DNA of 64,000 bases from Chthoniobacteraceae bacterium. Its GTDB lineage: Bacteria > Verrucomicrobiota > Verrucomicrobiia > Chthoniobacterales > Chthoniobacteraceae. The stretch covers positions 1-64,000 of the forward strand of contig CANIWM010000014.1 in the NCBI GenBank assembly GCA_947471505.1. The letters run 5' to 3'. The position numbers and the translations under genes are program-made. The notes below the pieces were generated by a model. The model ran no database searches. It was not told the origin of the DNA and worked only from the letters and a program-made list of their open reading frames with translations. Shown piece by piece: positions 1 to 64,000 of this stretch. How positions within the stretch are numbered: the first letter of the stretch is position 1; each line of letters begins with the position of its first letter.

Positions 1-141
1 TAAAAACGGCAGTTGACCCCGTTTTTGAGGCCGAAAAATAGGGTATTTTACTCTGGAAATTGCCAACTGCGGAGCAGTTGAAAATCACTCACCCGTCCAA
101 GGCTCATTTTTCTCTGAAAATCCGTTCAACTGCCGTTTTTA
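1..141. repeat. Short element bounded by a 16-nt inverted repeat
   Basis: The first 16 bases of the window are the exact reverse complement of 126-141 (arm TAAAAACGGCAGTTGA). Inside lies a smaller inverted repeat, CAACTG at 64-69 and CAGTTG at 75-80, which reuses the CAGTTG core of the outer arms. The enclosed DNA is AT-richer than its surroundings and I see no gene in it. The arrangement fits a miniature inverted-repeat element or a repeated intergenic palindrome, but the left arm abuts the window edge, so the true left boundary is unknown. No flanking target duplication can be assessed. Confidence 0.5.
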
Positions 142-195
142 GGTTCAATGAAAACTTTGCGCGAATAGGTGGTTGGGGTGTGGTTAAATCACACC

Positions 196-1452
196 CTATT
201 TCGCCAGCACCCGCAGGTCCACGCAGGCTGCTTCCTTCGTGCTGCGCACGAAGACGAGGCCGTTGCTGATGGTGGGGGTCGTCCAGCACTTGCCGTCGAT
301 CACTTTTGCGCGGGCAAGCTCGGTGTAGGCGTCGGGCTTGGCGGCGATGAGGACGAGTTCGCCGGTGTCGCTGAGGGCGAGGAGGTTGCCGTTGGTGAGG
401 ACGACTTGGCCGGGGCCGAAGCCGTCTTTGCTCCACTTGACTTCGCCCTCGGGGAGCTTCACGGCTTTCACCGGGCCGCTGCCGTATTTCTTGAACTGGA
501 ACATGCCGTAGAGGTGGCCCTCGAAGAGGACGGGTGTGCTCCAGTGGTTCGCGATTTGTTGGTCGCCGGGGACGCGCATGACTTGCTCGGCCTTCCACGC
601 GGTGCCCGCCTTGGTGACTTTAAAGGCATACGCGCCGACGCCGTAGCCGACGCTGGCATAGACGATGTCGCCCGCGACGACTGCGCTGGCGGCGGTGGAG
701 ACGTTGAATTTCACCTCTGCGCGCCACAGCTCTTTGAGCGTCTTGGGCTCGACGGAGATGAGGCCGCTTTTCATGAAGAAGATAATCTGCCGAGTGCCCG
801 CGATGGTCGCGGCGGTGGGCGTGGCGTGCGTCATGGTATCGTCGCCGCTCTTCGCCACGATTGCGCCGGTGAGCGGGTTCAGCGCCATGAGCGATTCGCC
901 TGCTCCGCCGCCTGCGATGTAAATGAGGCCGCCTTCGAGCAATGGGCTGGCGGCGTTTTTCCACATGATGTTCCGCGCGCCGTGTTGGGCGAGGTCGAGC
1001 TTCCAGAGCGGCTTGCCGGTTGCGGCGTCGTGGCCTTGCACGACGAGGTCGGCGTTGGTGGTGACGATGACATTCCCCGCAATCGTCGGCGTGGAGCGTG
1101 GGCCGTCGCCGCCTTTGTTGTCGCCCGCGCCGTCGTTGCCCCCGCCGTTGCCGTAATCCGTGCTGCCGATGTCGGCCTTCCACAGTTCTTTGCCATTCGC
1201 GACATTGCGGGCGACGAGCACTTCTTTGCCGCCGAGCCCTTCGAGCGTGTAGCAGCGAGCGCCCGCGATGGCGAAGCTGGAGAAGCCTGTGCCGCCCGGC
1301 ACCTTCCAAAGCACCTTGGGCGCGGTATCCCACTTCGTCGCGATTTTATCCAGCGTGCTGCCATCGCCGAGCGGTCCGCGATATTGCGGCCAGTCGGCGG
1401 CGTGGATGGTGGTGAGGAGTGCGAGTGAAAAAGTGACGGTCGTGAGTTTCAT
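196..1452 (-). CDS. Exported PQQ-type beta-propeller repeat protein
   Basis: This 418-residue protein begins with a signal peptide (about residues 1-18, hydrophobic stretch then Ala-x-Ala-like end) followed by A-D-W-P-Q-Y-R-G-P, an opening very common in PQQ-like (BamB-type) beta-propeller proteins of Verrucomicrobia and Planctomycetes. Repeated blades of the form VLWK.. / G.VY..S.. / D..TGK.LWK continue to the C-terminus (for example D-A-A-T-G-K-P-L-W-K). It is probably periplasmic. Family members bind protein partners or pyrroloquinoline quinone; no quinoprotein dehydrogenase catalytic set is evident, so an enzymatic role cannot be claimed. The gene lies downstream of, and in the same direction as, the giant LTD/CotH gene, but a terminator separates them. 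A long opposite-strand frame over it is a codon-bias shadow. Confidence 0.85.
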   Translation of the reverse strand: MKLTTVTFSLALLTTIHAADWPQYRGPLGDGSTLDKIATKWDTAPKVLWKVPGGTGFSSFAIAGARCYTLEGLGGKEVLVARNVANGKELWKADIGSTDYGNGGGNDGAGDNKGGDGPRSTPTIAGNVIVTTNADLVVQGHDAATGKPLWKLDLAQHGARNIMWKNAASPLLEGGLIYIAGGGAGESLMALNPLTGAIVAKSGDDTMTHATPTAATIAGTRQIIFFMKSGLISVEPKTLKELWRAEVKFNVSTAASAVVAGDIVYASVGYGVGAYAFKVTKAGTAWKAEQVMRVPGDQQIANHWSTPVLFEGHLYGMFQFKKYGSGPVKAVKLPEGEVKWSKDGFGPGQVVLTNGNLLALSDTGELVLIAAKPDAYTELARAKVIDGKCWTTPTISNGLVFVRSTKEAACVDLRVLAK

Positions 1453-1514
1453 CGCGCGCTGTCGTAGGGGAAGAGTGCTGGGAAGTCAAAGCGTGGCTGC
1501 AAGTGCCGTACAGC

Positions 1515-1544
1515 AAAAGGCGCACGTCCTTTCGGTCGTGCGCC
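1515..1544 (-). terminator. Rho-independent terminator of the LTD/CotH gene
   Basis: Arms GGCGCACG (1519-1526) and CGTGCGCC (1537-1544) pair perfectly. The stem can extend by two more pairs past a T/T mismatch to a TTTC loop. Read on the minus strand the hairpin is followed by TTTT (complement of AAAA at 1515-1518). It sits 25 bases past the stop of the 8.3-kb minus-strand gene, before the PQQ-propeller gene. Confidence 0.75.
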
Positions 1545-1569
1545 TTCGCGAATTTAATGCTGCCCGCTT

Positions 1570-4500
1570 TTACGGCACCCAGAGGACCTGCAGACGGAAG
1601 AAGCGCTGCGCTCCTCCGGCGGGGTCGGTGACTGTCACGGGGATAAATCCACTCACCGGTGCGCCTACGCTGACGGTGCCGCTCCAGTTCGTCGTAAATG
1701 ATTTTGCGGCGATGGATGCCCATGGTCCAGTTGCCAAGTTCGGGCTGGATTGAACGTTATAGACGAGGTCGGTGACGCCGTGGCCTTGGGCTGCGCCCGC
1801 ATTGACTGGGACCAAGAATGTGTAGCTGCTGCCGCTGGTTGCGACCGGCGCTCCAGCGACTCCGTGGGTGCCGTTACCGCTGTTTGGGTTCATGCCGAGG
1901 GCGTTTTCGATGAGGGCGGGAATTCCGTCGTGGTCGTTATCATCGGTGACTGCGTTGACGCCGTTGAGCGTCATCCAGCCGCTGAATGTATCCGTGCGCG
2001 TGGCGACTCCGCCGGGGCTGCCGCCGAGGGCGCTGGCGGTCCATGTGTCTTTGTCGCCCCACAGCCCAGCGGCGGTGGTCGCGGCGGAAATGGTGCGGAG
2101 GGCAGTGCCTGCGCCGTCGGTGCTGACGTACCAGTTGTCGTCGTAGTTGAAGGTGAGGATGTTTGCATCAAACGGCGGCGGGAGTTGGATAGCGACGCCT
2201 TCGCCGCCGTCGCTGAGGGTGCCGGTGAAGACTCCGGCGACGACCGGTGTGTTGCCGTAGCGACTGCGGAACTTCGTGAGGTTTTTCACCACGAGGATGC
2301 GTTCACCCGCGTTGAGCGTGGTGGGCACGGTGAAGACAAATGTGAGCCCGGAGACAAATCTCACGCCTTGGAGCTGGAGTGCGGTTGCGCCGACGTTCGT
2401 GAGTTCCACGTAGTCAAACTCGGAGCCGCCGAGCGCGTTATACATGATCTCGGTGACACGCAGGCCGCGCAGAAGTGCGAGGGCGTTGGCGTCGGTCGTC
2501 GTATTTGCGAGGCCAGCCGTTGGGAGTTCGTATTGCGAGAGCCCGCCGATGCCGCCTGCGTCGCGGCCTTGGGAGTAGTCGGTCGTTTGCGTATAAAACT
2601 GCACGGTGTCGAGCAGCGCGCCGTTGGTGTTAAAGAGCGTGATGTCGTCCTGCTGCGAATCGAGCGTGAACGGCATGTGGTTGCCGCCATTTCCATCGGC
2701 GATCAATTTCACGTAGCCGCTGGCGGCGATGAAGCTGAGTGCGGGGACGATGTGCGCGGTGGGGTTGCCGAGGCGGTTATCCGTGATGCGTAGGCCCGCG
2801 AGGTTGACGGGGATTGCTTGGGAGTTACTGAGTTCCAGCCAGTCGTCGGCGTAGCGTGCGTCGCCGCTGCTGAACCATTCGCTGATGCGGATGCCGCTAA
2901 GGTCTGCGGTCACAGCGCGCACGTTTGCCGCGCCGAGCGTCGGCGTGCAAAGCGACCACGCGCCGTCTTGCCCGGTGCGCCCGATTGTCATGTCGGGGAG
3001 CTGGTGTCCGAAGGCGATGGAGTCGCGAAGCGTGGCTCCTTGGTAGAGATAGGCGGTTTCGCCATCTGGGTCCAAAGCGAGCAGCGCGCTGCTAAATGTG
3101 GCGAATCCACCGGCGGGGATGGTAGTCGTCGGCAGCGGGAATTTCGCTGGAACGAGTGCGTCGTCCGTGAGCGACCAGCCGGTGAGTGTGACGGGCGTGG
3201 TGCCGTAGTTGTGCAGCTCGATGGTGTCGGCGAGCGTGGCGCTGTCGGCGAGGACTTCGTTGAGGCGGACCATGATGAATGCAGCGTCCACCGCCCATGT
3301 GCGGGCGCTCGGCGCGAATTGTGGGAGGCCCATGTAGGTCTTCGCAGGGTCGGCGTCTTGCCAGTTGCCAGCGAAGTCTTGGCCGAGCACTTCGACGGTA
3401 TGATTGCCAGCCGTGAGGCCGGTGAGCGCGACGGTGCCGGTGCGGACGACGGGGTTCACGCGATCGAAAACGCCGCCGGTCCCGATAGTCACAGGGGCAC
3501 TCCATGCGCCGCCGTCGAGCCGCCATTTATAAGCGATGAGGCCGGGGCCACCGACGGTGAAGCTGGCGGTCGTGGCGCTCGTACTGCCGACAGGACCACC
3601 CGCGATGTAGGCCCACTCGGGGATTGCGGAGCCGAGGTCTGTGTCCACCGGGCCCATGCGGCGGGCGGGCGACTCGGATTTCAGCGAGTAGTCCTTTGCC
3701 GCACGATTAGTAAAGGCGGGTTGCCCGGCGGTGTTCGTTCCGTAGGCGGATGCGAAGATCGTGCCGGGATGGTTAAAGCCGATGCTCGTATCCATCGTGG
3801 ATGCCGCGTTTGGCGTGGTGCCGACGAAGCCTGCGACGGTCAAAATAGTGTTGTCCACGAGGTTGTTGTTGAACTCGAGTTTACTCGTGACGCCGTGGCC
3901 GATGACGCCGCCGACTTGCGTGGTGTCCGCCCCATTCACGAGGCGCGGGACTCCGCTGATGACGTTGTTTCCGATGTAGCAGCCGAAGCCGTAGGCCGGA
4001 CTGCCGCCGCTGTCGTCAATGACGATGAGATTGACGACGGAGCCATAGACGAACTGCGTGATGCCGCCGGAGTTGTAGTAAAAATCCCCGTGCATGTCGG
4101 CGATGGTGTTGTGCTCGACGATGGTGGCGACTTTGTCTTTGCAGTTCACGATATGGTCCACGTCGAAGGCGAGATTTCGCGCAAACATAATCGTCGTGTA
4201 GGGGTTCGTCGCGCCGCCGGGCTCGGTGAACGAGTAGGCGTCACCGCTGACGATGTTCGAGTAGCCTTTATCAATCGTGTAGATGTCCTTCGTGCCGCGC
4301 TGGAAGGTGTTGTTGGCAATGAGCGCGTCGCCTTTGAGGTCCACATGCTCGTCGCCAGTCAGGCCGTTGAACGTGTTGTAGCGACAGTCGAGCGGGAAGC
4401 TAAAGCCGACTCTCCCGCCGTCGCCGTCGAAGACGTCGTTGTGCCCTTTGTTGCCGTTGATGTTGTTATAATAAACGCGGAACCAGCCGCCAACGGGGAA

Positions 4501-7500
4501 GCCGTTGAGGAAGTTTGCATTGCCGGAAAGTGCGGTGTCCGTGGTGACGTATTCGACTTTCAGCGGCTCTTGGCGGTTATCCGAGCCCGTGACGAAGTCG
4601 GCAGGCGGTGCTTCCGTCGCGTCGAACATATCGCCGAATACGCAGCGTGAGACGGTCAGTTTCGCGCAGCGACCGTAGCACCAGCGGAGGTGCGAGCCCG
4701 TCCATGTGCAATTATCAATCCAAGCCCACGAGCGGATGGTGCCGACGCTGCCCCAGTTTTCCTGATCGGTTTCCACGGCAGTCGCGGGCGAGGTGCCTTG
4801 CGCGTTGATGAAGTCCACGCACTGCACGATGTTTTCTTGCGCGAGGGAATCCACGATGCGCAGCCCGCCCCACTTCGGCGGGCCGGTTTGCGTGCCGTTT
4901 TTAATTGGGTCGCAATCGCCCGCTGCAACGGTGCCGGGGACGTGCGACATGGTGATGCGGTGGTCCGCCGTGCCTTGCGCGAGGATGCGGCCATTCACCG
5001 TCATGCGCACATTTTGGTCTGCATAAATCGCCGTGCCGGGTCCGATAGTAAGCGTCGTCCCCGCAGGGATCGTCGTAGCCGCCGTGAGCCGATAGGGCCC
5101 GCCTGCTGCCGTCCACGCGATCGTGCCGCCGCCTGCTGTGCCGCCGCCGAAATAGAGCGCGCCCATATCGACGCGCGACAGATCTGGGTCCGTCATCGCC
5201 GGGTCGCCAGTATCGCGGCAGGGCGAGGTGCTCGTGAGGCGGAAGTTGCTGCTCGCCGCGTTGGCGTAGAGCGGGTTTGCGCTGATGTTGCCAGTGCCCG
5301 CCCATGTGAAGGTCGAGTTGTCCAGCAGCGTCGTGTTGCTGTAAGTGAGCGTCGTATTCGCCGCGCTGTAGGGCGTATCAATGAGCACCGGAGCTTGTGC
5401 TTGGATGATGCAGTTTTTTGCGTTGAAAACGAGCGTCGCGCCCGTGTTGCTCTGCCCCGCTTTATTCTGCGTGTAAAAGCCCGTGCTCACCGTGTCGGGG
5501 TCGCCGCTCGCGACGCCGCCCGTGTAGCCCCATGGCGCGAGCGCGCTGTCGTGGTTTTCGCTGATGATCGTGCAGTTCGTCGCCGTGACCGTGCGCGTGT
5601 CGGCGTTCTGGCTCTTGTGCGCGATGGCTTTATCGCAATGGATGATCTGCGTGCCGGAAATGGTGAGGTCGTTGTTTAGCAGCGACATTCCTTTATCCCA
5701 GCCCTCGCGCAAGATGCAGTTCGTGACGGTGATGGGTCCGCCGAGGCAGTCGAAAACGTCGTCGCCGCAGCGGGCAAAAACGCAGCCGTTCATCACGATA
5801 CTCGCGCCGCCGCCGTTGTGGACGTAGAAGCAATCTTCGTCATCCGCGAGCGGTGCATTGCTCTCGCGGTAGTCGGGGAGGATGCGCTGGATGTTCGTAT
5901 TTGTGCAGGCCACCGTGCAGCCGTCCTCCACCTCCGGGCCTGTAATCATGCGCTCCAGCAGCGCCCGCGTGAGCGTGAGCGAGCAAGTGCCGCTCGTATA
6001 GACGGCCTTGCCTGGATTATCCGCGAGCACGCTGTCTATGAAGGATACGCTCGATCCCGTGAGCCGCAGCGCCGGTCCTCGCCCCGTGTGCCCCACGCCA
6101 GTCGTGTGGCCCGCGTGATTGATCAGCGTGTAGGTCAGCGTGCTCGGCTGCGCGGCGGAGAAAACCAGCCCGCCAAAACGGTCCGTTCCGTTCGTGGCCG
6201 AGATCGTCACTGGAGCGGCGAAAGTGCCGTTCGAGTTCAGCGTGCCATTTACGACCAGCCGCGTGCCCGAGGTGCTGCCGGGCGTGGCATCGCCGTTCAT
6301 TAAAATGGTGGTGCCTGCCGAGATATTTAGCGTGCTTCCAGTCGGCACCGTCACATCGCCCGTCGCTTGGATGACGCCGCTCCACGTCGTCGTCCCTGCT
6401 GCCAGCGTGCCCGTGACTGTCGTAATCGTCGGTGCCGTCGTCAGCGAAGTAAGCGCCTTCGTTCCAACGAAAGTCGCCGTCGGCCCGGTGTAAGTCCCGG
6501 TCATCGTGAAGTTGCCGGGATCGCTCGTCGGGTAGTTCGCCTGTAGCTTCACGTCGAACGTCATGTCGCTGCTGCTGTTCGCCTGCTGATGGACTTCCAC
6601 GGCAATCGTGTTCACACCGTTGTGAAGCAGGTTCATCGGAATGTTCAGCGCCGCGATTGCATTCTCCGTTGAAAGCGCGCCGTTGAAGTTTGCATAGCTC
6701 GTCAGGCTGCCCCCTGGGTCGAGGTTCGTGGTGCGAAGGAGCAGCGTTCCATTCACCCACACGATTGCGCCGTCGTCGTATTTCACCTCACCCGTCACGC
6801 TGGAGACTGCGTTTACATCCGCGATTGTGAAGGTATTGCGAAACAAATACGCAGGGCCGCTCTGAAGGCCCGCCGTCACCGTATCGTAGTCCACATTCGT
6901 TACCGGCGTGTTTTCATCGTTGTCGCCAAAGCCCACCTGCGTCGTGCGAGAGACCCACGTCGAGTCATCGAAGCCCTCATTCTTCCAAGTCGCCCCCGAG
7001 CTGGTGATGAAGCTCGCCAGCGTCGTCGAGGTGAAGTCCGTCTTGCACTTCCATGACGAGCCCGGAGTGCCGCTATTTGCCACGCCCGTGCCGCCCGTCC
7101 CGTAGGAAAAGAACACCGTCGGAGCGCCGCCGCCGCCGCCGCCCGCCGTTACCAGCGCGCTGCCCGTGCCGTTATAAAGCTGGATGCTCGGCAGCGTGAT
7201 GCCCGCCGTAGCCGTGCTCAAAGCGACCGTCCCATCCCACATCGAACGGTCCACATTTCCCGCCGCATCCAGCACGTCCGCGCGGACGAGGAACGGCTTC
7301 CCGGGGATGAAATTCGCTGGCGCCGTGATACGCAGCGATCCCGCTGCGAGTGTGCCCGAGACGTTCGTGTAAGTCGCCGTGAGCGGCTGGAAGAGCACGT
7401 CCACCGTCTTCGTGTCCACCGCCGTCCCTGTGCCATTGATGCCGCTCCAAAACTTCACGTTCACGCGGTTCAAGCCCGGATGCAGCACCGTCCCGCCGCC

Positions 7501-9870
7501 CGCAGGCACGGCCAGCGTCCACGTCCCGGCAGGCGTGCGATAGCTCAGCGTCGCCGCCACACCGTTCACCGTGATCGAGTAAGTCTTCGCCACATTAAAG
7601 ACGCCGCTGAACGTCGCCGAGCCGTCGTTCGTGCGCAGGTAGCCCTCCGCCGTCGTCGTCCCGCCCACCGTCGTCACCAGCGAATAAACCTGTGGAATCT
7701 CCGCCAGAACGTTTGTCCTCCGCGTATCAATATAGGCCTTGATCGCCGCAATCGTGCTCGCGGGCGAAGCTGCGCCCGTGCCCGCTGGCACCCAGCCGCC
7801 CATAATCTCATCAATCAGCGGATCGAGCGTCGCGTGGTTGAACCACGTATCCATTGCATCCAGCACCGCCGCATAGTAGCGCGGGGCCATCTGGGGATGA
7901 TTAAACATCCGATTCAGCCCCACCAAGCCGGGGCCGGGCGCAGTCGCCGTCGTGTCGTAGCTGAAAATCGAGCGCGTCAGCGGATTGCCGCTGCCACTGC
8001 CGATGTCGAACACATCGTCCATATCGTGCGGCAGAAACTTGAACCGCGTATCAATCACCCCGCGATACAGCGAAGCGTCATCCGCCCGCCCGCTCTGCAT
8101 CCCGCCCTCTTGGTTCCCGATGAGCGCATCCACTGCGAAGTAACGGTAAAATTCATCAATATCCAGCACCGTCGCCACCGCCGCCGGGTAGTCCGCATCT
8201 GCAATCGCGGGCTGCACCGCCACGCCGCCCGTCGCCGGAGCACTCACGATTTTCGTGAAGTTCGCAAGGTCGCTGTAATCATTCAGCTCAATGTTCGTCT
8301 CCTTCAAAAACGTATCGCTGTAAGCCGCCGGGTCCGTCCCCTCATATCGGAACTCGCCCGTCCCACGGTTCCCCCCCACCACGCCACCATCTGTGCCCGG
8401 CGAATGGTCATCCAGACGGTAAAAATTCCCATCCGGGTCATTCGGGAAATGCGCCGAAGTCCACGACCCGCCGCGCCCCTCCAGCCGCGCGTAGCGGCTG
8501 TACATCTGCGCTCCAGTGCCGGCTAGGTCCGCTCCATTCACCCGGATTTTGACAATCTCCGTCTCCTGCGGCTGCACCCCTGCGCGCTCAAAACACGCAT
8601 TCCCCAGCGCCTGCGAGTAGCCGTATTGGCAGTTAATCTGAAAACCCTTCCGCCCATGCCACGTGTCGTCGCTGCGGAAGTTCACATGGAAATTGTTTGG
8701 CGGCCCCAGTGCGGACGAAAATCCACGGTTGCGGAAACCGCACAGGTAGATGTTTTGCACGCCTGTCCCATCCTGTGAAACGAATGAGCCATTCATCGTC
8801 GCATCCGAATGCTCCTGCCCGCTCGTGCTCCCAATTTGCGCCAACTCCGCCCGCTCCACTTCCGTCATCACGAAGCGGTAAATCGGCTGATTCCCCGCCG
8901 TGCGAAAGTTCGCCGCCGCATCGAACGTATTATCCACCTGCACCAGCGCATTCGTCACCTGTCCGAAAGTCTCCGGCAAAATCCCAGGGTCGCTCGTCCG
9001 CGCTGGGGCGGGCCAAGTGCGAGTGTTCACTCCATCTGTCGCCGAGATATACCACTCCACCACCGCCAGATTCGCCTGCGCCGGGATGCTCGCCTCCACG
9101 TCTCCATCGCCATTCGTATCCGTCATCGTCAGTGTCGCAAAAGTCCCACCATCCAACCGCCAATGGAGCGTCGCTGACGTGATGGGCGCTTCATCTTCTA
9201 AATTGCACGACACCACAATCGGGTCCGTCGTCTTCGGCACAATCGGGCGATGCTTCACGTCCTTGATCAGCGGCGCAACATTCGTCGAAGCTACCGAATT
9301 TGCCGCCCCCGGCGACCCACCCACTGTCGCGCTAAAACCCCAGTTTTGCCCACTCCCGATGCCCAGCGCCGGGTTCCGCAGCTCCAGCGAGTTTCCACTC
9401 TCCGTCGCTTTATTAAACCAGCTCCAGCCCTTGTGCGACAGCGACAACACCCCACGCCCGCGCAACGCCCACTCGCCCTCATCCGCATAGGTCACATCGC
9501 ACACTTTACTACCGAGATTATCGTCGAGCTGGACTTGCTGATTCCCATTCGCCAGCGTCCCCGTCCATCCCCCAATCACCGTCCCCGTAAAGCCGACATG
9601 TGCCGCATTAAAAGCAGCCACATTCGCCGCGATGACCAGATACCCGCCCGCCGGAATCACCGTCGCCGCCGGGATGGTAAAAGCCACGCCCTTCGTCAGC
9701 GCCCAGCCCGACACATCCACCGCGACTGCGTCTGGGTTCCGCAACTCCAGCCACTCCTGCGCCACCGGTTCGATGATGCCCGGCGGACGGAAGTAAATCT
9801 CGTTGATGACAGGCGCGGCAGTCGCAGCACAGGCAAAGGTCAGGGTCGCTAGGGTAAGGTGGAGTCTCAT
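1570..9870 (-). CDS. Giant exported lamin-tail / CotH / beta-helix protein
   Basis: A 2766-residue protein with a signal peptide (residues 1-18, ending A-T-A-A). A lamin-tail domain (LTD) follows directly (about 20-130, opening P-V-I-N-E-I-Y-F). About 320-720 resembles a CotH-kinase-like domain, with Y-R-F-V-M-T near the start and the F-L-P-H-D-M-D-D-V-F-D block near residue 613. A glycine run lies near 913. About 935-1115 looks like a beta-sandwich with a W-V-N-G-T-L-L motif. About 1250-2060 reads as a right-handed parallel beta-helix, with many short N/C/I-rich turns and phrases such as V-T-N-C-I-L. Further LTD modules start near 2197, 2323 and 2467. The end shows the Q-S-S-P-N-L...F-F-R-L type seen on many verrucomicrobial exported proteins. 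LTD/CotH fusions are common in this phylum; the substrate is unknown. Secretion and surface attachment are inferred. Confidence 0.85.
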   Translation of the reverse strand: MRLHLTLATLTFACAATAAPVINEIYFRPPGIIEPVAQEWLELRNPDAVAVDVSGWALTKGVAFTIPAATVIPAGGYLVIAANVAAFNAAHVGFTGTVIGGWTGTLANGNQQVQLDDNLGSKVCDVTYADEGEWALRGRGVLSLSHKGWSWFNKATESGNSLELRNPALGIGSGQNWGFSATVGGSPGAANSVASTNVAPLIKDVKHRPIVPKTTDPIVVSCNLEDEAPITSATLHWRLDGGTFATLTMTDTNGDGDVEASIPAQANLAVVEWYISATDGVNTRTWPAPARTSDPGILPETFGQVTNALVQVDNTFDAAANFRTAGNQPIYRFVMTEVERAELAQIGSTSGQEHSDATMNGSFVSQDGTGVQNIYLCGFRNRGFSSALGPPNNFHVNFRSDDTWHGRKGFQINCQYGYSQALGNACFERAGVQPQETEIVKIRVNGADLAGTGAQMYSRYARLEGRGGSWTSAHFPNDPDGNFYRLDDHSPGTDGGVVGGNRGTGEFRYEGTDPAAYSDTFLKETNIELNDYSDLANFTKIVSAPATGGVAVQPAIADADYPAAVATVLDIDEFYRYFAVDALIGNQEGGMQSGRADDASLYRGVIDTRFKFLPHDMDDVFDIGSGSGNPLTRSIFSYDTTATAPGPGLVGLNRMFNHPQMAPRYYAAVLDAMDTWFNHATLDPLIDEIMGGWVPAGTGAASPASTIAAIKAYIDTRRTNVLAEIPQVYSLVTTVGGTTTAEGYLRTNDGSATFSGVFNVAKTYSITVNGVAATLSYRTPAGTWTLAVPAGGGTVLHPGLNRVNVKFWSGINGTGTAVDTKTVDVLFQPLTATYTNVSGTLAAGSLRITAPANFIPGKPFLVRADVLDAAGNVDRSMWDGTVALSTATAGITLPSIQLYNGTGSALVTAGGGGGGAPTVFFSYGTGGTGVANSGTPGSSWKCKTDFTSTTLASFITSSGATWKNEGFDDSTWVSRTTQVGFGDNDENTPVTNVDYDTVTAGLQSGPAYLFRNTFTIADVNAVSSVTGEVKYDDGAIVWVNGTLLLRTTNLDPGGSLTSYANFNGALSTENAIAALNIPMNLLHNGVNTIAVEVHQQANSSSDMTFDVKLQANYPTSDPGNFTMTGTYTGPTATFVGTKALTSLTTAPTITTVTGTLAAGTTTWSGVIQATGDVTVPTGSTLNISAGTTILMNGDATPGSTSGTRLVVNGTLNSNGTFAAPVTISATNGTDRFGGLVFSAAQPSTLTYTLINHAGHTTGVGHTGRGPALRLTGSSVSFIDSVLADNPGKAVYTSGTCSLTLTRALLERMITGPEVEDGCTVACTNTNIQRILPDYRESNAPLADDEDCFYVHNGGGASIVMNGCVFARCGDDVFDCLGGPITVTNCILREGWDKGMSLLNNDLTISGTQIIHCDKAIAHKSQNADTRTVTATNCTIISENHDSALAPWGYTGGVASGDPDTVSTGFYTQNKAGQSNTGATLVFNAKNCIIQAQAPVLIDTPYSAANTTLTYSNTTLLDNSTFTWAGTGNISANPLYANAASSNFRLTSTSPCRDTGDPAMTDPDLSRVDMGALYFGGGTAGGGTIAWTAAGGPYRLTAATTIPAGTTLTIGPGTAIYADQNVRMTVNGRILAQGTADHRITMSHVPGTVAAGDCDPIKNGTQTGPPKWGGLRIVDSLAQENIVQCVDFINAQGTSPATAVETDQENWGSVGTIRSWAWIDNCTWTGSHLRWCYGRCAKLTVSRCVFGDMFDATEAPPADFVTGSDNRQEPLKVEYVTTDTALSGNANFLNGFPVGGWFRVYYNNINGNKGHNDVFDGDGGRVGFSFPLDCRYNTFNGLTGDEHVDLKGDALIANNTFQRGTKDIYTIDKGYSNIVSGDAYSFTEPGGATNPYTTIMFARNLAFDVDHIVNCKDKVATIVEHNTIADMHGDFYYNSGGITQFVYGSVVNLIVIDDSGGSPAYGFGCYIGNNVISGVPRLVNGADTTQVGGVIGHGVTSKLEFNNNLVDNTILTVAGFVGTTPNAASTMDTSIGFNHPGTIFASAYGTNTAGQPAFTNRAAKDYSLKSESPARRMGPVDTDLGSAIPEWAYIAGGPVGSTSATTASFTVGGPGLIAYKWRLDGGAWSAPVTIGTGGVFDRVNPVVRTGTVALTGLTAGNHTVEVLGQDFAGNWQDADPAKTYMGLPQFAPSARTWAVDAAFIMVRLNEVLADSATLADTIELHNYGTTPVTLTGWSLTDDALVPAKFPLPTTTIPAGGFATFSSALLALDPDGETAYLYQGATLRDSIAFGHQLPDMTIGRTGQDGAWSLCTPTLGAANVRAVTADLSGIRISEWFSSGDARYADDWLELSNSQAIPVNLAGLRITDNRLGNPTAHIVPALSFIAASGYVKLIADGNGGNHMPFTLDSQQDDITLFNTNGALLDTVQFYTQTTDYSQGRDAGGIGGLSQYELPTAGLANTTTDANALALLRGLRVTEIMYNALGGSEFDYVELTNVGATALQLQGVRFVSGLTFVFTVPTTLNAGERILVVKNLTKFRSRYGNTPVVAGVFTGTLSDGGEGVAIQLPPPFDANILTFNYDDNWYVSTDGAGTALRTISAATTAAGLWGDKDTWTASALGGSPGGVATRTDTFSGWMTLNGVNAVTDDNDHDGIPALIENALGMNPNSGNGTHGVAGAPVATSGSSYTFLVPVNAGAAQGHGVTDLVYNVQSSPNLATGPWASIAAKSFTTNWSGTVSVGAPVSGFIPVTVTDPAGGAQRFFRLQVLWVP

Positions 9871-10104
9871 AATAAAATCAGGTTCGTGTGTGGGATGGGT
9901 GCTTACGGATAGGTGACGCGGACGTTACAGGCAAGAGACTTTCCCCCGTCGGATGGTTACGGTGCATTCAGTAAACGGCGCGTTATTTCAAAATCTCTTT
10001 TATCACGGCTGCACGCTTCCACACGCGCCAGTTTGCGTAGCCTGTCTCAAAACGTGCATAGAAAAGCAGTTGACACGCTTAGGAGGTTCGACGAGACACG
10101 CCAC

Positions 10105-10287
10105 ATGCTGTTAGAAAAACCAGAAACAGTGCAACCACTCGATGCCAAAGGATTTTCCATCTCCCGCACTTCCGTGCTTTATGCCCTTGGGACATTGGCG
10201 CTCATCGCGACTGTATTCTCTCTCTTAAAGGCCGATGAACCTCCGGACTACACGCCTCAACTCGGCGCTCTCGAAGCTCGGCGGTAG
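10105..10287 (+). CDS. Small single-pass membrane protein, function unknown
   Basis: This 60-residue product has a charged N-terminal part (about 1-25) and one hydrophobic segment (about 27-48, T-S-V-L-Y-A-L-G-T-L-A-L-I-A), followed by a short acidic tail. I chose the ATG at 10105; an upstream in-frame extension to 9913 is possible but reads like non-coding Arg/Ser-rich sequence. AGGAGG occurs at 10081-10086, rather far from this ATG. The gene is 72 nt upstream of the OmpA-family gene on the same strand, so the two may be cotranscribed. I do not recognise the family. Confidence 0.55.
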   Translation: MLLEKPETVQPLDAKGFSISRTSVLYALGTLALIATVFSLLKADEPPDYTPQLGALEARR

Positions 10288-10359
10288 TAACATAAGTTTC
10301 CCCACAAGAACTCACACAAGAGTTTGCCAACGGGCGCTCGGCGTGGTAAAGCCCTCCCC

Positions 10360-11322
10360 ATGACTCGCTACGATGCTTACGCAACGACGCACAGTACCGC
10401 TCCAAATGACAAAAATTGGGTCATCCCGGCGTTGATCGGTTCCGCTTTGATGCACGCCGGTTTGTTCACGTTTTTTTACTACAAGCGCGTGGAAAATTTT
10501 GGCCAGCGGGACTTGCCACCGGTGAGGAATGAGATTGTCCAGCGCGTCACGATTTCGGCGGCTCCGAAGAAGGAGCAGGAAGTCACGACGGCATCCATCA
10601 CTCCGACACAGACGACGAAAAAGGCGATCGTCTTGCCGAAGGAGAAAATCCAACTCGATGAACTTTCTGTCGCTCCGCAGCACAAGGCAGTGGATACGTC
10701 CAAACTCTTCGCTGATGAAAAGCCCGCGATGGAAATTGCGAAGCTCGAGACGCGCGTGAATGTCACGAACCCAGATGACGCGTTGCCAAAGCTTGACGAC
10801 AAGTTTTTTAACGATCGCACAGGGCCCAAGGTGATGGCACGTGCAGACTCGACACCTGGTACAGAGGGAGACGGCGCGAGCCAAGCAATCGGCGTGGCAG
10901 GCAAGGATGTCGGCGCGATCCTCGACGCATTGAACACCGGTCCCTCGGGGCCGAAGTCCATCAGCATCCCAGGGAACACGACCTTCGACTACGATAACGA
11001 CAAGCTCGGCGTGGACGGCCGGACGGCGATGGAGACGGTGGCAGAGGTCTTCAAGAAGTTCCTCGGCGACGACTTGCTCACGTCCACATTTACCATCACG
11101 GGGCACACGGACTCGTTTGGCAGCGTGACGTATAATGATCAGTTGAGCCGACGCCGCGCGGAGGCGGTGAGCGCTTGGTTGGTGGTAAACCTCGGCATCG
11201 ACCCGCGCAACATTCAGACCACGGGCGAGGGCAGTCGCGTGATGATCATCCCAGCGGGTACGGTGGAGCAACAGGCACCCAATCGGCGCGTGGAGATCGT
11301 CATCCGCCGGAAGAAAAAGTAG
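10360..11322 (+). CDS. OmpA-family protein with N-terminal membrane anchor
   Basis: From the ATG at 10360 the product is 320 residues; a TTG start at 10324 is possible but adds only Arg-rich sequence. One membrane segment lies near residues 18-40 (W-V-I-P-A-L-I-G-S-A-L-M-H-A-G-L-F), resembling the anchors of TonB-like proteins. A long Lys/Thr/Pro-containing linker follows. The last ~115 residues form an OmpA-like peptidoglycan-binding domain: F-D-Y-D-N-D-K at its start, then G-H-T-D-S-F-G, L-S-R-R-R-A-E-A-V and a closing N-R-R-V-E-I-V. The domain should hold non-covalently to peptidoglycan in the periplasm while the N-terminus stays in the inner membrane. Neighbouring ExbB/TolQ-type genes are absent, so a link to an energised complex is speculative. 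Confidence 0.85.
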   Translation: MTRYDAYATTHSTAPNDKNWVIPALIGSALMHAGLFTFFYYKRVENFGQRDLPPVRNEIVQRVTISAAPKKEQEVTTASITPTQTTKKAIVLPKEKIQLDELSVAPQHKAVDTSKLFADEKPAMEIAKLETRVNVTNPDDALPKLDDKFFNDRTGPKVMARADSTPGTEGDGASQAIGVAGKDVGAILDALNTGPSGPKSISIPGNTTFDYDNDKLGVDGRTAMETVAEVFKKFLGDDLLTSTFTITGHTDSFGSVTYNDQLSRRRAEAVSAWLVVNLGIDPRNIQTTGEGSRVMIIPAGTVEQQAPNRRVEIVIRRKKK

Positions 11323-11392
11323 CGCAGGAAGTCAGTAGCCAGTCAGTGCCGGCTCGCCGTGCGGGAGAGCATCGTGTCTGCCGCAGTCATTT

Positions 11393-13318
11393 TCATACTG
11401 CCTCGACTCCTTCCAGCCTGTCTTGCCGGATGACTTCCCAGAATTTGCGGGTGTTTGACATGGTTTGCGTGGCGATGTTTCCAGCAATGAGGGCGATGAC
11501 TTTTTGCCGTATCTCGGCGTCGTGGGAGGCGACGAGCGGGAGGGATTCGTGGGAGAGGTGGCGTTGGGCTTCCGCAGAGTCTTCGTGGGCGATGAGGTCG
11601 TAGATGATTTGGGTGAGGTCGTCGTCGCCGGGGGCGTTGTGGGCGATGGCTTCGATCAGGGCGGCTCGCTGGGCGTCGTCGCCCTTGCCGCTTTCATATC
11701 GCTTGAGGAATGCTTCGCGGATTGCAGGGTCCGTTTTTATCAATGGCGAGAGGGCGAGGGCGAGGGCGCTGCGTTCGCAGGTTTCGCCGAGGCCTTTGCT
11801 AAAGCGGGAAAGGAGCGCCTGCCGGACTGTGGGGTCTGCGTCAGCAACGGTGCCGAGCCCCTTGACGAGATAGCCGCGTTCTTGGTCTTTGCCGACGCCG
11901 CTCTGAAACCGAGCGAGCACGGCTTGGCATGCGTCGGGATGCTGGGCGGCGATTTTCCCGAGGGCTACAGCGAGCGTGTTGGGCTCGCGGACGCTGCCTT
12001 TGATGACTTGCATACGGTCGATGAGTGCTTTGCGGGCATCGTCGGATTGGTGGGCGATTTGGCCGAGGAGGATACCGAGGTGGGCGCGCTCGAAGTCGTC
12101 GCCTTTGCCGCTGCGAAAGTATTCGAGGACGCCGTCGCGGACGATCACGTCGCTTAACCCGGTGGCGACAAGGGCTGCGGCAATGTCGTTTCGGTTGATG
12201 CCTTGTTTGGTTCCGTTTGCCCACACTTGGAGGATGGCTTGGCGGACTTCCGGGTGGTCGTGGAGACAGGGGATGAGTGCTTTGAGAAGGACGTTGCGTA
12301 CTTCTGCGGGGCATTCTCCGCGCTTCCAACTGACGAGCAGATTCTGGCGGATGGCGGTATTGGTCGGAGCGAGAAAACCGAGGGCTCTGGCGAGGGAAGC
12401 ACGTTCGTCTGCGCGGCCTTTTCCGGCGTTCCAAGTGTCAACGAGGGCATTCAAGATCGCGGGTTGCTCCTTGGCGATATGTCCGATGACTTCGCTGAAA
12501 ACGGCGCTTTCGGAGGTTTCGATTTTCCCGCTGCGCCACCGTCCGAGGATTGCCTGGCGAATCTCCAGATCGTCGGCGGCGAGCGGCGCGAGGGCTTTGG
12601 CGATGGTCGGTCGGTCCTTGTTATTTCCTTTGGCTTGGCTGAATTCGGCAAGGATCGATTTGCGGAGTTCGGGCTGGGTGGCGATGAGCCGGGTGAGCTC
12701 TTCGATGGCGATGTCGCGCACTTCGTTTTCGGGCTGGCGGGCAGCGATGATGAGGGTGCGGCTAAATTCGACGATATCGCCGGGATGGGCGATGAGGGAA
12801 GGAAGGACGGCAATGCGGGTGGTTCCTTTTGCGGCGTCCTTGAAGGTCTTTCGCAGGACGGCGCGGAGGTAGTCGTCGATATCACGATGCCAGTCGGTAA
12901 GGATGGCGCAAACCTCTTGCGGGATGCCGCTTTCATCCCATCCTTGAATTATTGCGATCGCCCAAGCCGCCGCTTGTTTCTCCGCGGAGCTGCGGCGTCC
13001 TTCGTTGTATCCAGCCCACTTGAGGCTGACGAGGTGAAAGCGGTGGAGCAAGGGGTCGAGCTGCGGATGGACGTTCGCTTTCGCGATGTCGTGGAGGTGC
13101 TGTCTGCGGAGCGGCTGCTCGACGAGCGCGCGGATGTAGTGTTGCCACACGTCGCCCCACGCGAGGTCGTCCCAATGGTGCGCGATTACGGGCTCCGCGT
13201 CCACCTCGGAGGCGGCGGCGAGCTGGGTGGCCGTGTCGATAGACCATTGATTTAGTGCAGCGCAGTTTGCGCCTGTAAGGGGCTTTATTTCGAGCGTGTC
13301 TGGAATTGCGTCGGGCAT
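11393..13318 (-). CDS. Helical tandem-repeat (HEAT-like) protein, unknown function
   Basis: A 641-residue protein without signal peptide or membrane segment. From about residue 235 to 590 it consists of roughly ten units close to 35 residues long. Each opens R-(Q/E/K)-A-(I/L)-L-x-R-(W/F), has a central S-G-K-G-like turn, then E-R-A-x-L-A-x-A-L and a P-x-(I/V/A) end. The pattern suggests paired amphipathic helices as in HEAT/ARM solenoids, though the spacing is unusually uniform. The first ~130 residues are different, rich in Trp and His, and I do not recognise them. It converges with the OmpA-family gene and diverges from the exported protein at 13449. A cytoplasmic scaffold or binding role is the most that can be inferred. 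Confidence 0.7.
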   Translation of the reverse strand: MPDAIPDTLEIKPLTGANCAALNQWSIDTATQLAAASEVDAEPVIAHHWDDLAWGDVWQHYIRALVEQPLRRQHLHDIAKANVHPQLDPLLHRFHLVSLKWAGYNEGRRSSAEKQAAAWAIAIIQGWDESGIPQEVCAILTDWHRDIDDYLRAVLRKTFKDAAKGTTRIAVLPSLIAHPGDIVEFSRTLIIAARQPENEVRDIAIEELTRLIATQPELRKSILAEFSQAKGNNKDRPTIAKALAPLAADDLEIRQAILGRWRSGKIETSESAVFSEVIGHIAKEQPAILNALVDTWNAGKGRADERASLARALGFLAPTNTAIRQNLLVSWKRGECPAEVRNVLLKALIPCLHDHPEVRQAILQVWANGTKQGINRNDIAAALVATGLSDVIVRDGVLEYFRSGKGDDFERAHLGILLGQIAHQSDDARKALIDRMQVIKGSVREPNTLAVALGKIAAQHPDACQAVLARFQSGVGKDQERGYLVKGLGTVADADPTVRQALLSRFSKGLGETCERSALALALSPLIKTDPAIREAFLKRYESGKGDDAQRAALIEAIAHNAPGDDDLTQIIYDLIAHEDSAEAQRHLSHESLPLVASHDAEIRQKVIALIAGNIATQTMSNTRKFWEVIRQDRLEGVEAV

Positions 13319-13448
13319 GTGCTGTCTTACGGCGATGATTCAAGACTCAGCAAAACAATCAAGTCAACAGGCTACTGGTTTTTCAGTTGGAGGGATTGAA
13401 GTTTCGTCATTCCCATTTCCCAGCCCACTCGCTCTAGTCAGAGTTGCA

Positions 13449-14423
13449 ATGTCCCGCTTTCTATTTTTTGCCCTGCTTACCTTCGCTCCTTTGCTCCACG
13501 CGCGCGCTGATGGCGTGGAGATCCGTCAGCGCTACAAAGACGGCTTTCGTTACAAGCAGCAGGTCACCATCGCGCAAGAATCATCCGTCTCCACCGGGTT
13601 GACGAATACGACGACGAAGTCCGACACAGCCTTCGATTTGGAGTCCACAGCGACGATGACGCAACAGGGAAATGGGAATGTCATGTCGGTGGAGGTTCGC
13701 TATACGAAAATCGTCATGTCTGTGGACAGAGACGGGAAAGTCTTTCGATTCGATAGCGCGATGCCTGGAGAGCAATCGATGGCTGGCCCGCTGCAAACGC
13801 TCGCCGGTTTACCAGGGCGGGGTTTCAACTTAATCATCAACGAGCATGGTGCCGTAGTTAGCATTGACGCGTCCAATGTGGCGGTGAGCACGATGGCTTC
13901 CGCGAATCGCGTCACCGCGACGTCATTTCGCGAAATGTTCGAGCCCGAATCCATCAAGCGCATTGTCGCGCAAACCATGATTTGCTCGCCAAAAGGAATG
14001 ATTCCTAAAATCAACGATTCGTGGCCGCTCTCGCAAGAACTCATGTTGCCCGGTATCGGCAAGCTGACTGTGACCGGAAACTATACGCTCGCAGGTATGG
14101 CCGAGTCGGAAGGGATTCAATGCGCCAAAATCGCTGTGGATGGGACGTATGCGCAAGAGCCGACCGCAAAGAAACTCGATCTCACGGACAACGATCGCTT
14201 TGACACGCTCTCGCGTCAAATGAACCTCAAACTCGACGGTAGCACTTTGACCGGCAGTATCTTATTTGACCCCGCGATTTCCTTCCCGCGAGAGCTCAAT
14301 ATCACGCAGACGATCAACATCACTGCGAAGATTCCCGACGGGACGGCCAACGTCATCAAGATGCCGATCAAACAGACCATCTCCGTGAAGCTCGTGGAGA
14401 TGTCGGAGGTGCGTCCTCAATAG
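13449..14423 (+). CDS. Exported protein, possibly DUF6263-like
   Basis: Starting at the ATG at 13449 gives 324 residues with a clear signal peptide (M-S-R-F-L-F-F-A-L-L-T-F-A-P-L-L-H-A-R-A). The upstream in-frame extension lacks this property and is rejected. The mature part alternates polar and hydrophobic residues like a beta-rich domain. It carries stretches such as R-Y-K-D-G-F-R-Y-K-Q-Q and N-D-S-W, which resemble the DUF6263 family of secreted proteins; this is from memory of the family and is uncertain. It is oriented toward the ThuA/dehydrogenase gene 116 nt downstream, but linkage is unproven. No catalytic motif is visible. Confidence 0.6.
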   Translation: MSRFLFFALLTFAPLLHARADGVEIRQRYKDGFRYKQQVTIAQESSVSTGLTNTTTKSDTAFDLESTATMTQQGNGNVMSVEVRYTKIVMSVDRDGKVFRFDSAMPGEQSMAGPLQTLAGLPGRGFNLIINEHGAVVSIDASNVAVSTMASANRVTATSFREMFEPESIKRIVAQTMICSPKGMIPKINDSWPLSQELMLPGIGKLTVTGNYTLAGMAESEGIQCAKIAVDGTYAQEPTAKKLDLTDNDRFDTLSRQMNLKLDGSTLTGSILFDPAISFPRELNITQTINITAKIPDGTANVIKMPIKQTISVKLVEMSEVRPQ

Positions 14424-14539
14424 GTGCTAGTGCATTTTTCTCAGACGATTTTACTCATGAGAAAGCCCCTTGCCCGATTATCTGCCCGCCCGCTGAAAGC
14501 GGCTATTCCGATTTCCAACACGTAAACCAACCAAGAACT

Positions 14540-17500
14540 ATGAAACGTCTCATCGCATTCGCATCATTCGCCGCACTGGCGATTGCAGCCCACGCAGCCG
14601 ACCCGCTCCGCGTCTTTATTCGCGCCGGTCAATCCAACCGCGGCAAGGAAGTCCACGCGCATCCTCGCTTTCTCGAAGAGTGGAAACCGTTGCTCGCTGA
14701 GCGCGGGATGAAAGTGGACGGCGCTCTCGACTGGCCGACGGCGGAGCAGCTTAAAAACACGGACGTCGTTTTGCTTTACGCGCAGGAAGGCGGCGATGCC
14801 ACGCCGGAGCAGGAAGCGGCGGTAAATGAATATCTCAAGCGCGGCGGCGGTCTTGTCGTGCTGCACACGGCGGCGGTTTCGATGAAGGACCCGGCTTGGT
14901 GGCGCGAGGTGCTCGGCGGTGCTTGGAAGCCCGGCACGACGAAGTGGAAGGAAGGCCCGATGGACCTTTACTACTCCGAGAATCAGCGCATCGGCGGCGG
15001 ACATCCGATCACGTTTGGCGCGTCGAATTTCCATCTCGACGACGAGATTTACTACGACATGGACATCAAGCCCGAGGCCCGCGTGCTGGCTTCGAGCTAC
15101 ACGCCGAAGATGCGCGATGGAAAATCGCTGACCGCGAATGGCAAGGCGCACATTTACGACATCCAGCCGCAGATGTGGGTGTATGAAAACACATGGGAAG
15201 GCGGCTCGAAGCCGTATCGCGCTTTCACGAGCATTCCGGGGCATCAGTTCAAGACGTTCGGTTTTCCGCAGTATCGTGCGGTGCTCATGCGCGGGCTTTC
15301 TTGGGCGGCGAAGCGCGAGAATCTCGACGAGTATGTGAAGAAGGATGAGCTTGATGCGCTCACGTATCCCGAAGGTGGACCGCAGCGCCCGGCGGATACG
15401 CTCAAGAATTTGGAGATTCATCCGGACTTCAAGCTCACGCTCGTGGCGGCGGAGCCGCTCATCACGAAGCCGATGAATTTCGACTGGGCGCCCGATGGTT
15501 CGATGTGGGTGGCGGAGACGCCGGAGTATCCAAACGGTCGTCGCGGAATGCGCCCGGATTATCGCGGGAAGGAATGGAAAGACCACGGAGGCATCGACCC
15601 GCTTCCGGGCGAGCAGGATCGCAAAGGTCTAGATAAAATCTCGCGGCTCATCGACACGGACGGCGACGGCGTGATGGACAAAAAGGAGGTCTTCTACGAA
15701 GGACTCGATTTGGTCACCGGCCTCGTATTTTACAAAGACGGCGTGATCGTCACGCAAGCGCCCGACATCCTCTGGCTGCGCGACACGGACCACGACGGCA
15801 AGGCCGACAAAGTGGAGAAACTCTACACCGGCCTCGGCACCGGCGACACGCACGCGGTCATTAATAATCCGCGTTGGGGTTGGGATGGATGGATTTACGC
15901 CACGCACGGCTACAGCGGAGGAAAAGTGAAGAGCGGCGACGGCTCGAAGGATTTCGGCGGCATCGGCAGCGGCGTGGTGCGATTCAAGCCCGACGGTTCG
16001 GCATTCGAACAATACAGCTCGAAAGGCGGCAACACTTGGGGACTCGAAATCACCGGCGACAACCGCGTGATGTGGACGCAACCGACGAGCGGCGAATTGC
16101 TCATGCAGACCGTGCTGCCCGAATATGCGCTGGCCCGTGGAAAAATCGGCAAGACGCCGAGCTACAACGTCGTGGAAAAATCCGGCAAGACGTTCCCTGC
16201 GATGCCTTGGGAGCAGATGGCCTACGTGCAAATCGACTGGGTCGGTTCGTTCACCGCAGCGGCGGGCTGCGTCGTGTATGACGGCGGCACCTGGCCTGCG
16301 CAGTACAACGGCGACTACTTCACCACGGAGCCGACGATCAACATCATTCACCACGCAAAGCTCACGCCACAGGGCAGCAGCTACACTTTTGCAAAAGAGA
16401 AGGGCCGCGAAGAGACGGAGTTCATCCGCAGCAAAGACATGTGGTGGCGTCCAATCGAAGTCCGCGTCGGCCCCGATGGCGCGGTGTATGTCGGCGATTT
16501 CTACAATCAAGCCGTCATCCACAACGACACCCGCGGCCCCGACCACAACAAGGTCAACGCAGCGGTGCGGCCAGACCGCGACCATTACTTCGGGCGCATC
16601 TGGCGGCTCGACCACAAGGACGCGAAGAAGATCGCGGTGACGGATTTGAGCAAGGCTGGCGTGGAGGAATTGGCGAAGGCGCTGGAGCATCCGAACCGCG
16701 TTGTGCGGATGAATGCACAGCGCCTGCTGGCCGAAAAAACGACCGACTATCCGGTCGGTGGCAAACCATCGTTTCCTTCAAAGGCTGTAATCGATGCGTT
16801 GAAGCCGTTGATCTCCAGCAAGAGCGCGGAAACCCGCATCGCCGCTTTGTGGACCCTGTACCGCGTCGGCAACATCATGAACGCGGCGCTCGTGGCGGGT
16901 ATGAAAGATCCCGACGCGTCCGTCCGCCGCAACGCAGCGGCAATCGCTGAAGCAGCCGGAAGCTATGACTCTACGGATGTCGGAGTAACTGCCGGATTGT
17001 CAGATCCTGACGCGCAGGTCCGGCTGATGTCCCTACGGGCGCTCGGTTCCCACCCGGTCATGGATAGCGTGGCAAAGATCCTCGTCGCTGCGTTCACAAA
17101 ATTCGACGACGACTTCCAACGTAGCGCCGCAGTCGGTGCCGCCTCGAAGAATCCCGCCGCCGTTATCGCCGCCGCTCTCGATAGCGCCGATGCGCCCGCA
17201 CTCGCGCCGCTCGTCGCCGCGCTGACTCAGAACCTCACCAATCCCGAAGACGCCGCGAAGCTCGCCATCGTCCTCGCTGGCAAACCCGCCAGCGCGGATT
17301 CGCTCAAAGCGAGCATCCTCACCGGACTCGGCAAAACCGTGCAAGGCACGCCAGCGATGTCGCAGGAACTCGGCGCGGCTCTCACCAAGCTCCTCGGCAG
17401 TGGAGCCAGCGCAGCGGCGCTCCCGCTCGCCGCGAAGTGGGACAAAGCAGGTGCGCTCAAAGGCGCGACCGAAAAACTCATCGGCGACCTTTTTGCGAAG

Positions 17501-19735
17501 CTCGACGCGGGCAGCGACAACGATCGTCTCGCCGCCGCGCAGAGCCTCCTCGGCCTCCGCAGCGTGAACGAGAAGGCGCTCCCCGCCGTCGCGAAACTCC
17601 TCGCGGATGCCAAGCTCTCCGGCGGTTCCAAAGCCGCAATCATCGCCGCGCTCTCCGAGACCGGCGACGCCGCAGTCGGCCCCGCGTTGACCGCAGCATT
17701 CGCAACACTCGACGCCACCGGACAAGCCGCCGCATTTGACGCCCTGCTCAAACGCAGCGAGTGGACAAACGCGCTTCTCGATTCCGTGAAAGCCAAGACC
17801 GTCACGCTCACCAACCTCGGCCCGGCCAACATCGCCCGCCTCCGCACGCACCCCGATCCGGCGATTTCCAAACGAGCCGCCGCTATGCTCGAAGAACTGA
17901 ACCCGATGGCGAAGCTGAAAAACGAAGCCATCGCCAAACTCGCACCCGTGGTCGAAGGCCCTGGCGGCGATGTCGCGAAGGGCAAGGCCATGTTCACGAC
18001 GACGTGCGCGATTTGCCACAGCTTCGACGGCCAGGGCAAAGACATCGGACCCGGCCTCACCGGCATGGGCTCGCACGCGCCAGCCGAACTGCTCACCGCC
18101 ATTGTGGACCCGAATCGCGAAGTCGATCCGAGCTTCGTCGCATGGAACTTCGAGCTGAAGAACGGCCAGTTTATGTCCGGCATCATCGCTCGTGAAAACG
18201 CCGCGACCGTGCTTATCCGCAGCCTCGCCGGTGAACAGGAAATCAAAACGAGCGACCTCAAAGCACGCACCAACACAGGCCGCTCGCTCATGCCCGAAGG
18301 CTTCGAAGGACTCGGCGCAGAAGCGCTCCGCGACGTCATCGCCTACATGCAGAGCGTCGATAGCAAAGGCTACCGCACGCTCGATCTGAAGGACGCATAC
18401 ACCGCCAGCAGCGCGCTCGGCCTTTACGACAAAGCCGTGCAAACGCCGGAATCCGTGCAGTTCAAAAAGACCGGCACCGTCGTCTTCGGCGGCGTTCCAT
18501 TCAACTTGGTCGCGCCCGAAAAATCCGCGACCGGCAAAAACGTTGTCCAACTCCAGGGCGGACCGAAAGGCACGTTCTCATCGAAAGAAATGCCCGCGAA
18601 AGTGGAGATCAAAGTCGGCGGATTCAAAGCGAACCGCATTCACTTCCTCGGCGGCGTCGGTGGCTGGGCGTATCCATACGGCCAAGACACGACGGTCGCG
18701 ATGAAGGCAATCGTCGCATTTGCCGACGGCACCAGCGAGACGCTTGAGTTCAAAAACGGCGTCGAAATCGCGGACTACATCGCCCGCAACGACGTGCCCG
18801 GCTCGAAGTTCGCCGAGGGCCTCACCGCCGGACGCGCCCAAGTCCGCTGGTTCAGCAAGCAGCTCAAAACCGCCGGAGCCATCGACAAAATCACGCTCGA
18901 AAGCACAAACACCGTTGTCGCTCCGACAACGTTCGCAATCACCGTCCAGCTCGCCGACGCCAACGCACCGCTGCAAAGTGGAGCCGTGGAAGAATCAGCG
19001 CCGAAACCAAAAGCCGCGAAGGTTTCCGGCGACGAAGACGCGAACTTCAAACCGCAGTTCAACGACGAAGTCCCGCAACCGCCTGCCGCGAGGCCAGCAA
19101 ACGGCCCGCGCGTGCTCATCGTCGGCGGCGGTTCGTCGCACGACTTCGTGAAATTCTTCGGCGGCACCGACAAGGAGACGCTCAAATCCGTGAGCGGTTG
19201 GGTGGACTTCACGCAGAACCTCAACGGCATCGCCGAAATCCTCGACCGCGTGGACGTGCTCGTCCTCAGCGCAAACCAGCCCATCGCATCGAAGACAAAG
19301 AAAGCGCTCATCGACTACGCGAACCGCGGCGGCGCAATCATCGCACACCACCCCGGCACTTGGTACGCGTGGAATAACTTCCCGCAGTGGAACAAAGAAA
19401 TCATCGGCGGCGGCACCCGCGGCCACGACTCGTTCGGACCATTCCCCGCGAAAGTCGCCAATGCCGCGCACCCCATCACCAAGGGAGTGCCCGCTGATTT
19501 CGAAATTACCGACGAGCTCTACAACTACACGCAAGATCCGGAAGCCACGCCCATCGAAGTGCTCGTCACCGCGACCAGCCCGAAGAGCGGGAAAACCTTC
19601 CCGCAAGTCTTCGTCGTGAAGCATGGGAAAGCAAAAATCGTCGGCTTCACGCTAGGCCACGACGCCAAAGCCCACGACCTGCCCGCCTACCAGACATTGC
19701 TGAAAAACGCGGTGCAGTGGGTGAGTGCGAAGTAG
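14540..19735 (+). CDS. ThuA - PVC-type dehydrogenase - HEAT - cytochrome c - ThuA fusion
   Basis: A 1731-residue exported protein (signal peptide about 1-19). Residues ~22-265 form a ThuA-like (glutamine-amidotransferase-fold) domain, with G-G-G-L-V-V-L-H-T near 115. About 287-690 is the membrane-bound-dehydrogenase propeller of Planctomycetes/Verrucomicrobia (P-D-G-S-M-W-V-A-E-T-P-E-Y-P). About 695-1100 is HEAT-like, Ala/Leu-rich. About 1145-1285 is a c-type heme domain with C1156-A-I-C-H1160 and the family phrase G-Q-G-K-D-I-G-P-G-L. About 1310-1510 looks like a beta-sandwich with V-G-G-W-A-Y-P-Y-G. Residues ~1520-1731 form a second ThuA-like domain (I-A-H-H-P-G-T-W-Y). Such proteins are thought to oxidise sugars or related alcohols in the periplasm and pass electrons through the heme; the exact substrate is unknown. 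Having ThuA-like domains at both ends is notable. Confidence 0.88.
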   Translation: MKRLIAFASFAALAIAAHAADPLRVFIRAGQSNRGKEVHAHPRFLEEWKPLLAERGMKVDGALDWPTAEQLKNTDVVLLYAQEGGDATPEQEAAVNEYLKRGGGLVVLHTAAVSMKDPAWWREVLGGAWKPGTTKWKEGPMDLYYSENQRIGGGHPITFGASNFHLDDEIYYDMDIKPEARVLASSYTPKMRDGKSLTANGKAHIYDIQPQMWVYENTWEGGSKPYRAFTSIPGHQFKTFGFPQYRAVLMRGLSWAAKRENLDEYVKKDELDALTYPEGGPQRPADTLKNLEIHPDFKLTLVAAEPLITKPMNFDWAPDGSMWVAETPEYPNGRRGMRPDYRGKEWKDHGGIDPLPGEQDRKGLDKISRLIDTDGDGVMDKKEVFYEGLDLVTGLVFYKDGVIVTQAPDILWLRDTDHDGKADKVEKLYTGLGTGDTHAVINNPRWGWDGWIYATHGYSGGKVKSGDGSKDFGGIGSGVVRFKPDGSAFEQYSSKGGNTWGLEITGDNRVMWTQPTSGELLMQTVLPEYALARGKIGKTPSYNVVEKSGKTFPAMPWEQMAYVQIDWVGSFTAAAGCVVYDGGTWPAQYNGDYFTTEPTINIIHHAKLTPQGSSYTFAKEKGREETEFIRSKDMWWRPIEVRVGPDGAVYVGDFYNQAVIHNDTRGPDHNKVNAAVRPDRDHYFGRIWRLDHKDAKKIAVTDLSKAGVEELAKALEHPNRVVRMNAQRLLAEKTTDYPVGGKPSFPSKAVIDALKPLISSKSAETRIAALWTLYRVGNIMNAALVAGMKDPDASVRRNAAAIAEAAGSYDSTDVGVTAGLSDPDAQVRLMSLRALGSHPVMDSVAKILVAAFTKFDDDFQRSAAVGAASKNPAAVIAAALDSADAPALAPLVAALTQNLTNPEDAAKLAIVLAGKPASADSLKASILTGLGKTVQGTPAMSQELGAALTKLLGSGASAAALPLAAKWDKAGALKGATEKLIGDLFAKLDAGSDNDRLAAAQSLLGLRSVNEKALPAVAKLLADAKLSGGSKAAIIAALSETGDAAVGPALTAAFATLDATGQAAAFDALLKRSEWTNALLDSVKAKTVTLTNLGPANIARLRTHPDPAISKRAAAMLEELNPMAKLKNEAIAKLAPVVEGPGGDVAKGKAMFTTTCAICHSFDGQGKDIGPGLTGMGSHAPAELLTAIVDPNREVDPSFVAWNFELKNGQFMSGIIARENAATVLIRSLAGEQEIKTSDLKARTNTGRSLMPEGFEGLGAEALRDVIAYMQSVDSKGYRTLDLKDAYTASSALGLYDKAVQTPESVQFKKTGTVVFGGVPFNLVAPEKSATGKNVVQLQGGPKGTFSSKEMPAKVEIKVGGFKANRIHFLGGVGGWAYPYGQDTTVAMKAIVAFADGTSETLEFKNGVEIADYIARNDVPGSKFAEGLTAGRAQVRWFSKQLKTAGAIDKITLESTNTVVAPTTFAITVQLADANAPLQSGAVEESAPKPKAAKVSGDEDANFKPQFNDEVPQPPAARPANGPRVLIVGGGSSHDFVKFFGGTDKETLKSVSGWVDFTQNLNGIAEILDRVDVLVLSANQPIASKTKKALIDYANRGGAIIAHHPGTWYAWNNFPQWNKEIIGGGTRGHDSFGPFPAKVANAAHPITKGVPADFEITDELYNYTQDPEATPIEVLVTATSPKSGKTFPQVFVVKHGKAKIVGFTLGHDAKAHDLPAYQTLLKNAVQWVSAK

Positions 19736-19773
19736 GGCGCGAGCGCCGTGAGACTCGCGGAGGCGGGCTTTTC

Positions 19774-21558
19774 TCAGCGAGGGAGGAGACGATAAAGCGG
19801 ATGTTTTCCGAACTCTTTGTGAAGCTTCGTGATGCCGACGTATTCAAAGCGGAACTCGTCGAGGCCTTCGTTGGCGGCGAGGGCGGCGAAGGGCTCGGAG
19901 ACGCATATTTGGTTTTCGTGAGTGATGGGCTCGATGCGGGCGGCGAACGCGATGTTGGTGCCTGCGAGGTTGGGGCGATTGGTGATGGGGTCGGTGAACG
20001 GGGTGACGGGGCCGGCGTGAAGGCCGATGCGGAGGGAGACGCCTTCGGGGAGGTCGAGGACCTCGCTGGTGCGGAGCGCGGCGGCTCGGAGGTCTGTGGC
20101 AAAGCGGGCGGCGGTGCGGAGGTCTGAGAAGGCTAGGAAGAGGCCGTCGCCCCAAGTATTGGATTCGATGGGGGCGTTGCCGTTGGCGGCGGCGCGGTCG
20201 ATCATACTCTGGACGCCTTGGAGGAAGCGTTTGGTATATTCGACGACGGCTTCTTCGCGGAGCTTGCTGTAGCCTTTGCAGTCGGAAAAGAGGATCGCGC
20301 GGATTGGGCGGCGGTCGGCAGGGTGGGGGACTTCGAGGTGCGCGAGAGAGGGCGGGATGATGCCTTCTTGGCCGGGGTAAATGTTTTCCACGGGGATGCC
20401 GAGTTTTAGCAAATGCGCGACTGACCAGGCGGTGCCGCCGTGACCGTCGCCCGACTCGCCGTTCCAATAGACAAGCGCACGGAGCGGGGCATCGAGCTGG
20501 CGAGCGCGGAGTTTCGCGAGGCCGATTAGATAGCGACCTCCATATTCAAAGGCGGTGCCGTCGGCGGTGGAACTGTGGTTGTTGGCGATGCGGACGGAGT
20601 CGGCGTGAGTGAGTGCTTCTGCGTAACGTGCGCACCAGTTTGACCCATCGTCGGACACGCTCGTGCTCTCGAAAACATCGCGCTCGAGCGGGAGGACGAT
20701 GTGAGTCTTCCCTCCGAGTTTGTGCATGGCATGGAGGAAAATAAGATCGCTACCACGGGCGGCACTTGCAAAGCCGATGGAGGCTCCGGTGCGCTCGATG
20801 TAGGCGAGGATGCGCGTTTCGACATCGGGCACGGCATCCTCAGGAAATCGCGAGGGCGTGCGTTCGGACGCATCGGTGCGGTGGCCGACGAAGACGATGA
20901 CGGGGGCGACCGCGAAGCAGCCGTCGAAGCGGTCGTCTTGGCCGAAGATGTAGCGAGAAAGCTCGCGCGCTTGCCGCCGGGTACTGGCGGTTTGGCCGGG
21001 GGAGGTGGAGAACAATGCAGCCTCTGAGTAGAGGGCGCGTGCTTGGTCTTCCTCGCCGCAGATGAGTGCGGCTTCGGCGAGTGTGGCGACGGACCAGTAG
21101 TCGCGCTTCGGCACGGCTTGCGCGAGCTTTGCAGAGCGAGCTGCCAAATCGTAGGCGATGGCTTTTTCGCCGAGGAGGAGCGAGAGCGTGGCTGCATTGA
21201 TGCCGGGGTAGTAGCCGTTGGGATCGGCCTTGGCTTCGGCGTGCTCCAGCCCGTCGCGGTAGGCGTCGCGTGCGTTGGCGAACCCTTCGTGGCGGTCTTG
21301 GGCGTTGGTGGCATCGCGCCCGATTTCTTTCCATGCCCGTCCGAGTAAGCCGAGGGTCTCGGGGTCTCGATGGCCTTCGTCGTAGAGCTTGGAGAGGGTC
21401 TCGATCGCTTCTTTTGGCGAACCTGTGAGCGCGAGCGCATGGGCCTGGACCTGGCGGCAAACGAGATCGTCGGGATGCTCTGCGAGGTGCTCTGTGGCAA
21501 GGTCGTAGGCGTGGTAGGGGTCTGCGTGCTGGATGCGCTTTAATTCGGAATAGTTCAT
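19774..21558 (-). CDS. Class III nucleotidyl cyclase with TPR-like and SLOG-like domains
   Basis: A 594-residue soluble protein in three parts. Residues ~1-215 are TPR-like helices (A-L-A-L-T-G-S-P-K-E-A-I-E), similar to TRAFs-binding/DUF4071 regions. Residues ~220-400 form a Rossmann-like domain starting V-I-V-F-V-G-H-R-T-D with G-F-A-S-A-A-R-G-S-D and T-H-I-V-L-P, resembling SLOG nucleotide-binding proteins. Residues ~415-594 are an adenylate/guanylate cyclase catalytic domain: metal-binding Asp in L-F-S-D-C-K-G-Y-S, the second in W-G-D-G-L, and the N...A-A-R-I block in T-N-I-A-F-A-A-R-I. The usual substrate-choosing Lys before the G-D motif is not obvious (N-T-W-G-D), so the cyclic nucleotide made cannot be predicted. 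It diverges from ald. Domain limits are approximate. Confidence 0.8.
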   Translation of the reverse strand: MNYSELKRIQHADPYHAYDLATEHLAEHPDDLVCRQVQAHALALTGSPKEAIETLSKLYDEGHRDPETLGLLGRAWKEIGRDATNAQDRHEGFANARDAYRDGLEHAEAKADPNGYYPGINAATLSLLLGEKAIAYDLAARSAKLAQAVPKRDYWSVATLAEAALICGEEDQARALYSEAALFSTSPGQTASTRRQARELSRYIFGQDDRFDGCFAVAPVIVFVGHRTDASERTPSRFPEDAVPDVETRILAYIERTGASIGFASAARGSDLIFLHAMHKLGGKTHIVLPLERDVFESTSVSDDGSNWCARYAEALTHADSVRIANNHSSTADGTAFEYGGRYLIGLAKLRARQLDAPLRALVYWNGESGDGHGGTAWSVAHLLKLGIPVENIYPGQEGIIPPSLAHLEVPHPADRRPIRAILFSDCKGYSKLREEAVVEYTKRFLQGVQSMIDRAAANGNAPIESNTWGDGLFLAFSDLRTAARFATDLRAAALRTSEVLDLPEGVSLRIGLHAGPVTPFTDPITNRPNLAGTNIAFAARIEPITHENQICVSEPFAALAANEGLDEFRFEYVGITKLHKEFGKHPLYRLLPR

Positions 21559-21693
21559 CAGTGGCGTGTGAGGTATGGCGAAGTCATCGTCGGAAATCGC
21601 TTAGACCGCCATCTTCAAAGTGGTGCGTCTTTTCCGCAGCCCGCTGAGGGTCGTCGATTGCGCTGCTGTGGTAGGGCGTGTTATCCTCCCGTC

Positions 21694-22803
21694 ATGAACA
21701 TCGGCGTACCGAAGGAAATCAAAGCGCAGGAAAACCGAGTGGCGTTGCTCCCGAGCGCGGCTTACCAGCTTACCCGGCGAGGGCATCGCGTCATCGTCGA
21801 GACGAATGCGGGCGCGGGCACAGGCTTCGCGGATGCCGCGTATGCCGCAGCGGGAGCGGAGGTGGTGGCGACGCACGCGGAGGTCTTCGAGCGGGGCGAT
21901 TTGATCGTGAAGGTGAAGGAGCCGTTGGAGGAAGAGTGGCCGCTGCTCCGCGAGGGGCAGATTCTTTTTACCTACCTGCACTTGGCCGCCTCGAAGAAGC
22001 TCACGGATGCGCTTCTGGCGCGCAAAATCACGGGCATCGCATACGAGACGGTGGAGGTGAATCGCCGACTGCCGCTGCTGGAGCCTATGAGCGAAATCGC
22101 GGGCCGAATGAGCGTGCTCGTGGGCGGTGTATATTTGGCAAAGCATCACGGAGGTTGCGGCGTGCTCCTCGGCGGCGTGCCGGGCGTGCTGCCGGGGAAA
22201 GTGGTCGTCATCGGCGGCGGCACGGCAGGAGTGAATGCCGCGCGCATGGCCACGGGGCTGGGTGCGGACGTGACGATTCTCGACGTGGATGTGGAGCGGA
22301 TGCGGTTTCTCGACATCACGCTGCACACCGCACACACGCTGTATTCCAGCCACGCGCATATCCTCGAAATGCTGCCCGAGGTGGACTTGCTCATCGGCGC
22401 GGTACTCGTGCCCGGCTCGAAAGCGCCGAAGCTGATCAACCGCGAAATGATGCGCGTGATGAAACCCGGCAGCGTGTTCGTGGACATTGCTATCGACCAA
22501 GGCGGATGCGCCGAAACATCGCGCGCGACCACGCATCACGACCCCGTTTTCGTAGAGGAGGAAGTGACCCATTATTGCGTGGCCAATATGCCCGCCGCCT
22601 ACGCCCGCACGGCGACGGAGGCGCTGACGAATGTTACCTACCGCTATATCGAACTCATCGCGGATCTCGGTTTCACAGGCGCGCTGGCAAAGGACCGCAA
22701 CCTTCTCGGTGGCGTGAATCTTTTCGACGGGAAGGTGACGTGTAAAGGCGTTGCCGAGGCGCACGGGTTGGAGTTTCACGAACCGGGAGCTTTTGGCTGG
22801 TGA
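21694..22803 (+). CDS. ald: Alanine dehydrogenase
   Basis: The product has 369 residues, the normal family length. It opens [10 protein letters not shown], has the active-site residues K75 (V-K-V-K-E-P) and H96 (F-T-Y-L-H-L-A), which match the positions known in mycobacterial Ald, and an NAD-binding G-G-G-T-A-G-V-N Rossmann loop followed by D-V-D. It catalyses reversible NAD-dependent deamination of L-alanine to pyruvate and ammonia in the cytoplasm, linking alanine use to central carbon and nitrogen metabolism. The ATG at 21694 was chosen because the family starts here; an upstream extension to 21568 is not family-like. The gene is transcribed away from the cyclase gene. Confidence 0.95.
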
Positions 22804-22902
22804 GAAAGCGCAACCTTGCGTCGAGGGAGGTTGATGATTTACTGAACGGAAAGCGGTCTTCCGAGTCTAACTTCGCGAGTCGCACATAGAGCAAATACAT
22901 CC

Positions 22903-23604
22903 ATGAATTCACGTTCAGTCGCAATTTTCGCAGTCGTAGTCGCCGTAATCGTCGGGGTCGCGCTTTGGTTTATCGGTGGGGAAAATGCCGCGCATTACAC
23001 CGCGCCCCCGGCGGAGGTAAAGAAGGCCCCTGTGGAGGATACCGCGGGCTCCTCCGAGCCTTCCGCCCCGCCGCGGAAGTTTAACCCGGAGCCCGTATTT
23101 GTCCCGGACCAAGCGCCTGTTGTTTCGCCAAAGCCACCCGTAGTGATGACGGAGGATGACCGCAAAATTGACGACGCGCTAAACCTCTACAAAGGCAACA
23201 CCGACCAAGATCACCTCAACACAGCGCAGGCGCTCATCACTCTGCTCCCCAGCCTCACCAAAGATGGCCAAGTCGAGGCGGCAAGCCACATTTCCAACCT
23301 CCTGCCCGACGAAGCGTGGAGTAAGTTGAACCACATCTGGCGCAACCCTTCATTCAATCCCGACGTGCTCGAAGTTTTTGAGACGGACCTGATGAACCGC
23401 GAGGACAAGGTGAAGCTCCCGGCGCTGCTTGAAGCCATCCGCATCCCCAATCACCCTGCCCGAGACAACGCGATGAGCACGCTCCAAGTCTTCCTCGACG
23501 AAGACTACGGCGACAACGTGGCGAAGTGGGAAGTGGCGCTTAAGGCGTTCCTTAAAAAAGCCGAGGACGAGGAGCGCGAAGCCAATGCGCCGGTGAAGAA
23601 GTGA
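22903..23604 (+). CDS. Membrane-anchored periplasmic protein, unknown function
   Basis: A 233-residue protein with one N-terminal membrane segment (about residues 6-25, V-A-I-F-A-V-V-V-A-V-I-V-G-V-A-L-W-F). A Pro/Glu-rich linker (about 30-85) and an alpha-helical soluble domain follow (about 90-225, with L-L-P-D-E-A-W-S-K-L and I-P-N-H-P-A-R-D-N). The tail is Lys/Glu-rich. Its stop overlaps the GTG start of ubiX by four bases (GTGA at 23601-23604), so the two genes are almost certainly cotranscribed and translationally coupled. The family is not one I recognise, and nothing in it suggests a role in prenyl-flavin chemistry. Confidence 0.8.
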   Translation: MNSRSVAIFAVVVAVIVGVALWFIGGENAAHYTAPPAEVKKAPVEDTAGSSEPSAPPRKFNPEPVFVPDQAPVVSPKPPVVMTEDDRKIDDALNLYKGNTDQDHLNTAQALITLLPSLTKDGQVEAASHISNLLPDEAWSKLNHIWRNPSFNPDVLEVFETDLMNREDKVKLPALLEAIRIPNHPARDNAMSTLQVFLDEDYGDNVAKWEVALKAFLKKAEDEEREANAPVKK

Positions 23605-24146
23605 AGCTCGTCCTCGCTGGCACCGGAGCAAGCGGCGCGATCTATCTCCAGCGTTTGCTCGATAGAATCGACTCCGCCGCGCACGAGGTCCACCTCGTCC
23701 TGAGCGCTTACGCGAAGCAAGTCATCTACGATGAGATTGATGAACTTCGCGTTCCACCGGGCGTCCTCCAGCACGGCGATAAGACGATGAACGTGCCCTT
23801 TGCCAGCGGCAGTGCGAGGTTCGACGCGATGGTCGTCTGCCCGTGCTCGATGGGCACGCTCGCCCGCATCGCCGCAGGCACGGGCGACTCCACCATTCTC
23901 CGAGCGGCGGATGTTTTTCTGAAAGAACGGCGCAAGCTCATCCTAGTCCCCCGCGAGACTCCGTGGAACCTCATCCACGCCCGCAACGTCTGCACCGTCA
24001 TGGAGGCCGGCGCGCTCATTATGCCCGCCAGCCCAGGGTTTTACAGCCGCCCGCAGACCGTCGCCGAAGTCGCGGATACCGTCGTGGACCGCATCCTCGA
24101 CCAGCTCGGGCTACCCGCAGACTGTGCGTTTCGTTGGGCGGAATAA
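23601..24146 (+). CDS. ubiX: UbiX-type flavin prenyltransferase
   Basis: A 181-residue protein starting at GTG within the GTGA overlap with the upstream gene. It shows G-T-G-A-S-G-A near the N-terminus, the C-P-C-S-M-G-T-L-A-R-I-A block with the following G-x-x-D-S/T region, and V-P-R-E-T-P-W-N-L-I-H, all hallmarks of UbiX/Pad1. The enzyme attaches a dimethylallyl group to FMN, making the prenylated flavin needed by UbiD-type decarboxylases in ubiquinone/menaquinone-type or aromatic acid pathways. No UbiD gene lies in the window. It ends 9 nt from the convergent hisS stop, leaving no room for a separate terminator. Confidence 0.93.
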   Translation: MKLVLAGTGASGAIYLQRLLDRIDSAAHEVHLVLSAYAKQVIYDEIDELRVPPGVLQHGDKTMNVPFASGSARFDAMVVCPCSMGTLARIAAGTGDSTILRAADVFLKERRKLILVPRETPWNLIHARNVCTVMEAGALIMPASPGFYSRPQTVAEVADTVVDRILDQLGLPADCAFRWAE

Positions 24147-24155
24147 ACCGCCCGC

Positions 24156-25424
24156 TCACCCCAGCAACGCCGCCACTGCTTCGTGGGAAACGAGCTGCTC
24201 TTCGCGGGTCGCCAGCGTCTTCACTTTCACCTGCGGCCATTCTTCGCCGACGAGCACGGCGTAACGCGCACCAAGAGCTTCTGCGGCTTGGAATTGCTTA
24301 CCCACTTTCGCCTCCGTGAGCGCGAAGTCCACACGCCGCCCAGCATCGCGGAGCTGCTGCACGAGCGAGAGCGCCTGCGGGCGGAGTTCCTCCTTCGCTA
24401 CCACCACGAAGACCTCGCACGCACGCTGCGCCGCGCACCAAGCCTCCATGCGCGCCTTCGCAGCGGGTAGGCTCTCGATGACTTTCTCCAGCACCACATC
24501 GCCCATGCCAAAGCCGAGCGCCGGGAGGTTCACCTTCCCATCGCTCATCAGCGCCAGCAGGCCATCGTAGCGCCCGCCGCCCGCCATCGCGCGTTCCGTC
24601 TTTGCGCGGTCGAACACCTCGAACACCACGCCTGTGTAGTAAGCCAGCCCGCGCACAATCGCGTAGTCCACTTCCACAAACCCGCCTAGCCCGCGCGCCG
24701 TGAGATCGGCCATTACCGGGGCGAGGTCCACGCTCGGCACCTTGCTGCGCATGAACGAAAGCACGCGCTCCGCATCGAGCCCGAACGGCACCAGCGCGGC
24801 ATTCGTCTTCTCCGCCGAGGCACGCTCTGCCTTATCAACGATCTGGAAGAACGCATACTCGTCCTCATCCGTCAGCGCGGCACCATCGGCACGCTTTGCA
24901 TTCTCCCGGAAGAAAGACTGCCACGCGGAACGGCTGCTGAGCCGAACGACGAACTCATTTTCCGCCAGCCCAAACGCCCGCAGCGTATCTACCAGCACGG
25001 CCACCAACTCCGCATCCGCTGCGCCCGATTGCTCACCGATGATGTCCACGTTGAGCTGGTAAAACTCCCGCAGACGCCCGCGTTGCTGCCGCTCGTGGCG
25101 GAAGCAGTTTGGAACGCTGAACCACTTCATCGGCTTGCGAAACTCCCGCTCCCGCGCCGCCACCATGCGGGCCAGCGTCGGCGTCATCTCCGGCCTCAGC
25201 GCGCCTTTGATCTCCCCCGGCTCAGCCATCGCCGCGACGGTGAACATCTGCCCGACTAGCTCGCCGCCGCTCTTCTTTTCATAGAGCCCGAGCGGCTCCA
25301 CCACTGCGCCATCATACTCCACAAATCCATAGCGCCGCGCGACGCCGCGCCATGTCTCTAGGATGTAATTCCTGCGCGCACACGTATCGGGATAAAACTC
25401 ACGGAAGCCGGGCAAAGTCTGCAT
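24156..25424 (-). CDS. hisS: Histidyl-tRNA synthetase
   Basis: A 422-residue class II aminoacyl-tRNA synthetase. Motif 2 is seen as C-F-R-H-E-R-Q-Q-R-G-R-L-R-E-F-Y-Q; the HisRS-specific region is R-G-L-A-Y-Y-T-G-V-V-F-E-V-F; motif 3 appears as G-F-G-M-G-D. A G-G-G-R-Y-D-G-L loop precedes it. The C-terminal ~90 residues form the anticodon-binding domain. It charges tRNA-His with histidine in the cytoplasm. The start at 25424 (M-Q-T-L-P-G-F-R-E) matches the family. The methyltransferase gene lies 89 nt upstream on the same strand, and the gene converges with ubiX. Confidence 0.95.
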   Translation of the reverse strand: MQTLPGFREFYPDTCARRNYILETWRGVARRYGFVEYDGAVVEPLGLYEKKSGGELVGQMFTVAAMAEPGEIKGALRPEMTPTLARMVAAREREFRKPMKWFSVPNCFRHERQQRGRLREFYQLNVDIIGEQSGAADAELVAVLVDTLRAFGLAENEFVVRLSSRSAWQSFFRENAKRADGAALTDEDEYAFFQIVDKAERASAEKTNAALVPFGLDAERVLSFMRSKVPSVDLAPVMADLTARGLGGFVEVDYAIVRGLAYYTGVVFEVFDRAKTERAMAGGGRYDGLLALMSDGKVNLPALGFGMGDVVLEKVIESLPAAKARMEAWCAAQRACEVFVVVAKEELRPQALSLVQQLRDAGRRVDFALTEAKVGKQFQAAEALGARYAVLVGEEWPQVKVKTLATREEQLVSHEAVAALLG

Positions 25425-25513
25425 ATTGAAAAGCGCGCGATGCTACGTCCCGCGCGCTGCGGGGCAAGAACTGTCGAGCGAAAGGCCCATTCGATCTACG
25501 TGGTTCGCCGCTG

Positions 25514-26368
25514 TCATTGGAAAAGCTCTTGTCCTGATTCCTCCACCGCACCCTTCACCCGTCGGATGCACAACTCGATGTGCGCGGCGTCCGCCTCCAC
25601 GCCGACACATTTGCGCTTCGTCCGCAGCGCGGCGACTGCCGTTGTTCCGCCGCCGAGGAAGGGGTCGAGCACAAGGTCGCCTTCGTTTGTGGAGGCAAGG
25701 ATGCAGCGTTCCACGAGGCGCAAGGGCTTTTGCGTGGGATGTTTCCCGTGCGTCTTTTCGTCCCCGCTCGGGGCGGTCATATTCCAGACGGATTTCATCT
25801 GCTTTCCGCCGTTGGTTTCGCGCATGAGGGCGTAGTTGAAGCAGTGCTTGCTCTTCTCGTTTTTCGCGGCCCAGAGGATCGTCTCGGTCGAGTGGGTGAA
25901 GTAGCGGCAGGAGAGGTTTGGCGGCGGGTTCGGCTTCTCCCAAGTGATGTCGTTCAGCACTTTGAATCCGAGTTGCTGCATGGCGTAGCCGACGGAGAAA
26001 ATGACGTGGTGCGTGCCGCTCACCCAAATCGTACCGTTGGGCTTCAGGACTCGCTGGCAGCGCCGCAACCATTCGAGGTTGAACGTGTGGTTCAGCTCCG
26101 CGCCTCGCGATTTGTCCCAGTCGCCTTTGTCAACCTTCACCATCTTCCCGCCTTGGCAGGTGATGCCGCCGTTCGAGAGGAAGTAAGGCGGGTCGGCGAA
26201 GATACAGTCGAATCGGCCCTCGGGATATTCGTCCGCGATGGCGTCGAGCACTGCGAGGCTGTCGCCGTGGTGGAGCCACACGCCGCGCGCCTCGTCGGAA
26301 AAAACAATCGGGTTCTTCTGCACGGGTGAGCTATGGCGAGGTGCGGCGGGCGGTGGCAAGCTCGACAT
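25514..26368 (-). CDS. Adenine-specific DNA methyltransferase, apparently without a nuclease partner
   Basis: From the ATG at 26368 the product is 284 residues. Catalytic motif IV D-P-P-Y is at 59-62 and SAM-binding motif I is late (D-P-F-L-G-G-G-T-T, from residue 235). The order IV, target-recognition region, I is that of beta-class amino-methyltransferases such as DpnA, HinfI and CcrM types. Other typical blocks are G-D-W-D-K-S and K-H-P-T-Q-K-P-L-R-L. It should methylate adenine N6 at an unknown short site. A longer reading frame up to 26641 runs antisense through the DUF1080 gene and is Gly/Glu-rich without domain character, so I use 26368. No restriction endonuclease is adjacent; an orphan, regulatory or solitary defence role is possible. 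Confidence 0.88.
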   Translation of the reverse strand: MSSLPPPAAPRHSSPVQKNPIVFSDEARGVWLHHGDSLAVLDAIADEYPEGRFDCIFADPPYFLSNGGITCQGGKMVKVDKGDWDKSRGAELNHTFNLEWLRRCQRVLKPNGTIWVSGTHHVIFSVGYAMQQLGFKVLNDITWEKPNPPPNLSCRYFTHSTETILWAAKNEKSKHCFNYALMRETNGGKQMKSVWNMTAPSGDEKTHGKHPTQKPLRLVERCILASTNEGDLVLDPFLGGGTTAVAALRTKRKCVGVEADAAHIELCIRRVKGAVEESGQELFQ

Positions 26369-26410
26369 TCCCTCAAAGAACCCGCCGCCCCGCGCATCCT
26401 CTCCGGAACA

Positions 26411-27766
26411 ATGAACCTGCTCGCCCGAACTCTTCTCCTTTTCACCGCCGCAACCGTCCTCGCCGAAGACATGACGCCCCTCTTCAACGGCAAAGACCTC
26501 ACCGGCTGGGTCCCCGTCAACATCGCCCCCGGCACCTTCAGCGTGAAGGACGGCGTCCTCATCACCACCGGCTCCCCCGTCGGCACCATCCGCACCGAGA
26601 AGATGTATGAAAACTGCATCATCGAACTCGAATGGCGGCACATGACCAGCGGCGGCAACTCCGGCCTCTTCCTATGGGGCGACGGCCTCCCCGCCACCGG
26701 CTCCGCCTACCCCCGCGGCATCGAAGTCCAAATCCTCGACACCGGATACAACGCCGGAGGCAAAAACGAATGGTACTCCGTCCACGGCGACGTCTTCGCC
26801 TGCAACGGCGCAAAAATGACACCCGCCGGCCGCATCTCCCCGAACAAACTCCGCAGCTTCCCCATCGAAGAACGCACCAAACCCTCCCCCGAATGGAACC
26901 ACTACCGCGTCGTCGCCAAGGACGGCGAAATCCGCCTCAGCGTGAACGGCAAGGAAGTCACCGTCGCCACCGGCGCCTCCCCCCGCAAAGGCTACCTCAT
27001 GCTCGAAAGCGAAGGCGCCGAGTGCCAGTTCCGCAACATCCGCATCACCGAACTCCCCTCCACAAACCCCAAGCCCGAAGAAATCGCACTCCCCGCAGAC
27101 GGCTTCGTCCCCATCTTCACCGGCATCAACCTCGACGGCTGGAAACTCCCCGACGGCGACAACGGCCATTGGAAAGCCGCCGGCGAAGTCATCGACTACG
27201 ACGCCTCCAGCGAGGCCAAAGGCGACAAGCACCTCTGGACCGCCCGCCCCTATGCCGACTACACACTCGTCGTCGATTGGCGCCTCAAAGAAACCCCCTA
27301 CACCAACCCCCGCACCCGCAACGTCCTCCCCGACGGCAGCGACGAAAAAGGCCCCGACGGCCAGGTCCTCGGCATCCCCCGCCCCGACTCCGACTCCGGC
27401 ATCATCCTCGGCGGCGACCAGAAGTACCAAGTCAACATCTGGTGCTGGCCCGTCGGCTCCGGCGAAATGTACGGCATCCGCACCGACGGCAAAAACCCGC
27501 CCGAACTCCGCGCCGCCGCCACCCCCAAAGTCAAAGCCGACAAACCCATCGGCGAATGGAACCGCTACGAAATCACCCAGCGCAAAGGCCTCGTCACCGT
27601 CCTCCTCAACGGCAAAACCGTCCTCCCCGGCATCCAAATTCCCGACTTCCCCGCCAACGCCCCCATCGGCCTCCAGCACCACGGCGGCAAAGACAAAAAC
27701 GGAGTCTGGAACAGCCCGCCCGCCCTCGTGCAATTCCGCAATTTGTTTATCCGCGAGCTAAAGTAG
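26411..27766 (+). CDS. Exported protein with two DUF1080 (3-keto-disaccharide hydrolase-like) domains
   Basis: A 451-residue protein with a signal peptide (M-N-L-L-A-R-T-L-L-L-F-T-A-A-T-V-L-A). Two DUF1080 domains follow: one about 20-212 (L-F-N-G-K-D-L-T-G-W near 26) and one about 233-451 (I-F-T-G-I-N-L-D-G-W). DUF1080 proteins have a concanavalin-like beta-sandwich and include 3-keto-disaccharide hydrolases acting on oxidised sugars; which sugar this one uses is unknown. The ATG at 26411 was chosen because the signal peptide starts here. Codons are strongly C-ending, giving a marked C-over-G bias on this strand relative to several neighbours. It diverges from the methyltransferase across 42 nt. 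Confidence 0.88.
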   Translation: MNLLARTLLLFTAATVLAEDMTPLFNGKDLTGWVPVNIAPGTFSVKDGVLITTGSPVGTIRTEKMYENCIIELEWRHMTSGGNSGLFLWGDGLPATGSAYPRGIEVQILDTGYNAGGKNEWYSVHGDVFACNGAKMTPAGRISPNKLRSFPIEERTKPSPEWNHYRVVAKDGEIRLSVNGKEVTVATGASPRKGYLMLESEGAECQFRNIRITELPSTNPKPEEIALPADGFVPIFTGINLDGWKLPDGDNGHWKAAGEVIDYDASSEAKGDKHLWTARPYADYTLVVDWRLKETPYTNPRTRNVLPDGSDEKGPDGQVLGIPRPDSDSGIILGGDQKYQVNIWCWPVGSGEMYGIRTDGKNPPELRAAATPKVKADKPIGEWNRYEITQRKGLVTVLLNGKTVLPGIQIPDFPANAPIGLQHHGGKDKNGVWNSPPALVQFRNLFIRELK

Positions 27767-27831
27767 CCCCGCACCAAGCTGTTACATCCGCCAGTTGGCA
27801 GCTCTAAGAAACGCGGCTACCGTCTGCGCCC

Positions 27832-30729
27832 ATGTTCCGTCGTTTTTTCATCCTGCTCGCGAGTTTCGCGCTGTCGCTGCTGCACGCAGCGCCGGTGTTC
27901 GAGACGCTTGCGGACTTCGAGCACCCCGGCGAGAATCCCTCGGGTCGAATGCTCGCGCATTCCGACGGAAATTATTACGGCACGACCCTCGGCGGCGGAG
28001 CCTTTGATTTCGGCACCGTGTATAAAATGACGCCTGCGGGCACGGTGACGATCCTCGTGTCATTCACCGGGCAGGCGGGCGCGGTGCGCGGTGCGAATCC
28101 AGCATCCGGGCTGACTCTGGGTGCCGACGGTTCGCTTTTCGGCACGACGGAAAATGGGGGCGCGGGCGATTTTGGTACCGTGTTCAAAGTGACGACGGCG
28201 GGTGTTTTCACGAACCTTGTGGAATTCACAGGGATGACTGGCGCGAAGAAAGGCGCGGTGCCGAACGGCCTCATTTTGCACGCAGACACGTTTTTCTATG
28301 GCACCACGCAAGCGGGCGGTGTGAACGATTGCGGCACGGTTTTTAGAATGGACGCGGCGGGAAATCTTATTACGCGCGCTGAACTCACCGGCACGCTCAC
28401 TCAGCCAAGAGGCATCGCCCCCACAGGCCGACTAGCGGTGAGCGGCTCGACGCTTTACGGCACTGCACAGTGGGGCGGCGCGAACGAATTTGGCACGGTA
28501 TTCAGCGTGACCACGGCTGGGAGTTGGGCGACCCTTGCGGAGTTCACCGGCATCTCCGGTACAAGAAAAGGGAGCGGTCCGGTGGGCGGTCTGACGCTTG
28601 TCGGGACAACGCTCTTTGGCACCACCGAGACGGGTGGCGCGGATGACGTCGGGACGATTTTCAAGCTCTCCACGGGTGGCGGAAGTTTCTCTACGATCCG
28701 CCAATTCACAGGCGCGGACGGCGCATTCCCCGCAGGGCAACTGCTTGCGCCGGGCGATGGTTTTCTTTACGGCAGCACGGCGGGCGGTGGCGTGGACGGG
28801 GAGGGGACTTTGTTCAAAGTCGATACCGGTTCGACAGCGTATATGCTTCTGGCGACCTTCAGTGGCGAGTCGGGGGCGGTTCCGGGCTCTGGTCCGCGTG
28901 GAGCTTTGAGCGTCGGGCTCGATGGCCAGCTATTCGGCACGACCGAGGCCGGCGGTGTGGCGAGAAATGGCACAATTTTCAAAGTGACGACGCTCGGCGA
29001 GTTCACCTCGCTCGCGGCGTTTACAAATACGACTGGCTGGAATCCCATCGGTGCGCCGCTCTATTCGGCGACGGGCGTGGTGTTCCCCAATCAATACGGC
29101 GGCGTGGCTGGGCACGGGACGGTGATGGAGCTTTCGCCGGTCGGCGCGCCCGTGGTGCAGAGCGCATTCTCGGACGCTGTTGGCGCGCCTGCGGGCTCGC
29201 TTATCGAAGTATTGGGGACGCACTTCGGCATATCGGAAGATCGGCGGTTTTTCTCCGTTTCTGATTCATCTCCGCCGTTCGCGTTTGCAACACTCAGCGC
29301 CAGCATTTGCACGGGTGCGGAGGAGCTCGCAGACGGGCTCGACGGGTTTCTCTACGGCACCTCCAAGTTTGGCGGAGCATCGCTCAAAGGCACCGTCTTT
29401 CGCCTCACGCCCGCAGGCTCGGCGACGCTGTGCGCCACGTTCACAGGGACGAATGGCGAAGGGCCGAATGCGCCGCTCGCGTTCGGTGCAGACGGTATTT
29501 TCGGCACCACGGAAACGGGCGGTAGTGCAAACAGCGGCACCATCTTCAAGCTGACCGCTGATGGCACCCTCACGACGCTCTTCTCCTTCCCCGGCACCGG
29601 CATCCGCCGCCCGACTGCTGGGCTTGTCGCGGGTGTGGATGGGAGCTTTTACGGCACCACTTCGCTCGGCGGCGCGAGCGATCACGGCGTCGTGTTCCGC
29701 GTCACGCCCGCTGGTTCGGTGACGGTGCTTATGGAGTTTAGCGGCAGCAATGGCAGCCAGCCTGGGCGCCTCCTCGCTGCGGCGGACGGCACGCTCTACG
29801 GCTGCACGCTGGCGGGCGGTAGCGGCGACTACGGCACGCTGTTTCGCATCACGCCCAGCGGCACATTTACGTCGCTTTTCGCGCTCACGGGGAACACCGG
29901 AGCGGCACGTGGGAGATCCGCCGAGGGGAAGCTTGCATTCGGCCCCGGCGGCGTGCTCTACGGCGTCGCGCCGGAGGGTGGCACGGGCGGCGGCGGTACG
30001 GCATTCCGCATCGCGGCCACCGGTCCTCACGCGGGGACAAAGCCCGCCACGCGACTCGATGCCGCTACATTGCAGTTGAGCGGCGTGGTGCAGCTCGGTG
30101 GCGAAAATGCGAGCGTCTCGTTCGACTTCGGACCGACAGCCGCGCTCGGGCAGACGACGGCTGCGGTGGTCCTCGTTCCGTCTTCAGGAGCGCAGGAAAC
30201 GCTCAGCCAGCACATCACGCCGCCCGCACCGGGGCAGACTTTCTTTTTCCGCGCTCGGGCGGTGAACCCGTCCGGCACCTCGCTGGGGCCCGTCCTCTCT
30301 TACACTTCACCGACGCTCATCTCAGAGTGGAAGCTCGCGAAGCTCGGCGACGCCAACGCGCCCGAGCTCGGCGACCCGGATGGCGACGGCCTTGCCACGC
30401 TCGCGGAGTACGCACTCGGCCTGCACCCGCTCCAGCCCAGTGTTGGGCCCGCACCGCAGCGACTCGTATTTGCAGAAGGAGCACGTCTCACGATGACGAT
30501 AGCCCGCGACCCTGCGCACAGCGATGTGACCATCGAAATCCTCGCCGCCCCCAGCGTTTCTGGGCCTTGGACCACCGTCGCGAGTAGTGCAAACGGCGCA
30601 CCATTTACAGGCCCCGGGTACGTGGGCGGGGAAGTCGCAGGGACGAGCATCCGCACGGTGACGATCAAGGACTCCGCCGCAGCAAACGGCGAGCAGCAGC
30701 GTTTCATGCGCGTGCGGGTATTGCATTGA
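27832..30729 (+). CDS. Exported GloVer-repeat (Gloeobacter/Verrucomicrobia) protein
   Basis: A 965-residue protein with a signal peptide (about 1-20). To about residue 740 it contains around a dozen units of roughly 50-60 residues built on G-G-x-x-x-x-G-T-V/I-F-K, followed by L-x-x-F-T-G-x-x-G-A and L-Y/F-G-T-T. This is the tandem repeat first noted in Gloeobacter and Verrucomicrobia (TIGR03803). The repeats probably make a beta-propeller or solenoid. A following ~100 residues look like a fibronectin-type sandwich. The end carries D-P-D-G-D-G-L-A-T-L-A-E-Y-A-L-G and a domain ending F-M-R-V-R-V, a frequent C-terminus of verrucomicrobial exported proteins. Binding partners and location beyond export are unknown. 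Confidence 0.85.
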   Translation: MFRRFFILLASFALSLLHAAPVFETLADFEHPGENPSGRMLAHSDGNYYGTTLGGGAFDFGTVYKMTPAGTVTILVSFTGQAGAVRGANPASGLTLGADGSLFGTTENGGAGDFGTVFKVTTAGVFTNLVEFTGMTGAKKGAVPNGLILHADTFFYGTTQAGGVNDCGTVFRMDAAGNLITRAELTGTLTQPRGIAPTGRLAVSGSTLYGTAQWGGANEFGTVFSVTTAGSWATLAEFTGISGTRKGSGPVGGLTLVGTTLFGTTETGGADDVGTIFKLSTGGGSFSTIRQFTGADGAFPAGQLLAPGDGFLYGSTAGGGVDGEGTLFKVDTGSTAYMLLATFSGESGAVPGSGPRGALSVGLDGQLFGTTEAGGVARNGTIFKVTTLGEFTSLAAFTNTTGWNPIGAPLYSATGVVFPNQYGGVAGHGTVMELSPVGAPVVQSAFSDAVGAPAGSLIEVLGTHFGISEDRRFFSVSDSSPPFAFATLSASICTGAEELADGLDGFLYGTSKFGGASLKGTVFRLTPAGSATLCATFTGTNGEGPNAPLAFGADGIFGTTETGGSANSGTIFKLTADGTLTTLFSFPGTGIRRPTAGLVAGVDGSFYGTTSLGGASDHGVVFRVTPAGSVTVLMEFSGSNGSQPGRLLAAADGTLYGCTLAGGSGDYGTLFRITPSGTFTSLFALTGNTGAARGRSAEGKLAFGPGGVLYGVAPEGGTGGGGTAFRIAATGPHAGTKPATRLDAATLQLSGVVQLGGENASVSFDFGPTAALGQTTAAVVLVPSSGAQETLSQHITPPAPGQTFFFRARAVNPSGTSLGPVLSYTSPTLISEWKLAKLGDANAPELGDPDGDGLATLAEYALGLHPLQPSVGPAPQRLVFAEGARLTMTIARDPAHSDVTIEILAAPSVSGPWTTVASSANGAPFTGPGYVGGEVAGTSIRTVTIKDSAAANGEQQRFMRVRVLH

Positions 30730-30758
30730 ATCGAACGAGCCGCGCTGCCCTCCGTTGG

Positions 30759-30780
30759 TCCCGAGTTGTCGGGATATTTT
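30759..30780 (+). terminator. Possible rho-independent terminator
   Basis: TCCCGA (30759-30764) and TCGGGA (30769-30774) pair around a GTTG loop and are followed by TATTTT. It lies about 30 nt after the GloVer-repeat gene stop. The stem is only six pairs and the tail is interrupted by one A, so it may be weak. Confidence 0.5.
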
Positions 30781-30851
30781 GACTATCCTTGCCTCATTTT
30801 TGCCTCAATCCCACACTTGGCCCACGTCGTGCTGAAACGCTTGCGAAGCCC

Positions 30852-32630
30852 ATGAAAATCTCAGCCCACACAAAGGTCAGTCTGCAACGCACGATCAGCG
30901 CGCTCGTTTTTGCGACGAGTTCGGTGATTGCGCAGAACACAGTACCGTCCCCCATCGCACCACCGACGTCTACCTCTCGGATTTCCCCTCCCACGGCACC
31001 CGCGCCGATCGCGCCGCCCACCGGGGGGACACTTGCACCGGCGAGCATTGAGCCACCGGTGACGAGTCCCGTCGCACCAACGGGTCTGCCGGAGCAACCC
31101 GGCTTGCCCGCGGACCCGAACGTCCCGCCTCCACCGTCGTTTGATGTTAATGCACCGGCCAGCAAGGTGAGCGAGTTTCAAGGCGATGAAATCGGGCTCG
31201 TCCTGCGCACGCTCGCGCGGCAGGCGAACATGAACGTCGTGGTTAGTCCAAAGGTGATCGGAACCGTCACATTGCGCCTCAGCGACAAATCACCACGGGA
31301 GGTCATTGATGTCATCGCCGACTCCAGCAATCTCATTATTGAGGAGCGCAAAGGGGTCACATACATCAAGACGCAGGAAGAAAAGAACGCGGAGCCGACT
31401 GTCAGCTCGCAATACACGTTCAGCTACGCCAAGGCCACGGAGATTCTGCCGCTGCTTACATCGCAGCTCACCAGCAAGATCGTTCCACAGGTGGACAACC
31501 GCACGAACACGGTCTTTTTCCGAGACAACGAGTCGAACCTCCCCAAGATTAAAGAGTTCCTCAAAAGCGTCGATTCCCCCACCCAGCAAGTGATGATCGA
31601 AGCGCGCCTCGTCGAGGTGAACGCAAACCCCAAACAGGCCTACGGGCTCAACTGGGCGGGCGTTGTCGGCAGCAGCAGCACCGCGCAAAAGCTCAGCTAC
31701 GGCGCGAGCGGAATCGGGACGAGTAAGCTGACAAACAGCACAGTCATCGGACCGAACGGCCTCCCGACCCAAGTGCTTCAGCCCGACCAACTCCCGACCA
31801 TCAAGGAAGGCACCACAGGCGGCTATCTGCTGAACGATTTCCTTCGCAACGGCACGCGCGGGGGGCAACTGCTCAACAGCGTTGCTGGGCAGTTTGCCAT
31901 TCTCTCCATCCCGCAAATGTCTGTGACCATGCGCCTTCTCAACGAAGACAGCGACGCGGAGTTCCTCGCGAATCCCCGCATCGTTGCCGCGAATAACCAA
32001 GAGGCGACCATCAAGATTACCCGCACGCAACCCGTGCCCAATCTCACTTTTAACGAACAGCAGGCGAAGGCCGTCTTCGGCGGGTTCACGGACAAAGAGT
32101 TCGGCAACACGCTCAAGGTCACACCCATCATCAACAAAGACCGCTATGTCTCGCTGAAGGTTCAGCCCGAAATCAGCAACAAAGTCGGCGATGCGACGTT
32201 CGTCTTCGAGGGCGCCTCGGTCTCCAGTCCCATTATTGACAAGCGCGTCTTCGACTCCAACGTGCTCATCCGCAGCGGCGACACGCTGGCCATCGGCGGA
32301 CTGCTCCAAGATGAAGGCACTAAGGGCCGCACCAAGGTGCCAATCGCCGGTGACATCCCGCTCTTCGGTTATCTCTTTCAGGAAAAGACTGCCTCGCGCA
32401 GCAAGCGCAACCTGCTCGTCTTCGTCACCCCGACCATCATTAAACATGGATACGGCACCGGGTTGGAATCCCAAGTCGGCGGCCTCACGAACAGCGGCGA
32501 AGAATACGCCGACCCCAACGGCTGGAGGAATAACGCAAAAGGAGCAGTTCGTCTGACTCCGACATCCCACCGACCGCTCGCCGCAGACGCGCCGAAACCC
32601 GGCCTGCCGCCTCTGCCGACTAAACGCTAG
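30852..32630 (+). CDS. Secretin (type II secretion GspD / pilus PilQ-like)
   Basis: From the ATG at 30852 the protein has 592 residues with a signal peptide (about 1-28, ending V-I-A-Q). A Pro/Ala-rich linker covers about 30-105. A short N-domain follows (about 110-180, I-G-L-V-L-R-T-L-A-R-Q-A-N-M-N), then a secretin N/NolW domain (about 195-260, Y-A-K-A-T-E-I-L-P-L-L and V-D-N-R-T-N-T-V). The secretin pore domain is about 345-540 and includes F-L-A-N-P-R-I-V, I-R-S-G-D-T-L-A-I-G-G-L and V-P-I-A-G-D-I-P-L-F-G-Y-L-F. It should form an outer-membrane ring channel for type II secretion or type IV pili. Other secretion genes are absent here, so the system cannot be assigned. Confidence 0.9.
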   Translation: MKISAHTKVSLQRTISALVFATSSVIAQNTVPSPIAPPTSTSRISPPTAPAPIAPPTGGTLAPASIEPPVTSPVAPTGLPEQPGLPADPNVPPPPSFDVNAPASKVSEFQGDEIGLVLRTLARQANMNVVVSPKVIGTVTLRLSDKSPREVIDVIADSSNLIIEERKGVTYIKTQEEKNAEPTVSSQYTFSYAKATEILPLLTSQLTSKIVPQVDNRTNTVFFRDNESNLPKIKEFLKSVDSPTQQVMIEARLVEVNANPKQAYGLNWAGVVGSSSTAQKLSYGASGIGTSKLTNSTVIGPNGLPTQVLQPDQLPTIKEGTTGGYLLNDFLRNGTRGGQLLNSVAGQFAILSIPQMSVTMRLLNEDSDAEFLANPRIVAANNQEATIKITRTQPVPNLTFNEQQAKAVFGGFTDKEFGNTLKVTPIINKDRYVSLKVQPEISNKVGDATFVFEGASVSSPIIDKRVFDSNVLIRSGDTLAIGGLLQDEGTKGRTKVPIAGDIPLFGYLFQEKTASRSKRNLLVFVTPTIIKHGYGTGLESQVGGLTNSGEEYADPNGWRNNAKGAVRLTPTSHRPLAADAPKPGLPPLPTKR

Positions 32631-32725
32631 TTGATACTCGGTGTAGATAATTGCCTGAACGATCTCATCGGTGCAGGCGTCCGTGTGACGTTCTAAACAT
32701 CGTCATTCCCCATCGCGAAAACGTG

Positions 32726-32760
32726 AAGCCGCAGTCTGCAAGGACTGCGGCTTCTTCTTT
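32726..32760 (+). terminator. Rho-independent terminator
   Basis: AAGCCGCAGTC (32726-32736) pairs perfectly over 11 bases with GACTGCGGCTT (32743-32753) around a TGCAAG loop, followed by CTTCTTT. It lies about 95 nt after the secretin stop and before the DUF2934 gene. Confidence 0.85.
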
Positions 32761-32769
32761 GTGTGACTT

Positions 32770-32790
32770 TAGGGTTTCACCCCATCGCAG
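32770..32790 (+). promoter_or_regulatory. Candidate shared upstream motif, copy A
   Basis: The sequence reads TAGGGTTT, two bases, CCCCAT, one base, GCAG, and matches 34059-34079 at 18 of 21 positions. It contains GGG...CCC dyad symmetry. It lies 31 nt before the DUF2934 start, directly after a strong terminator. It could be an operator or part of a non-standard promoter; this is inference from two copies. Confidence 0.4.
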
Positions 32791-32821
32791 GTGCAACGCG
32801 GCTCGCCTACTTTCGCCCCTT

Positions 32822-33028
32822 ATGAAAGCCAACGACCGCTCGCAAACTAAAACTACAGCCATCGCCGACGCATCCCCCTTCGCCGAAGGATACGCCAACA
32901 CACCCACGCCCGAGGAAGTCTCCCGGCGTGCCTACGAGAACTACGAGAGTGAAGGCTATCGGGACGGTAGCGATGTCGAGCACTGGCTCGCAGCGGAGGC
33001 GGGCCTGCTCGCAGAACGTAACTTTTAA
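32822..33028 (+). CDS. DUF2934 protein
   Basis: A 68-residue soluble protein. After ~28 polar residues it carries the DUF2934 signature: an R-R-A-Y-E-N-Y-E helix, E-G-Y-R-D-G and D-V-E-H-W-L-A-A-E-A. Proteins with this short domain are widespread, often near stress genes, and have no settled function. The ATG at 32822 starts a family-length product; the upstream extension crosses the terminator and is rejected. It is followed after 12 nt by the receiver-domain gene, so an operon is likely. Confidence 0.8.
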   Translation: MKANDRSQTKTTAIADASPFAEGYANTPTPEEVSRRAYENYESEGYRDGSDVEHWLAAEAGLLAERNF

Positions 33029-33040
33029 CTACCTCACCAC

Positions 33041-33445
33041 ATGAACCCATACACCACCGGTGCAACGATCCTCGTCGTAGATGAGTGCGAGGCGATCTGC
33101 GAACTCATCGAGGTGCTCCTCATCCGCGTCGGCTACCACGTCCGCACAGCCATAAACGCCGCCGATGCGCTGCAAATCGCACGCGAAATGCCGGAGCTCG
33201 ATGTGGCGCTCTGCAGCATCGAGTTGCCGGACATGTCGGGGGGAGAATTGGCCGAAAGTATCTCCGCCATCCACTCATCGGCTGCCATCGTCTTCGTCTC
33301 CGCTTCCTACAGGCCGAACGACCCGATGAGAGCCTTCGAGGTTTTGGAAAAGCCCTTCACCATCTCCGAGCTACGCAGCGCAGTCCGCTCCGCCCTCCGC
33401 GCCACGCCAGCCTTCGCCGAATCCACTCTCTGCGCCGCCCTTTGA
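33041..33445 (+). CDS. Stand-alone receiver domain lacking the phospho-acceptor Asp
   Basis: A 134-residue CheY-like protein. The acidic pair is D14-E15 (L-V-V-D-E-C), the conserved Ser/Thr is S87 (F-V-S-A) and the Lys is K104 (L-E-K-P-F). The position that should be the phosphorylated Asp is Ser59 (A-L-C-S-I-E-L-P-D-M-S-G), although the following L-P-x-M-x-G turn is intact. It should keep the receiver fold but probably cannot be phosphorylated in the usual way, so it may be a pseudo-receiver working by binding. It has no output domain. It lies 12 nt after the DUF2934 gene and just before the flavoprotein gene, in the same direction. No frameshift is visible. Confidence 0.85.
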   Translation: MNPYTTGATILVVDECEAICELIEVLLIRVGYHVRTAINAADALQIAREMPELDVALCSIELPDMSGGELAESISAIHSSAAIVFVSASYRPNDPMRAFEVLEKPFTISELRSAVRSALRATPAFAESTLCAAL

Positions 33446-33456
33446 GCACACACACC

Positions 33457-34053
33457 ATGAGCCAAATCGCCATCATCTATCACTCCCTGCACGGGCACAC
33501 CAAACTTCAGGCCGACGCCGTCCTCCGTGGTGTCCACCGCGTCCCCACCGTCACCGCGCGCCTTTACACCGCAGAGGAGGCCGCCGCACGGCTCAACGAA
33601 CTCGACGCAGCCGACGCCATCATCTTCGGCTGCCCGACTTACATGGGCAGCATGTCCGCAGGCATGAAGACCTTCCTCGAAGTCGCCGCGAAGAAGTGGT
33701 TCACGCTCGCGTGGAAAGACAAAATCGCGGGCGCTTTCACGAACTCGTCCTCCTTCTCCGGCGACAAGCTCAACACGCTCGTCGGCCTTTTGATCAACGC
33801 CATGCAGCACGGGATGATCTTCGTCGGACTCGGCCTCATGCCCTCCGCGAACACGCCCGACGCGATGAACGAAATCACCGGCCCCGGCCCAGACGCACAC
33901 AATCGCGTAGGCTCATTCATCGGCCCGATGGCCACGAGCTTCCAAGTCCCACCGCCCAACGCTCCCAGCTCAGGCGATCTCGAGACGGCGGAAATCTATG
34001 GCCGTCGCGTTGCGGAAATCACCCTTCAATTCCTACGTGGGAAGCTCGCCTGA
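33457..34053 (+). CDS. WrbA-like flavodoxin-fold NAD(P)H:quinone oxidoreductase
   Basis: A 198-residue flavodoxin-like protein. The FMN phosphate loop appears as Y-H-S-L-H-G-H-T near the start. The second FMN contact is the G-C-P-T-Y-M-G-S-M-S-A block (residues ~66-76), and a third is N-S-S-S-F-S-G-D-K near 100. These fit the WrbA/NAD(P)H:quinone oxidoreductase family, which reduces quinones by two electrons and is often induced in stationary phase or oxidative stress. The start at 33457 lies 11 nt after the receiver gene, suggesting cotranscription. Assignment to WrbA itself rather than a relative is tentative. Confidence 0.85.
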   Translation: MSQIAIIYHSLHGHTKLQADAVLRGVHRVPTVTARLYTAEEAAARLNELDAADAIIFGCPTYMGSMSAGMKTFLEVAAKKWFTLAWKDKIAGAFTNSSSFSGDKLNTLVGLLINAMQHGMIFVGLGLMPSANTPDAMNEITGPGPDAHNRVGSFIGPMATSFQVPPPNAPSSGDLETAEIYGRRVAEITLQFLRGKLA

Positions 34054-34058
34054 TGCGG

Positions 34059-34079
34059 TAGGGTTTTGCCCCATAGCAG
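34059..34079 (+). promoter_or_regulatory. Candidate shared upstream motif, copy B
   Basis: This is the second copy of the TAGGGTTT...CCCCAT...GCAG motif, five bases after the flavoprotein stop and 70 nt before the CsbD-like gene. It differs from copy A at only three positions, all inside the variable spacers. A shared regulator or promoter for the two small-gene groups is a plausible reading. Confidence 0.4.
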
Positions 34080-34149
34080 CGCACTGCGCGGGGCCGTAGC
34101 CTCAACATTTCACCGCCAGAATGGCGGCGAAAAACGAACACATACGAAC

Positions 34150-34356
34150 ATGACAAAGCTAGAAATCAAAGGCGACTGGAACATCATCAAAGGCAAGCTG
34201 AAGCAAAAGTGGGCGCTGCTCACCGACGACGATCTTCAGTTCATCGAAGGCAAAAGCGAAGAGCTACTCGGGCGCATCCAAAAGCGCACCGGCGAATCCC
34301 GCGAAGCCGTCGAAAAAGCACTCAAGGAATCATCCGATGACTGCTGCTGCAAATAG
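34150..34356 (+). CDS. CsbD-like small stress protein
   Basis: A 68-residue hydrophilic protein with the CsbD pattern: [14 protein letters not shown] at the start, a middle L-T-D-D-D-L, and [13 protein letters not shown]. CsbD is a general-stress protein in Bacillus and is common in many bacteria; its biochemical role is unknown. The C-terminus ends unusually in D-D-C-C-C-K, a Cys triplet not normal for the family, which might bind metal or be redox-active. The dodecin gene begins 10 nt later. Confidence 0.85.
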
Positions 34357-34366
34357 ACACCCGGCC

Positions 34367-34576
34367 ATGAAAGACCCCGTCTATAAAATCATCGAACTCA
34401 CCGGCACCTCGACGACTTCCATCGAAGACGCTGTGGATAAAGCCATCAAACGCGCGCATAAAACGCTCAAGCACCTGAGCTGGTTTCAAGTCACCGAGAC
34501 GCGTGGCAATATCGATAAAGGCAAGGTGCATCATTGGCAGGTGACGGTAAAAATCGGCTTCTCCGTGGAAGACTGA
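34367..34576 (+). CDS. Dodecin family flavin-binding protein
   Basis: A 69-residue protein: [10 protein letters not shown] at the N-terminus, then a helix ([12 protein letters not shown]) and strands with [11 protein letters not shown], closing with W-Q-V-T-V-K-I-G-F. Dodecins assemble into hollow dodecamers that store flavins in stacked pairs next to the conserved Trp, limiting photodamage or buffering flavin. I use the ATG at 34367, the family-like start; the ATG at 34337 overlaps the CsbD gene and adds non-family residues. It is likely cotranscribed with the CsbD-like gene. Confidence 0.9.
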
Positions 34577-34680
34577 GCGCGGAATGCGGGAGCTATTGAG
34601 GTGGGAATCGTTTGCCTTTCCACTCGCGCGGATGAAAAAACGTGAGACAAAAGCGGAATACGCATCCGCTTTAACGTCTA

Positions 34681-35682
34681 ATGAACCGCATCTCGCACGC
34701 TCTGGCTGCCTTTTTAATCCTGCTCGCTCCAGCCAGCGAGGCGCTCACTGTCTCGCAGCTCAAGGAAATGGAGGCGCAGGTGAAGCAGGTCGTGGCGAAG
34801 GACTCGCCAGCGGTGGTGGGGCTGATGGGCGATACGAAGCCGGCTGCGGGCTCTGGCGTCGTGATTTCTGCGGATGGGCTCATCCTTACCGCGGCTCACG
34901 TGACCCAGGGGAATCAGACGATGAAGGTCATTTTCCCCGATGGGAAAGACCGACGGTGCAAGGTGCTCGGGGCAAATTACGCGCGGGATGTAAGCCTCGC
35001 GAAGATCGAGGAGCCGGGCGTGTATCCGTTCGCGGAGATGGGGGATTCGGACAAGCTGGAGACGACGACGATGGTCGTCGCGCTCGGGCATCCCGGCGGC
35101 TACGATGCGCGCCGGACGCCGCCCGTCCGCATCGGGCGTGTGAGTATGAAGGATTTTGGCGGATTCATCGTGAGCGAATGCACGCTCATCGGCGGAGATT
35201 CAGGCGGGCCGCTGTTTGCGCTTGATGGCAAGGTGGTGGGCATCCATTCGTCGATTTCCGAAAGCCTGAGTTTTAACCGTTCCGCGCCGATCAACGCAGC
35301 ACGGGCGGATTGGGAGCGGCTGCTCTCCGGGGAGAAATGGGGGAAGCTGGGTGGGAAGCTCAGCCAGTTCCTCGACTCGTCGGAAAAGCCCGTCATCGGC
35401 GCGAAGCTCGACGAGAAAAGTGAGAACGGCGTGCGCCTCGAAGAAGTCCACCCGAAGTCGCCCGCCGAAGCGGCTGGGCTGCGCAAAGGCGACGTGATCG
35501 TCAAGCTCGGCGGCGAGAGCGTCCGCACACCGGCGGCGCTCACTGGCAAGCTCGGGAAGCTGAAGCCGGGCACGACCGTCGAGGTCGTTTACCAGCGCGA
35601 CGGCGTGGAGCAAAAGACGGAGGTCATGCTCATTTCACAGACAGAAATGCTCAAGCGCATCGGCTTTGACGAAAGCAAATAG
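34681..35682 (+). CDS. HtrA/DegP-like serine protease with one PDZ domain
   Basis: A 333-residue exported protein (signal peptide about 1-21). The trypsin-like domain carries a complete triad: H73 (T-A-A-H-V), D103 (A-R-D-V-S-L) and S174 (G-D-S-G-G-P-L). One PDZ domain follows (about 235-325, with L-R-K-G-D-V-I-V-K-L-G-G). It should work in the periplasm in protein quality control. The family usually has one or two PDZ domains, so the order is standard. The next gene starts four nt after the stop and encodes a degenerate relative, so the two are very likely made from one transcript. Confidence 0.92.
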   Translation: MNRISHALAAFLILLAPASEALTVSQLKEMEAQVKQVVAKDSPAVVGLMGDTKPAAGSGVVISADGLILTAAHVTQGNQTMKVIFPDGKDRRCKVLGANYARDVSLAKIEEPGVYPFAEMGDSDKLETTTMVVALGHPGGYDARRTPPVRIGRVSMKDFGGFIVSECTLIGGDSGGPLFALDGKVVGIHSSISESLSFNRSAPINAARADWERLLSGEKWGKLGGKLSQFLDSSEKPVIGAKLDEKSENGVRLEEVHPKSPAEAAGLRKGDVIVKLGGESVRTPAALTGKLGKLKPGTTVEVVYQRDGVEQKTEVMLISQTEMLKRIGFDESK

Positions 35683-35686
35683 CACC

Positions 35687-36790
35687 ATGAAAAAACTGCT
35701 CATCCTCATCGCCTGCCTCGGAACCCTCGCCGTTCACGCAGCCATCAAGAAATCCCCCGCGCCCGCCGAACAACACGGCGAACCGGAGGCTGGGAAGTTT
35801 CTCGAAGAGTTACTGAATAATCTGCTCGGCGGCGGCGACCGCAAGGCCGACGCGAAAATGAACGCGCACTTCCGCGAGCTGCTGGAGGGCCACAAGCCCG
35901 GCACCGTGGCCGTCGCCCCGGCCACGTTCGTCGTGCGCGACGCGAAGAAAGCGGGCAGGCCGCTCGGCTTTGCCACAGGCGTCCACGCGGCGGGCTGGCT
36001 CATCACGAAAGCGAGCGAGGTCAAGAGCGCGGGGCAGTTGCAGGTGGAGATTCGCGGGCAGTGGGCGAATGCAAAAGTCGTCCGCACATGGGACGACCAC
36101 GATCTTGCGCTCATCAAGGCCGAGGCTGCGGACATCGCCATCGCGCAATGGTCCGCCACACCGCCGCCGGAAGTCGGCACTTTCCTCACCGCCGCCGCGC
36201 CCACAGGCCGCGACCCTATCGCCATTGGCGTGGTGAGCGTCGCCATGCGGAGCATTCGGCTGCAAGGCCGGGGCTTCCTTGGCGTGCAACTGGGCAGCGA
36301 CGACAAAGGGCTGAAAATCGATCGACTCGTGGATGACGGTGCGGCGAAGAAAGCGGGTATCTTGAAAGACGACCGCATCGTAGAGCTAGACGGTACAAAG
36401 CCCGAGAGCGTGTTCGGTTTCACCAATTCCATCTCCAACAAGAAATCCGGCGAAAAAATCCGCCTTAAGGTGCAGCGCGGCTCGGAGCTGATCGAAAAGG
36501 AAATCTCCCTCGGCGATCTCGGTGCCATTGACAGCAATCGCACCTCCAAACGCGAAGACCGGATGAACGCGATGGGCAGCACGGTGAGCGAGCGGAAGGG
36601 CAATTTCCCCAGCGTCATCCAGACGAACTTCCCGCTCGACGCATCGCAATGCGGCGGCCCCGTGACGGACCTCGACGGCAACGTCATCGGCATCGTGATC
36701 GCCCGCTCAGGCCGCATCGAGACGCTCGTGCTCCCCAGCGAGATCATCGTTGCAGTGCTGAGGGACGTAAATTTTTCCGAAAAACCGTAA
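35687..36790 (+). CDS. Degenerate HtrA-like protein with a PDZ domain nested in the protease fold
   Basis: A 367-residue exported protein (signal peptide about 1-19) starting four nt after the preceding protease gene. The trypsin-like fold is recognisable but altered. The His position reads T-K-A-S (S110), the Asp is kept (D139, H-D-L-A-L-I-K), and the Ser position is C322 (Q-C-G-G-P-V). A PDZ domain (about 195-277, R-G-F-L-G-V-Q-L and L-K-D-D-R-I-V-E-L) sits between the G-V-V-S-V-A-M-R strand and the V-I-Q-T-N strand, that is, before the nucleophile segment instead of after the barrel. It is probably not a normal serine protease; a chaperone, adaptor or regulator of the active neighbour is plausible. 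This rests on hand alignment to the upstream gene and to general HtrA motifs. Confidence 0.85.
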   Translation: MKKLLILIACLGTLAVHAAIKKSPAPAEQHGEPEAGKFLEELLNNLLGGGDRKADAKMNAHFRELLEGHKPGTVAVAPATFVVRDAKKAGRPLGFATGVHAAGWLITKASEVKSAGQLQVEIRGQWANAKVVRTWDDHDLALIKAEAADIAIAQWSATPPPEVGTFLTAAAPTGRDPIAIGVVSVAMRSIRLQGRGFLGVQLGSDDKGLKIDRLVDDGAAKKAGILKDDRIVELDGTKPESVFGFTNSISNKKSGEKIRLKVQRGSELIEKEISLGDLGAIDSNRTSKREDRMNAMGSTVSERKGNFPSVIQTNFPLDASQCGGPVTDLDGNVIGIVIARSGRIETLVLPSEIIVAVLRDVNFSEKP

Positions 36791-36835
36791 ATTTCCGCTA
36801 GACAGCGCCGTCGAAATTACGGCATCACATCCCCA

Positions 36836-36914
36836 CGCGCTGCGGCAGGCTGGGGATGTCTGGGTCGGCTTCTGGGGGGAACACCGGCTCGGCTCCCCAG
36901 CCTCCCGCAGCGCG
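36836..36914. repeat. Long imperfect inverted repeat upstream of lpxA
   Basis: The arm 36836-36856 and the reverse complement of 36894-36914 agree at 20 of 21 bases, enclosing a 37-nt loop. No T-run follows on either strand, so it is not a simple terminator. It lies between the degenerate HtrA gene and lpxA, and may be a REP-like repeated palindrome or a structured leader. Confidence 0.6.
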
Positions 36915-36996
36915 CGGGATGAAAGTTGCGGATTGTTTTTTGAATTTAGAGGTTGCGCACTCGGCGCGTCTTTCGGCCCTCTGTGGCGAGTTAAAT

Positions 36997-37767
36997 ATGA
37001 GTATCCATTCCACCGCCATCATCTCTCCTAAAGCCGAAATCGCCACGGGTTGCGAAATCGGGCCGTATTGCATCGTGGGAGATGGCGTCGTCCTCGGGGA
37101 AGGCTGCTGGCTCCAGCATCACGTCTCGCTCAGTGGGCCGTGCGTGGTCGGGAAAAGGAACCAGTTTTATTCGTTTGCCAGCATCGGCCAGCGTTCGCAG
37201 GACCTCAAATACGTGGGCGAGCCGACGCATCTGGAGATTGGCGACGACAATACCTTCCGCGAGTTCGTCACCGCTAATCGCGGCACCGCGCCTAACGCGA
37301 AGACGATCATCGGGAGCCGGAATAACTTCCTCGCTTACTGCCACATCGCGCACGACTGCATCGTGGGGAACGATGTGATTTTCTCCAACAACGGCACCCT
37401 CGCCGGGCACGTGACGGTGGAGGACCACGTCATCCTCGGCGGCTTCACAGCGGTGCATCAGTTCTGCCGGGTGGGGCGTTTCGCCATGACGGGCGGGTGC
37501 TCGAAAATCGTGCAGGATGTCCCGCCCTTTATGATCGCCGACGGGAATCCCGCCCGCATCCGTGGCATCAACAAAGTCGGCCTAGAGCGGCACGGATTCA
37601 CCGCTGAGACGCTGCGGCACCTCAAAGAATCCTACCGGCTTCTCTACCGCAGCGACCTGAATGTGGCGCAGGCCGTGGAGCAGATTCGCGCCGAACTGCC
37701 GGACAACCCCGAGCTGGACCACCTCACGGACTTCGTGACTCGCAGTGGGCGCGGAATCATCAAGTAA
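36997..37767 (+). CDS. lpxA: Acyl-ACP--UDP-N-acetylglucosamine O-acyltransferase
   Basis: A 256-residue left-handed beta-helix acyltransferase. Hexapeptide repeats run through the first ~180 residues (I-G-P-Y-C-I-V-G-D-G). The catalytic His lies in C-H-I-A-H-D-C (H119, matching the known E. coli H125 block), and G-G-F-T-A-V-H-Q-F-C follows. A short helical C-terminal domain ends the protein. It performs the first step of lipid A synthesis in the cytoplasm, so the organism should have an LPS-type outer membrane. The ATG at 36997 matches the family start; the longer frame from 36856 crosses the inverted repeat and is rejected. LpxC, LpxD and FabZ are not in the window. Confidence 0.95.
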   Translation: MSIHSTAIISPKAEIATGCEIGPYCIVGDGVVLGEGCWLQHHVSLSGPCVVGKRNQFYSFASIGQRSQDLKYVGEPTHLEIGDDNTFREFVTANRGTAPNAKTIIGSRNNFLAYCHIAHDCIVGNDVIFSNNGTLAGHVTVEDHVILGGFTAVHQFCRVGRFAMTGGCSKIVQDVPPFMIADGNPARIRGINKVGLERHGFTAETLRHLKESYRLLYRSDLNVAQAVEQIRAELPDNPELDHLTDFVTRSGRGIIK

Positions 37768-37797
37768 CGGGGCACGCGCAGTGCTTTGAAGAGCGCC

Positions 37798-38358
37798 ATG
37801 TCTGCTCTATGGCTCACTCTCGGCTCCGCTATCGGCGGGGCGTCCGGCTGGTTACTCGCTCGGGCCCAAGCGGCCAAGGCCAGCGCCGACCCCATCCCCA
37901 AACACCCACGAGGGATGGAGGAAAAGGAGCCTTACAGCCTGCGGCCTGCCGTGCTCACACCGGGAGAGCGCTCGTTTTACGACACCCTCTGCGCCGTTTT
38001 GCCGGAGAACTATGCTGTGCTCATCAAAGTCCGCCTCGGCGATCTCGTGAACGTCACCTACGGGGCCGGCAATCGGCAAAACGCCCACGCGCGCGCCTGC
38101 TCCAAGTCGCTTGATTTTGTGATCTGCTCGGCGAATCTAGCCCCCATCGTCGCCATCGAACTCATCGAGGGGCAGGACGACCGTTCCGCCCTCCAGTCCC
38201 GCGCTTTCCTAGAGCGAGTGTTGCGCAAAGTGGGGCTCCCCTTCGAGCGCATCCCGCTCCGCCCTTCTTACGAAGAAATCGAACTGCGTGGCCACATGGC
38301 CAAGCACATCAAGCTACACACTGTCGAGCGACGGCCGACGCTGGCGATGTCGGCCTGA
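37798..38358 (+). CDS. DUF2726 protein
   Basis: A 186-residue protein from the ATG at 37798 (a TTG at 37786 is possible). The N-terminal ~20 residues are hydrophobic (L-W-L-T-L-G-S-A-I-G-G-A). A DUF2726-like domain follows (about 50-170): L-T-P-G-E-R-S-F-Y-D-T-L, then I-K-V-R-L-G-D-L and S-L-D-F-V-I-C with V-A-I-E-L-I-E. The D...E-x-x pattern resembles restriction-endonuclease-like folds, to which this family is related by structure prediction. No function is settled. It sits between lpxA and the BrkB-like gene on the same strand with short gaps. Confidence 0.75.
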   Translation: MSALWLTLGSAIGGASGWLLARAQAAKASADPIPKHPRGMEEKEPYSLRPAVLTPGERSFYDTLCAVLPENYAVLIKVRLGDLVNVTYGAGNRQNAHARACSKSLDFVICSANLAPIVAIELIEGQDDRSALQSRAFLERVLRKVGLPFERIPLRPSYEEIELRGHMAKHIKLHTVERRPTLAMSA

Positions 38359-38375
38359 GTTTCTTTTATTCCCAC

Positions 38376-39320
38376 ATGCGCTTCGGCTTGGCATGGTCGC
38401 CGCAGAAGATGTCCGAAAACCATGTCCACAAATTGACCAACCGACAACGCATCGGGCGTGTGTGGGCGACCACTTGGCGGGCTGTGGTGAAATACACGGA
38501 GACCGACGGCGAGCAGCGAGCCGCGTCTTTCGCTTACTACGCCTTGTTTTCGCTCCTTCCGCTCACCGTGCTCCTCATCTCTATCGGCACGCGATTTCTT
38601 GGCGACCAAGCGAAGGCGACCCAGGTCGTCTTCGCGCTCATGGAGCCCTACGTCACCTTCGATCTTGGCTCCGGTGTTCGCGCGACGGTGGAGAGTTTTA
38701 TGAACTCGCGGCTGGGCTCGGGGTTGATTTCGGCAGGTGTCGTCCTGTGGTGTTCGATGCGGTTTTTCCAAGCCCTCGTCGCCGGGGTGAACAAGGCGTG
38801 GGGCACCAAAGAATACGACTGGTGGCGGCTCCCGCTGATGAATTTGCTGATGATGAGCATCCTCACCAGCGCCCTGCTCATCGGCATCGTCACGCCGACC
38901 GTTATCAACGGCATCGAGCAATTTCTTAAAGACCACCCGTGGTTCTCCAGCGTCGATAACGGCCTCGGCGGGCAAATGCTCCACCTCGCACGCTGGCTCC
39001 TCCCGCCGCTGCTCCTATTCTACGCGCTTGCCCTATTTTACAAAGTCGCGCCGCGCCGCAAAACGTTGTTTCGCGAAGTCTGGCTGGAGGCCATCTCCGT
39101 CACTCTCGTCCTCGGCGGTCTGCAAAAGCTCTTCCTCATCTACGCCGGGCGCGTCGCCGAGTTTAACATCGTCTATGGAGCCTTCGGGAGCGTCGTCGCC
39201 TTGCTCATGTGGATCTATTTTACCGGCGCGACCATCATCCTCGGCGGCTGCTTCTGCGCGGCACGCGCCGAGATCACCAGCGGCCTCGCCGACCAAGCCG
39301 TCTCGGAGCACGCAAAATGA
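38376..39320 (+). CDS. BrkB/YihY family inner-membrane protein
   Basis: A 314-residue protein with six predicted membrane spans between residues ~50 and 300. Early family blocks are A-A-S-F-A-Y-Y-A-L-F-S-L-L-P-L; later come the W-G-T-K-E-Y-D-W-W-R region and Y-G-A-F-G-S-V-V-A-L-L-M-W-I-Y. The family (once called RNase BN/BrkB) is of uncertain function, with proposed roles in envelope integrity or transport. The start at 38376 is 17 nt after the DUF2726 gene; an internal ATG at 38409 is an alternative. Confidence 0.88.
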   Translation: MRFGLAWSPQKMSENHVHKLTNRQRIGRVWATTWRAVVKYTETDGEQRAASFAYYALFSLLPLTVLLISIGTRFLGDQAKATQVVFALMEPYVTFDLGSGVRATVESFMNSRLGSGLISAGVVLWCSMRFFQALVAGVNKAWGTKEYDWWRLPLMNLLMMSILTSALLIGIVTPTVINGIEQFLKDHPWFSSVDNGLGGQMLHLARWLLPPLLLFYALALFYKVAPRRKTLFREVWLEAISVTLVLGGLQKLFLIYAGRVAEFNIVYGAFGSVVALLMWIYFTGATIILGGCFCAARAEITSGLADQAVSEHAK

Positions 39321-39389
39321 ATCTTTCGCACCGAAGTGGAGCTTTTCCTGCTAATTCAACGCCTCGCAGGGTGAAATAGCCCGCCAACC

Positions 39390-41096
39390 ATGACAAGCCA
39401 GCCCATCAAAGTACTGATCGTGGAGGATACTTCGGAGCACGCGCGGCTTCTTGAGCACATCCTCAGCGCCGCGACGTACCCACGATTTCACACTGCTATT
39501 GCGAGTAATCTCGCAGAGGCTTTGGCTGCACTGAGCCTTGGCGGCATCGACGCCATCCTCCTCGATCTCACGCTGCCCGACAGCCTCCCCGGCCACACCT
39601 TCAGCGCCGTCAACGCCGTCGCCCCGGACATCGCCGTCGTCATCATCAGCGGGGTCTCCGATGTTTCCAGAGCCATCGAGCTCGTCCAAGCCGGTGCGCA
39701 GGACTACCTCATCAAAGGTCAGGTGGACCACAACCTCCTCCTCCGCTCCCTCCAATACTCCGTCGAGCGCAAACGGGCCCAAGTCGCCCTCCGCCAAGCC
39801 AACGACCAACTCGAAACCCGCGTCCACGAACGCACCGCCGAACTCGTAAACACCAACAAGCGCCTCCAAATCGAAATCGCCGAGCGCAAACGCGCCCAAG
39901 AAGCTGTCGCCGCCAGCAACGAACAACTTACCCAAGCCCTCGCCGCCCTCCGCGCCGCCCAACAAGAACTCGTCCACCGCGAGCGCCTCACCGCACTCGG
40001 CACCATGGCCAACGGCATCGCCCACGAATTCAACAACGTCCTCACTCCCATCATCGGCTGGACCGAACACCTCCTACGCAAACCCGAAGACCTCGCCAAC
40101 AACGAGACGACCCGCGACACGATCCAGAAAATCCAAACCGCCGCCAACGTCGGAGCCGCCGCCGTGGGGCGCGTCCGGGAGTTTGCCCGCACCGAGGCAG
40201 ACGCCTACGGGCAACTCGTCCTCACCGACATCGTCGAGCAAGCCATCGCCTTTACCGAGCCCAAATGGCAGCACGAAGCCCAAGCGAGCGGCGTCATGAT
40301 CGACATCCGCAAACGCTTCGAGCCCATCCCCGAAGTCCACGGCGAAGCATCCCAGCTCCGCGAACTCATCACCCTTCTTCTCTTCAACGCCATCGCCGCC
40401 ATCCCCCGCCGAGGCTCCATCTCCCTCATCACCACCCAGCGCGAGGACTTCGTCGTCCTCACCGTCCGCGACGACGGGCTCGGAATGAGCAAACTTACCC
40501 GCGAACGCTGCCTCGACCCCAACCTCGGTGCCCGCCACCCCGACGGGCGTTCCTCCGGCTTTGGCATCATCCACGGCATCCTCCAGCGCCACGGCGGCAA
40601 ACTCGAAATCGAATCCGAAGAAGGACGCGGCAGCAAAGTCTCCATCCTCATTCCTATCGCCCTCGCTGTTACCCAGCCGCCCGCGCTTGCCCCCGTCCCT
40701 CCGCCCGCCCCTGAGGCCCCAATTGTCCGAACAGGAAAGCGAATCCTCCTCGCCGAAGACGACGCCATGGTCCGCGAAGTCATGGAACTTTATCTCACTG
40801 AGTACGGCTTTTCCGTCACTCTCACCAGCAACGGACGCGAGGGCATTGACGAATTTACCCGCGCCCACGGAGGGTATGACTTACTCATCACCGACCGCGC
40901 CATGCCCGAGATGAACGGCGACCAAGTCGCCCTCGCCGCCAAGCAAATCAACCCCGATATCCCCGTCATCCTCCTCACCGGCTTCGGTGGCGCCATGAAC
41001 AGCGAAGGAGAGAAGCCCCCCGGCGTGGACCTCGTCGTAGGCAAACCGTTCACCATGTCCAGCCTCCGCGAAGCGCTCGGCAAAGTCGGCTTCTAA
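39390..41096 (+). CDS. Hybrid histidine kinase, REC-HK-REC
   Basis: A 568-residue cytoplasmic protein with no membrane segment. An N-terminal receiver (about 5-125, phospho-Asp D59 in I-L-L-D-L-T-L-P) is followed by a coiled coil (about 130-195, rich in E-R-K-R-A-Q). The dimerisation/phospho-acceptor helix has H212 in G-I-A-H-E-F-N-N-V-L, then comes an HATPase domain (about 310-420, D-D-G-L-G-M-S). After a Pro-rich linker lies a C-terminal receiver (about 445-565, D502 in L-I-T-D-R-A-M-P). It probably takes signals from a partner through the first receiver and passes phosphate inward or onward. Target genes are unknown; the giant gene begins 221 nt downstream. Confidence 0.9.
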   Translation: MTSQPIKVLIVEDTSEHARLLEHILSAATYPRFHTAIASNLAEALAALSLGGIDAILLDLTLPDSLPGHTFSAVNAVAPDIAVVIISGVSDVSRAIELVQAGAQDYLIKGQVDHNLLLRSLQYSVERKRAQVALRQANDQLETRVHERTAELVNTNKRLQIEIAERKRAQEAVAASNEQLTQALAALRAAQQELVHRERLTALGTMANGIAHEFNNVLTPIIGWTEHLLRKPEDLANNETTRDTIQKIQTAANVGAAAVGRVREFARTEADAYGQLVLTDIVEQAIAFTEPKWQHEAQASGVMIDIRKRFEPIPEVHGEASQLRELITLLLFNAIAAIPRRGSISLITTQREDFVVLTVRDDGLGMSKLTRERCLDPNLGARHPDGRSSGFGIIHGILQRHGGKLEIESEEGRGSKVSILIPIALAVTQPPALAPVPPPAPEAPIVRTGKRILLAEDDAMVREVMELYLTEYGFSVTLTSNGREGIDEFTRAHGGYDLLITDRAMPEMNGDQVALAAKQINPDIPVILLTGFGGAMNSEGEKPPGVDLVVGKPFTMSSLREALGKVGF

Positions 41097-41175
41097 ACGC
41101 GTTCGAAACGCTACCTCTGTCTAGCAGTCTGATTTATCAACAGTATGCGAGGAGGCTGCGAAAGTCGCAAAAAGC

Positions 41176-41240
41176 CCGCTGCATCAAGCAGCGGCGACAT
41201 TCGGTTGCGGCGGGAAAATCAACCCCGAAAAGGGCATAGT
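41176..41240 (+). promoter_or_regulatory. Shared leader element of the giant genes, copy 1
   Basis: A 7-pair hairpin (CCGCTGC 41176-41182, loop ATCAA, GCAGCGG 41188-41194) is preceded by an A-run. It is followed 16 nt later by a 30-nt block (41211-41240) containing CGGGAAAATCAACCCC and AAAAGGG. The block matches 56538-56567 at 25 of 30 positions, and the spacing to the ATG is almost the same (78 against 72 nt). It could be a 5' leader RNA structure, operator or promoter; it looks conserved because both giant genes carry it. Confidence 0.55.
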
Positions 41241-41317
41241 GGCGATGAAGGTTATCGCTTGCAAAGGGCTGAAATTTGCATACACGCGGTGCAATCCACC
41301 AAAAATCTACCAAAACC

Positions 41318-44300
41318 ATGAAATCTTCGAAACCATCCAGAAAAGTCTCTTCCGTCTCCACCCGCATCCTCGTCGGCTCCGTCGCCGCGCTGATCGGCCA
41401 CTTCTCCGCGTCTTCGGCGAAGGCCGCCATTTTGTACTGGGATTTAAATGGAGCAACAGCCAACACGGCTGTAGCAGCGACTGGTAATTGGGATGGCACA
41501 ACTTCGAACTGGAACACCGCCGCGACGGGCACGGGTGGCACTGCACAGGCTGGTACCACGGCTGCCGATGACCTTTTCTTTTCGTCGGGGTCCAGCTACA
41601 CGACCGGGACGATCACGCTATCGGCCACGAGATTGGCGCACAGCCTCAGTTTCGATGACAACATCGCACTGACTTTATCCGGTGGTTCACTCACCCTCGG
41701 CAGTGCGACTGCCGGTTCGGGCATTTTCGCCCTCTCGACCGCCAACTCGGCAAATACCATTAGCAGTGCGATCACGTTGGCGGGTGCCTCTACGATCCAA
41801 AATGCGGGTACGGGCGTCCTCAGTATTACTGGTGGGATCACCGGCGCTTTCAACCTGACGCTCCAGAACAATGGGGCGACCGCGAATGGGGTGACCATTT
41901 CAGGAGCTTCGTTGAACAACACGGGCACCGTCACTAATTCAGGCACGGCTGCGGGGAACACGCTGATCAGCGCGATTATTGGCGCCAATGTGACCGGGGT
42001 GACGCAGAATAGCGCCACTTCCGCGCTCACTCTTTCTGGCGTGAACGCTTACACGAGTTCCACCACGGTAACCTCAGGCATTCTCCGCGCCACCACCAGT
42101 GTTCAGGCCCTCGGAACCGGAGCGGCGACCCTCTCGCTCGGTGGCGGTACCTTGCAGTTGGCCAACGACACGGGCCTCAACTTTGCTCGCAACACGACCG
42201 TCACCGCCACCAGCACGATTACGGCGGACCGTCTGACCTCGGCGGCCACTTCCACTACTCATACGCTTGGGACCCTTTCCATTGGCGCGCAGACCCTCAA
42301 TATCACTCGGGGCACCAACATCACCGGCGCTGGGGTGGGCGGGATCACCTTCGGTGCGGTGACTCTCACCGGAGCCGCTACTTTCGCCCCAGCGGCCAAC
42401 ACCTTGCTGACTCTTGGTGGCACGACAGGCCTCGGCGCGAACACCCTGACCAAATCGGGCGTAGGATCGATGACGCTGACTGGCGTGGTCAGTGGCAGCA
42501 AGGCTGTCGGTTCGACCGCGATAACTATTTCTGACGGCGTTTTGACGGCCAGCAACGCAGGGAACACCTTCACCGGCAACATCGCGGTGGACGGATCGGG
42601 CGTGTTCTCGATGGTAGGGAACACCTTCACCGCGGCAGCGCCTTATGGCACAGTGGCTGGCGGGACCGCCTACAAGCAGCTTCTGCTGACGAACGGCGGC
42701 ACCTTCCGGCTCACGAGCGGCACTTTTAACGATAACGCGGTCTCGGCAACCAACCTTGCGGGGGGCATCATTTTCAATATTGGCGCCGGTGGTGGCACGC
42801 TCGATATTGCCAGTGGTGCCACGCTCGTCATTGATGACGGGACAGGAACCGGCACTGCTACAACAGCCTCGCAGCTCCAAGGCTCTGGCAACATTCTGAA
42901 GACCGGGCTAGGCATCCTCCAGCAGGATGATTCGACGGCGTATGCGGGCACAATCACGGTTGCGGCGGGTCTTTTGCAGCCTGCATCGGTAAATGCCTTC
43001 GGCTCATCAAGCGCGGGCACCATCATCCAGTCTGGCGCGGCGCTGAACTTTGCCGCCGCCTTAGTCATGACCAATGCTGAGCCGCTGACTCTTTCCGGCA
43101 CCGGTTTGGCTTCAGCGCCTGCGGGTGCATTGACGGCTGCCGTGGCCGGCACTTGGGTAGGCCCGATCACCATTGCCTCGGGCGGTGCCACGATCGGCGG
43201 TGGCGCGGCTGCTTTAACGTTGTCAAGTGCGGCGACCATTGACGGAACTGCTGGGAACACCACGGTCGCAACAGGCGCAGGCACACTCACGCTGAACGGC
43301 GCCGTGAATATTGGCAGCAATACTCTCACGATGAGCCAGGGGGCGGGCCGGACGACATTCAACGTCACTGCCGTCATCAGCGGCACCGGATCGGTCGTGG
43401 TGAACGGCACGGGGTTGGCCGGTGACTGGGCTAATAACTCGGCTAACACCTATTCGGGCGGCACGACGCTCAATGCCGGCTCCCAGAGTGTGGTCGGCAT
43501 CGGCAGTGTCGGCGTGGGAGGTAGTGTGACCAGCGGTAACTACGGCACGGGCACCTTGATCCTGAACGGTGGCTCCATACGAGGCGGTACGGGCGGGCCG
43601 TTTACGGTTGGCAACAACGTCACCCTCCAGGCGGATACGACATTCTTCTCGGTTGCCAGTGAAAAAAGCCTGATCTTTGCCGGGCCGGTGACCATCACCG
43701 GTGCTTCCCGCACTATCAACAGCGCTGTCGGCACCACGGTCGCGGGCACCATCGTCGAGTTCTCCGGCGCTATCGGCGATGGAAGCAACACCCTCGGCCT
43801 GACCAAGACCGGCGCCGGCAATCTCAAGCTCTCCGGCACGAACACCTACACCGGGGTTACCAGCAGCACCGGTGGCAATCTCTACATCACCGGCTCCCTT
43901 GCCAACAACGGCGGCTTGTCCATCGCTCCATCCGCTGCTGCCGGAGTTTTCGTCAGCTTCGTCAACAACGCGGCCAACACCCCGGCCAACTTCAACTCCC
44001 TGAGCCTCGGGTCGGCCACCGGCACCTCCTTCATCGGGCTCGACCTCGGAACGGCTTCGGACACCATCGCCACCTCGGCTGCCGCCACTGCCACCAACGC
44101 CATCGCCTTCACCCTGAACGCGGCTACGGGATTTGGTGCCGGAAATTACAACCTGATCACTGCTGCCAGCGGTCTGACCTCCGGTTCTCCGACCTACTCA
44201 CTCAACAGCGCCCCCGGTGGTTACACCTACGGCTTCACCAACACAGACGGCCAGGTGCAGTTGAACGTCAGCGCGGCCACGGCCAGCAGCCGCTACTGGC

Positions 44301-47300
44301 GCGGTAACGTGAACAACAGTTGGAGCGCTTTCTCCGGGCTAAGCACGACCAACTGGGCGACGGATGCCGCGGGCACGGTCGGTTCTGCATCCACGCCCGG
44401 CGTCGGCGAGACGGTCTTCTTCAGCGCCAGCAACGCCACTGGGCCGACGTTTTCCACCACGCTGGACAACAACTTTACCATCAATGACCTTCAGTTCACC
44501 GCCGCACCCACCGGCGTGTCCACCGTCACCATCGCCGCCGGCACGGCTATCTCCGGCAGCAACAGCAACACGCTGGCCATCGCCCCTTCCTCTTCCTCGG
44601 CGGGCATCACCCTTGCGCAGGGCTCCGGTGCGGTCACCATCTCCGCGCCTGTGGTGCTCGGCAGCAGCCAGACTTGGTCGGTTGACAGCTCCGCGCCGGG
44701 CTCGGGCACAGCCTCCAGCCTCACGGTCGGCGGCGCGATGAGCGGCAGTGCGGGTGCCGGAGTCACTTTCACGACCACGGCGGGAACCGCGCCGATCATC
44801 CTCTCTGCTGTCGGAAGCACCTACAGCGGCGACTCAACGGTGAGCGCCAGCACCATTGTCCAAGGCGGCGCGACCAATGCCTTCTCGCCCAACACCGGGT
44901 GGACGGTCAATGGCACGCTGAACACCGGTGCATTCAGTCAGGCCACAGGCTCCCTCGTGGGCGGCTCGGGCATCGTGCAAAACGGCAGCGCCACCAATGC
45001 GACCCTTACCATCGGCAGCGATAACGTGGCCACCGCCACCTTCGGCGGCACCATTCAGAACGGCTCCACGGGCACACTCGGCATTACTAAGACGGGCACC
45101 GGCACGCAGATCCTCAGCGGCACGAACACCTACACCGGCACGACCACCGTCACCGCCGGCACGCTGCAAATTGCCAATTCCCTCGCGTATTCAGCGACCT
45201 CGGCGCTCGTGGTCAACGGCACAGGCATCTTCGACCTCTTCGGCAACAGCCTCACGGCAGCCAGTCTCGCCGGGGGAGCCGCCACCGGCACCATCACCAA
45301 CAGCAGCACCGGCATCGGTGCCTCGACCGCGATGACTCCCGGCACGCCGTCGGGAGCGGGAATCTACGTGGACGCCCTCACGGGCACCGCCGCAGGAAAC
45401 CTTCCTACAGCGATTGTGACCGACGGCGGGACCCGCAAGACGCAAATCGTCATCAACAACGCCAATTCCGGCACGGTTTTCGCGGGACTGACGGCAGCGA
45501 CTCTGAACACTTATTCGGGTGGCTTGGTTCTGGCCAACAACGCCACAGGCACGCGCCTCGTGATCAATGCCGCCATTACCGGCACGCCCTTCGGCACCGG
45601 GCCGATCATCATCGGCCAGAGCGCCACGGACAAGGCGGGCATTTACTTCAGCACCGCGGCAAACACCACGTTGGCGAACCCCATTGTGTTCAACACGGCA
45701 CTGGGCACGGACCGGGTCGGAATCCGAACCGACGTGGCAGGAATCACCCTTTCGGGCGTCATCACAGCCAATCTGGCCCCCGCGACCTTCACGGCGAATA
45801 CTGCGACCGCTGGTTCCTTTAATTTAACGAACCAAGTGACCGGCTCGAATGGACTCGTTCTGGACATCACTTCCCTCGCCGCCTCCGCCACATCCTTCAA
45901 TGTCACGCTGAACAACGGCACGGCGAACCCCAACAACTATCAGGGCGACACAGTCATCAACCTCAACGCCGCCACCGGCAAGAGCGCCACCCTGAACCTC
46001 GGCGCCACCAACCAGATTCCGAACGGAACCGGCACGGGTACCGTCATCATCAATTCAAACGGAACCGGCATCGGCACACTCAACCTCGCGGGCTTTAGCG
46101 ACACCATCAACGGCCTGAGTGGCAACGGCACCGTGGACGGAACCAGCGGCACGCCTACGCTCACCGTGGGTGATAACGATGCCACGGCGAACTTCTCCGG
46201 CATCATCAAGAACACGGCGGGCACCTTGGGAGTCACGAAAACGGGCACCGGCACGCAGACTTTGAGCGGGCCAAACACCTTCTCGGGGGCGGTCAATGTC
46301 AATGGCGGCACGCTGGCCTTCGACGCGGCCAATAATCTCGGCGACGCCACCGCCAGCAATACCATCGGCATCAACGGCGGCACCCTGAGCTACACGGGCG
46401 CGGGGGCCCTGAGTCTGGTGGCCAATCAGGTGGTGACCCTCGGCACCAGCCACGGGACGATCAATACCTCGAATGGTGCCGGTGCGTTGACCCTCATCGG
46501 TGGCGTAACCGCTGCGAACAACAATCTGACCAAGACCGGCCTCGGCAGCTTGATCCTCGCAGCCACCAGCAACCTCGGCACCGGTGCCGTGGCGGTGGAC
46601 GCCGGGGCGCTGATCGTGAACAACTCACTGACCGCCTCGGCAACCACGGTGGCCAGTGCCGCCACGCTTGGTGGAATTGGCACGCTGACCAGCGCCGTGA
46701 CCATCAGTTCCGGCGCCATGCTCTCGCCAGCTACGGGCACGACCGCTGGCACGCTCATTATCGGCAGTCTTACGCTCAATGCGGGCTCGCTGTTGGCCTA
46801 TGAATTTGGGGGTACCCCTCTCACTAATGATCTGGTGGCGGTGACCACTGCCAACGGTCTGACGCTGAATGGCGGCGCGCTCAGCCTCTATGCCGCGGGT
46901 GGTGTCACCCCACTGATCACCAACGGGACATACGACCTGTTCACTTACTCGACCGGATTTGGAGGCTCACTCGCCAATCTCACGGTCTCCAACTCCCAGG
47001 GTGGCAAGACATACGCCATCAATGACACTGGCAGCGTCATCCAATTGCTGCTCGGCACCGCAACTTCTTCCGACTGGAGCGGCACCATTGACGGTCTTTG
47101 GACGAACGACGGCGTGGGGAACAATTGGAACGGCGGCGCGCAGCCGAACAGCCTCGGGGCAGTGGCGAACTTCGGAAACCTCGCGGCTACGCCCCAGACG
47201 GTCACGCTCAATGGCGGCAAGACCGTCGGCTCGATTCTCTTCGATAACGCAAACACCTTCACCATCGGCACCAATACCGATGCCATCACCCTCGACAACG

Positions 47301-50300
47301 GCATCGCTGCGGGCGCGATCTCGGCCACGACGGGTAGTCACACCATCAATGCGCCGATCACCCTGAACGTCTCTGCAAACGTCGCGCCCGGCGCCGGGAC
47401 CACGATCACCTTTGGTGGCATCATCTCCGGCACTAACAAGTCGCTCACCTTCTCAGGAGCGGGCACGAGCGTGTTGAACGCGGCGAACACCTACACCGGC
47501 GGAACGACGCTCAGCAACGGCACCCTGAAACTGGGCAATGATTCCGCCCTCGGCAGCGGCGCGCTGACGATTGGCGCAGGCACCACCATCGACAACACCA
47601 AAGGCTCGCTGCTCACCATCGCCAATAACAACGCGCAGAACTGGAATGGCAGCTTCACCTTCACCGGCACGGAGAGCATGGACCTCGGCAACGGAGCCGT
47701 GACCCTGGGCACCACCCCGACCATCACCACCAGCAATGCAGCGACGACGCTGACGGTCGGCGGTGTGATCGGTGACGGGGTTTTCTCCCTTGGTATCACC
47801 AAGGCGGGTAATGGCACCCTGGTGCTGAGCGGCATGAGTACCTACAACGGCGCGACCAGCATCACTGCGGGCACGCTCAGCCTCACCGGTTCACTCACCG
47901 GCGGCGGGGCGATCTCGACCAGCGGCACGGGCATCCTCTCGCAAAGCGCGGCTGGCGTGATCAGCGGGGCGACCACGGTGACGCAGGGCAGCTCTGGCAC
48001 GAGCGTGCTGGCGGGGAATAATCCCTACACCGGCGCGACCAGCATCACTGCGGGAACGCTCAGCCTCACCGGCTCACTCACCGGCGGCGGTGCGATCAGC
48101 GTCTCTGGCGGCACGCTCAGTCTCACCGGTTCACTCACTGGCGGCGGGGCGATTTCGACCAGCGGCACGGGCATCCTCTCGCAGAGCGCGGCGGGCGTGA
48201 TCAGTGGGGCTTCCACGGTGACGCAGGGCAGCTCTGGCACGAGCGTGCTGGCGGGGACTAACACCTACACCGGCTTGACGACCATCAGCGGCGGTGTGCT
48301 CCGCATCACCAACGGTTCGGCGCTTGGCACCACCGCCAGCGGCACCACCCAGTCCGGCAGCAGCGCCCTTGAACTTGACGGCACGGGCGGTGCCATCACC
48401 GTGGGAGCGGAAGCACTCACGATCAACGGCGGCGGCATCACCAACTTCGGTGCGCTACGCAACATCGCCGGGGATAACACCTACGGTGGCACAGTCACGC
48501 TGGCCGCGCAGACACGCATCAACTCCGACAGCGGAACCCTCACCTTGAGCAACGCGACGGCTGTGACCGGGGCTACGCGGAACCTCGTTGTTGGCGGTGC
48601 GGGTAACATCACAATCTCTGGTGCGATAGCGACCACCACCGGGTTCGTGTCGAAGGATGGCGCAGGGACGCTCACCCTGAGTGGCACCAACACCTACACC
48701 GGCAACACGACTATCAATGCAGGCACCTTGAACATCACCGGCTCGCTAACCGGCCTCGCCGCTTCGACCAATCTCGCCTACGGCACCACCGCAGGCAACA
48801 CCATCGTCAACATCAGCGGTAGCGGCAGCGTTAATAACTACAAAAATTTCACCGGGGCGAACGTTGCCGGCAGCATCGCGGTCATGAATCAGACCGGCGG
48901 CAGTGCGAGCACTCTGGGGACGGGTGGTAGTGACACTCAGTGGGTGGCCCAAAACGGCGGCTACGGCTACCTCAACATCACCGGGGGCACGTTCAACACG
49001 GGCCGGTTCGACGGGGTTGGAGTCACTGGTGGCGGAACGGCCATCGTCTATGTCGGTGGTGCAGGTACGTTCAATAACAACTCAAGCGATTGGTTGATCC
49101 TTGCCCGGAACAGCGGTATCGGGCAGCTCACCGTCGGGCCGGGCGGCAGTCTCGTACGCACTGCGGCCGTGACCGCCAACTTGGGAATCACGATGGACGC
49201 CTCCAACGCGCACGGAGCGCTGAACATTGCGGGCGGCACCGTGGACACCGGCGTCAGGCCCATCAACTTTGGCTTCGGATCCGCCGCATTTACCGGTACC
49301 CGGGGTTTTGTGAATTTGGCAGGCGGCACGTTGAGTGTTGGTTCGGCGATTCTTCAAACTAACACTAACGCGGGTGGTCAATATTTTGAACATTTCAACT
49401 TCGGAGGCGGCACGTTGAAATCCAATGCGGCGATTACTTGGCTTCCGGCGACCAGCGCGGCAGGTCATAACATCACCGCGACCATCTATGGTGCGGTCAC
49501 GAACAACAACAACGCCAATACCGCGTTCAACACCCAAATCGGCACTACGTCGAATTTCGGCGGCGGCTTAACAGTCGATACCAATGGATTTGCCACTACC
49601 ATTGCCTACCCGCTGAGCGGTGCCACTGGTTTCGGCGTGACGCAAGGGGATATCGGCGATGTTTCCCTGTTGGCGGGTAATTCCGGTTACATCGGCGCTC
49701 CGGCGGTCGTCTTTAGCGCTCCTTCATCCTCGACCGGTGTGCCGGCCTCCGGCTATGCGGTCATCGACACCATCACCGGTAAGGTCACTGGGATTATCAT
49801 TACGAATCCGGGCACGTATGCCTCTGGCGAAGCGCCAACCATCACCTTGACTGGCGGCGGTGGATCGATCGCACCGATCACGACTCCGGTCCTGGCGACA
49901 GCCAACACCTCCGGCGGCCTCACCAAGATCGGCGCGGACAGCCTGATCCTCTCCGGCACCAACACTTACACCGGTGCCACGACCATCAGCGCCGGCACCC
50001 TGCAATTGGGTGCCGCCGGTACCACCGGCACGCTCTCCGCCAGCAGCGCCATCACGAACAACGGCACCTTTGCCATCAACCGGACCAACGCAGTGGCCCA
50101 GGGCACGGACTTCTCCGGCGCGGCGATCACCGGCACCGGTGGTCTGACGCAGGCCGGCACCGGCACCACCACGCTCACCGCTGCTAACACATTCAACGGT
50201 GCCACCCTCATCAGCGCGGGAACGCTGCAACTGGGCAATGGCACCACGGACGGTTCCATCTCCAACACCTCCTCCGTTACGAACAACGGAACGCTCACCT

Positions 50301-53300
50301 TTAACCGGGTCGGAAACTTCTCCGGCAGCTATCCAATCAGCGGAACCGGTGTGGTGAACAAGCTCGGTGCGGGCACCCAGACCCTCTCCGGGGCACTGAC
50401 TTACACCGGCGCCACCAATGTGACGGCGGGCGCGCTGACCTTCGATTCCAGTAGTTCGTTTATTACGAGTGTAGCAGCCGGCATTTTAACCGTGAATGGC
50501 TCCGGTGCCGTGATGAATATCGCCGGAACCTATAATGTTCCTAACGGAAATAATAATGCTTATTTTCAAGTCCAAGGCGGTGGCGTGCTGAATTTCAGCG
50601 GCAATGCGACCCTCACCAACGCTGCAACCGGTGCTGGCATCCGAATCGGTGAAGCAAGCGCCGGAACCATGAACATGACCGCTGGAACACTGACGGCCAA
50701 CCTGAACTTCGGTTCCAACTTCGTCGTCGGCAGAACCGCAGGCGGCAATGGCACGCTCAATGTTTCCGGCGGCACTCTGACGGTCAATAGCACGGGGACG
50801 GGCACTGGAGTCACGACCCTCCTCTTAGGGAACACCGTAGGGAACAGCGGCGTAGTCACGGTCAGCGGCACCGGCAACTTGGTGGTGACCAGCACGGCAT
50901 CACTGCAGATGGGCCCGGGAACCTCGACGATCAACCTGAACACCGGCGGCACCTTCACGCTGGGCGGCGGGGCGACCGCGAGCGGCACCAGCACCATCAA
51001 CTTCGATGGCGGCATCCTGAAGGCTGGCCTCTCCAGCACCACATTCCTTCCCCCCCCGCTCACGGCGGCCAACATCCTTGCTAATGGAGCCATCATCGAC
51101 ACCAATGGGAATGACGTTGGCATTGTCAATGTGCTGCTGCACGACTCCGGTCTTGGGGCGTCTCCCGACGGCGGCCTAACCAAGCAAGGCGCGGGCACCC
51201 TGACCCTCACCGCCGCCAGCACCTACACCGGAACCACCACTATCAGCGTGGGCACCCTGCAACTGGGCAACGGCACCACCGGCAATGACGGCACGATTGC
51301 CAACAGCCTCAGTATCGTCAACAACGCCAGCTTGGTTTACAACCGCTTCGGTAGCGCCAGCTACGGTGGTGTCATCAGCGGCACCGGCACCGTGACCAAG
51401 ACCGGTGCGGGCACCCAGACCCTGACCGGCACGAACACCTACGGCGGCACCACCACGGTCAGCGCGGGCACGCTCACGCTTTCCGGCACGGGTGCCATCA
51501 ATGGCAGCAGTGGCATCACCGTCAGCGGCAGCGGGGCCAAACTGCTCCAGACCAGCAGCGTGGCCATCACGCCTACGGTGACGCTCACGCAGGGCACCCT
51601 CACCGGCAGCGGCACGGTCAACACCGTGAACGTCGGCGACGCCACCGGCGGCATTATCTCCAACAACAACGGCGTCGAGGGCGCGGCACTGACCATCGGT
51701 GCCCTGACCTTTAACGGTGCCGCCACGGTGAACACCTTCAGCGGCAGCACCTCCGCCGCCATCGTCACGACCAGCTTGGCTACCAACGCTGCCGGGACGG
51801 TGACCATCAATCCCACGGCAACGAACTGGATCAACGGCTTGACCTACACGCTCATCAGCTACGGTGGCGGCAGCATCGGCGGCGCGGGCTTCGGCCAGTT
51901 TGTCCTCGGACCGGTCACTGGTCTCTCGGGGCGTCAGGTTGCCTCCAGTCTGACCAATACTGGCAACGCGGCCCTCACCATCGACATCACCGGCGACACG
52001 CCATATTGGGTGGGTGACGGGGACGGCAAATGGAATCTGGCCTCCACCAACAACTGGAAGCTGCTGTCCAACAACAGCGTCACAACTTTCTTGGTGGATG
52101 ACGATACGCTGTTCAATGACAACGCCAGCGGAGCGGGCCCGATCACCGTGGACATTGATACGGCCAACGTGGCTCCGAACTCCACCACCTTCGACAACAG
52201 CACCAAGGACTACGTCCTAAATGGCGCGTTTGGCATCTCCACCGGCCCTCTGACCAAGACTGGCACGGGCACCGTGACGATCAACACTGCGAACACCTAC
52301 ACGGGGGCAACCACGATATCGAACGGCACTGTGAGTCTGGCCGGCAGCTTGGGCTCCACGGCGATCAGCGTCGGGGCGAGCGGAACGCTCACGGAAACCT
52401 CGACGGGTGTGATCGGCGGCAGCGCCAGCCTGACGACGAGTGGCAGCGTGACTCTGGGCGGAAACAACACCTACACCGGTGCCACGCTCATCAACGCCGG
52501 CACGTTGCGGGTCGGCACCGGCAGCACCACGGGGTCCATTGCTAACACCTCGGGTGTCACCAACAACGCCGCGCTGATTTACAACCGGAGCGACGCGCTG
52601 ACCGCTGGCTATGTCATCAGCGGCACCGGCACCCTAGAGAAACAGGGAGCGGGCACCCTGACCCTGACCAACAGCAACACCTACACGGGCGCGACTACGA
52701 TCACTGCGGGCACGTTGCAGATCGGCAACGGCGGCACCACAGGGTCCATTGCCGGCACCTCGGGTGTGACCAACAACGGCGCGCTGATTTACAACCGCAG
52801 CAATGCGCTGGCCGCAGCCTACGTCATCGGCGGCACGGGCACCTTGGAGAAACTGGGAGCGGGAACCCTGACGCTGACCAAGACCAACACCTACAGCGGC
52901 ACGACCACGATCTCCGCAGGCACCCTGCAGCTCGGCGACGGCACCACCGGCAACGACGGCACGATTGACAACAGCCCGAGCATCGTGAACAACGCGGCGC
53001 TGGCCTACAACCTCTTCGGCACCGCCAGCTATAGCGGTTCGATCGGCGGCACCGGATCGGTGACCAAGCTCGGCGCAGGCACCCAGACCCTCTCCGGACC
53101 AAACTCCTACGTCGGCGGCACCATCGTCAATGCGGGCACCCTCCTCATTAGCGGCAGCGGCACGCTGGGCACGGGCTCGGCCCTGACGCTGGGCGGCGGC
53201 CATCTGGACCTTGGCACCACAAGCCAGACGGTGGGCGCGGTCTCCGTCACCACGGCTGCGGCCAGCGGCGACACCATCGGCAACGGCAGCCTCACCGGCA

Positions 53301-56236
53301 CCTCCTACGCCGTGAGCAACACCACGGGCACGGCGGTCATCTCTGCCAACCTGCTCGTCAACGGCGGGGCAGGCTTCGCTAAATCAGGGGCGGGCACTGT
53401 GACGCTCTCCGGCACCAACACCTTCACCGGTGCCACCACCGTCACCGGCGGCACGCTGCGTCTTGAGAATACGAGCGCCTTGGCGAGCACCGCCAGCATT
53501 ACCCTGAACACCGCGAATACTAGGGTCGAGCTGGGAACGGATAGCGCGTTCACCACTCTTCCGGGGGGCACGGGGGGCAGCACTTTAACTCACACGTTTG
53601 TTTCGGACCGGGCGACCGCAGGCGCCGCTCTGAATCATCAACTCGGCACGATGAATTTTGGGTCTTCCACGTTCAATTTCATTCAGGGCTCCAATGTCAC
53701 TAGCGGCACAGCCGGAGTCACGTTTGCCTCCGCGACTATGACCTCCGGAAGTGCCGGCACCGCCGTGCTCAACCCCACCAGCGCCACCCTCACGATCACC
53801 GGCGGGGTCACTAGTTCTACCACTAATGTCGCCCGAACCCTCCAACTGGACGGAACCGGAACCGGACATTCCATCGGCGGGGTGATCACCCAATCCGTCG
53901 CCAGTGCGCTGTCCTTGGTTAAGAGCAATACCAGCAGTTGGACGCTCTCCGGCCTCAGTTCCACCGCCGCGAACAATTACAGCGGCGCGACCACCATTGA
54001 CCAAGGCACGCTGGCGCTCTCCAGCGCAGGAACCGTGGCTCTGACCGGTGCCCTCACCTTTGGCTCCGCAGCCGGGGGCACCAACACCGGTAGCTTGGAT
54101 TTGAGCGATGCCAGCGCCACCTTCACCGGACTCGCGACGGTCCAGAAGAACTCTGCCACGGCGAACACCATCACGGTTGGAGGTTCAAAGACCTTGACGC
54201 TCAATGGCGGCTTGACCGTGGGTTACGACGCATCAGTTACCGGTGGAACAGTTGCGACGACTTCGAAACTGACCGCCAGCGGTGCGGGTTCCATCGCAAT
54301 TAACGGAACGACCATCACCATCGGTGTCAACTCGACTGGAACCAATCAGGCATTTTGGAACGATGCCACCCTCGACGTGAGCGGCCTCGCGGCGTTCAGC
54401 ACGAATGTCACCAATTTCAACATCGGCGTGGGCACCACCACGCAAGGCCCTGGCACCGTCCTGCTCTCCAATACGGCCAACACCATCATCACGACTGGCC
54501 TCAAGCTCGGGGATACCGGCGGCAACAATGGGAGAGGCCCCGGCACTCTGATTCTGGGAACTGGAACGAATGTGGTCCAGGCCGACACCATCGAAATTGG
54601 AAAAGGAAAAGGCACCGCTATTAGCGGCAGCATCGTGAAATTTGCATCCCAGACTGCGGGAAGTCAGGGAACCGTCACGATCGGCAATAAAGCGGGAACC
54701 GGCGCAGCGAATATTACGATTGCCAACGTCAACGCGGTCGGCACCGCCGGCGGGTCTATCGCAACCTTGGATCTCCGAGGCCACGTGGCGACGGTGAACG
54801 CGGGAACGCTACTCGTGGGCCAGACCAACGCTGCGACCAGCGTGGCGGGCACGAATGGAACAATCAGCTTTGACGCGGGAACATTCACGGTAGCCACCCT
54901 GACGATGGCCCCGAAAACCGCTGCTTCGACTGGAACGGCAACGGCCACACTGAATGTCGGCGGCGGCGCCTTCACGGTGAATACCGCCTTCACCCTCGGT
55001 TCCCAGGCGACGGCAGGCGCATCGGTAGCAACGCTAAACCTCACGGGTGGCACATTCACTTCCAATGCGAACATCACCCAAGGTGGAGGAAGCACGACAT
55101 CCACCATCAACTTGGATGGCGGCACGCTGGACCTCACCAACCACAGCATCGGTGGTGCGAACGCAATCGCGCTCAACGCCAAACAGGGAACCTTGAAAAA
55201 CCTGGCCACGCTCAACAGCGGAGGAACGCTCACCAAGAGCACGACTGGAACTTTGATTCTTACAGGCACGAATGGCTATGTGGGCCTGACCGATGTGACG
55301 AACGGCGTCGTCCGAGTGCAGAGTGCGACCGGCCTCGGCACCACGGCGGGCGCAACCTCCGTGACCGGCGGTGCGAACCTGCAGATCGAGAACGTCAATG
55401 TGGGCGCTGAAAACCTGACCCTGAACGGGACCGGATTGGCGGGTGAAGGTGCGCTGAGCGCCACCGGGACGGCTGCGGTTTCCGGCACTGTGTTGCTCGC
55501 TTCCGACAGCACTGTCGGTGTTGCGACGCTCGGCGACACACTGACCCTCTCGGGTGCAATCAGTGGCACGGGAGTCAGCGGCTTGACCAAAGTCGGCAAC
55601 GGTCGCCTGACGCTCAGCGGCAGCAACCTGTTCACGGGCACGACGAATGTGGACAGCGGAACGCTCGAAATCTCCGGCTCCATCTCCGGCCAAGTGGCCC
55701 TGAATGACGGGACGCTCACCGGAAACAGCACCAGCGGCACGACTGGTCGCATCTCGGGCCTTGCGACCCTCTCAGGCGGAACAGTCAACCCTGGGGCAGC
55801 AACCGGCACCGCATCGGGCCAGCTCTTGATGAACGGCGGCCTGACATTTAGTGGAGCATCGGCGGTATTCAATCTCAACGGCACCACTGCGGGAACCGGC
55901 TATGACCAACTTGCGGTGACCGGTGCTGTAAGTCTCTCCGCGAATGTGCCGTTTACGATTAGTCTAGGATTCGTAGCGATGCCGGGAGATGCCTTTGTCC
56001 TCGTGAATAACGACGACGTGGATGCAGTCGCGGGTGGCTTCAAATTTAGCTATGCAGGAACGCCACTTAATGAGGCTGACCACTTCTTCAATGGGCTGGA
56101 GGAATACTCAATCAGCTACGTCGGCGGAACGGGCAACGACATCACGGCGACATTCGTCGTGCCGGAGCCTACCAGCGCAGCATTGCTCCTCGGTGGACTC
56201 GCCATGCTCGCCGGACGACGCCGCCGCCGCGCGTAG
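41318..56236 (+). CDS. Giant PEP-CTERM autotransporter-strand-repeat protein
   Basis: From the ATG at 41318 the protein has 4972 residues. It opens with a long signal peptide (M-K-S-S-K-P-S-R-K-V-S-S, hydrophobic core, S-A-K-A-A). About twenty-five autotransporter-associated beta-strand units follow (N-T-Y-T-G-x-T-T-I-x-x-G-T-L, preceded by L-T-K-x-G-x-G-T-L-x-L-S-G). The C-terminus V-P-E-P-T-S, hydrophobic stretch, R-R-R-R-R-A is a classic PEP-CTERM anchor, normally processed by an exosortase after export. A repeat-rich, Ala/Gly/Thr-dominated surface adhesin or biofilm/matrix protein is the usual inference. Several internal units are recent duplicates. Long opposite-strand frames over it are codon-bias shadows. 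The upstream frame to 41276 lacks signal-peptide sense and is not used. Confidence 0.93.
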   Translation: MKSSKPSRKVSSVSTRILVGSVAALIGHFSASSAKAAILYWDLNGATANTAVAATGNWDGTTSNWNTAATGTGGTAQAGTTAADDLFFSSGSSYTTGTITLSATRLAHSLSFDDNIALTLSGGSLTLGSATAGSGIFALSTANSANTISSAITLAGASTIQNAGTGVLSITGGITGAFNLTLQNNGATANGVTISGASLNNTGTVTNSGTAAGNTLISAIIGANVTGVTQNSATSALTLSGVNAYTSSTTVTSGILRATTSVQALGTGAATLSLGGGTLQLANDTGLNFARNTTVTATSTITADRLTSAATSTTHTLGTLSIGAQTLNITRGTNITGAGVGGITFGAVTLTGAATFAPAANTLLTLGGTTGLGANTLTKSGVGSMTLTGVVSGSKAVGSTAITISDGVLTASNAGNTFTGNIAVDGSGVFSMVGNTFTAAAPYGTVAGGTAYKQLLLTNGGTFRLTSGTFNDNAVSATNLAGGIIFNIGAGGGTLDIASGATLVIDDGTGTGTATTASQLQGSGNILKTGLGILQQDDSTAYAGTITVAAGLLQPASVNAFGSSSAGTIIQSGAALNFAAALVMTNAEPLTLSGTGLASAPAGALTAAVAGTWVGPITIASGGATIGGGAAALTLSSAATIDGTAGNTTVATGAGTLTLNGAVNIGSNTLTMSQGAGRTTFNVTAVISGTGSVVVNGTGLAGDWANNSANTYSGGTTLNAGSQSVVGIGSVGVGGSVTSGNYGTGTLILNGGSIRGGTGGPFTVGNNVTLQADTTFFSVASEKSLIFAGPVTITGASRTINSAVGTTVAGTIVEFSGAIGDGSNTLGLTKTGAGNLKLSGTNTYTGVTSSTGGNLYITGSLANNGGLSIAPSAAAGVFVSFVNNAANTPANFNSLSLGSATGTSFIGLDLGTASDTIATSAAATATNAIAFTLNAATGFGAGNYNLITAASGLTSGSPTYSLNSAPGGYTYGFTNTDGQVQLNVSAATASSRYWRGNVNNSWSAFSGLSTTNWATDAAGTVGSASTPGVGETVFFSASNATGPTFSTTLDNNFTINDLQFTAAPTGVSTVTIAAGTAISGSNSNTLAIAPSSSSAGITLAQGSGAVTISAPVVLGSSQTWSVDSSAPGSGTASSLTVGGAMSGSAGAGVTFTTTAGTAPIILSAVGSTYSGDSTVSASTIVQGGATNAFSPNTGWTVNGTLNTGAFSQATGSLVGGSGIVQNGSATNATLTIGSDNVATATFGGTIQNGSTGTLGITKTGTGTQILSGTNTYTGTTTVTAGTLQIANSLAYSATSALVVNGTGIFDLFGNSLTAASLAGGAATGTITNSSTGIGASTAMTPGTPSGAGIYVDALTGTAAGNLPTAIVTDGGTRKTQIVINNANSGTVFAGLTAATLNTYSGGLVLANNATGTRLVINAAITGTPFGTGPIIIGQSATDKAGIYFSTAANTTLANPIVFNTALGTDRVGIRTDVAGITLSGVITANLAPATFTANTATAGSFNLTNQVTGSNGLVLDITSLAASATSFNVTLNNGTANPNNYQGDTVINLNAATGKSATLNLGATNQIPNGTGTGTVIINSNGTGIGTLNLAGFSDTINGLSGNGTVDGTSGTPTLTVGDNDATANFSGIIKNTAGTLGVTKTGTGTQTLSGPNTFSGAVNVNGGTLAFDAANNLGDATASNTIGINGGTLSYTGAGALSLVANQVVTLGTSHGTINTSNGAGALTLIGGVTAANNNLTKTGLGSLILAATSNLGTGAVAVDAGALIVNNSLTASATTVASAATLGGIGTLTSAVTISSGAMLSPATGTTAGTLIIGSLTLNAGSLLAYEFGGTPLTNDLVAVTTANGLTLNGGALSLYAAGGVTPLITNGTYDLFTYSTGFGGSLANLTVSNSQGGKTYAINDTGSVIQLLLGTATSSDWSGTIDGLWTNDGVGNNWNGGAQPNSLGAVANFGNLAATPQTVTLNGGKTVGSILFDNANTFTIGTNTDAITLDNGIAAGAISATTGSHTINAPITLNVSANVAPGAGTTITFGGIISGTNKSLTFSGAGTSVLNAANTYTGGTTLSNGTLKLGNDSALGSGALTIGAGTTIDNTKGSLLTIANNNAQNWNGSFTFTGTESMDLGNGAVTLGTTPTITTSNAATTLTVGGVIGDGVFSLGITKAGNGTLVLSGMSTYNGATSITAGTLSLTGSLTGGGAISTSGTGILSQSAAGVISGATTVTQGSSGTSVLAGNNPYTGATSITAGTLSLTGSLTGGGAISVSGGTLSLTGSLTGGGAISTSGTGILSQSAAGVISGASTVTQGSSGTSVLAGTNTYTGLTTISGGVLRITNGSALGTTASGTTQSGSSALELDGTGGAITVGAEALTINGGGITNFGALRNIAGDNTYGGTVTLAAQTRINSDSGTLTLSNATAVTGATRNLVVGGAGNITISGAIATTTGFVSKDGAGTLTLSGTNTYTGNTTINAGTLNITGSLTGLAASTNLAYGTTAGNTIVNISGSGSVNNYKNFTGANVAGSIAVMNQTGGSASTLGTGGSDTQWVAQNGGYGYLNITGGTFNTGRFDGVGVTGGGTAIVYVGGAGTFNNNSSDWLILARNSGIGQLTVGPGGSLVRTAAVTANLGITMDASNAHGALNIAGGTVDTGVRPINFGFGSAAFTGTRGFVNLAGGTLSVGSAILQTNTNAGGQYFEHFNFGGGTLKSNAAITWLPATSAAGHNITATIYGAVTNNNNANTAFNTQIGTTSNFGGGLTVDTNGFATTIAYPLSGATGFGVTQGDIGDVSLLAGNSGYIGAPAVVFSAPSSSTGVPASGYAVIDTITGKVTGIIITNPGTYASGEAPTITLTGGGGSIAPITTPVLATANTSGGLTKIGADSLILSGTNTYTGATTISAGTLQLGAAGTTGTLSASSAITNNGTFAINRTNAVAQGTDFSGAAITGTGGLTQAGTGTTTLTAANTFNGATLISAGTLQLGNGTTDGSISNTSSVTNNGTLTFNRVGNFSGSYPISGTGVVNKLGAGTQTLSGALTYTGATNVTAGALTFDSSSSFITSVAAGILTVNGSGAVMNIAGTYNVPNGNNNAYFQVQGGGVLNFSGNATLTNAATGAGIRIGEASAGTMNMTAGTLTANLNFGSNFVVGRTAGGNGTLNVSGGTLTVNSTGTGTGVTTLLLGNTVGNSGVVTVSGTGNLVVTSTASLQMGPGTSTINLNTGGTFTLGGGATASGTSTINFDGGILKAGLSSTTFLPPPLTAANILANGAIIDTNGNDVGIVNVLLHDSGLGASPDGGLTKQGAGTLTLTAASTYTGTTTISVGTLQLGNGTTGNDGTIANSLSIVNNASLVYNRFGSASYGGVISGTGTVTKTGAGTQTLTGTNTYGGTTTVSAGTLTLSGTGAINGSSGITVSGSGAKLLQTSSVAITPTVTLTQGTLTGSGTVNTVNVGDATGGIISNNNGVEGAALTIGALTFNGAATVNTFSGSTSAAIVTTSLATNAAGTVTINPTATNWINGLTYTLISYGGGSIGGAGFGQFVLGPVTGLSGRQVASSLTNTGNAALTIDITGDTPYWVGDGDGKWNLASTNNWKLLSNNSVTTFLVDDDTLFNDNASGAGPITVDIDTANVAPNSTTFDNSTKDYVLNGAFGISTGPLTKTGTGTVTINTANTYTGATTISNGTVSLAGSLGSTAISVGASGTLTETSTGVIGGSASLTTSGSVTLGGNNTYTGATLINAGTLRVGTGSTTGSIANTSGVTNNAALIYNRSDALTAGYVISGTGTLEKQGAGTLTLTNSNTYTGATTITAGTLQIGNGGTTGSIAGTSGVTNNGALIYNRSNALAAAYVIGGTGTLEKLGAGTLTLTKTNTYSGTTTISAGTLQLGDGTTGNDGTIDNSPSIVNNAALAYNLFGTASYSGSIGGTGSVTKLGAGTQTLSGPNSYVGGTIVNAGTLLISGSGTLGTGSALTLGGGHLDLGTTSQTVGAVSVTTAAASGDTIGNGSLTGTSYAVSNTTGTAVISANLLVNGGAGFAKSGAGTVTLSGTNTFTGATTVTGGTLRLENTSALASTASITLNTANTRVELGTDSAFTTLPGGTGGSTLTHTFVSDRATAGAALNHQLGTMNFGSSTFNFIQGSNVTSGTAGVTFASATMTSGSAGTAVLNPTSATLTITGGVTSSTTNVARTLQLDGTGTGHSIGGVITQSVASALSLVKSNTSSWTLSGLSSTAANNYSGATTIDQGTLALSSAGTVALTGALTFGSAAGGTNTGSLDLSDASATFTGLATVQKNSATANTITVGGSKTLTLNGGLTVGYDASVTGGTVATTSKLTASGAGSIAINGTTITIGVNSTGTNQAFWNDATLDVSGLAAFSTNVTNFNIGVGTTTQGPGTVLLSNTANTIITTGLKLGDTGGNNGRGPGTLILGTGTNVVQADTIEIGKGKGTAISGSIVKFASQTAGSQGTVTIGNKAGTGAANITIANVNAVGTAGGSIATLDLRGHVATVNAGTLLVGQTNAATSVAGTNGTISFDAGTFTVATLTMAPKTAASTGTATATLNVGGGAFTVNTAFTLGSQATAGASVATLNLTGGTFTSNANITQGGGSTTSTINLDGGTLDLTNHSIGGANAIALNAKQGTLKNLATLNSGGTLTKSTTGTLILTGTNGYVGLTDVTNGVVRVQSATGLGTTAGATSVTGGANLQIENVNVGAENLTLNGTGLAGEGALSATGTAAVSGTVLLASDSTVGVATLGDTLTLSGAISGTGVSGLTKVGNGRLTLSGSNLFTGTTNVDSGTLEISGSISGQVALNDGTLTGNSTSGTTGRISGLATLSGGTVNPGAATGTASGQLLMNGGLTFSGASAVFNLNGTTAGTGYDQLAVTGAVSLSANVPFTISLGFVAMPGDAFVLVNNDDVDAVAGGFKFSYAGTPLNEADHFFNGLEEYSISYVGGTGNDITATFVVPEPTSAALLLGGLAMLAGRRRRRA
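47843..48265 (+). repeat. 183-nt tandem module with an inserted 57-nt partial copy
   Basis: Units start at the TAC codons at 47843 and 48026, exactly 183 nt (61 residues) apart. The second unit is 240 nt long, because 57 nt (19 residues around S-L-T-G-G-G-A-I-S) is duplicated inside it; the next TAC is at 48266. The stretches are nearly identical, suggesting recent slippage or unequal recombination. The frame is kept. Confidence 0.8.
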
Positions 56237-56638
56237 TGGGGTTTTTCAGTTTGGGGTGGGTAGCGCTTTGACGGGTTGCGCTCATCTTATGGGGAAATGT
56301 AGGAATCACGCGTCCTTTTGACGGGGGGCGTAGGGGTTCCCGGCATCCGCGTAAGTGCCGGCGTGGTCAGGGGTGGCTGCGTCGGCACAGCCTTTTGGAT
56401 TGTTGGCTCGGTTGGCTAAAAGAGACTACTCTCCTGCGCTCCGAGCGGTTGCGCGCGAATGCATCCGCCGAAAAGCACGCGCTCGATCTTTCGGAAAAGG
56501 CGCGCCGTATCAAGCGTGCGCCAGCCTTCGTTCTCAGCGGGAATATCAACCCCCAAAAGGGGGTGGTTACTTAACGGGAAAATTATTTACAGGATGAGGG
56601 AATGCTTCTAGCGGTTTTAAAAAGCCCGAAACTCGTTT
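56237..56638. other. Intergenic region between the two giant genes
   Basis: About 400 nt without a convincing gene. It holds a small inverted repeat, CCGGCA (56340-56345) with TGCCGG (56356-56361), and near its end the second leader copy. I see no clear rho-independent terminator behind the first giant gene; short frames here have no protein character. Confidence 0.6.
56499..56567 (+). promoter_or_regulatory. Shared leader element of the giant genes, copy 2
   Basis: A-run at 56495-56498, then a hairpin of seven pairs including one G-T (GGCGCGC 56499-56505 with GTGCGCC 56516-56522) with ATCAAG in the loop. The 30-nt block follows at 56538-56567, where CCCCC-AAAA-GGGGG forms a perfect small hairpin. 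ATCAAG-to-block spacing is 29 nt here and 28 nt in copy 1. The stem bases differ from copy 1 while pairing is kept, which favours a structured element. Confidence 0.55.
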
Positions 56639-59600
56639 ATGAAATCTTCCAATCCATCCAGAAAACAATCTTCACGCTCCTCCCGCGCCCTCATCGGCTC
56701 TATCGCCGCGCTGCTCGCTGCACATTCACCGCAGGCTGCTAACTATTTCTGGGATATTGACGGTGTCACCGCCGATGCGGGCGGGGCCACTCCCAGCGGC
56801 ATCTGGGGAACCCTTGGCACGACTTGGAGCACGGATCCCACGGGTTCCGCTCTGACTCCCGGCTACACCACGCTGGGGATCGACGACCTTTTCTTCTCCG
56901 CCGGTACAAATGCCACGGGAACTTACACCGTCACACTCGGGGCCAACCAAAACGCGAAGAGCCTGACCTTTCAGGAAGGCACTAACGTCGTAGTCACCGC
57001 CAACACCATCACCCTCGCTGGTGGCGGTGGCATCACCGTGGACACGACCTCTACGACTGGAGCCACCATCAGCTCGGGCCTCACCATCAACGGCAACAAC
57101 ACCTTCAATATCGGCAGCGGCGAGACGCTCACGCTGAACACCGGCACCTTCACCCGTGGCACCCGTGCCACTCTCAATGTCCAAGGCTTGGGCACCGTCA
57201 CTTCCACCCAGACCGGCTTGGCAACGGCCGGTATGGTTAATGGCATCATCGGGCCTTGGGCCAGCATCGGCACTGGCGCTACCACGCGATACGCCACCTT
57301 CACCGGCAATAACATCACCGCCCTCACCGGCACCGCAGCAGCTACGGCCGCGAACGTCACCAGCACGCTTGGCACCTTCAACTACGATGTGGCCGCCGCC
57401 GGCACGCTCGGAGCAGGCGCGAGCGTCAATACGCTCCGCTATACGGGAGCGGCGGGCACGATCGCGGGTGGATTGACCACGAAAGGCATCATGAACGTGG
57501 GCGGTGGTTTGTTGACCTTCACCGGCGCGGTGACCTCGGGGGCAGCCGCGACGGAACTGGTCATCAATACCGCGAACGGCGACATCACCATGAGCGGCGC
57601 GGGCGGTATATTGACCGGCACCATTACCAAGACGGGGGCCGGCACGATGACCATGACGGCTCAAGCCCACTCCATTGGCGGTATCACGGTCAATGAAGGC
57701 GTATTGATCACGAATCACTCCGTCGGCGATGGGATCACCGGCACCGCCGTCGCGATCAACAGCGGTGGCACGTTGAAATTCGGTGGCAGTAACAAGCACG
57801 TCAATTCCTCCCTGTTCACCGTGAATGCGGGGGGAGGCTTTGATCTTAATTCATTTAGTGACACCATCGGTGCCATCGCTGGTGCCGGATCGATTACGAC
57901 GACCTCGGGAACACCGACGCTGATTTTATCGTCCGGCACGCAGACGTTTTCCGGCGTGATCAGTGGAACTTTAGCCCTCACGTTAAGTAATGCCGCAGCA
58001 GTCCAGACCCTCTCCGGCCAGAACACCTACACCCGCGGCACTACGATTACCGCTGGCACCCTGATCCTTGGAAATACGAATGCCTTGGGCACTAGTCCAG
58101 GCGTCAACGGAACCAGCGGGATCTCGATTGCTTCGACTGGAATCCTTCAAGCGAACCCAAATGGAACCACCATCGTCGCTCCGATCACCCTGAGCGGAGT
58201 CGGCGACGCCACTTTGCGCGTTGGACTAGCGACAGCCAGCACGTTTAACGTCAACGGAGGGATCGGAGGCACGACCGGGAATCTGGTGTTTAGTACCGAT
58301 GCGGCGAGCCATGCCAACGCGGTCTCGACGTTCGTTCTGGGTGCTGCTGGCACTTACGCGGGTAACACGCTCATCACGACTGGAAACGGAGGAAACAACC
58401 CGGTGACCGTCAGAGCTGGGGTTGGAATCGTCAACGCCTTGCCGGTGACCACGGTCTTGAGCTTCGCTGGCGTCGCTGGCGGTGGCACCGGACGGGTTTT
58501 TACGTATGATATGAACGGCAACGCCCAAACGCTCGCCGGTTTGACAAACACCGTCGCGAGTTTGAGGAGGTCATTTTTCACGAACTCTGGAGCCCTGGCC
58601 ACGCTGACCATCAACAACACTACCGACATGAGCTTTGGTGGCTCAGATTTGACCACGGGCAGCACAAACAGAACTCAAATCACCGGTAACATCGCCCTGA
58701 CCAAGAGCGGAGCGGGAACCTTCACCTTGGGCGGCACCCTGCTTGGTGGTGCGACTGCTGGCGGCAATACCTTTACCGGCGACACCAAAGTCTTGGGCGG
58801 CATTTTGAACCTGGGTGAAACCCTTTCGTTGCAGAGCAGCACCTTCGACACCGCGAACAGCATCTTGGGAGATGGGACCAACGGTTTGCGGACCACGGTA
58901 ACCACCCTGACCCTCGGTGGCCTCTCCGGGAACAAGAACTTCGCCGATGTATTCACCACCGCCCTAGGCGGAACAGGCGGCGTGACTACCCGGGGCGGCT
59001 ACGACGGCTTGACCGCCCTGACGCTGAATCCCACGGCTACTCTCAGCTACCCCGGCAACATTGCCGAGGGAGCCGCCGGCATGAATCTGACCAAAGGCGG
59101 CGCAGGTGCTCTGACCCTCAGCGGTAACCTCACCTATACCGGCGCGACGACACTCAGCACGGGCACCTTGACCCTCACGGGTGTCAACACCTACGCCGGC
59201 GCGACCACGATCGGCGGCACGATCCTTAACGCCAATTCGACCGACGCCTTGGGCAGCGCCAGCAACACCTTAGTCTTCACCGGTGGAACGCTCCAGGCCG
59301 GCGGCACCATCACCTCCCCTTCCACGCGCCTAGTGACCCTGACGAGTACGGGACTGATCGATACCAACAGCAATGCCGTCAGCATCGCCGGTATCATGAG
59401 CGGAGCGGGCGGAGTGACGAAGAGCGGGCTCGGCACCTTGACCCTCACCGGTAGCAGCACTTACACCGGCGCGACCACGATCGGTGTCGGCACTTTGAAT
59501 GCTAATTCGACCACTGCCTTAGGTGATGGCAGCGCCAGCAATACCCTGGTCTTCACCGGGGGCACGCTGCAGGCCGCCAACACCATTACCTCTCCCTCCA

Positions 59601-62600
59601 CGCGTGCGGTGGTTCTGACGAGCACTGGGGTGATTGATACCAACAACAATGCCGTCAGCATCGCCGGTATCATGGGCGGTGCGGGCGGTGTGACCAAGAG
59701 CGGCCTCGGCACCCTGACTCTCACCGGTAGCAACGCCTACACCGGCGCGACCACGATCGGTGCCGGCACCTTGAGCGCCAATTCGACCGACGCCTTGGGT
59801 GACGGCACCAATGCCAGCAACACTCTGATCTTCACCGGTGGCACGCTGCAGGCGGGTGGCACCATCGTATCTCCGTCCACGCGCTTGGTGGCGCTGACGA
59901 ACACGGGGCTGATTGATACCAACGGCAATGCCGTCGCCATCGCCGGTATCATGAGCGGTGCGGGTGGTCTGACCAAGAGCGGCCTCGGCACCCTGAGCCT
60001 CGCCGCCTCCAACGCCTACACCGGCGCGACCCTTGTCTCCGGCGGCACCCTTTCACTGACCGGCACTGGTGACGTGAACACGAGTAGCGGCATCACGGTC
60101 AACGGCAGCGGTGCCCAGTTCCTGCAAGCCAGCAGCGTGGCGGTGACGCCCACGGTTACGCTCACACAGGGCACACTCACCGGGAGCGGTACGGTAAATA
60201 CCGTGAACGTCGGTGCCTCCACGGGTGGCATCGTTTCCAATAATAACGGCGTCTCAGGCGCGGCGCTCACCATCGGCACTCTGACGCTCGCCGGTGGGGC
60301 CAATCTCAACCTTTTCAGCGGCTCCACCGCCGCCGACCTGATCGTCACGACGCTGACCAACAACTCCGCCGCGAGTGCGGTGACCATCACTGCCAACAAT
60401 GTCGGCGGCTGGGCCAACGGTTCCACCTACAATCTCATCAGCTACACCACGCTAAACGGCACTGGCTTGAACAACTTTGCGCAGGTGGTGAACAACCTTG
60501 CCACGCGCCAGGGTGCCACTTGGGGTGACACCGGCAGCGCCATCACCCTGACCATCGCAGGCGACAATCCGGTATGGTCCGGGGCCAACGGCGGGATTTG
60601 GATCACGGATATCACCAACAGCGCCACCAGCGGGACACCGAATTGGGCGCTGAAGACGGGGCATTCGACAACCGACTTCTGGGCCGGTGATAATGTCGAG
60701 TTCAACGATACGGTGAACCTCGGCGCGGGCCCGGTCGCACCGACCACGACCACGGTGAACATCTCAACCGCCGACGTCAGCCCAGTCGCTGCGACGTTTA
60801 ACAACTCCACGCTCGATTACACGCTCAACGGCGGTTTCGGCATTGCCGCTGGCAGCCTGAGCAAGACCGGCACGGGAACTCTCACCATCAACACTGCCAA
60901 TGCTTACAGCGGGGCCACCAATGTGAGCGGCGGGACGGTGGTTCTCGCAGGCTCTCTCACCGGCGGCACGGCCATCACGATCAGCGGCAGCGCCGTTCTT
61001 TCGGAAAGCGCGGCGGGTGTCATCAGTGGCGCGGCGAGCTTAGCCCACAGCAGCAGCGGGACGAGCACTCTGGCCGGCACCAACAGCTACACCGGGACGA
61101 CGACAGTGAGCGCGGGGACGCTGGCTCTCACGGGTTCCCTCACCGGCGGCACGGCCATCACGATCAGCGGCACTGGCGTCCTTTCGGAAAGCGCGGCGGG
61201 CGTCATCAGTGGCGCAGCGAGCTTGAGCCACAGCAGCAGCGGGACGAGCACCCTCGCTGGCGTCAACAGCTACAGCGGCGCGACCAATGTGAGCGCGGGG
61301 ACGCTGAATCTCACGGGCTCCCTGACCGGCGGCACGGCCATCACGATCAGCGGCACTGGCGTTTTTTCGGAAAGCGCGGCGAGCGTCATCAGCGGAGGGG
61401 CGAGCGTGACCCACACCAGCAGCGGGACGAGCACCCTCGCTGGCATCAACACCTACACCGGAACGACCACGCTCGATGGCGGCATCGTCAACGCCAATTC
61501 GACCGACGCCCTAGGCGACGGAAGCGCCACCAACACCCTGATTTTTACAGGCGGCACGCTCCAGGCTGGCGGCACCATCACGTCCCCCGTTACGCGCACG
61601 GTGAGCTTGGTCAGTACTGGACTGATTGATACCAACGGCAATGCCGTCAGCATCGCCGGTATCATGGGCGGTCCGGGCGGTGTGACCAAGAGCGGCCTCG
61701 GCACCCTGACTCTCTCGGGTAGCAGCAACTACACGGGCGCGACCACAATCGGCGCTGGCACCTTGAACGTCAATTCGACCACGGCTCTCGGCAACGGCAG
61801 CGCTACCAACACCCTGATTTTCGCTGGCGGTTCCCTGTTGGTCAGCGGCACCATCACCTCGCCGTCCACACGCACGGTGAACCTGAGCAGCACCGGGGTG
61901 ATTGATACCAACACCTTCGACGCCAGCTTCGCGGGTGCCGTGAGTGGTGCGGGCGGCCTGACCAAGGACGGCACGGGCAAGCTGACGTTCTCCGCTCTCA
62001 ACTCCTTCAGCGGCCCGATCACGATCAACGGCGGCACCTTGGAGTTTTCTGCGAGCGCCACCGGGGCTCTTTACGCGAGCACTCAGATCAACATCAATGG
62101 AGCCTCGATTCTCAGGATCACCGGCACCGCTGGGAACCAAACCATTTACGACGGCAGGAATTACACCTTCGATGCCACCGGTGGCGGTTCGATCTTGGTT
62201 TCCACCGGCAATTACAACGCAGCCTCGACCCCATTCTCCATTACGACCAATGGTGGGGCGAGAGACACGATCGGGCTCATCACCACCAGCGGGACGTTTG
62301 GATTTAATCTTGGGACCACCACTGGCACTTTTAACGTCGCCCTTGGATCGGACGCCACCAGCGATCTGACCGTCACTCCAATTGTTGCCAATACCGGGTC
62401 GATAGTGAAGACCGGGGCGGGACGGCTCACCCTCAGCGGAGCCAACACCTACAGCGGGACGACCACGATCGCCAACGGCACCTTGATCGTAAATGCGACC
62501 GCAGGACTCGGCAACAGCGCCGCCACGAACACCCTGATTTTCACCGGCGGCACACTAAAAGCCGGCGGCGCTATCACCTCCGTCGCCGCTCGCACGGTGA

Positions 62601-64000
62601 CCCTGACCAGCACCGGGTTGATTGATACCAACAACTTCGCGGTGAGCATCGCCGGCATCGCAAGCGGCGCGGGTGGCCTGACCAAACTCGGCCTCGGCAC
62701 GCTCACGCTCTCCGGCGCCAACACCTTCGGCGGAGACCTTTCGGTTGCGGCGGGCGCGGTGACCTCGACTGCCACCAGCGACTCAGTGTTCGGAGCGGGA
62801 ACAATCATTTTCAACACCGGCGGGGCGGTGGACGCCACTGTGCAGTCGGGTAACTCAGCATCGGCAAGGAATTTCGCCAATCCGATCACCGTCATGGCTG
62901 GCAGCACCGGCATCAACACCCTCGGTGCCACGACGAACACCACCACCTTCAGCGGCTTGATTACAGCCGATGAAAGCCTGACGATCACCAGCGGCAACGC
63001 AAATACCTTCACCGTGTTCGGCGGCGGAGCCAGCGTGGCCAACGGCAAAACCATCACGCTGCAAAACACGAGCACCGGCACCTTGACCGCCACCGGCGTC
63101 GTCACTGGAGCTGGCGGCGTGGCCACTGCGGGCGCGGGCGTGGGCAGCATCGTCATCACGGGTGCCAGCACCTATACCGGTGGCTTCACCCTCGGTGGAT
63201 CGAGCAGCGTCATTCTCTCGACGAGTTCCACCGGAGCGGACGGCAACCCGACTGATGGCCCCTTCGGAGCCGGAACGACCGCCTCAACGCTCGGCACTGG
63301 CACCATCCGAGCCACGACGGGTGGCGATATCACGATAAAGAACGTGCTAACTCTCGCGGGCAACGTCACCGCGTCAACGCTTGCGTCGGAAAAGAGCCTG
63401 ATCTTCACCGCCCCCGCGACCCTGACCGGGACGCGGACCTTTACCGTCAATCTGGGTGCCACCGACGCGACGAAGAGCCTGACCTTTCAAGGCAACATCG
63501 GCGAAAGTGGCGGCGCGCAGGGGCTCACCAAGGCGGGCACCGGCATCATGATCCTCTCCGGCAGCAACGACTACAGCGGCTTGACCACCGTCAGCGGGGG
63601 CACCCTGCGGGTCCAAAGCGCGGGCGCGCTGGGAACCTCTGCGCTGGGTACCACGGTGAATGGGACAAACACCGGCGCTGCGTCCACCGCGCGGCTCGAA
63701 CTCAATGGCGGTGTTACGGTCACCGGCGAAGCCCTCACCATCAGTGGTTTCGGCAACTTTCTCGGGGCATTGACCAGTTTCACCGGCAGCAATGAATGGG
63801 CTGGCAATGTGACCATCGGGTTGGCGGGAACCCGGATTGGTGCTTCCGCTGGAGCCTCCCTCACCATAAGCGGGGTCATCGACAGTGGCGCTGTCAATAC
63901 AGGGCTGAGCATCCGCACCTCAGGCCCCACTGGGATCGTGGTTCTGTCCGGTGCCAGCACCTATCTCGGTGACACCCAGCTTCTGATTGGCAAGCTGCAA
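56639..64000 (+). CDS. Second giant autotransporter-strand-repeat protein (partial, runs off window)
   Basis: An ATG at 56639 opens a frame that I followed at several points to the last base (codon 63998-64000), giving at least 2454 codons with no stop seen. The start (M-K-S-S-N-P-S-R-K-Q-S-S) is closely similar to the upstream giant gene, as is the signal peptide ending P-Q-A-A. Autotransporter-associated units (N-T-Y-x-G-A-T-T-I-G) continue throughout, with tandem blocks of 270-279 nt and of 183 nt. The segment around 60041-60900 is paralogous to 51470-52330 of the first gene. The C-terminus lies outside the window, so a PEP-CTERM anchor is expected but not seen. It is probably exported and surface-associated. 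Because it has no stop in the window it is easily missed by ORF callers. Confidence 0.92.
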   Translation, partial: MKSSNPSRKQSSRSSRALIGSIAALLAAHSPQAANYFWDIDGVTADAGGATPSGIWGTLGTTWSTDPTGSALTPGYTTLGIDDLFFSAGTNATGTYTVTLGANQNAKSLTFQEGTNVVVTANTITLAGGGGITVDTTSTTGATISSGLTINGNNTFNIGSGETLTLNTGTFTRGTRATLNVQGLGTVTSTQTGLATAGMVNGIIGPWASIGTGATTRYATFTGNNITALTGTAAATAANVTSTLGTFNYDVAAAGTLGAGASVNTLRYTGAAGTIAGGLTTKGIMNVGGGLLTFTGAVTSGAAATELVINTANGDITMSGAGGILTGTITKTGAGTMTMTAQAHSIGGITVNEGVLITNHSVGDGITGTAVAINSGGTLKFGGSNKHVNSSLFTVNAGGGFDLNSFSDTIGAIAGAGSITTTSGTPTLILSSGTQTFSGVISGTLALTLSNAAAVQTLSGQNTYTRGTTITAGTLILGNTNALGTSPGVNGTSGISIASTGILQANPNGTTIVAPITLSGVGDATLRVGLATASTFNVNGGIGGTTGNLVFSTDAASHANAVSTFVLGAAGTYAGNTLITTGNGGNNPVTVRAGVGIVNALPVTTVLSFAGVAGGGTGRVFTYDMNGNAQTLAGLTNTVASLRRSFFTNSGALATLTINNTTDMSFGGSDLTTGSTNRTQITGNIALTKSGAGTFTLGGTLLGGATAGGNTFTGDTKVLGGILNLGETLSLQSSTFDTANSILGDGTNGLRTTVTTLTLGGLSGNKNFADVFTTALGGTGGVTTRGGYDGLTALTLNPTATLSYPGNIAEGAAGMNLTKGGAGALTLSGNLTYTGATTLSTGTLTLTGVNTYAGATTIGGTILNANSTDALGSASNTLVFTGGTLQAGGTITSPSTRLVTLTSTGLIDTNSNAVSIAGIMSGAGGVTKSGLGTLTLTGSSTYTGATTIGVGTLNANSTTALGDGSASNTLVFTGGTLQAANTITSPSTRAVVLTSTGVIDTNNNAVSIAGIMGGAGGVTKSGLGTLTLTGSNAYTGATTIGAGTLSANSTDALGDGTNASNTLIFTGGTLQAGGTIVSPSTRLVALTNTGLIDTNGNAVAIAGIMSGAGGLTKSGLGTLSLAASNAYTGATLVSGGTLSLTGTGDVNTSSGITVNGSGAQFLQASSVAVTPTVTLTQGTLTGSGTVNTVNVGASTGGIVSNNNGVSGAALTIGTLTLAGGANLNLFSGSTAADLIVTTLTNNSAASAVTITANNVGGWANGSTYNLISYTTLNGTGLNNFAQVVNNLATRQGATWGDTGSAITLTIAGDNPVWSGANGGIWITDITNSATSGTPNWALKTGHSTTDFWAGDNVEFNDTVNLGAGPVAPTTTTVNISTADVSPVAATFNNSTLDYTLNGGFGIAAGSLSKTGTGTLTINTANAYSGATNVSGGTVVLAGSLTGGTAITISGSAVLSESAAGVISGAASLAHSSSGTSTLAGTNSYTGTTTVSAGTLALTGSLTGGTAITISGTGVLSESAAGVISGAASLSHSSSGTSTLAGVNSYSGATNVSAGTLNLTGSLTGGTAITISGTGVFSESAASVISGGASVTHTSSGTSTLAGINTYTGTTTLDGGIVNANSTDALGDGSATNTLIFTGGTLQAGGTITSPVTRTVSLVSTGLIDTNGNAVSIAGIMGGPGGVTKSGLGTLTLSGSSNYTGATTIGAGTLNVNSTTALGNGSATNTLIFAGGSLLVSGTITSPSTRTVNLSSTGVIDTNTFDASFAGAVSGAGGLTKDGTGKLTFSALNSFSGPITINGGTLEFSASATGALYASTQININGASILRITGTAGNQTIYDGRNYTFDATGGGSILVSTGNYNAASTPFSITTNGGARDTIGLITTSGTFGFNLGTTTGTFNVALGSDATSDLTVTPIVANTGSIVKTGAGRLTLSGANTYSGTTTIANGTLIVNATAGLGNSAATNTLIFTGGTLKAGGAITSVAARTVTLTSTGLIDTNNFAVSIAGIASGAGGLTKLGLGTLTLSGANTFGGDLSVAAGAVTSTATSDSVFGAGTIIFNTGGAVDATVQSGNSASARNFANPITVMAGSTGINTLGATTNTTTFSGLITADESLTITSGNANTFTVFGGGASVANGKTITLQNTSTGTLTATGVVTGAGGVATAGAGVGSIVITGASTYTGGFTLGGSSSVILSTSSTGADGNPTDGPFGAGTTASTLGTGTIRATTGGDITIKNVLTLAGNVTASTLASEKSLIFTAPATLTGTRTFTVNLGATDATKSLTFQGNIGESGGAQGLTKAGTGIMILSGSNDYSGLTTVSGGTLRVQSAGALGTSALGTTVNGTNTGAASTARLELNGGVTVTGEALTISGFGNFLGALTSFTGSNEWAGNVTIGLAGTRIGASAGASLTISGVIDSGAVNTGLSIRTSGPTGIVVLSGASTYLGDTQLLIGKLQ
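59192..60018 (+). repeat. Tandem units of 270-279 nt
   Basis: Units begin at the TAC codons at 59192, 59462, 59738 and 60017 (steps 270, 276, 279 nt). Each contains N-S-T-x-A-L-G, a G-G-T-L-Q-A segment and a D-T-N-x-N-A-V-x-I-A-G-I-M turn. A further related unit lies at 61454-61730. All are in frame. Confidence 0.8.
60905..61453 (+). repeat. Three tandem 183-nt units
   Basis: Units start at 60905, 61088 and 61271, each exactly 183 nt (61 residues), built on G-S-L-T-G-G-T-A-I-T-I-S-G and S-E-S-A-A-x-V-I-S-G. The same 61-residue module, with the same period, occurs in the first giant gene at 47843-48265. Confidence 0.85.

What the first reader, a model, noticed from the sequence alone, without database searches (positions are those of the whole stretch)
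19774..21558. Cyclase fused to a SLOG-like nucleotide-binding domain
A TPR-like region, a Rossmannoid domain with V-F-V-G-H-R and G-F-A-S-A-A-R-G-S-D blocks, and a class III cyclase lie in one polypeptide. SLOG domains bind nucleotide-type ligands and occur in bacterial immune signalling, so a protein that both senses and makes nucleotides is plausible. The usual substrate-choosing Lys near the G-D motif is not evident, so the product may be unusual.
Basis: partly seen in the sequence, partly recalled or inferred. Interest (0 to 1): 0.55.

Follow-up and report, generated by a model that had tools for sequence, protein, structure and literature searches.

The report
TIR-linked SLOG-cyclase signal relay protein
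This bacterial protein joins two predicted sensors of nucleotide signals to an enzyme that makes another nucleotide signal, and its relatives often sit next to TIR immune enzymes, so it may be a relay in a bacterial immune pathway; no activity has been tested.

Summary
One 594-aa ORF, on the minus strand, carries a TPR-S sensor scaffold (PF20308), a middle domain with the two quoted motifs, and a class III cyclase. The middle domain matches no Pfam family or PDB sequence, but its model (pLDDT 92.8) is a SLOG fold nearest YpsA (Z 18.5; next DprA 12.9). The architecture is a family of 94 homologs, in many phyla. Both metal Asp are kept in 86 of 89 aligned. The Lys that selects ATP is Asn here; that alone does not name the product.

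The main new result is the neighbour. A TIR gene lies one or two genes away in 33 of 94 loci; 46 of 46 TIRs found keep the column-117 Glu that I take to be catalytic. All 16 same-phylum genomes with this protein have a TIR, against 95 of 371 others. The same SLOG type is also fused to SLATT_1 membrane effectors beside TIRs.

Best reading: TIR makes an NAD-derived ligand, TPR-S/SLOG senses it, the cyclase emits a second nucleotide. The direction is inferred. The window's own copy is an orphan between ThuA and alanine dehydrogenase genes, absent from that site in a close relative.

The parts
19774..21558 (-). TPR-S / SLOG / class III cyclase gene, 594 aa
   Evidence: ORF and translation; Pfam; AlphaFold2 full model pLDDT 93.7, pTM 0.92
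20944..21558 (-). residues 1-205, TPR-like helical region holding the TPR-S domain (19-126)
   Evidence: PF20308 E 1.2e-16; all-helical in the model; family profile also matches the ASK1 central regulatory region 5ulm, E 1.6e-5, and 8qgy, 6.9e-5
20344..20940 (-). residues 207-405, SLOG domain, nearest YpsA
   Evidence: model pLDDT 92.8, pTM 0.90; VIA-align Z 18.5 to YpsA 2nx2, 156 aligned, 2.5 A; DprA 12.9, LOG and Moco carrier about 11
20878..20895 (-). VFVGHR, residues 222-227, first-strand loop of the SLOG domain
   Evidence: G225 97% and H226 91% of 89 homologs
20746..20775 (-). GFASAARGSD, residues 262-271, second conserved SLOG block
   Evidence: A267 92%, G269 93%, D271 98% of 89 homologs
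19777..20322 (-). residues 413-594, class III nucleotide cyclase domain
   Evidence: PF00211; VIA-align Z about 20-22 to solved class III cyclases including Rv1900c 1ybu Z 21.6
20281..20283 (-). Asp426, first metal-binding Asp
   Evidence: D in 86 of 89 homologs; role by homology to class III cyclases
20146..20148 (-). Asp471, second metal-binding Asp
   Evidence: D in 86 of 89 homologs
20158..20160 (-). Asn467 at the substrate-selecting (Lys/Glu) position
   Evidence: N 62, E 19, R 4, Q 2, A 2 of 89 homologs
19936..19938 (-). Arg541, transition-state Arg by homology
   Evidence: R in 86 of 89 homologs
19743..21576 (.). segment present here and absent from the same site in close relative G433
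   Evidence: flank alignment stops at 19742 (81% identity) and resumes at 21577 (91%), meeting in G433 with a 5-base overlap

Best explanation
A single-chain signal relay. The TPR-S scaffold and the YpsA-like SLOG domain sense an NAD-derived ligand (an ADP-ribose isomer or similar) made by a TIR enzyme; ligand binding switches on the C-terminal class III cyclase, whose 3',5'-cyclic nucleotide is the next signal, read by a cyclic-nucleotide-binding protein. Shown by computation: the three domains, intact metal and Arg residues, and linkage of the family to TIR genes whose candidate catalytic Glu is kept. Inferred: the ligand, the direction TIR to SLOG to cyclase, the product, the receiver, and a role against phage. 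In this genome any TIR partner is unlinked: there is a TIR-LRR and an NNH6-TIR-NACHT protein elsewhere.
For: SLOG fold nearest YpsA; the YpsA-like clade is described as including cADPR sensors (PMC9503650, passages), and SIR2-SLOG ThsA is activated by 3'cADPR made by a TIR (PMC11204291, passages). TIR genes by position: +-1, 25 of 176; +-2, 10 of 160; +-3-5, 10 of 394; +-6 or more, 1 of 385 (Fisher p 6.5e-11 for +-1-2 against the rest); 19 of the 25 at +-1 are on the same strand. Within 5 kb: 21 of 41 loci against 0.41 expected from whole-genome TIR_2 counts. Presence changes 23 times on the tree. Glu at one TIR column in 46 of 46. 16 of 16 carrier genomes have TIR_2, 95 of 371 others (p 9e-10). 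None of the TIR proteins carries a cyclic-nucleotide-binding domain, so they are unlikely to be direct cNMP effectors. The same SLOG type is fused to SLATT_1 in eight proteins, with a TIR beside it in 5 of 8. L090 has TIR, cyclase and cNBD-kinase genes in one run; L081 has TIR, HD, cyclase, cNBD-kinase. Split genes occur as well (TPR-S-SLOG and cyclase).
Against: The window copy has no TIR or other defence gene nearby. 55 of 94 loci show no TIR at all in the DNA held, though some flanks are short. A cNBD gene is found in only 7 of 96 loci, so the receiver is mostly unknown. No SLOG ligand pocket was compared residue by residue with ThsA; ThsA was not among the 50 rows listed. The cyclase looks inactive in 3 of 89 homologs (L005, L011, L013). 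No phage record or viral contig matched, so nothing ties the family to mobile phage genomes. No biochemical datum exists.
Confidence: 0.5

Rival explanations
1. Pycsar-like order: the cyclase is the infection sensor's output and the TIR protein is the effector, switched on by the cyclic nucleotide.
For: PycTIR is a known cyclic-UMP-activated TIR effector (PMC11224242, abstract). Adjacent TIR and cyclase genes. Asn467/Trp469 is neither the Lys nor the Glu of purine cyclases, and the R-T-Q-G-D subclade has the spacing of EaPycC R142, Q144, D146.
Against: No TIR protein in the set carries a recognised cNBD; many carry TPR, WD40, kinase or NTPase parts instead. The PADLOC PycC model hits P0001 only at E 0.012 and two other family members not at all at 0.001. 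It leaves two candidate NAD-signal sensors in the cyclase unexplained.
Confidence: 0.2
2. Stand-alone regulatory cyclase: in this organism the protein senses a metabolic nucleotide and feeds ordinary cyclic-nucleotide receptors; the TIR link of relatives is not relevant to it.
For: Housekeeping neighbours here. A mostly Glu-type clade in Pseudomonadota: Glu without Trp has a TIR within 5 kb in 1 of 15, against 30 of 62 for the Asn-Trp type. The own genome has several cNMP_binding proteins, including a Crp-type regulator and MscS-type channels.
Against: P0001 is of the Asn-Trp type. It is a sporadic gene: among 10 genomes of the genus only this one has the fused form, and a close relative lacks it at that site, which is unlike a core regulator. 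The own genome has two TIR_2 proteins.
Confidence: 0.2
3. The SLOG domain is an enzyme of the LOG type that cuts a nucleotide, rather than a sensor.
For: LOG proteins are among the structural matches (Z about 11).
Against: The closest match is YpsA, well above LOG. The family's second glycine motif reads GGTAxxV, without the Glu of the LOG motif PGGxGTxxE (sequence; the LOG motif is recalled).
Confidence: 0.07

Closest known systems
Thoeris (ThsB TIR with SIR2-SLOG ThsA)
   Same: TIR gene beside a SLOG-domain protein in 33 of 94 family loci; candidate TIR catalytic Glu kept
   Different: Output is a cyclase, not SIR2 NADase or a TM-macro protein; TPR-S and often RyR added; TIR partners are mostly large; own copy has no TIR nearby
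Pycsar (PycC with PycTIR or PycTM)
   Same: Class III cyclase, TIR nearby, and the purine-selecting Lys/Glu usually replaced
   Different: TIR partners lack a cNBD; PycC model match marginal or none; extra SLOG and TPR-S sensors
SLOG-SLATT_1 proteins
   Same: Homologous SLOG domain (BLAST E about 3e-11 at best), also beside TIR genes in 5 of 8 loci
   Different: Output is a two-helix membrane domain instead of a cyclase
ASK1 central regulatory region / TPR-S proteins
   Same: TPR-S domain; family profile matches ASK1 5ulm at 1.6e-5
   Different: ASK1 output is a protein kinase in animals
Rv1900c-type class III cyclases
   Same: Fold Z 21.6; Asn in place of Lys (recalled for Rv1900c)
   Different: No SLOG or TPR-S part

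Membership tests
SLOG superfamily | Rossmann-like SLOG fold shared with YpsA, DprA, LOG | tested here: met
   YpsA Z 18.5, DprA 12.9, LOG 11.6 or less, TRPM2 N-terminal region about 10; Foldseek DprA E 2e-5
SLOG superfamily | sequence match to a SLOG family model | tested here: inconclusive
   no relevant Pfam hit in 59 members, no PDB sequence hit; sequence link only to the N-terminal part of SLATT_1 proteins
LOG phosphoribohydrolase clade | catalytic PGGxGTxxE motif (recalled) | tested here: not met
   family consensus GGTAxxV
Class III nucleotide cyclase | class III fold | tested here: met
   Z about 20-22 to many solved class III cyclases
Class III nucleotide cyclase | two metal Asp and transition-state Arg | tested here: met
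   D426, D471, R541 in P0001; each in 86 of 89
Class III nucleotide cyclase | transition-state Asn four before the Arg | tested here: not met
   Ala537 in P0001; S 44, N 23 of 89. The active Ma1120 also has Ala (PMC4215837, passages)
Adenylate cyclase (canonical) | Lys and Asp substrate pair | tested here: not met
   Asn467 and Asn530
Guanylate cyclase (canonical) | Glu at the Lys position | tested here: not met
   Asn467; Glu in 19 of 89 relatives
Pycsar | PycC cyclase family | tested here: inconclusive
   PADLOC PycC E 0.012; none for L032 and L094 at 0.001
Pycsar | adjacent effector with a cyclic-nucleotide-binding domain | tested here: not met
   none at the own locus; no TIR protein with a cNBD; cNBD genes in 7 of 96 loci
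Thoeris | TIR gene beside a SLOG-domain protein | tested here: not met
   not met at the own locus; met in 33 of 94 relatives
Thoeris | SIR2 or TM-macro effector domain in ThsA | tested here: not met
   Pfam shows only TPR-type and cyclase domains
Thoeris | 3'cADPR binding by the SLOG domain | not testable with these tools
   needs ligand binding
TPR-S proteins | PF20308 above cut-off | tested here: met
   61.6 bits against 27.6

The most novel reading that the evidence does not exclude
A three-step bacterial immune cascade that couples the two known small-signal logics in one path: a TIR makes an NAD-derived signal, a TPR-S/SLOG-cyclase converts it into a cyclic mononucleotide, and a separate receiver acts. 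The SLOG module would be a swappable receiver for TIR signals, plugged into SIR2, a SLATT membrane domain or a cyclase.
Probability: 0.4. Interest if true: 0.82.

Novelty: new variant of a known kind. Interest (0 to 1): 0.62.

Why it matters
Known TIR systems such as Thoeris end in an effector, and Pycsar starts with a cyclase. A protein that receives one nucleotide signal and makes another would allow amplification and a second threshold, and would link two immune logics. TPR-S is also the module of the animal stress kinase ASK1, so a bacterial TPR-S with a defined ligand would bear on what ASK1's region evolved from. Small operons such as that of L090 make it testable.

Tried and rejected
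Virus link: viral-contig scan found no relative, phage records none. Sequence searches for the middle domain in Pfam and PDB gave nothing useful. ThsA was looked for in the structural list and not seen among 50 rows; that does not exclude it. TIR as a direct cNMP effector: disfavoured, no cNBD. Pyrimidine product: not established. Mobile-element ends around the indel: one search showed only short or weak repeats, none I took for element ends. Base composition of the gene is that of the host (GC 0.631 against 0.616 for the window), so no sign of foreign origin.

Limits of the counts. That background used 42 of the 80 loci, chosen by me; one was not held. Genes were called by a simple longest-ORF rule, so some neighbours are spurious. 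Genome size was not controlled in the 16 of 16 co-occurrence; the 16 are 12 fused, 3 split and one broken cyclase fragment at a contig edge. From 94 homologs, 5 rows were dropped before the alignment of 89: two duplicates, one split, one frameshifted, one truncated. Two duplicate loci were dropped from 96 before the TIR counts; the window's own locus is not among the 94.

Print: searches showed no held paper describing this TIR / SLOG / cyclase arrangement. The two papers most likely to describe TPR-S and SLOG contexts (Burroughs and Aravind 2020; Burroughs et al. 2015) are not held, so earlier mention there is possible; what I say of them is recalled.

Full report
What is there. The finding's span holds one ORF of 594 aa on the minus strand. 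Pfam sees TPR-S (19-126) and a class III cyclase (421-580) with nothing between. The ASK1-family MAP3K_TRAF_bd model scores just under its cut-off. A model of the whole protein from 51 aligned relatives has mean pLDDT 93.7 and pTM 0.92.

The middle domain. Predicted alone from 59 relatives it has pLDDT 92.8. Among chains ranked by Foldseek, the best by VIA-align is YpsA (2nx2), Z 18.5, 156 residues, 2.5 A; DprA follows at 12.9, then LOG and molybdenum-cofactor carrier proteins near 11 and TRPM2 near 10. Sequence alone would not have shown it: 0 PDB hits and no useful Pfam hit. By BLAST the domain is related to the N-terminal part of SLATT_1 proteins.

The cyclase. Fold is ordinary class III, Z about 20-22 to many solved cyclases including Rv1900c. 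Metal Asp426 and Asp471 and Arg541 are kept in 86 of 89 relatives each. Four rows depart from the D-D-R set: L005, L011, L013 and L045 (Arg only). The purine-selecting position is Asn in 62, Glu in 19, Arg in 4, Gln in 2, Ala in 2; Trp two before the second Asp in 68 of 89. Among six other cyclases from the same phylum aligned, one also has Asn; none shows Trp there. So the product cannot be read from these residues. Position 467 changes 10 times on the tree.

The family. A scan of genome contigs found 193 relatives and kept 80; with same-phylum genomes and a Caballeronia plasmid this gives 94 homologs. They lie in many phyla, among them Verrucomicrobiota, Pseudomonadota, Acidobacteriota, Planctomycetota, Cyanobacteriota and Myxococcota. 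In 35 of 387 same-phylum genomes some domain matches; 16 have this protein or part of it. A RyR domain is at the N-terminus in about 19 relatives, one of them a partial match, and encoded as a separate nearby gene in two (L068 and L084; L113 is the same locus as L068) (Pfam checked in L006); it is at the C-terminus in L144 and L149. In some genomes the protein is split into a TPR-S-SLOG gene and a cyclase gene.

The TIR neighbour. Clustering of neighbours brought up TIR proteins, checked by Pfam in three that gave TIR_2 hits. By gene position TIRs occur in 25 of 176 (+-1), 10 of 160 (+-2), 10 of 394 (+-3 to 5) and 1 of 385 (beyond). 33 of 94 loci have one at +-1 or 2, 39 of 94 anywhere in the DNA held. 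Nineteen of the 25 at +-1 are on the same strand, most with gaps under 100 bases. Against whole-genome counts of TIR_2 (224 in 41 genomes), 0.41 loci would be expected within 5 kb and 21 of 41 are seen. The steep fall with distance argues for a partner rather than a defence island. Every one of 46 TIR domains has Glu in one column of the alignment, which I take to be the catalytic Glu (the assignment is recalled). In the phylum, all 16 carrier genomes have TIR_2 against 95 of 371 others (Fisher; size not controlled). DUF4062 genes stand beside L046 and L070, L146 and, just under cut-off, L147.

Swapped outputs. Eight proteins carry a related SLOG domain and a SLATT_1 match, five of them over the Pfam cut-off. 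Five of these eight loci have a TIR beside them: three by profile (L154, L156, L159) and two by coordinates (G060, G348). So one SLOG type next to TIRs carries either a membrane domain or a cyclase. This is the main argument for TIR to SLOG to output.

Possible receivers. L090 and L081 place a cNBD-protein-kinase gene in the same run as the cyclase and a TIR; L081 also has an HD protein and a PP2C. Across 96 loci cNBD genes occur in only 7, so a general receiver is not identified. No TIR protein has a cNBD.

This copy. Neighbours are DUF6263, ThuA, alanine dehydrogenase, a UbiX-type flavoprotein and a histidyl-tRNA synthetase-like protein. No TIR_2 match lies on this contig; the genome has a TIR-LRR and an NNH6-TIR-NACHT protein and one DUF4062 elsewhere. 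In relative G433 of the same genus the ThuA and ald genes adjoin: alignment of the flanks ends at 19742 and resumes at 21577. One gene thus came or went as a unit; direction is unknown. G433 has a split form elsewhere. Only this genome of the 10 in the genus has the fused form.

Literature seen. Pycsar structures, PMC11224242: abstract, section 6, part of section 7. Thoeris, PMC11204291: passages. SLOG clades, PMC9503650: passages. PMC7159879, PMC8195603, PMC4215837, PMC13092281: passages only. None of these passages describes a TIR-SLOG-cyclase chain.

Verdict. The architecture is solid, the family link to TIRs is strong, the order of signalling is inferred, and the role of the orphan copy in this genome is uncertain.

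Noticed in passing
window 25517-26641 (-): A DNA methylase (PF01555, E 4.7e-59) with no restriction gene recognised next to it.
   Followed up: no
L083, L094, L125: A larger cassette around the Arg-type or split cyclase: HD-type proteins, GAF domain, subtilase; sigma factor and zinc-finger-like small protein in L094.
   Followed up: partly
L083, L094 cyclase domains: R-T-Q-G-D has the same spacing as the CTP-selecting R142, Q144 and metal D146 of EaPycC, so this subclade may make cCMP.
   Followed up: partly
L005, L011, L013: Cyclase domains that have lost metal residues, possibly inactive; their genomes do hold TIR_2 proteins.
   Followed up: partly
L128 (own genome C125) and L127 (C4): NNH6-TIR-NACHT and TIR-LRR proteins, possible unlinked partners.
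   Followed up: partly
L031 8556-9947: On the Caballeronia plasmid a predicted lipoprotein gene without Pfam match overlaps the cyclase gene by 4 bases.
   Followed up: no
L120, L119, L118 and genomes G155, G122, G075: Several TIR genes in a row near the cyclase.
   Followed up: no

Follow-up and report, generated by a model that had tools for sequence, protein, structure and literature searches.

Why do two neighboring giant genes in the genome of a Chthoniobacteraceae bacterium carry a similar short stretch of DNA ahead of their start codons, and does that stretch act as RNA, as DNA, or not at all? The window, by which we mean the whole 64,000-nucleotide stretch analyzed here, corresponds to C14:1-64000 of a 6.07-Mb genome in 153 contigs. 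Its plus strand carries a hybrid histidine kinase gene with receiver domains (39390-41096; Pfam HisKA, HATPase_c, and Response_reg), then giant gene 1 (41318-56236, ATG at 41318) and then giant gene 2 (56639-64000, ATG at 56639, extending to contig position 65212). Gene 1 is predicted to encode a PATR-repeat surface protein of 4972 aa with PF12951 in 20 stretches (E 1e-94) and a PEP-CTERM tail, and gene 2 is of the same type, with PF12951 at E 2e-60 and its PEP-CTERM tail at C14:65135-65206. A third tandem giant PATR/PEP-CTERM gene (L094), 65% identical to gene 1 in its N-terminal region, begins immediately past gene 2 and lies beyond the window at about C14:65401-79422.

The similarity itself is not in doubt. 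Copy 1 of the element occupies 41164-41237 and copy 2 occupies 56490-56564, and the alignment of 41165-41234 with 56491-56561 gives 76% identity over 71 nt (E 1e-9), which is wider than the 30-nt block to which the first-pass annotation had drawn attention. The best ungapped 30-mer between the two intergenic regions is that block, with 25 of 30 positions identical (41211-41240 and 56538-56567), while in 500 dinucleotide shuffles of both regions the best 30-mer averaged 18.2 and never exceeded 24. The block is beyond chance, and the shared element is real. Its layout was also described correctly: an A-run, a hairpin, a spacer of 15 to 16 nt, and the block, followed by the ATG at 77 nt in gene 1 and 71 nt in gene 2. 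No similarity between the copies can be detected over the roughly 75 to 80 nt that separate block from ATG or in the flank just upstream, and the distance from block to ATG is near-constant despite this unalignable sequence. A regulatory role for the element is likely because of its position and this steady distance to the start codon. The accompanying claim that the flanking intergenic DNA is otherwise dissimilar does not hold, since identity resumes exactly at the ATG (81%) and the first 160 bp or so beyond gene 1 resemble the DNA that follows gene 3.

A pattern search of 40 genomes of the family for further copies yielded one, in the same-genus genome G032 (submitted as a Prosthecobacter debontii MAG), on contig CAMDQC010000136.1, which ends inside gene 1. 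This copy is flanked upstream by the same kinase (97% aa identity) and downstream by the gene 1 ortholog (79% aa identity). Among 10 genomes of the genus, a close ortholog of the gene 1 5′ end occurs in G032 only, and the element is present there. This brings the element to three sequences in all, two of which are close orthologs.

The third sequence bears directly on the proposal that the two copies share a covarying hairpin. Each window copy does fold alone as a stable 25-nt hairpin; when 25-mers are drawn at random from the contig, about 0.1-0.2% of them reach this stability. The stem drawn for copy 1, CCGCTGC-ATCAA-GCAGCGG (41176-41194; −12.5 kcal/mol as drawn), and that drawn for copy 2, GGCGCGC...GTGCGCC (56499-56522; −11.0 kcal/mol as drawn), occupy different columns of our alignment (A1), with copy 1 pairing columns 13-32 and copy 2 pairing columns 10-33. 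In the copy 1 register there are two double changes, a number equaled in 222 of 500 column shuffles, and in the copy 2 register there are none. In G032, the 3′ arm reads GCGTGGC where copy 1 has GCAGCGG, with the opposite arm unchanged, so that 3 of the 7 drawn copy 1 pairs are lost, all through 3′-arm changes, and one more is weakened to G-U. Given all three sequences, RNAalifold chooses another fold with an unfavorable covariation term and finds no double-change pair. The further copy therefore loses the drawn pairing, and with it the covariation argument for the stem fails; as a test of pairing, a comparison of only three sequences is weak, and the pairing may or may not be real. An apparent covarying hairpin seen in two copies can arise from duplication plus drift, and here a single additional copy sufficed to undo the argument.

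The element might nonetheless act in the transcript, as a structured 5′ leader RNA whose AUCAA-loop hairpin or block dyad would serve as an attenuator, a stability element, or a protein-binding leader. In its favor, a stable local hairpin with AUCA in the loop is possible in each of the three copies (−13.5 kcal/mol in copy 1, −11.2 in G032, and −14.0 in copy 2), and two pairs are changed on both sides on one register. However, the G032 hairpin is an alternative in a shifted register, in 10.6% of trials a random 3′ arm did no worse than that of G032, the changes that break the drawn stem fall on one arm only, and the double changes stand at the shuffle level noted above. The dyad within the block, described as CCCC-N-AAAA-GGG, fares in a mixed way: it is indeed perfect in copy 2 (CCCCC-AAAA-GGGGG) but only 2 bp of it are left in the ortholog from G032 (CCCCCAAAAGGA). 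Comparison with Rfam 15 returned chance matches only, with no family near the element. We regard a leader RNA of this kind as unlikely, the case for it from covariation having been lost. Still less probable is a narrower version, a lineage-specific leader RNA combining the AUCAA-loop hairpin with the CCCC-N-AAAA-GG block, which would govern how very long surface-protein mRNAs are translated or how stable they are and whose stem would have arisen anew, each time in another register, in the individual copies. On the minus strand, window positions 41174-41194, 41222-41235, and 56550-56562 look like intrinsic terminators, each a stem followed by a T-run; these features coincide with the copy 1 hairpin and the block dyads of both copies, and no convergent gene is apparent.

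The 3′ arm of G032 agrees with window copy 2 (ATCAAGCGTG), so that copy 1, with its perfect stem, appears to have the derived state. One source for such a change could be a dispersed repeat. Throughout the genome, on at least 15 contigs (L003, L008, L010, L012, L014, L016, L020, and others), there is a REPIN-like repeat, CAAGGAGCGGCGACATTC[CT]TGTCGCTGT, arranged as inverted pairs with a usual spacing of about 120-140 bp; several of these adjoin GTGTGATTAAAAGTGGAAT. Part of copy 1 might then be a trace of this inverted-repeat element, with the perfect hairpin produced by conversion or insertion: the copy 1 sequence CAAGCAGCGGCGACATTC matches the repeat end at 17 of 18 positions, the repeat occurs as many inverted pairs, and the state that G032 shares with copy 2 (GCGTG) again makes that of copy 1 look derived. 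The match ends after 18 nt, however, and beyond it copy 1 can be aligned to both copy 2 and G032; because of this limit the repeat cannot explain the whole element, and we consider even a partial contribution highly improbable.

What is kept within the element appears to be sequence. Between window copy 1 and G032, 68 of 74 positions of the whole element are identical, including 12/12 in the spacer and 28/30 in the block (together 40/42), and the hairpin is the least conserved part, at 16/20 versus 52/54 for the remainder of the element (Fisher p 0.04). For comparison, the upstream flank retains 64 of 67 positions, the stretch from block to ATG 66 of 80, and the neighboring kinase gene is 88% identical at third positions. 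The evidence that the element is more constrained than the block-to-ATG stretch is suggestive only (p 0.10). Columns invariant across all three copies cluster in ATCAAGC and GCGGGAAWATCAACCCC-N-AAAAGG. With the hairpin changing more than its surroundings within the element, these alignments favor the invariant sequence (ATCAAGC and GGGAAWATCAACCCC-N-AAAAGG), rather than the stem, as what has been retained.

The first-pass annotation had favored selection over leftover duplication on the grounds that the flanking intergenic DNA was otherwise dissimilar. The rest of the array does not bear this out. The 5′ coding patches of gene 1 (41318-41396) and gene 2 (56639-56717), which encode the signal peptides, are 81% identical over 79 nt, with 21 of 26 third positions the same and the same codon used for 14 of 17 shared amino acids, against 5.3 expected from codon usage. 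The gene-end DNA, its non-coding part included, is 79% identical over 215 nt between genes 1 and 3 (C14:79348-79560), 84% over 95 nt between genes 1 and 2 (C14:65168-65262), and 87% over 112 nt between genes 2 and 3. After gene 1, the 3′ coding end and 3′ intergenic module span 56186-56396, common to gene 3 and in their first part also to gene 2, and include a terminator-like stem at 56375-56392 in a terminator scan. The intergenic module (GCGCTTTGACGGGT[AT]GCGCTCATC) is kept after all three giant genes, at window 56237-56396, C14:65213-65262, and C14:79426-79560. The mature N-terminus of gene 3 is like that of gene 1, but its leader and signal-peptide start differ. The 5′ coding DNA of gene 3 (214 bp) is 84% identical to G032 gene 1 versus 75% to window gene 1, which suggests exchange between array members. 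As read from these alignments, the array is pieced together, mosaic-like, from duplicated modules, and given this history shared DNA upstream of two of its members is expected.

The element could thus be no more than identity left over after the 5′ ends were duplicated in tandem or underwent gene conversion, and any resident promoter would then be its only functional part. Its own identity of 76-80% is comparable with the 81% of the 5′ coding patch, third positions and codons included, and with the 79-87% of the 3′ modules; selection on translation starts could have raised the 5′ coding figure. The combination in gene 3 of another leader with a gene 1-like mature N-terminus likewise points to module-wise exchange. 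On the other hand, the 75 to 80 nt from block to ATG have no detectable similarity even though they lie between patches at 76-81% identity, and this stretch also changes fast in the ortholog pair; unless it was replaced, neutral remnants would be expected to fade evenly. We treat leftover duplication as a possible but doubtful account of the whole element. The functional reading is retained because the element stands out from the diverged stretch on either side.

How far the element extends beyond these genes bears on its proposed role in the control of a surface-protein family. This genome has 42 PEP-CTERM tails and PATR repeats in many frames. The element model finds the two window copies only, that is, 2 of 42 PEP-CTERM loci; the third tandem giant gene lacks the element, as do those leaders of other PEP-CTERM/PATR genes of this genome that were read directly. 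The block core likewise has just two copies in this genome. Of 46 matches to the 15-mer at up to 2 mismatches, 30 were read, most of them coding-looking, and among these 30 a giant PATR gene follows only the two known copies. The sequence model returned no credible copy beyond the three in the family, in 213 genomes of the order, or in 388 of the phylum. Weak matches such as L140 in the order and L236-L239 in the phylum (E-value times genomes about 0.04-0.15), with no PATR/PEP-CTERM neighbor recognized, do not rise above chance once the number of genomes is taken into account and were set aside. An exact-pattern scan of 84,980 species recovered G032 plus one other match, within what appears to be an acyl-CoA-dehydrogenase-like gene of a deltaproteobacterial MAG, which we took as chance; viral contigs gave none. 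Loci of other giant-gene homologs in the family lack the element even with filters off. Homologs of the kinase occur in 10/10 genus genomes, with other genes following them in the relatives whose downstream DNA was read. The element is thus homologous between the two window copies, present at the ortholog in one relative, and absent elsewhere, and as far as seen the array and element together are restricted to this genome and G032. The family-wide role falls with this distribution, the element being missing upstream of other such genes here and in relatives. Both outcomes that the first-pass annotation had named as counting against its reading, this absence and the loss of pairing in a further copy, have been observed at least in part. 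Two observations made along the way concern the wider locus. In the same family, G016:C2 (about 85366-86073; L062, L104) has a 20,385-codon open frame that matches the gene 1 N-terminus at 39% and would encode an exceptionally long predicted surface protein, and the upstream-kinase homologs L227 (G033:C80) and L233 (G026:C5) each contain one in-frame stop (TGA and TAG, respectively).

Taken together, on balance the element is probably a promoter-proximal control segment of about 70 bp acting at the DNA level, an operator or part of a promoter, carried in a duplicated 5′ module. This module would consist of the upstream element and the signal-peptide start, common to two neighbors of the three-gene array. 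A protein would bind the invariant parts, ATCAAGC and, further downstream, GGGAAWATCAACCCC-N-AAAAGG, and the bound factor would set the transcription of both giant genes together. The invariant columns, the constancy of spacer and block, the steady distance to the ATG, and the co-occurrence of element and gene in G032 argue for this DNA-level segment. Against it, pure residual duplication would give similar overall identity, there are three sequences with constraint at p 0.10, and the promoter scans gave no consistent hit: a sigma-70 scan was empty in both upstream regions, and sigma-70, ECF-like, and sigma-54-like searches found nothing consistent across the three copies. The neighboring kinase was considered as the binding factor and rejected, as it has receiver domains but no DNA-binding domain. 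Of the original proposal of selected cis-regulation, then, a shared upstream cis-element stands and its regulatory role is likely, and the parts concerning leader RNA, a surface-protein family, and an origin other than duplication found no support. If the element is a shared operator, it would offer a handle on the co-expression of two giant surface proteins in one lineage, in a phylum that yielded no PEP-CTERM control site in Haft et al. 2006 (PMC1569441).

The element described here is real and local, a duplicated upstream sequence of a kind already known, and the structured-RNA and family-wide readings of it are unsupported. One of its closest counterparts is the PEP-CTERM box. That box, reported in Proteobacteria only, combines a motif 1 with a sigma-54 motif 2 and precedes most PEP-CTERM genes in the proteobacteria studied (Haft et al. 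2006, PMC1569441). Motif 1 is 17 nt long with TTTACA at its end, and 32-92 nt separate it from motif 2, which has GG at −24 and GC at −12 (PMC1569441). As in the box, a conserved non-coding element precedes PEP-CTERM genes in large intergenic regions. A weak GG-N10-GC lies between element and ATG. These sites, at −52 in gene 1 and its ortholog and at −47 in gene 2, are far from the full consensus, and GG-N10-GC occurs in 9 of 26 PEP-CTERM leaders versus 6.6 in shuffles, not more commonly than by chance. Unlike the box, the element has another sequence, with no TTTACA in copy 1 or G032, and it occurs at 2 of 42 loci rather than at most. Motif 1 is absent: TTTACA appears only before gene 2, downstream of the element, and in 1 of 26 leaders (chance level), and TTTGCA appears before gene 1 and its ortholog. 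Nor was a PrsR (TIGR02915) above the curated cut-off found in this genome; its best NtrC-type protein reaches 412 bits versus 502.6 and scores higher as AtoC/NtrC. The element resembles the sigma-54 PEP-CTERM box but is not a member.

With the cis-regulatory leader RNAs of Rfam 15, such as riboswitches and attenuators, the element shares a place upstream of the start codon and a GC-rich hairpin, but it matches no family there, and its drawn stem is lost in the third copy. The remaining comparison is with duplicated tandem genes that share upstream regions. Tandem paralogs keep the upstream region, signal-peptide start, and 3′ end at similar identity, and here too the 5′ module and 3′ ends stand at similar identity; unlike in that pattern, the stretch from block to ATG has been replaced or has diverged completely, and the element is left standing on its own.
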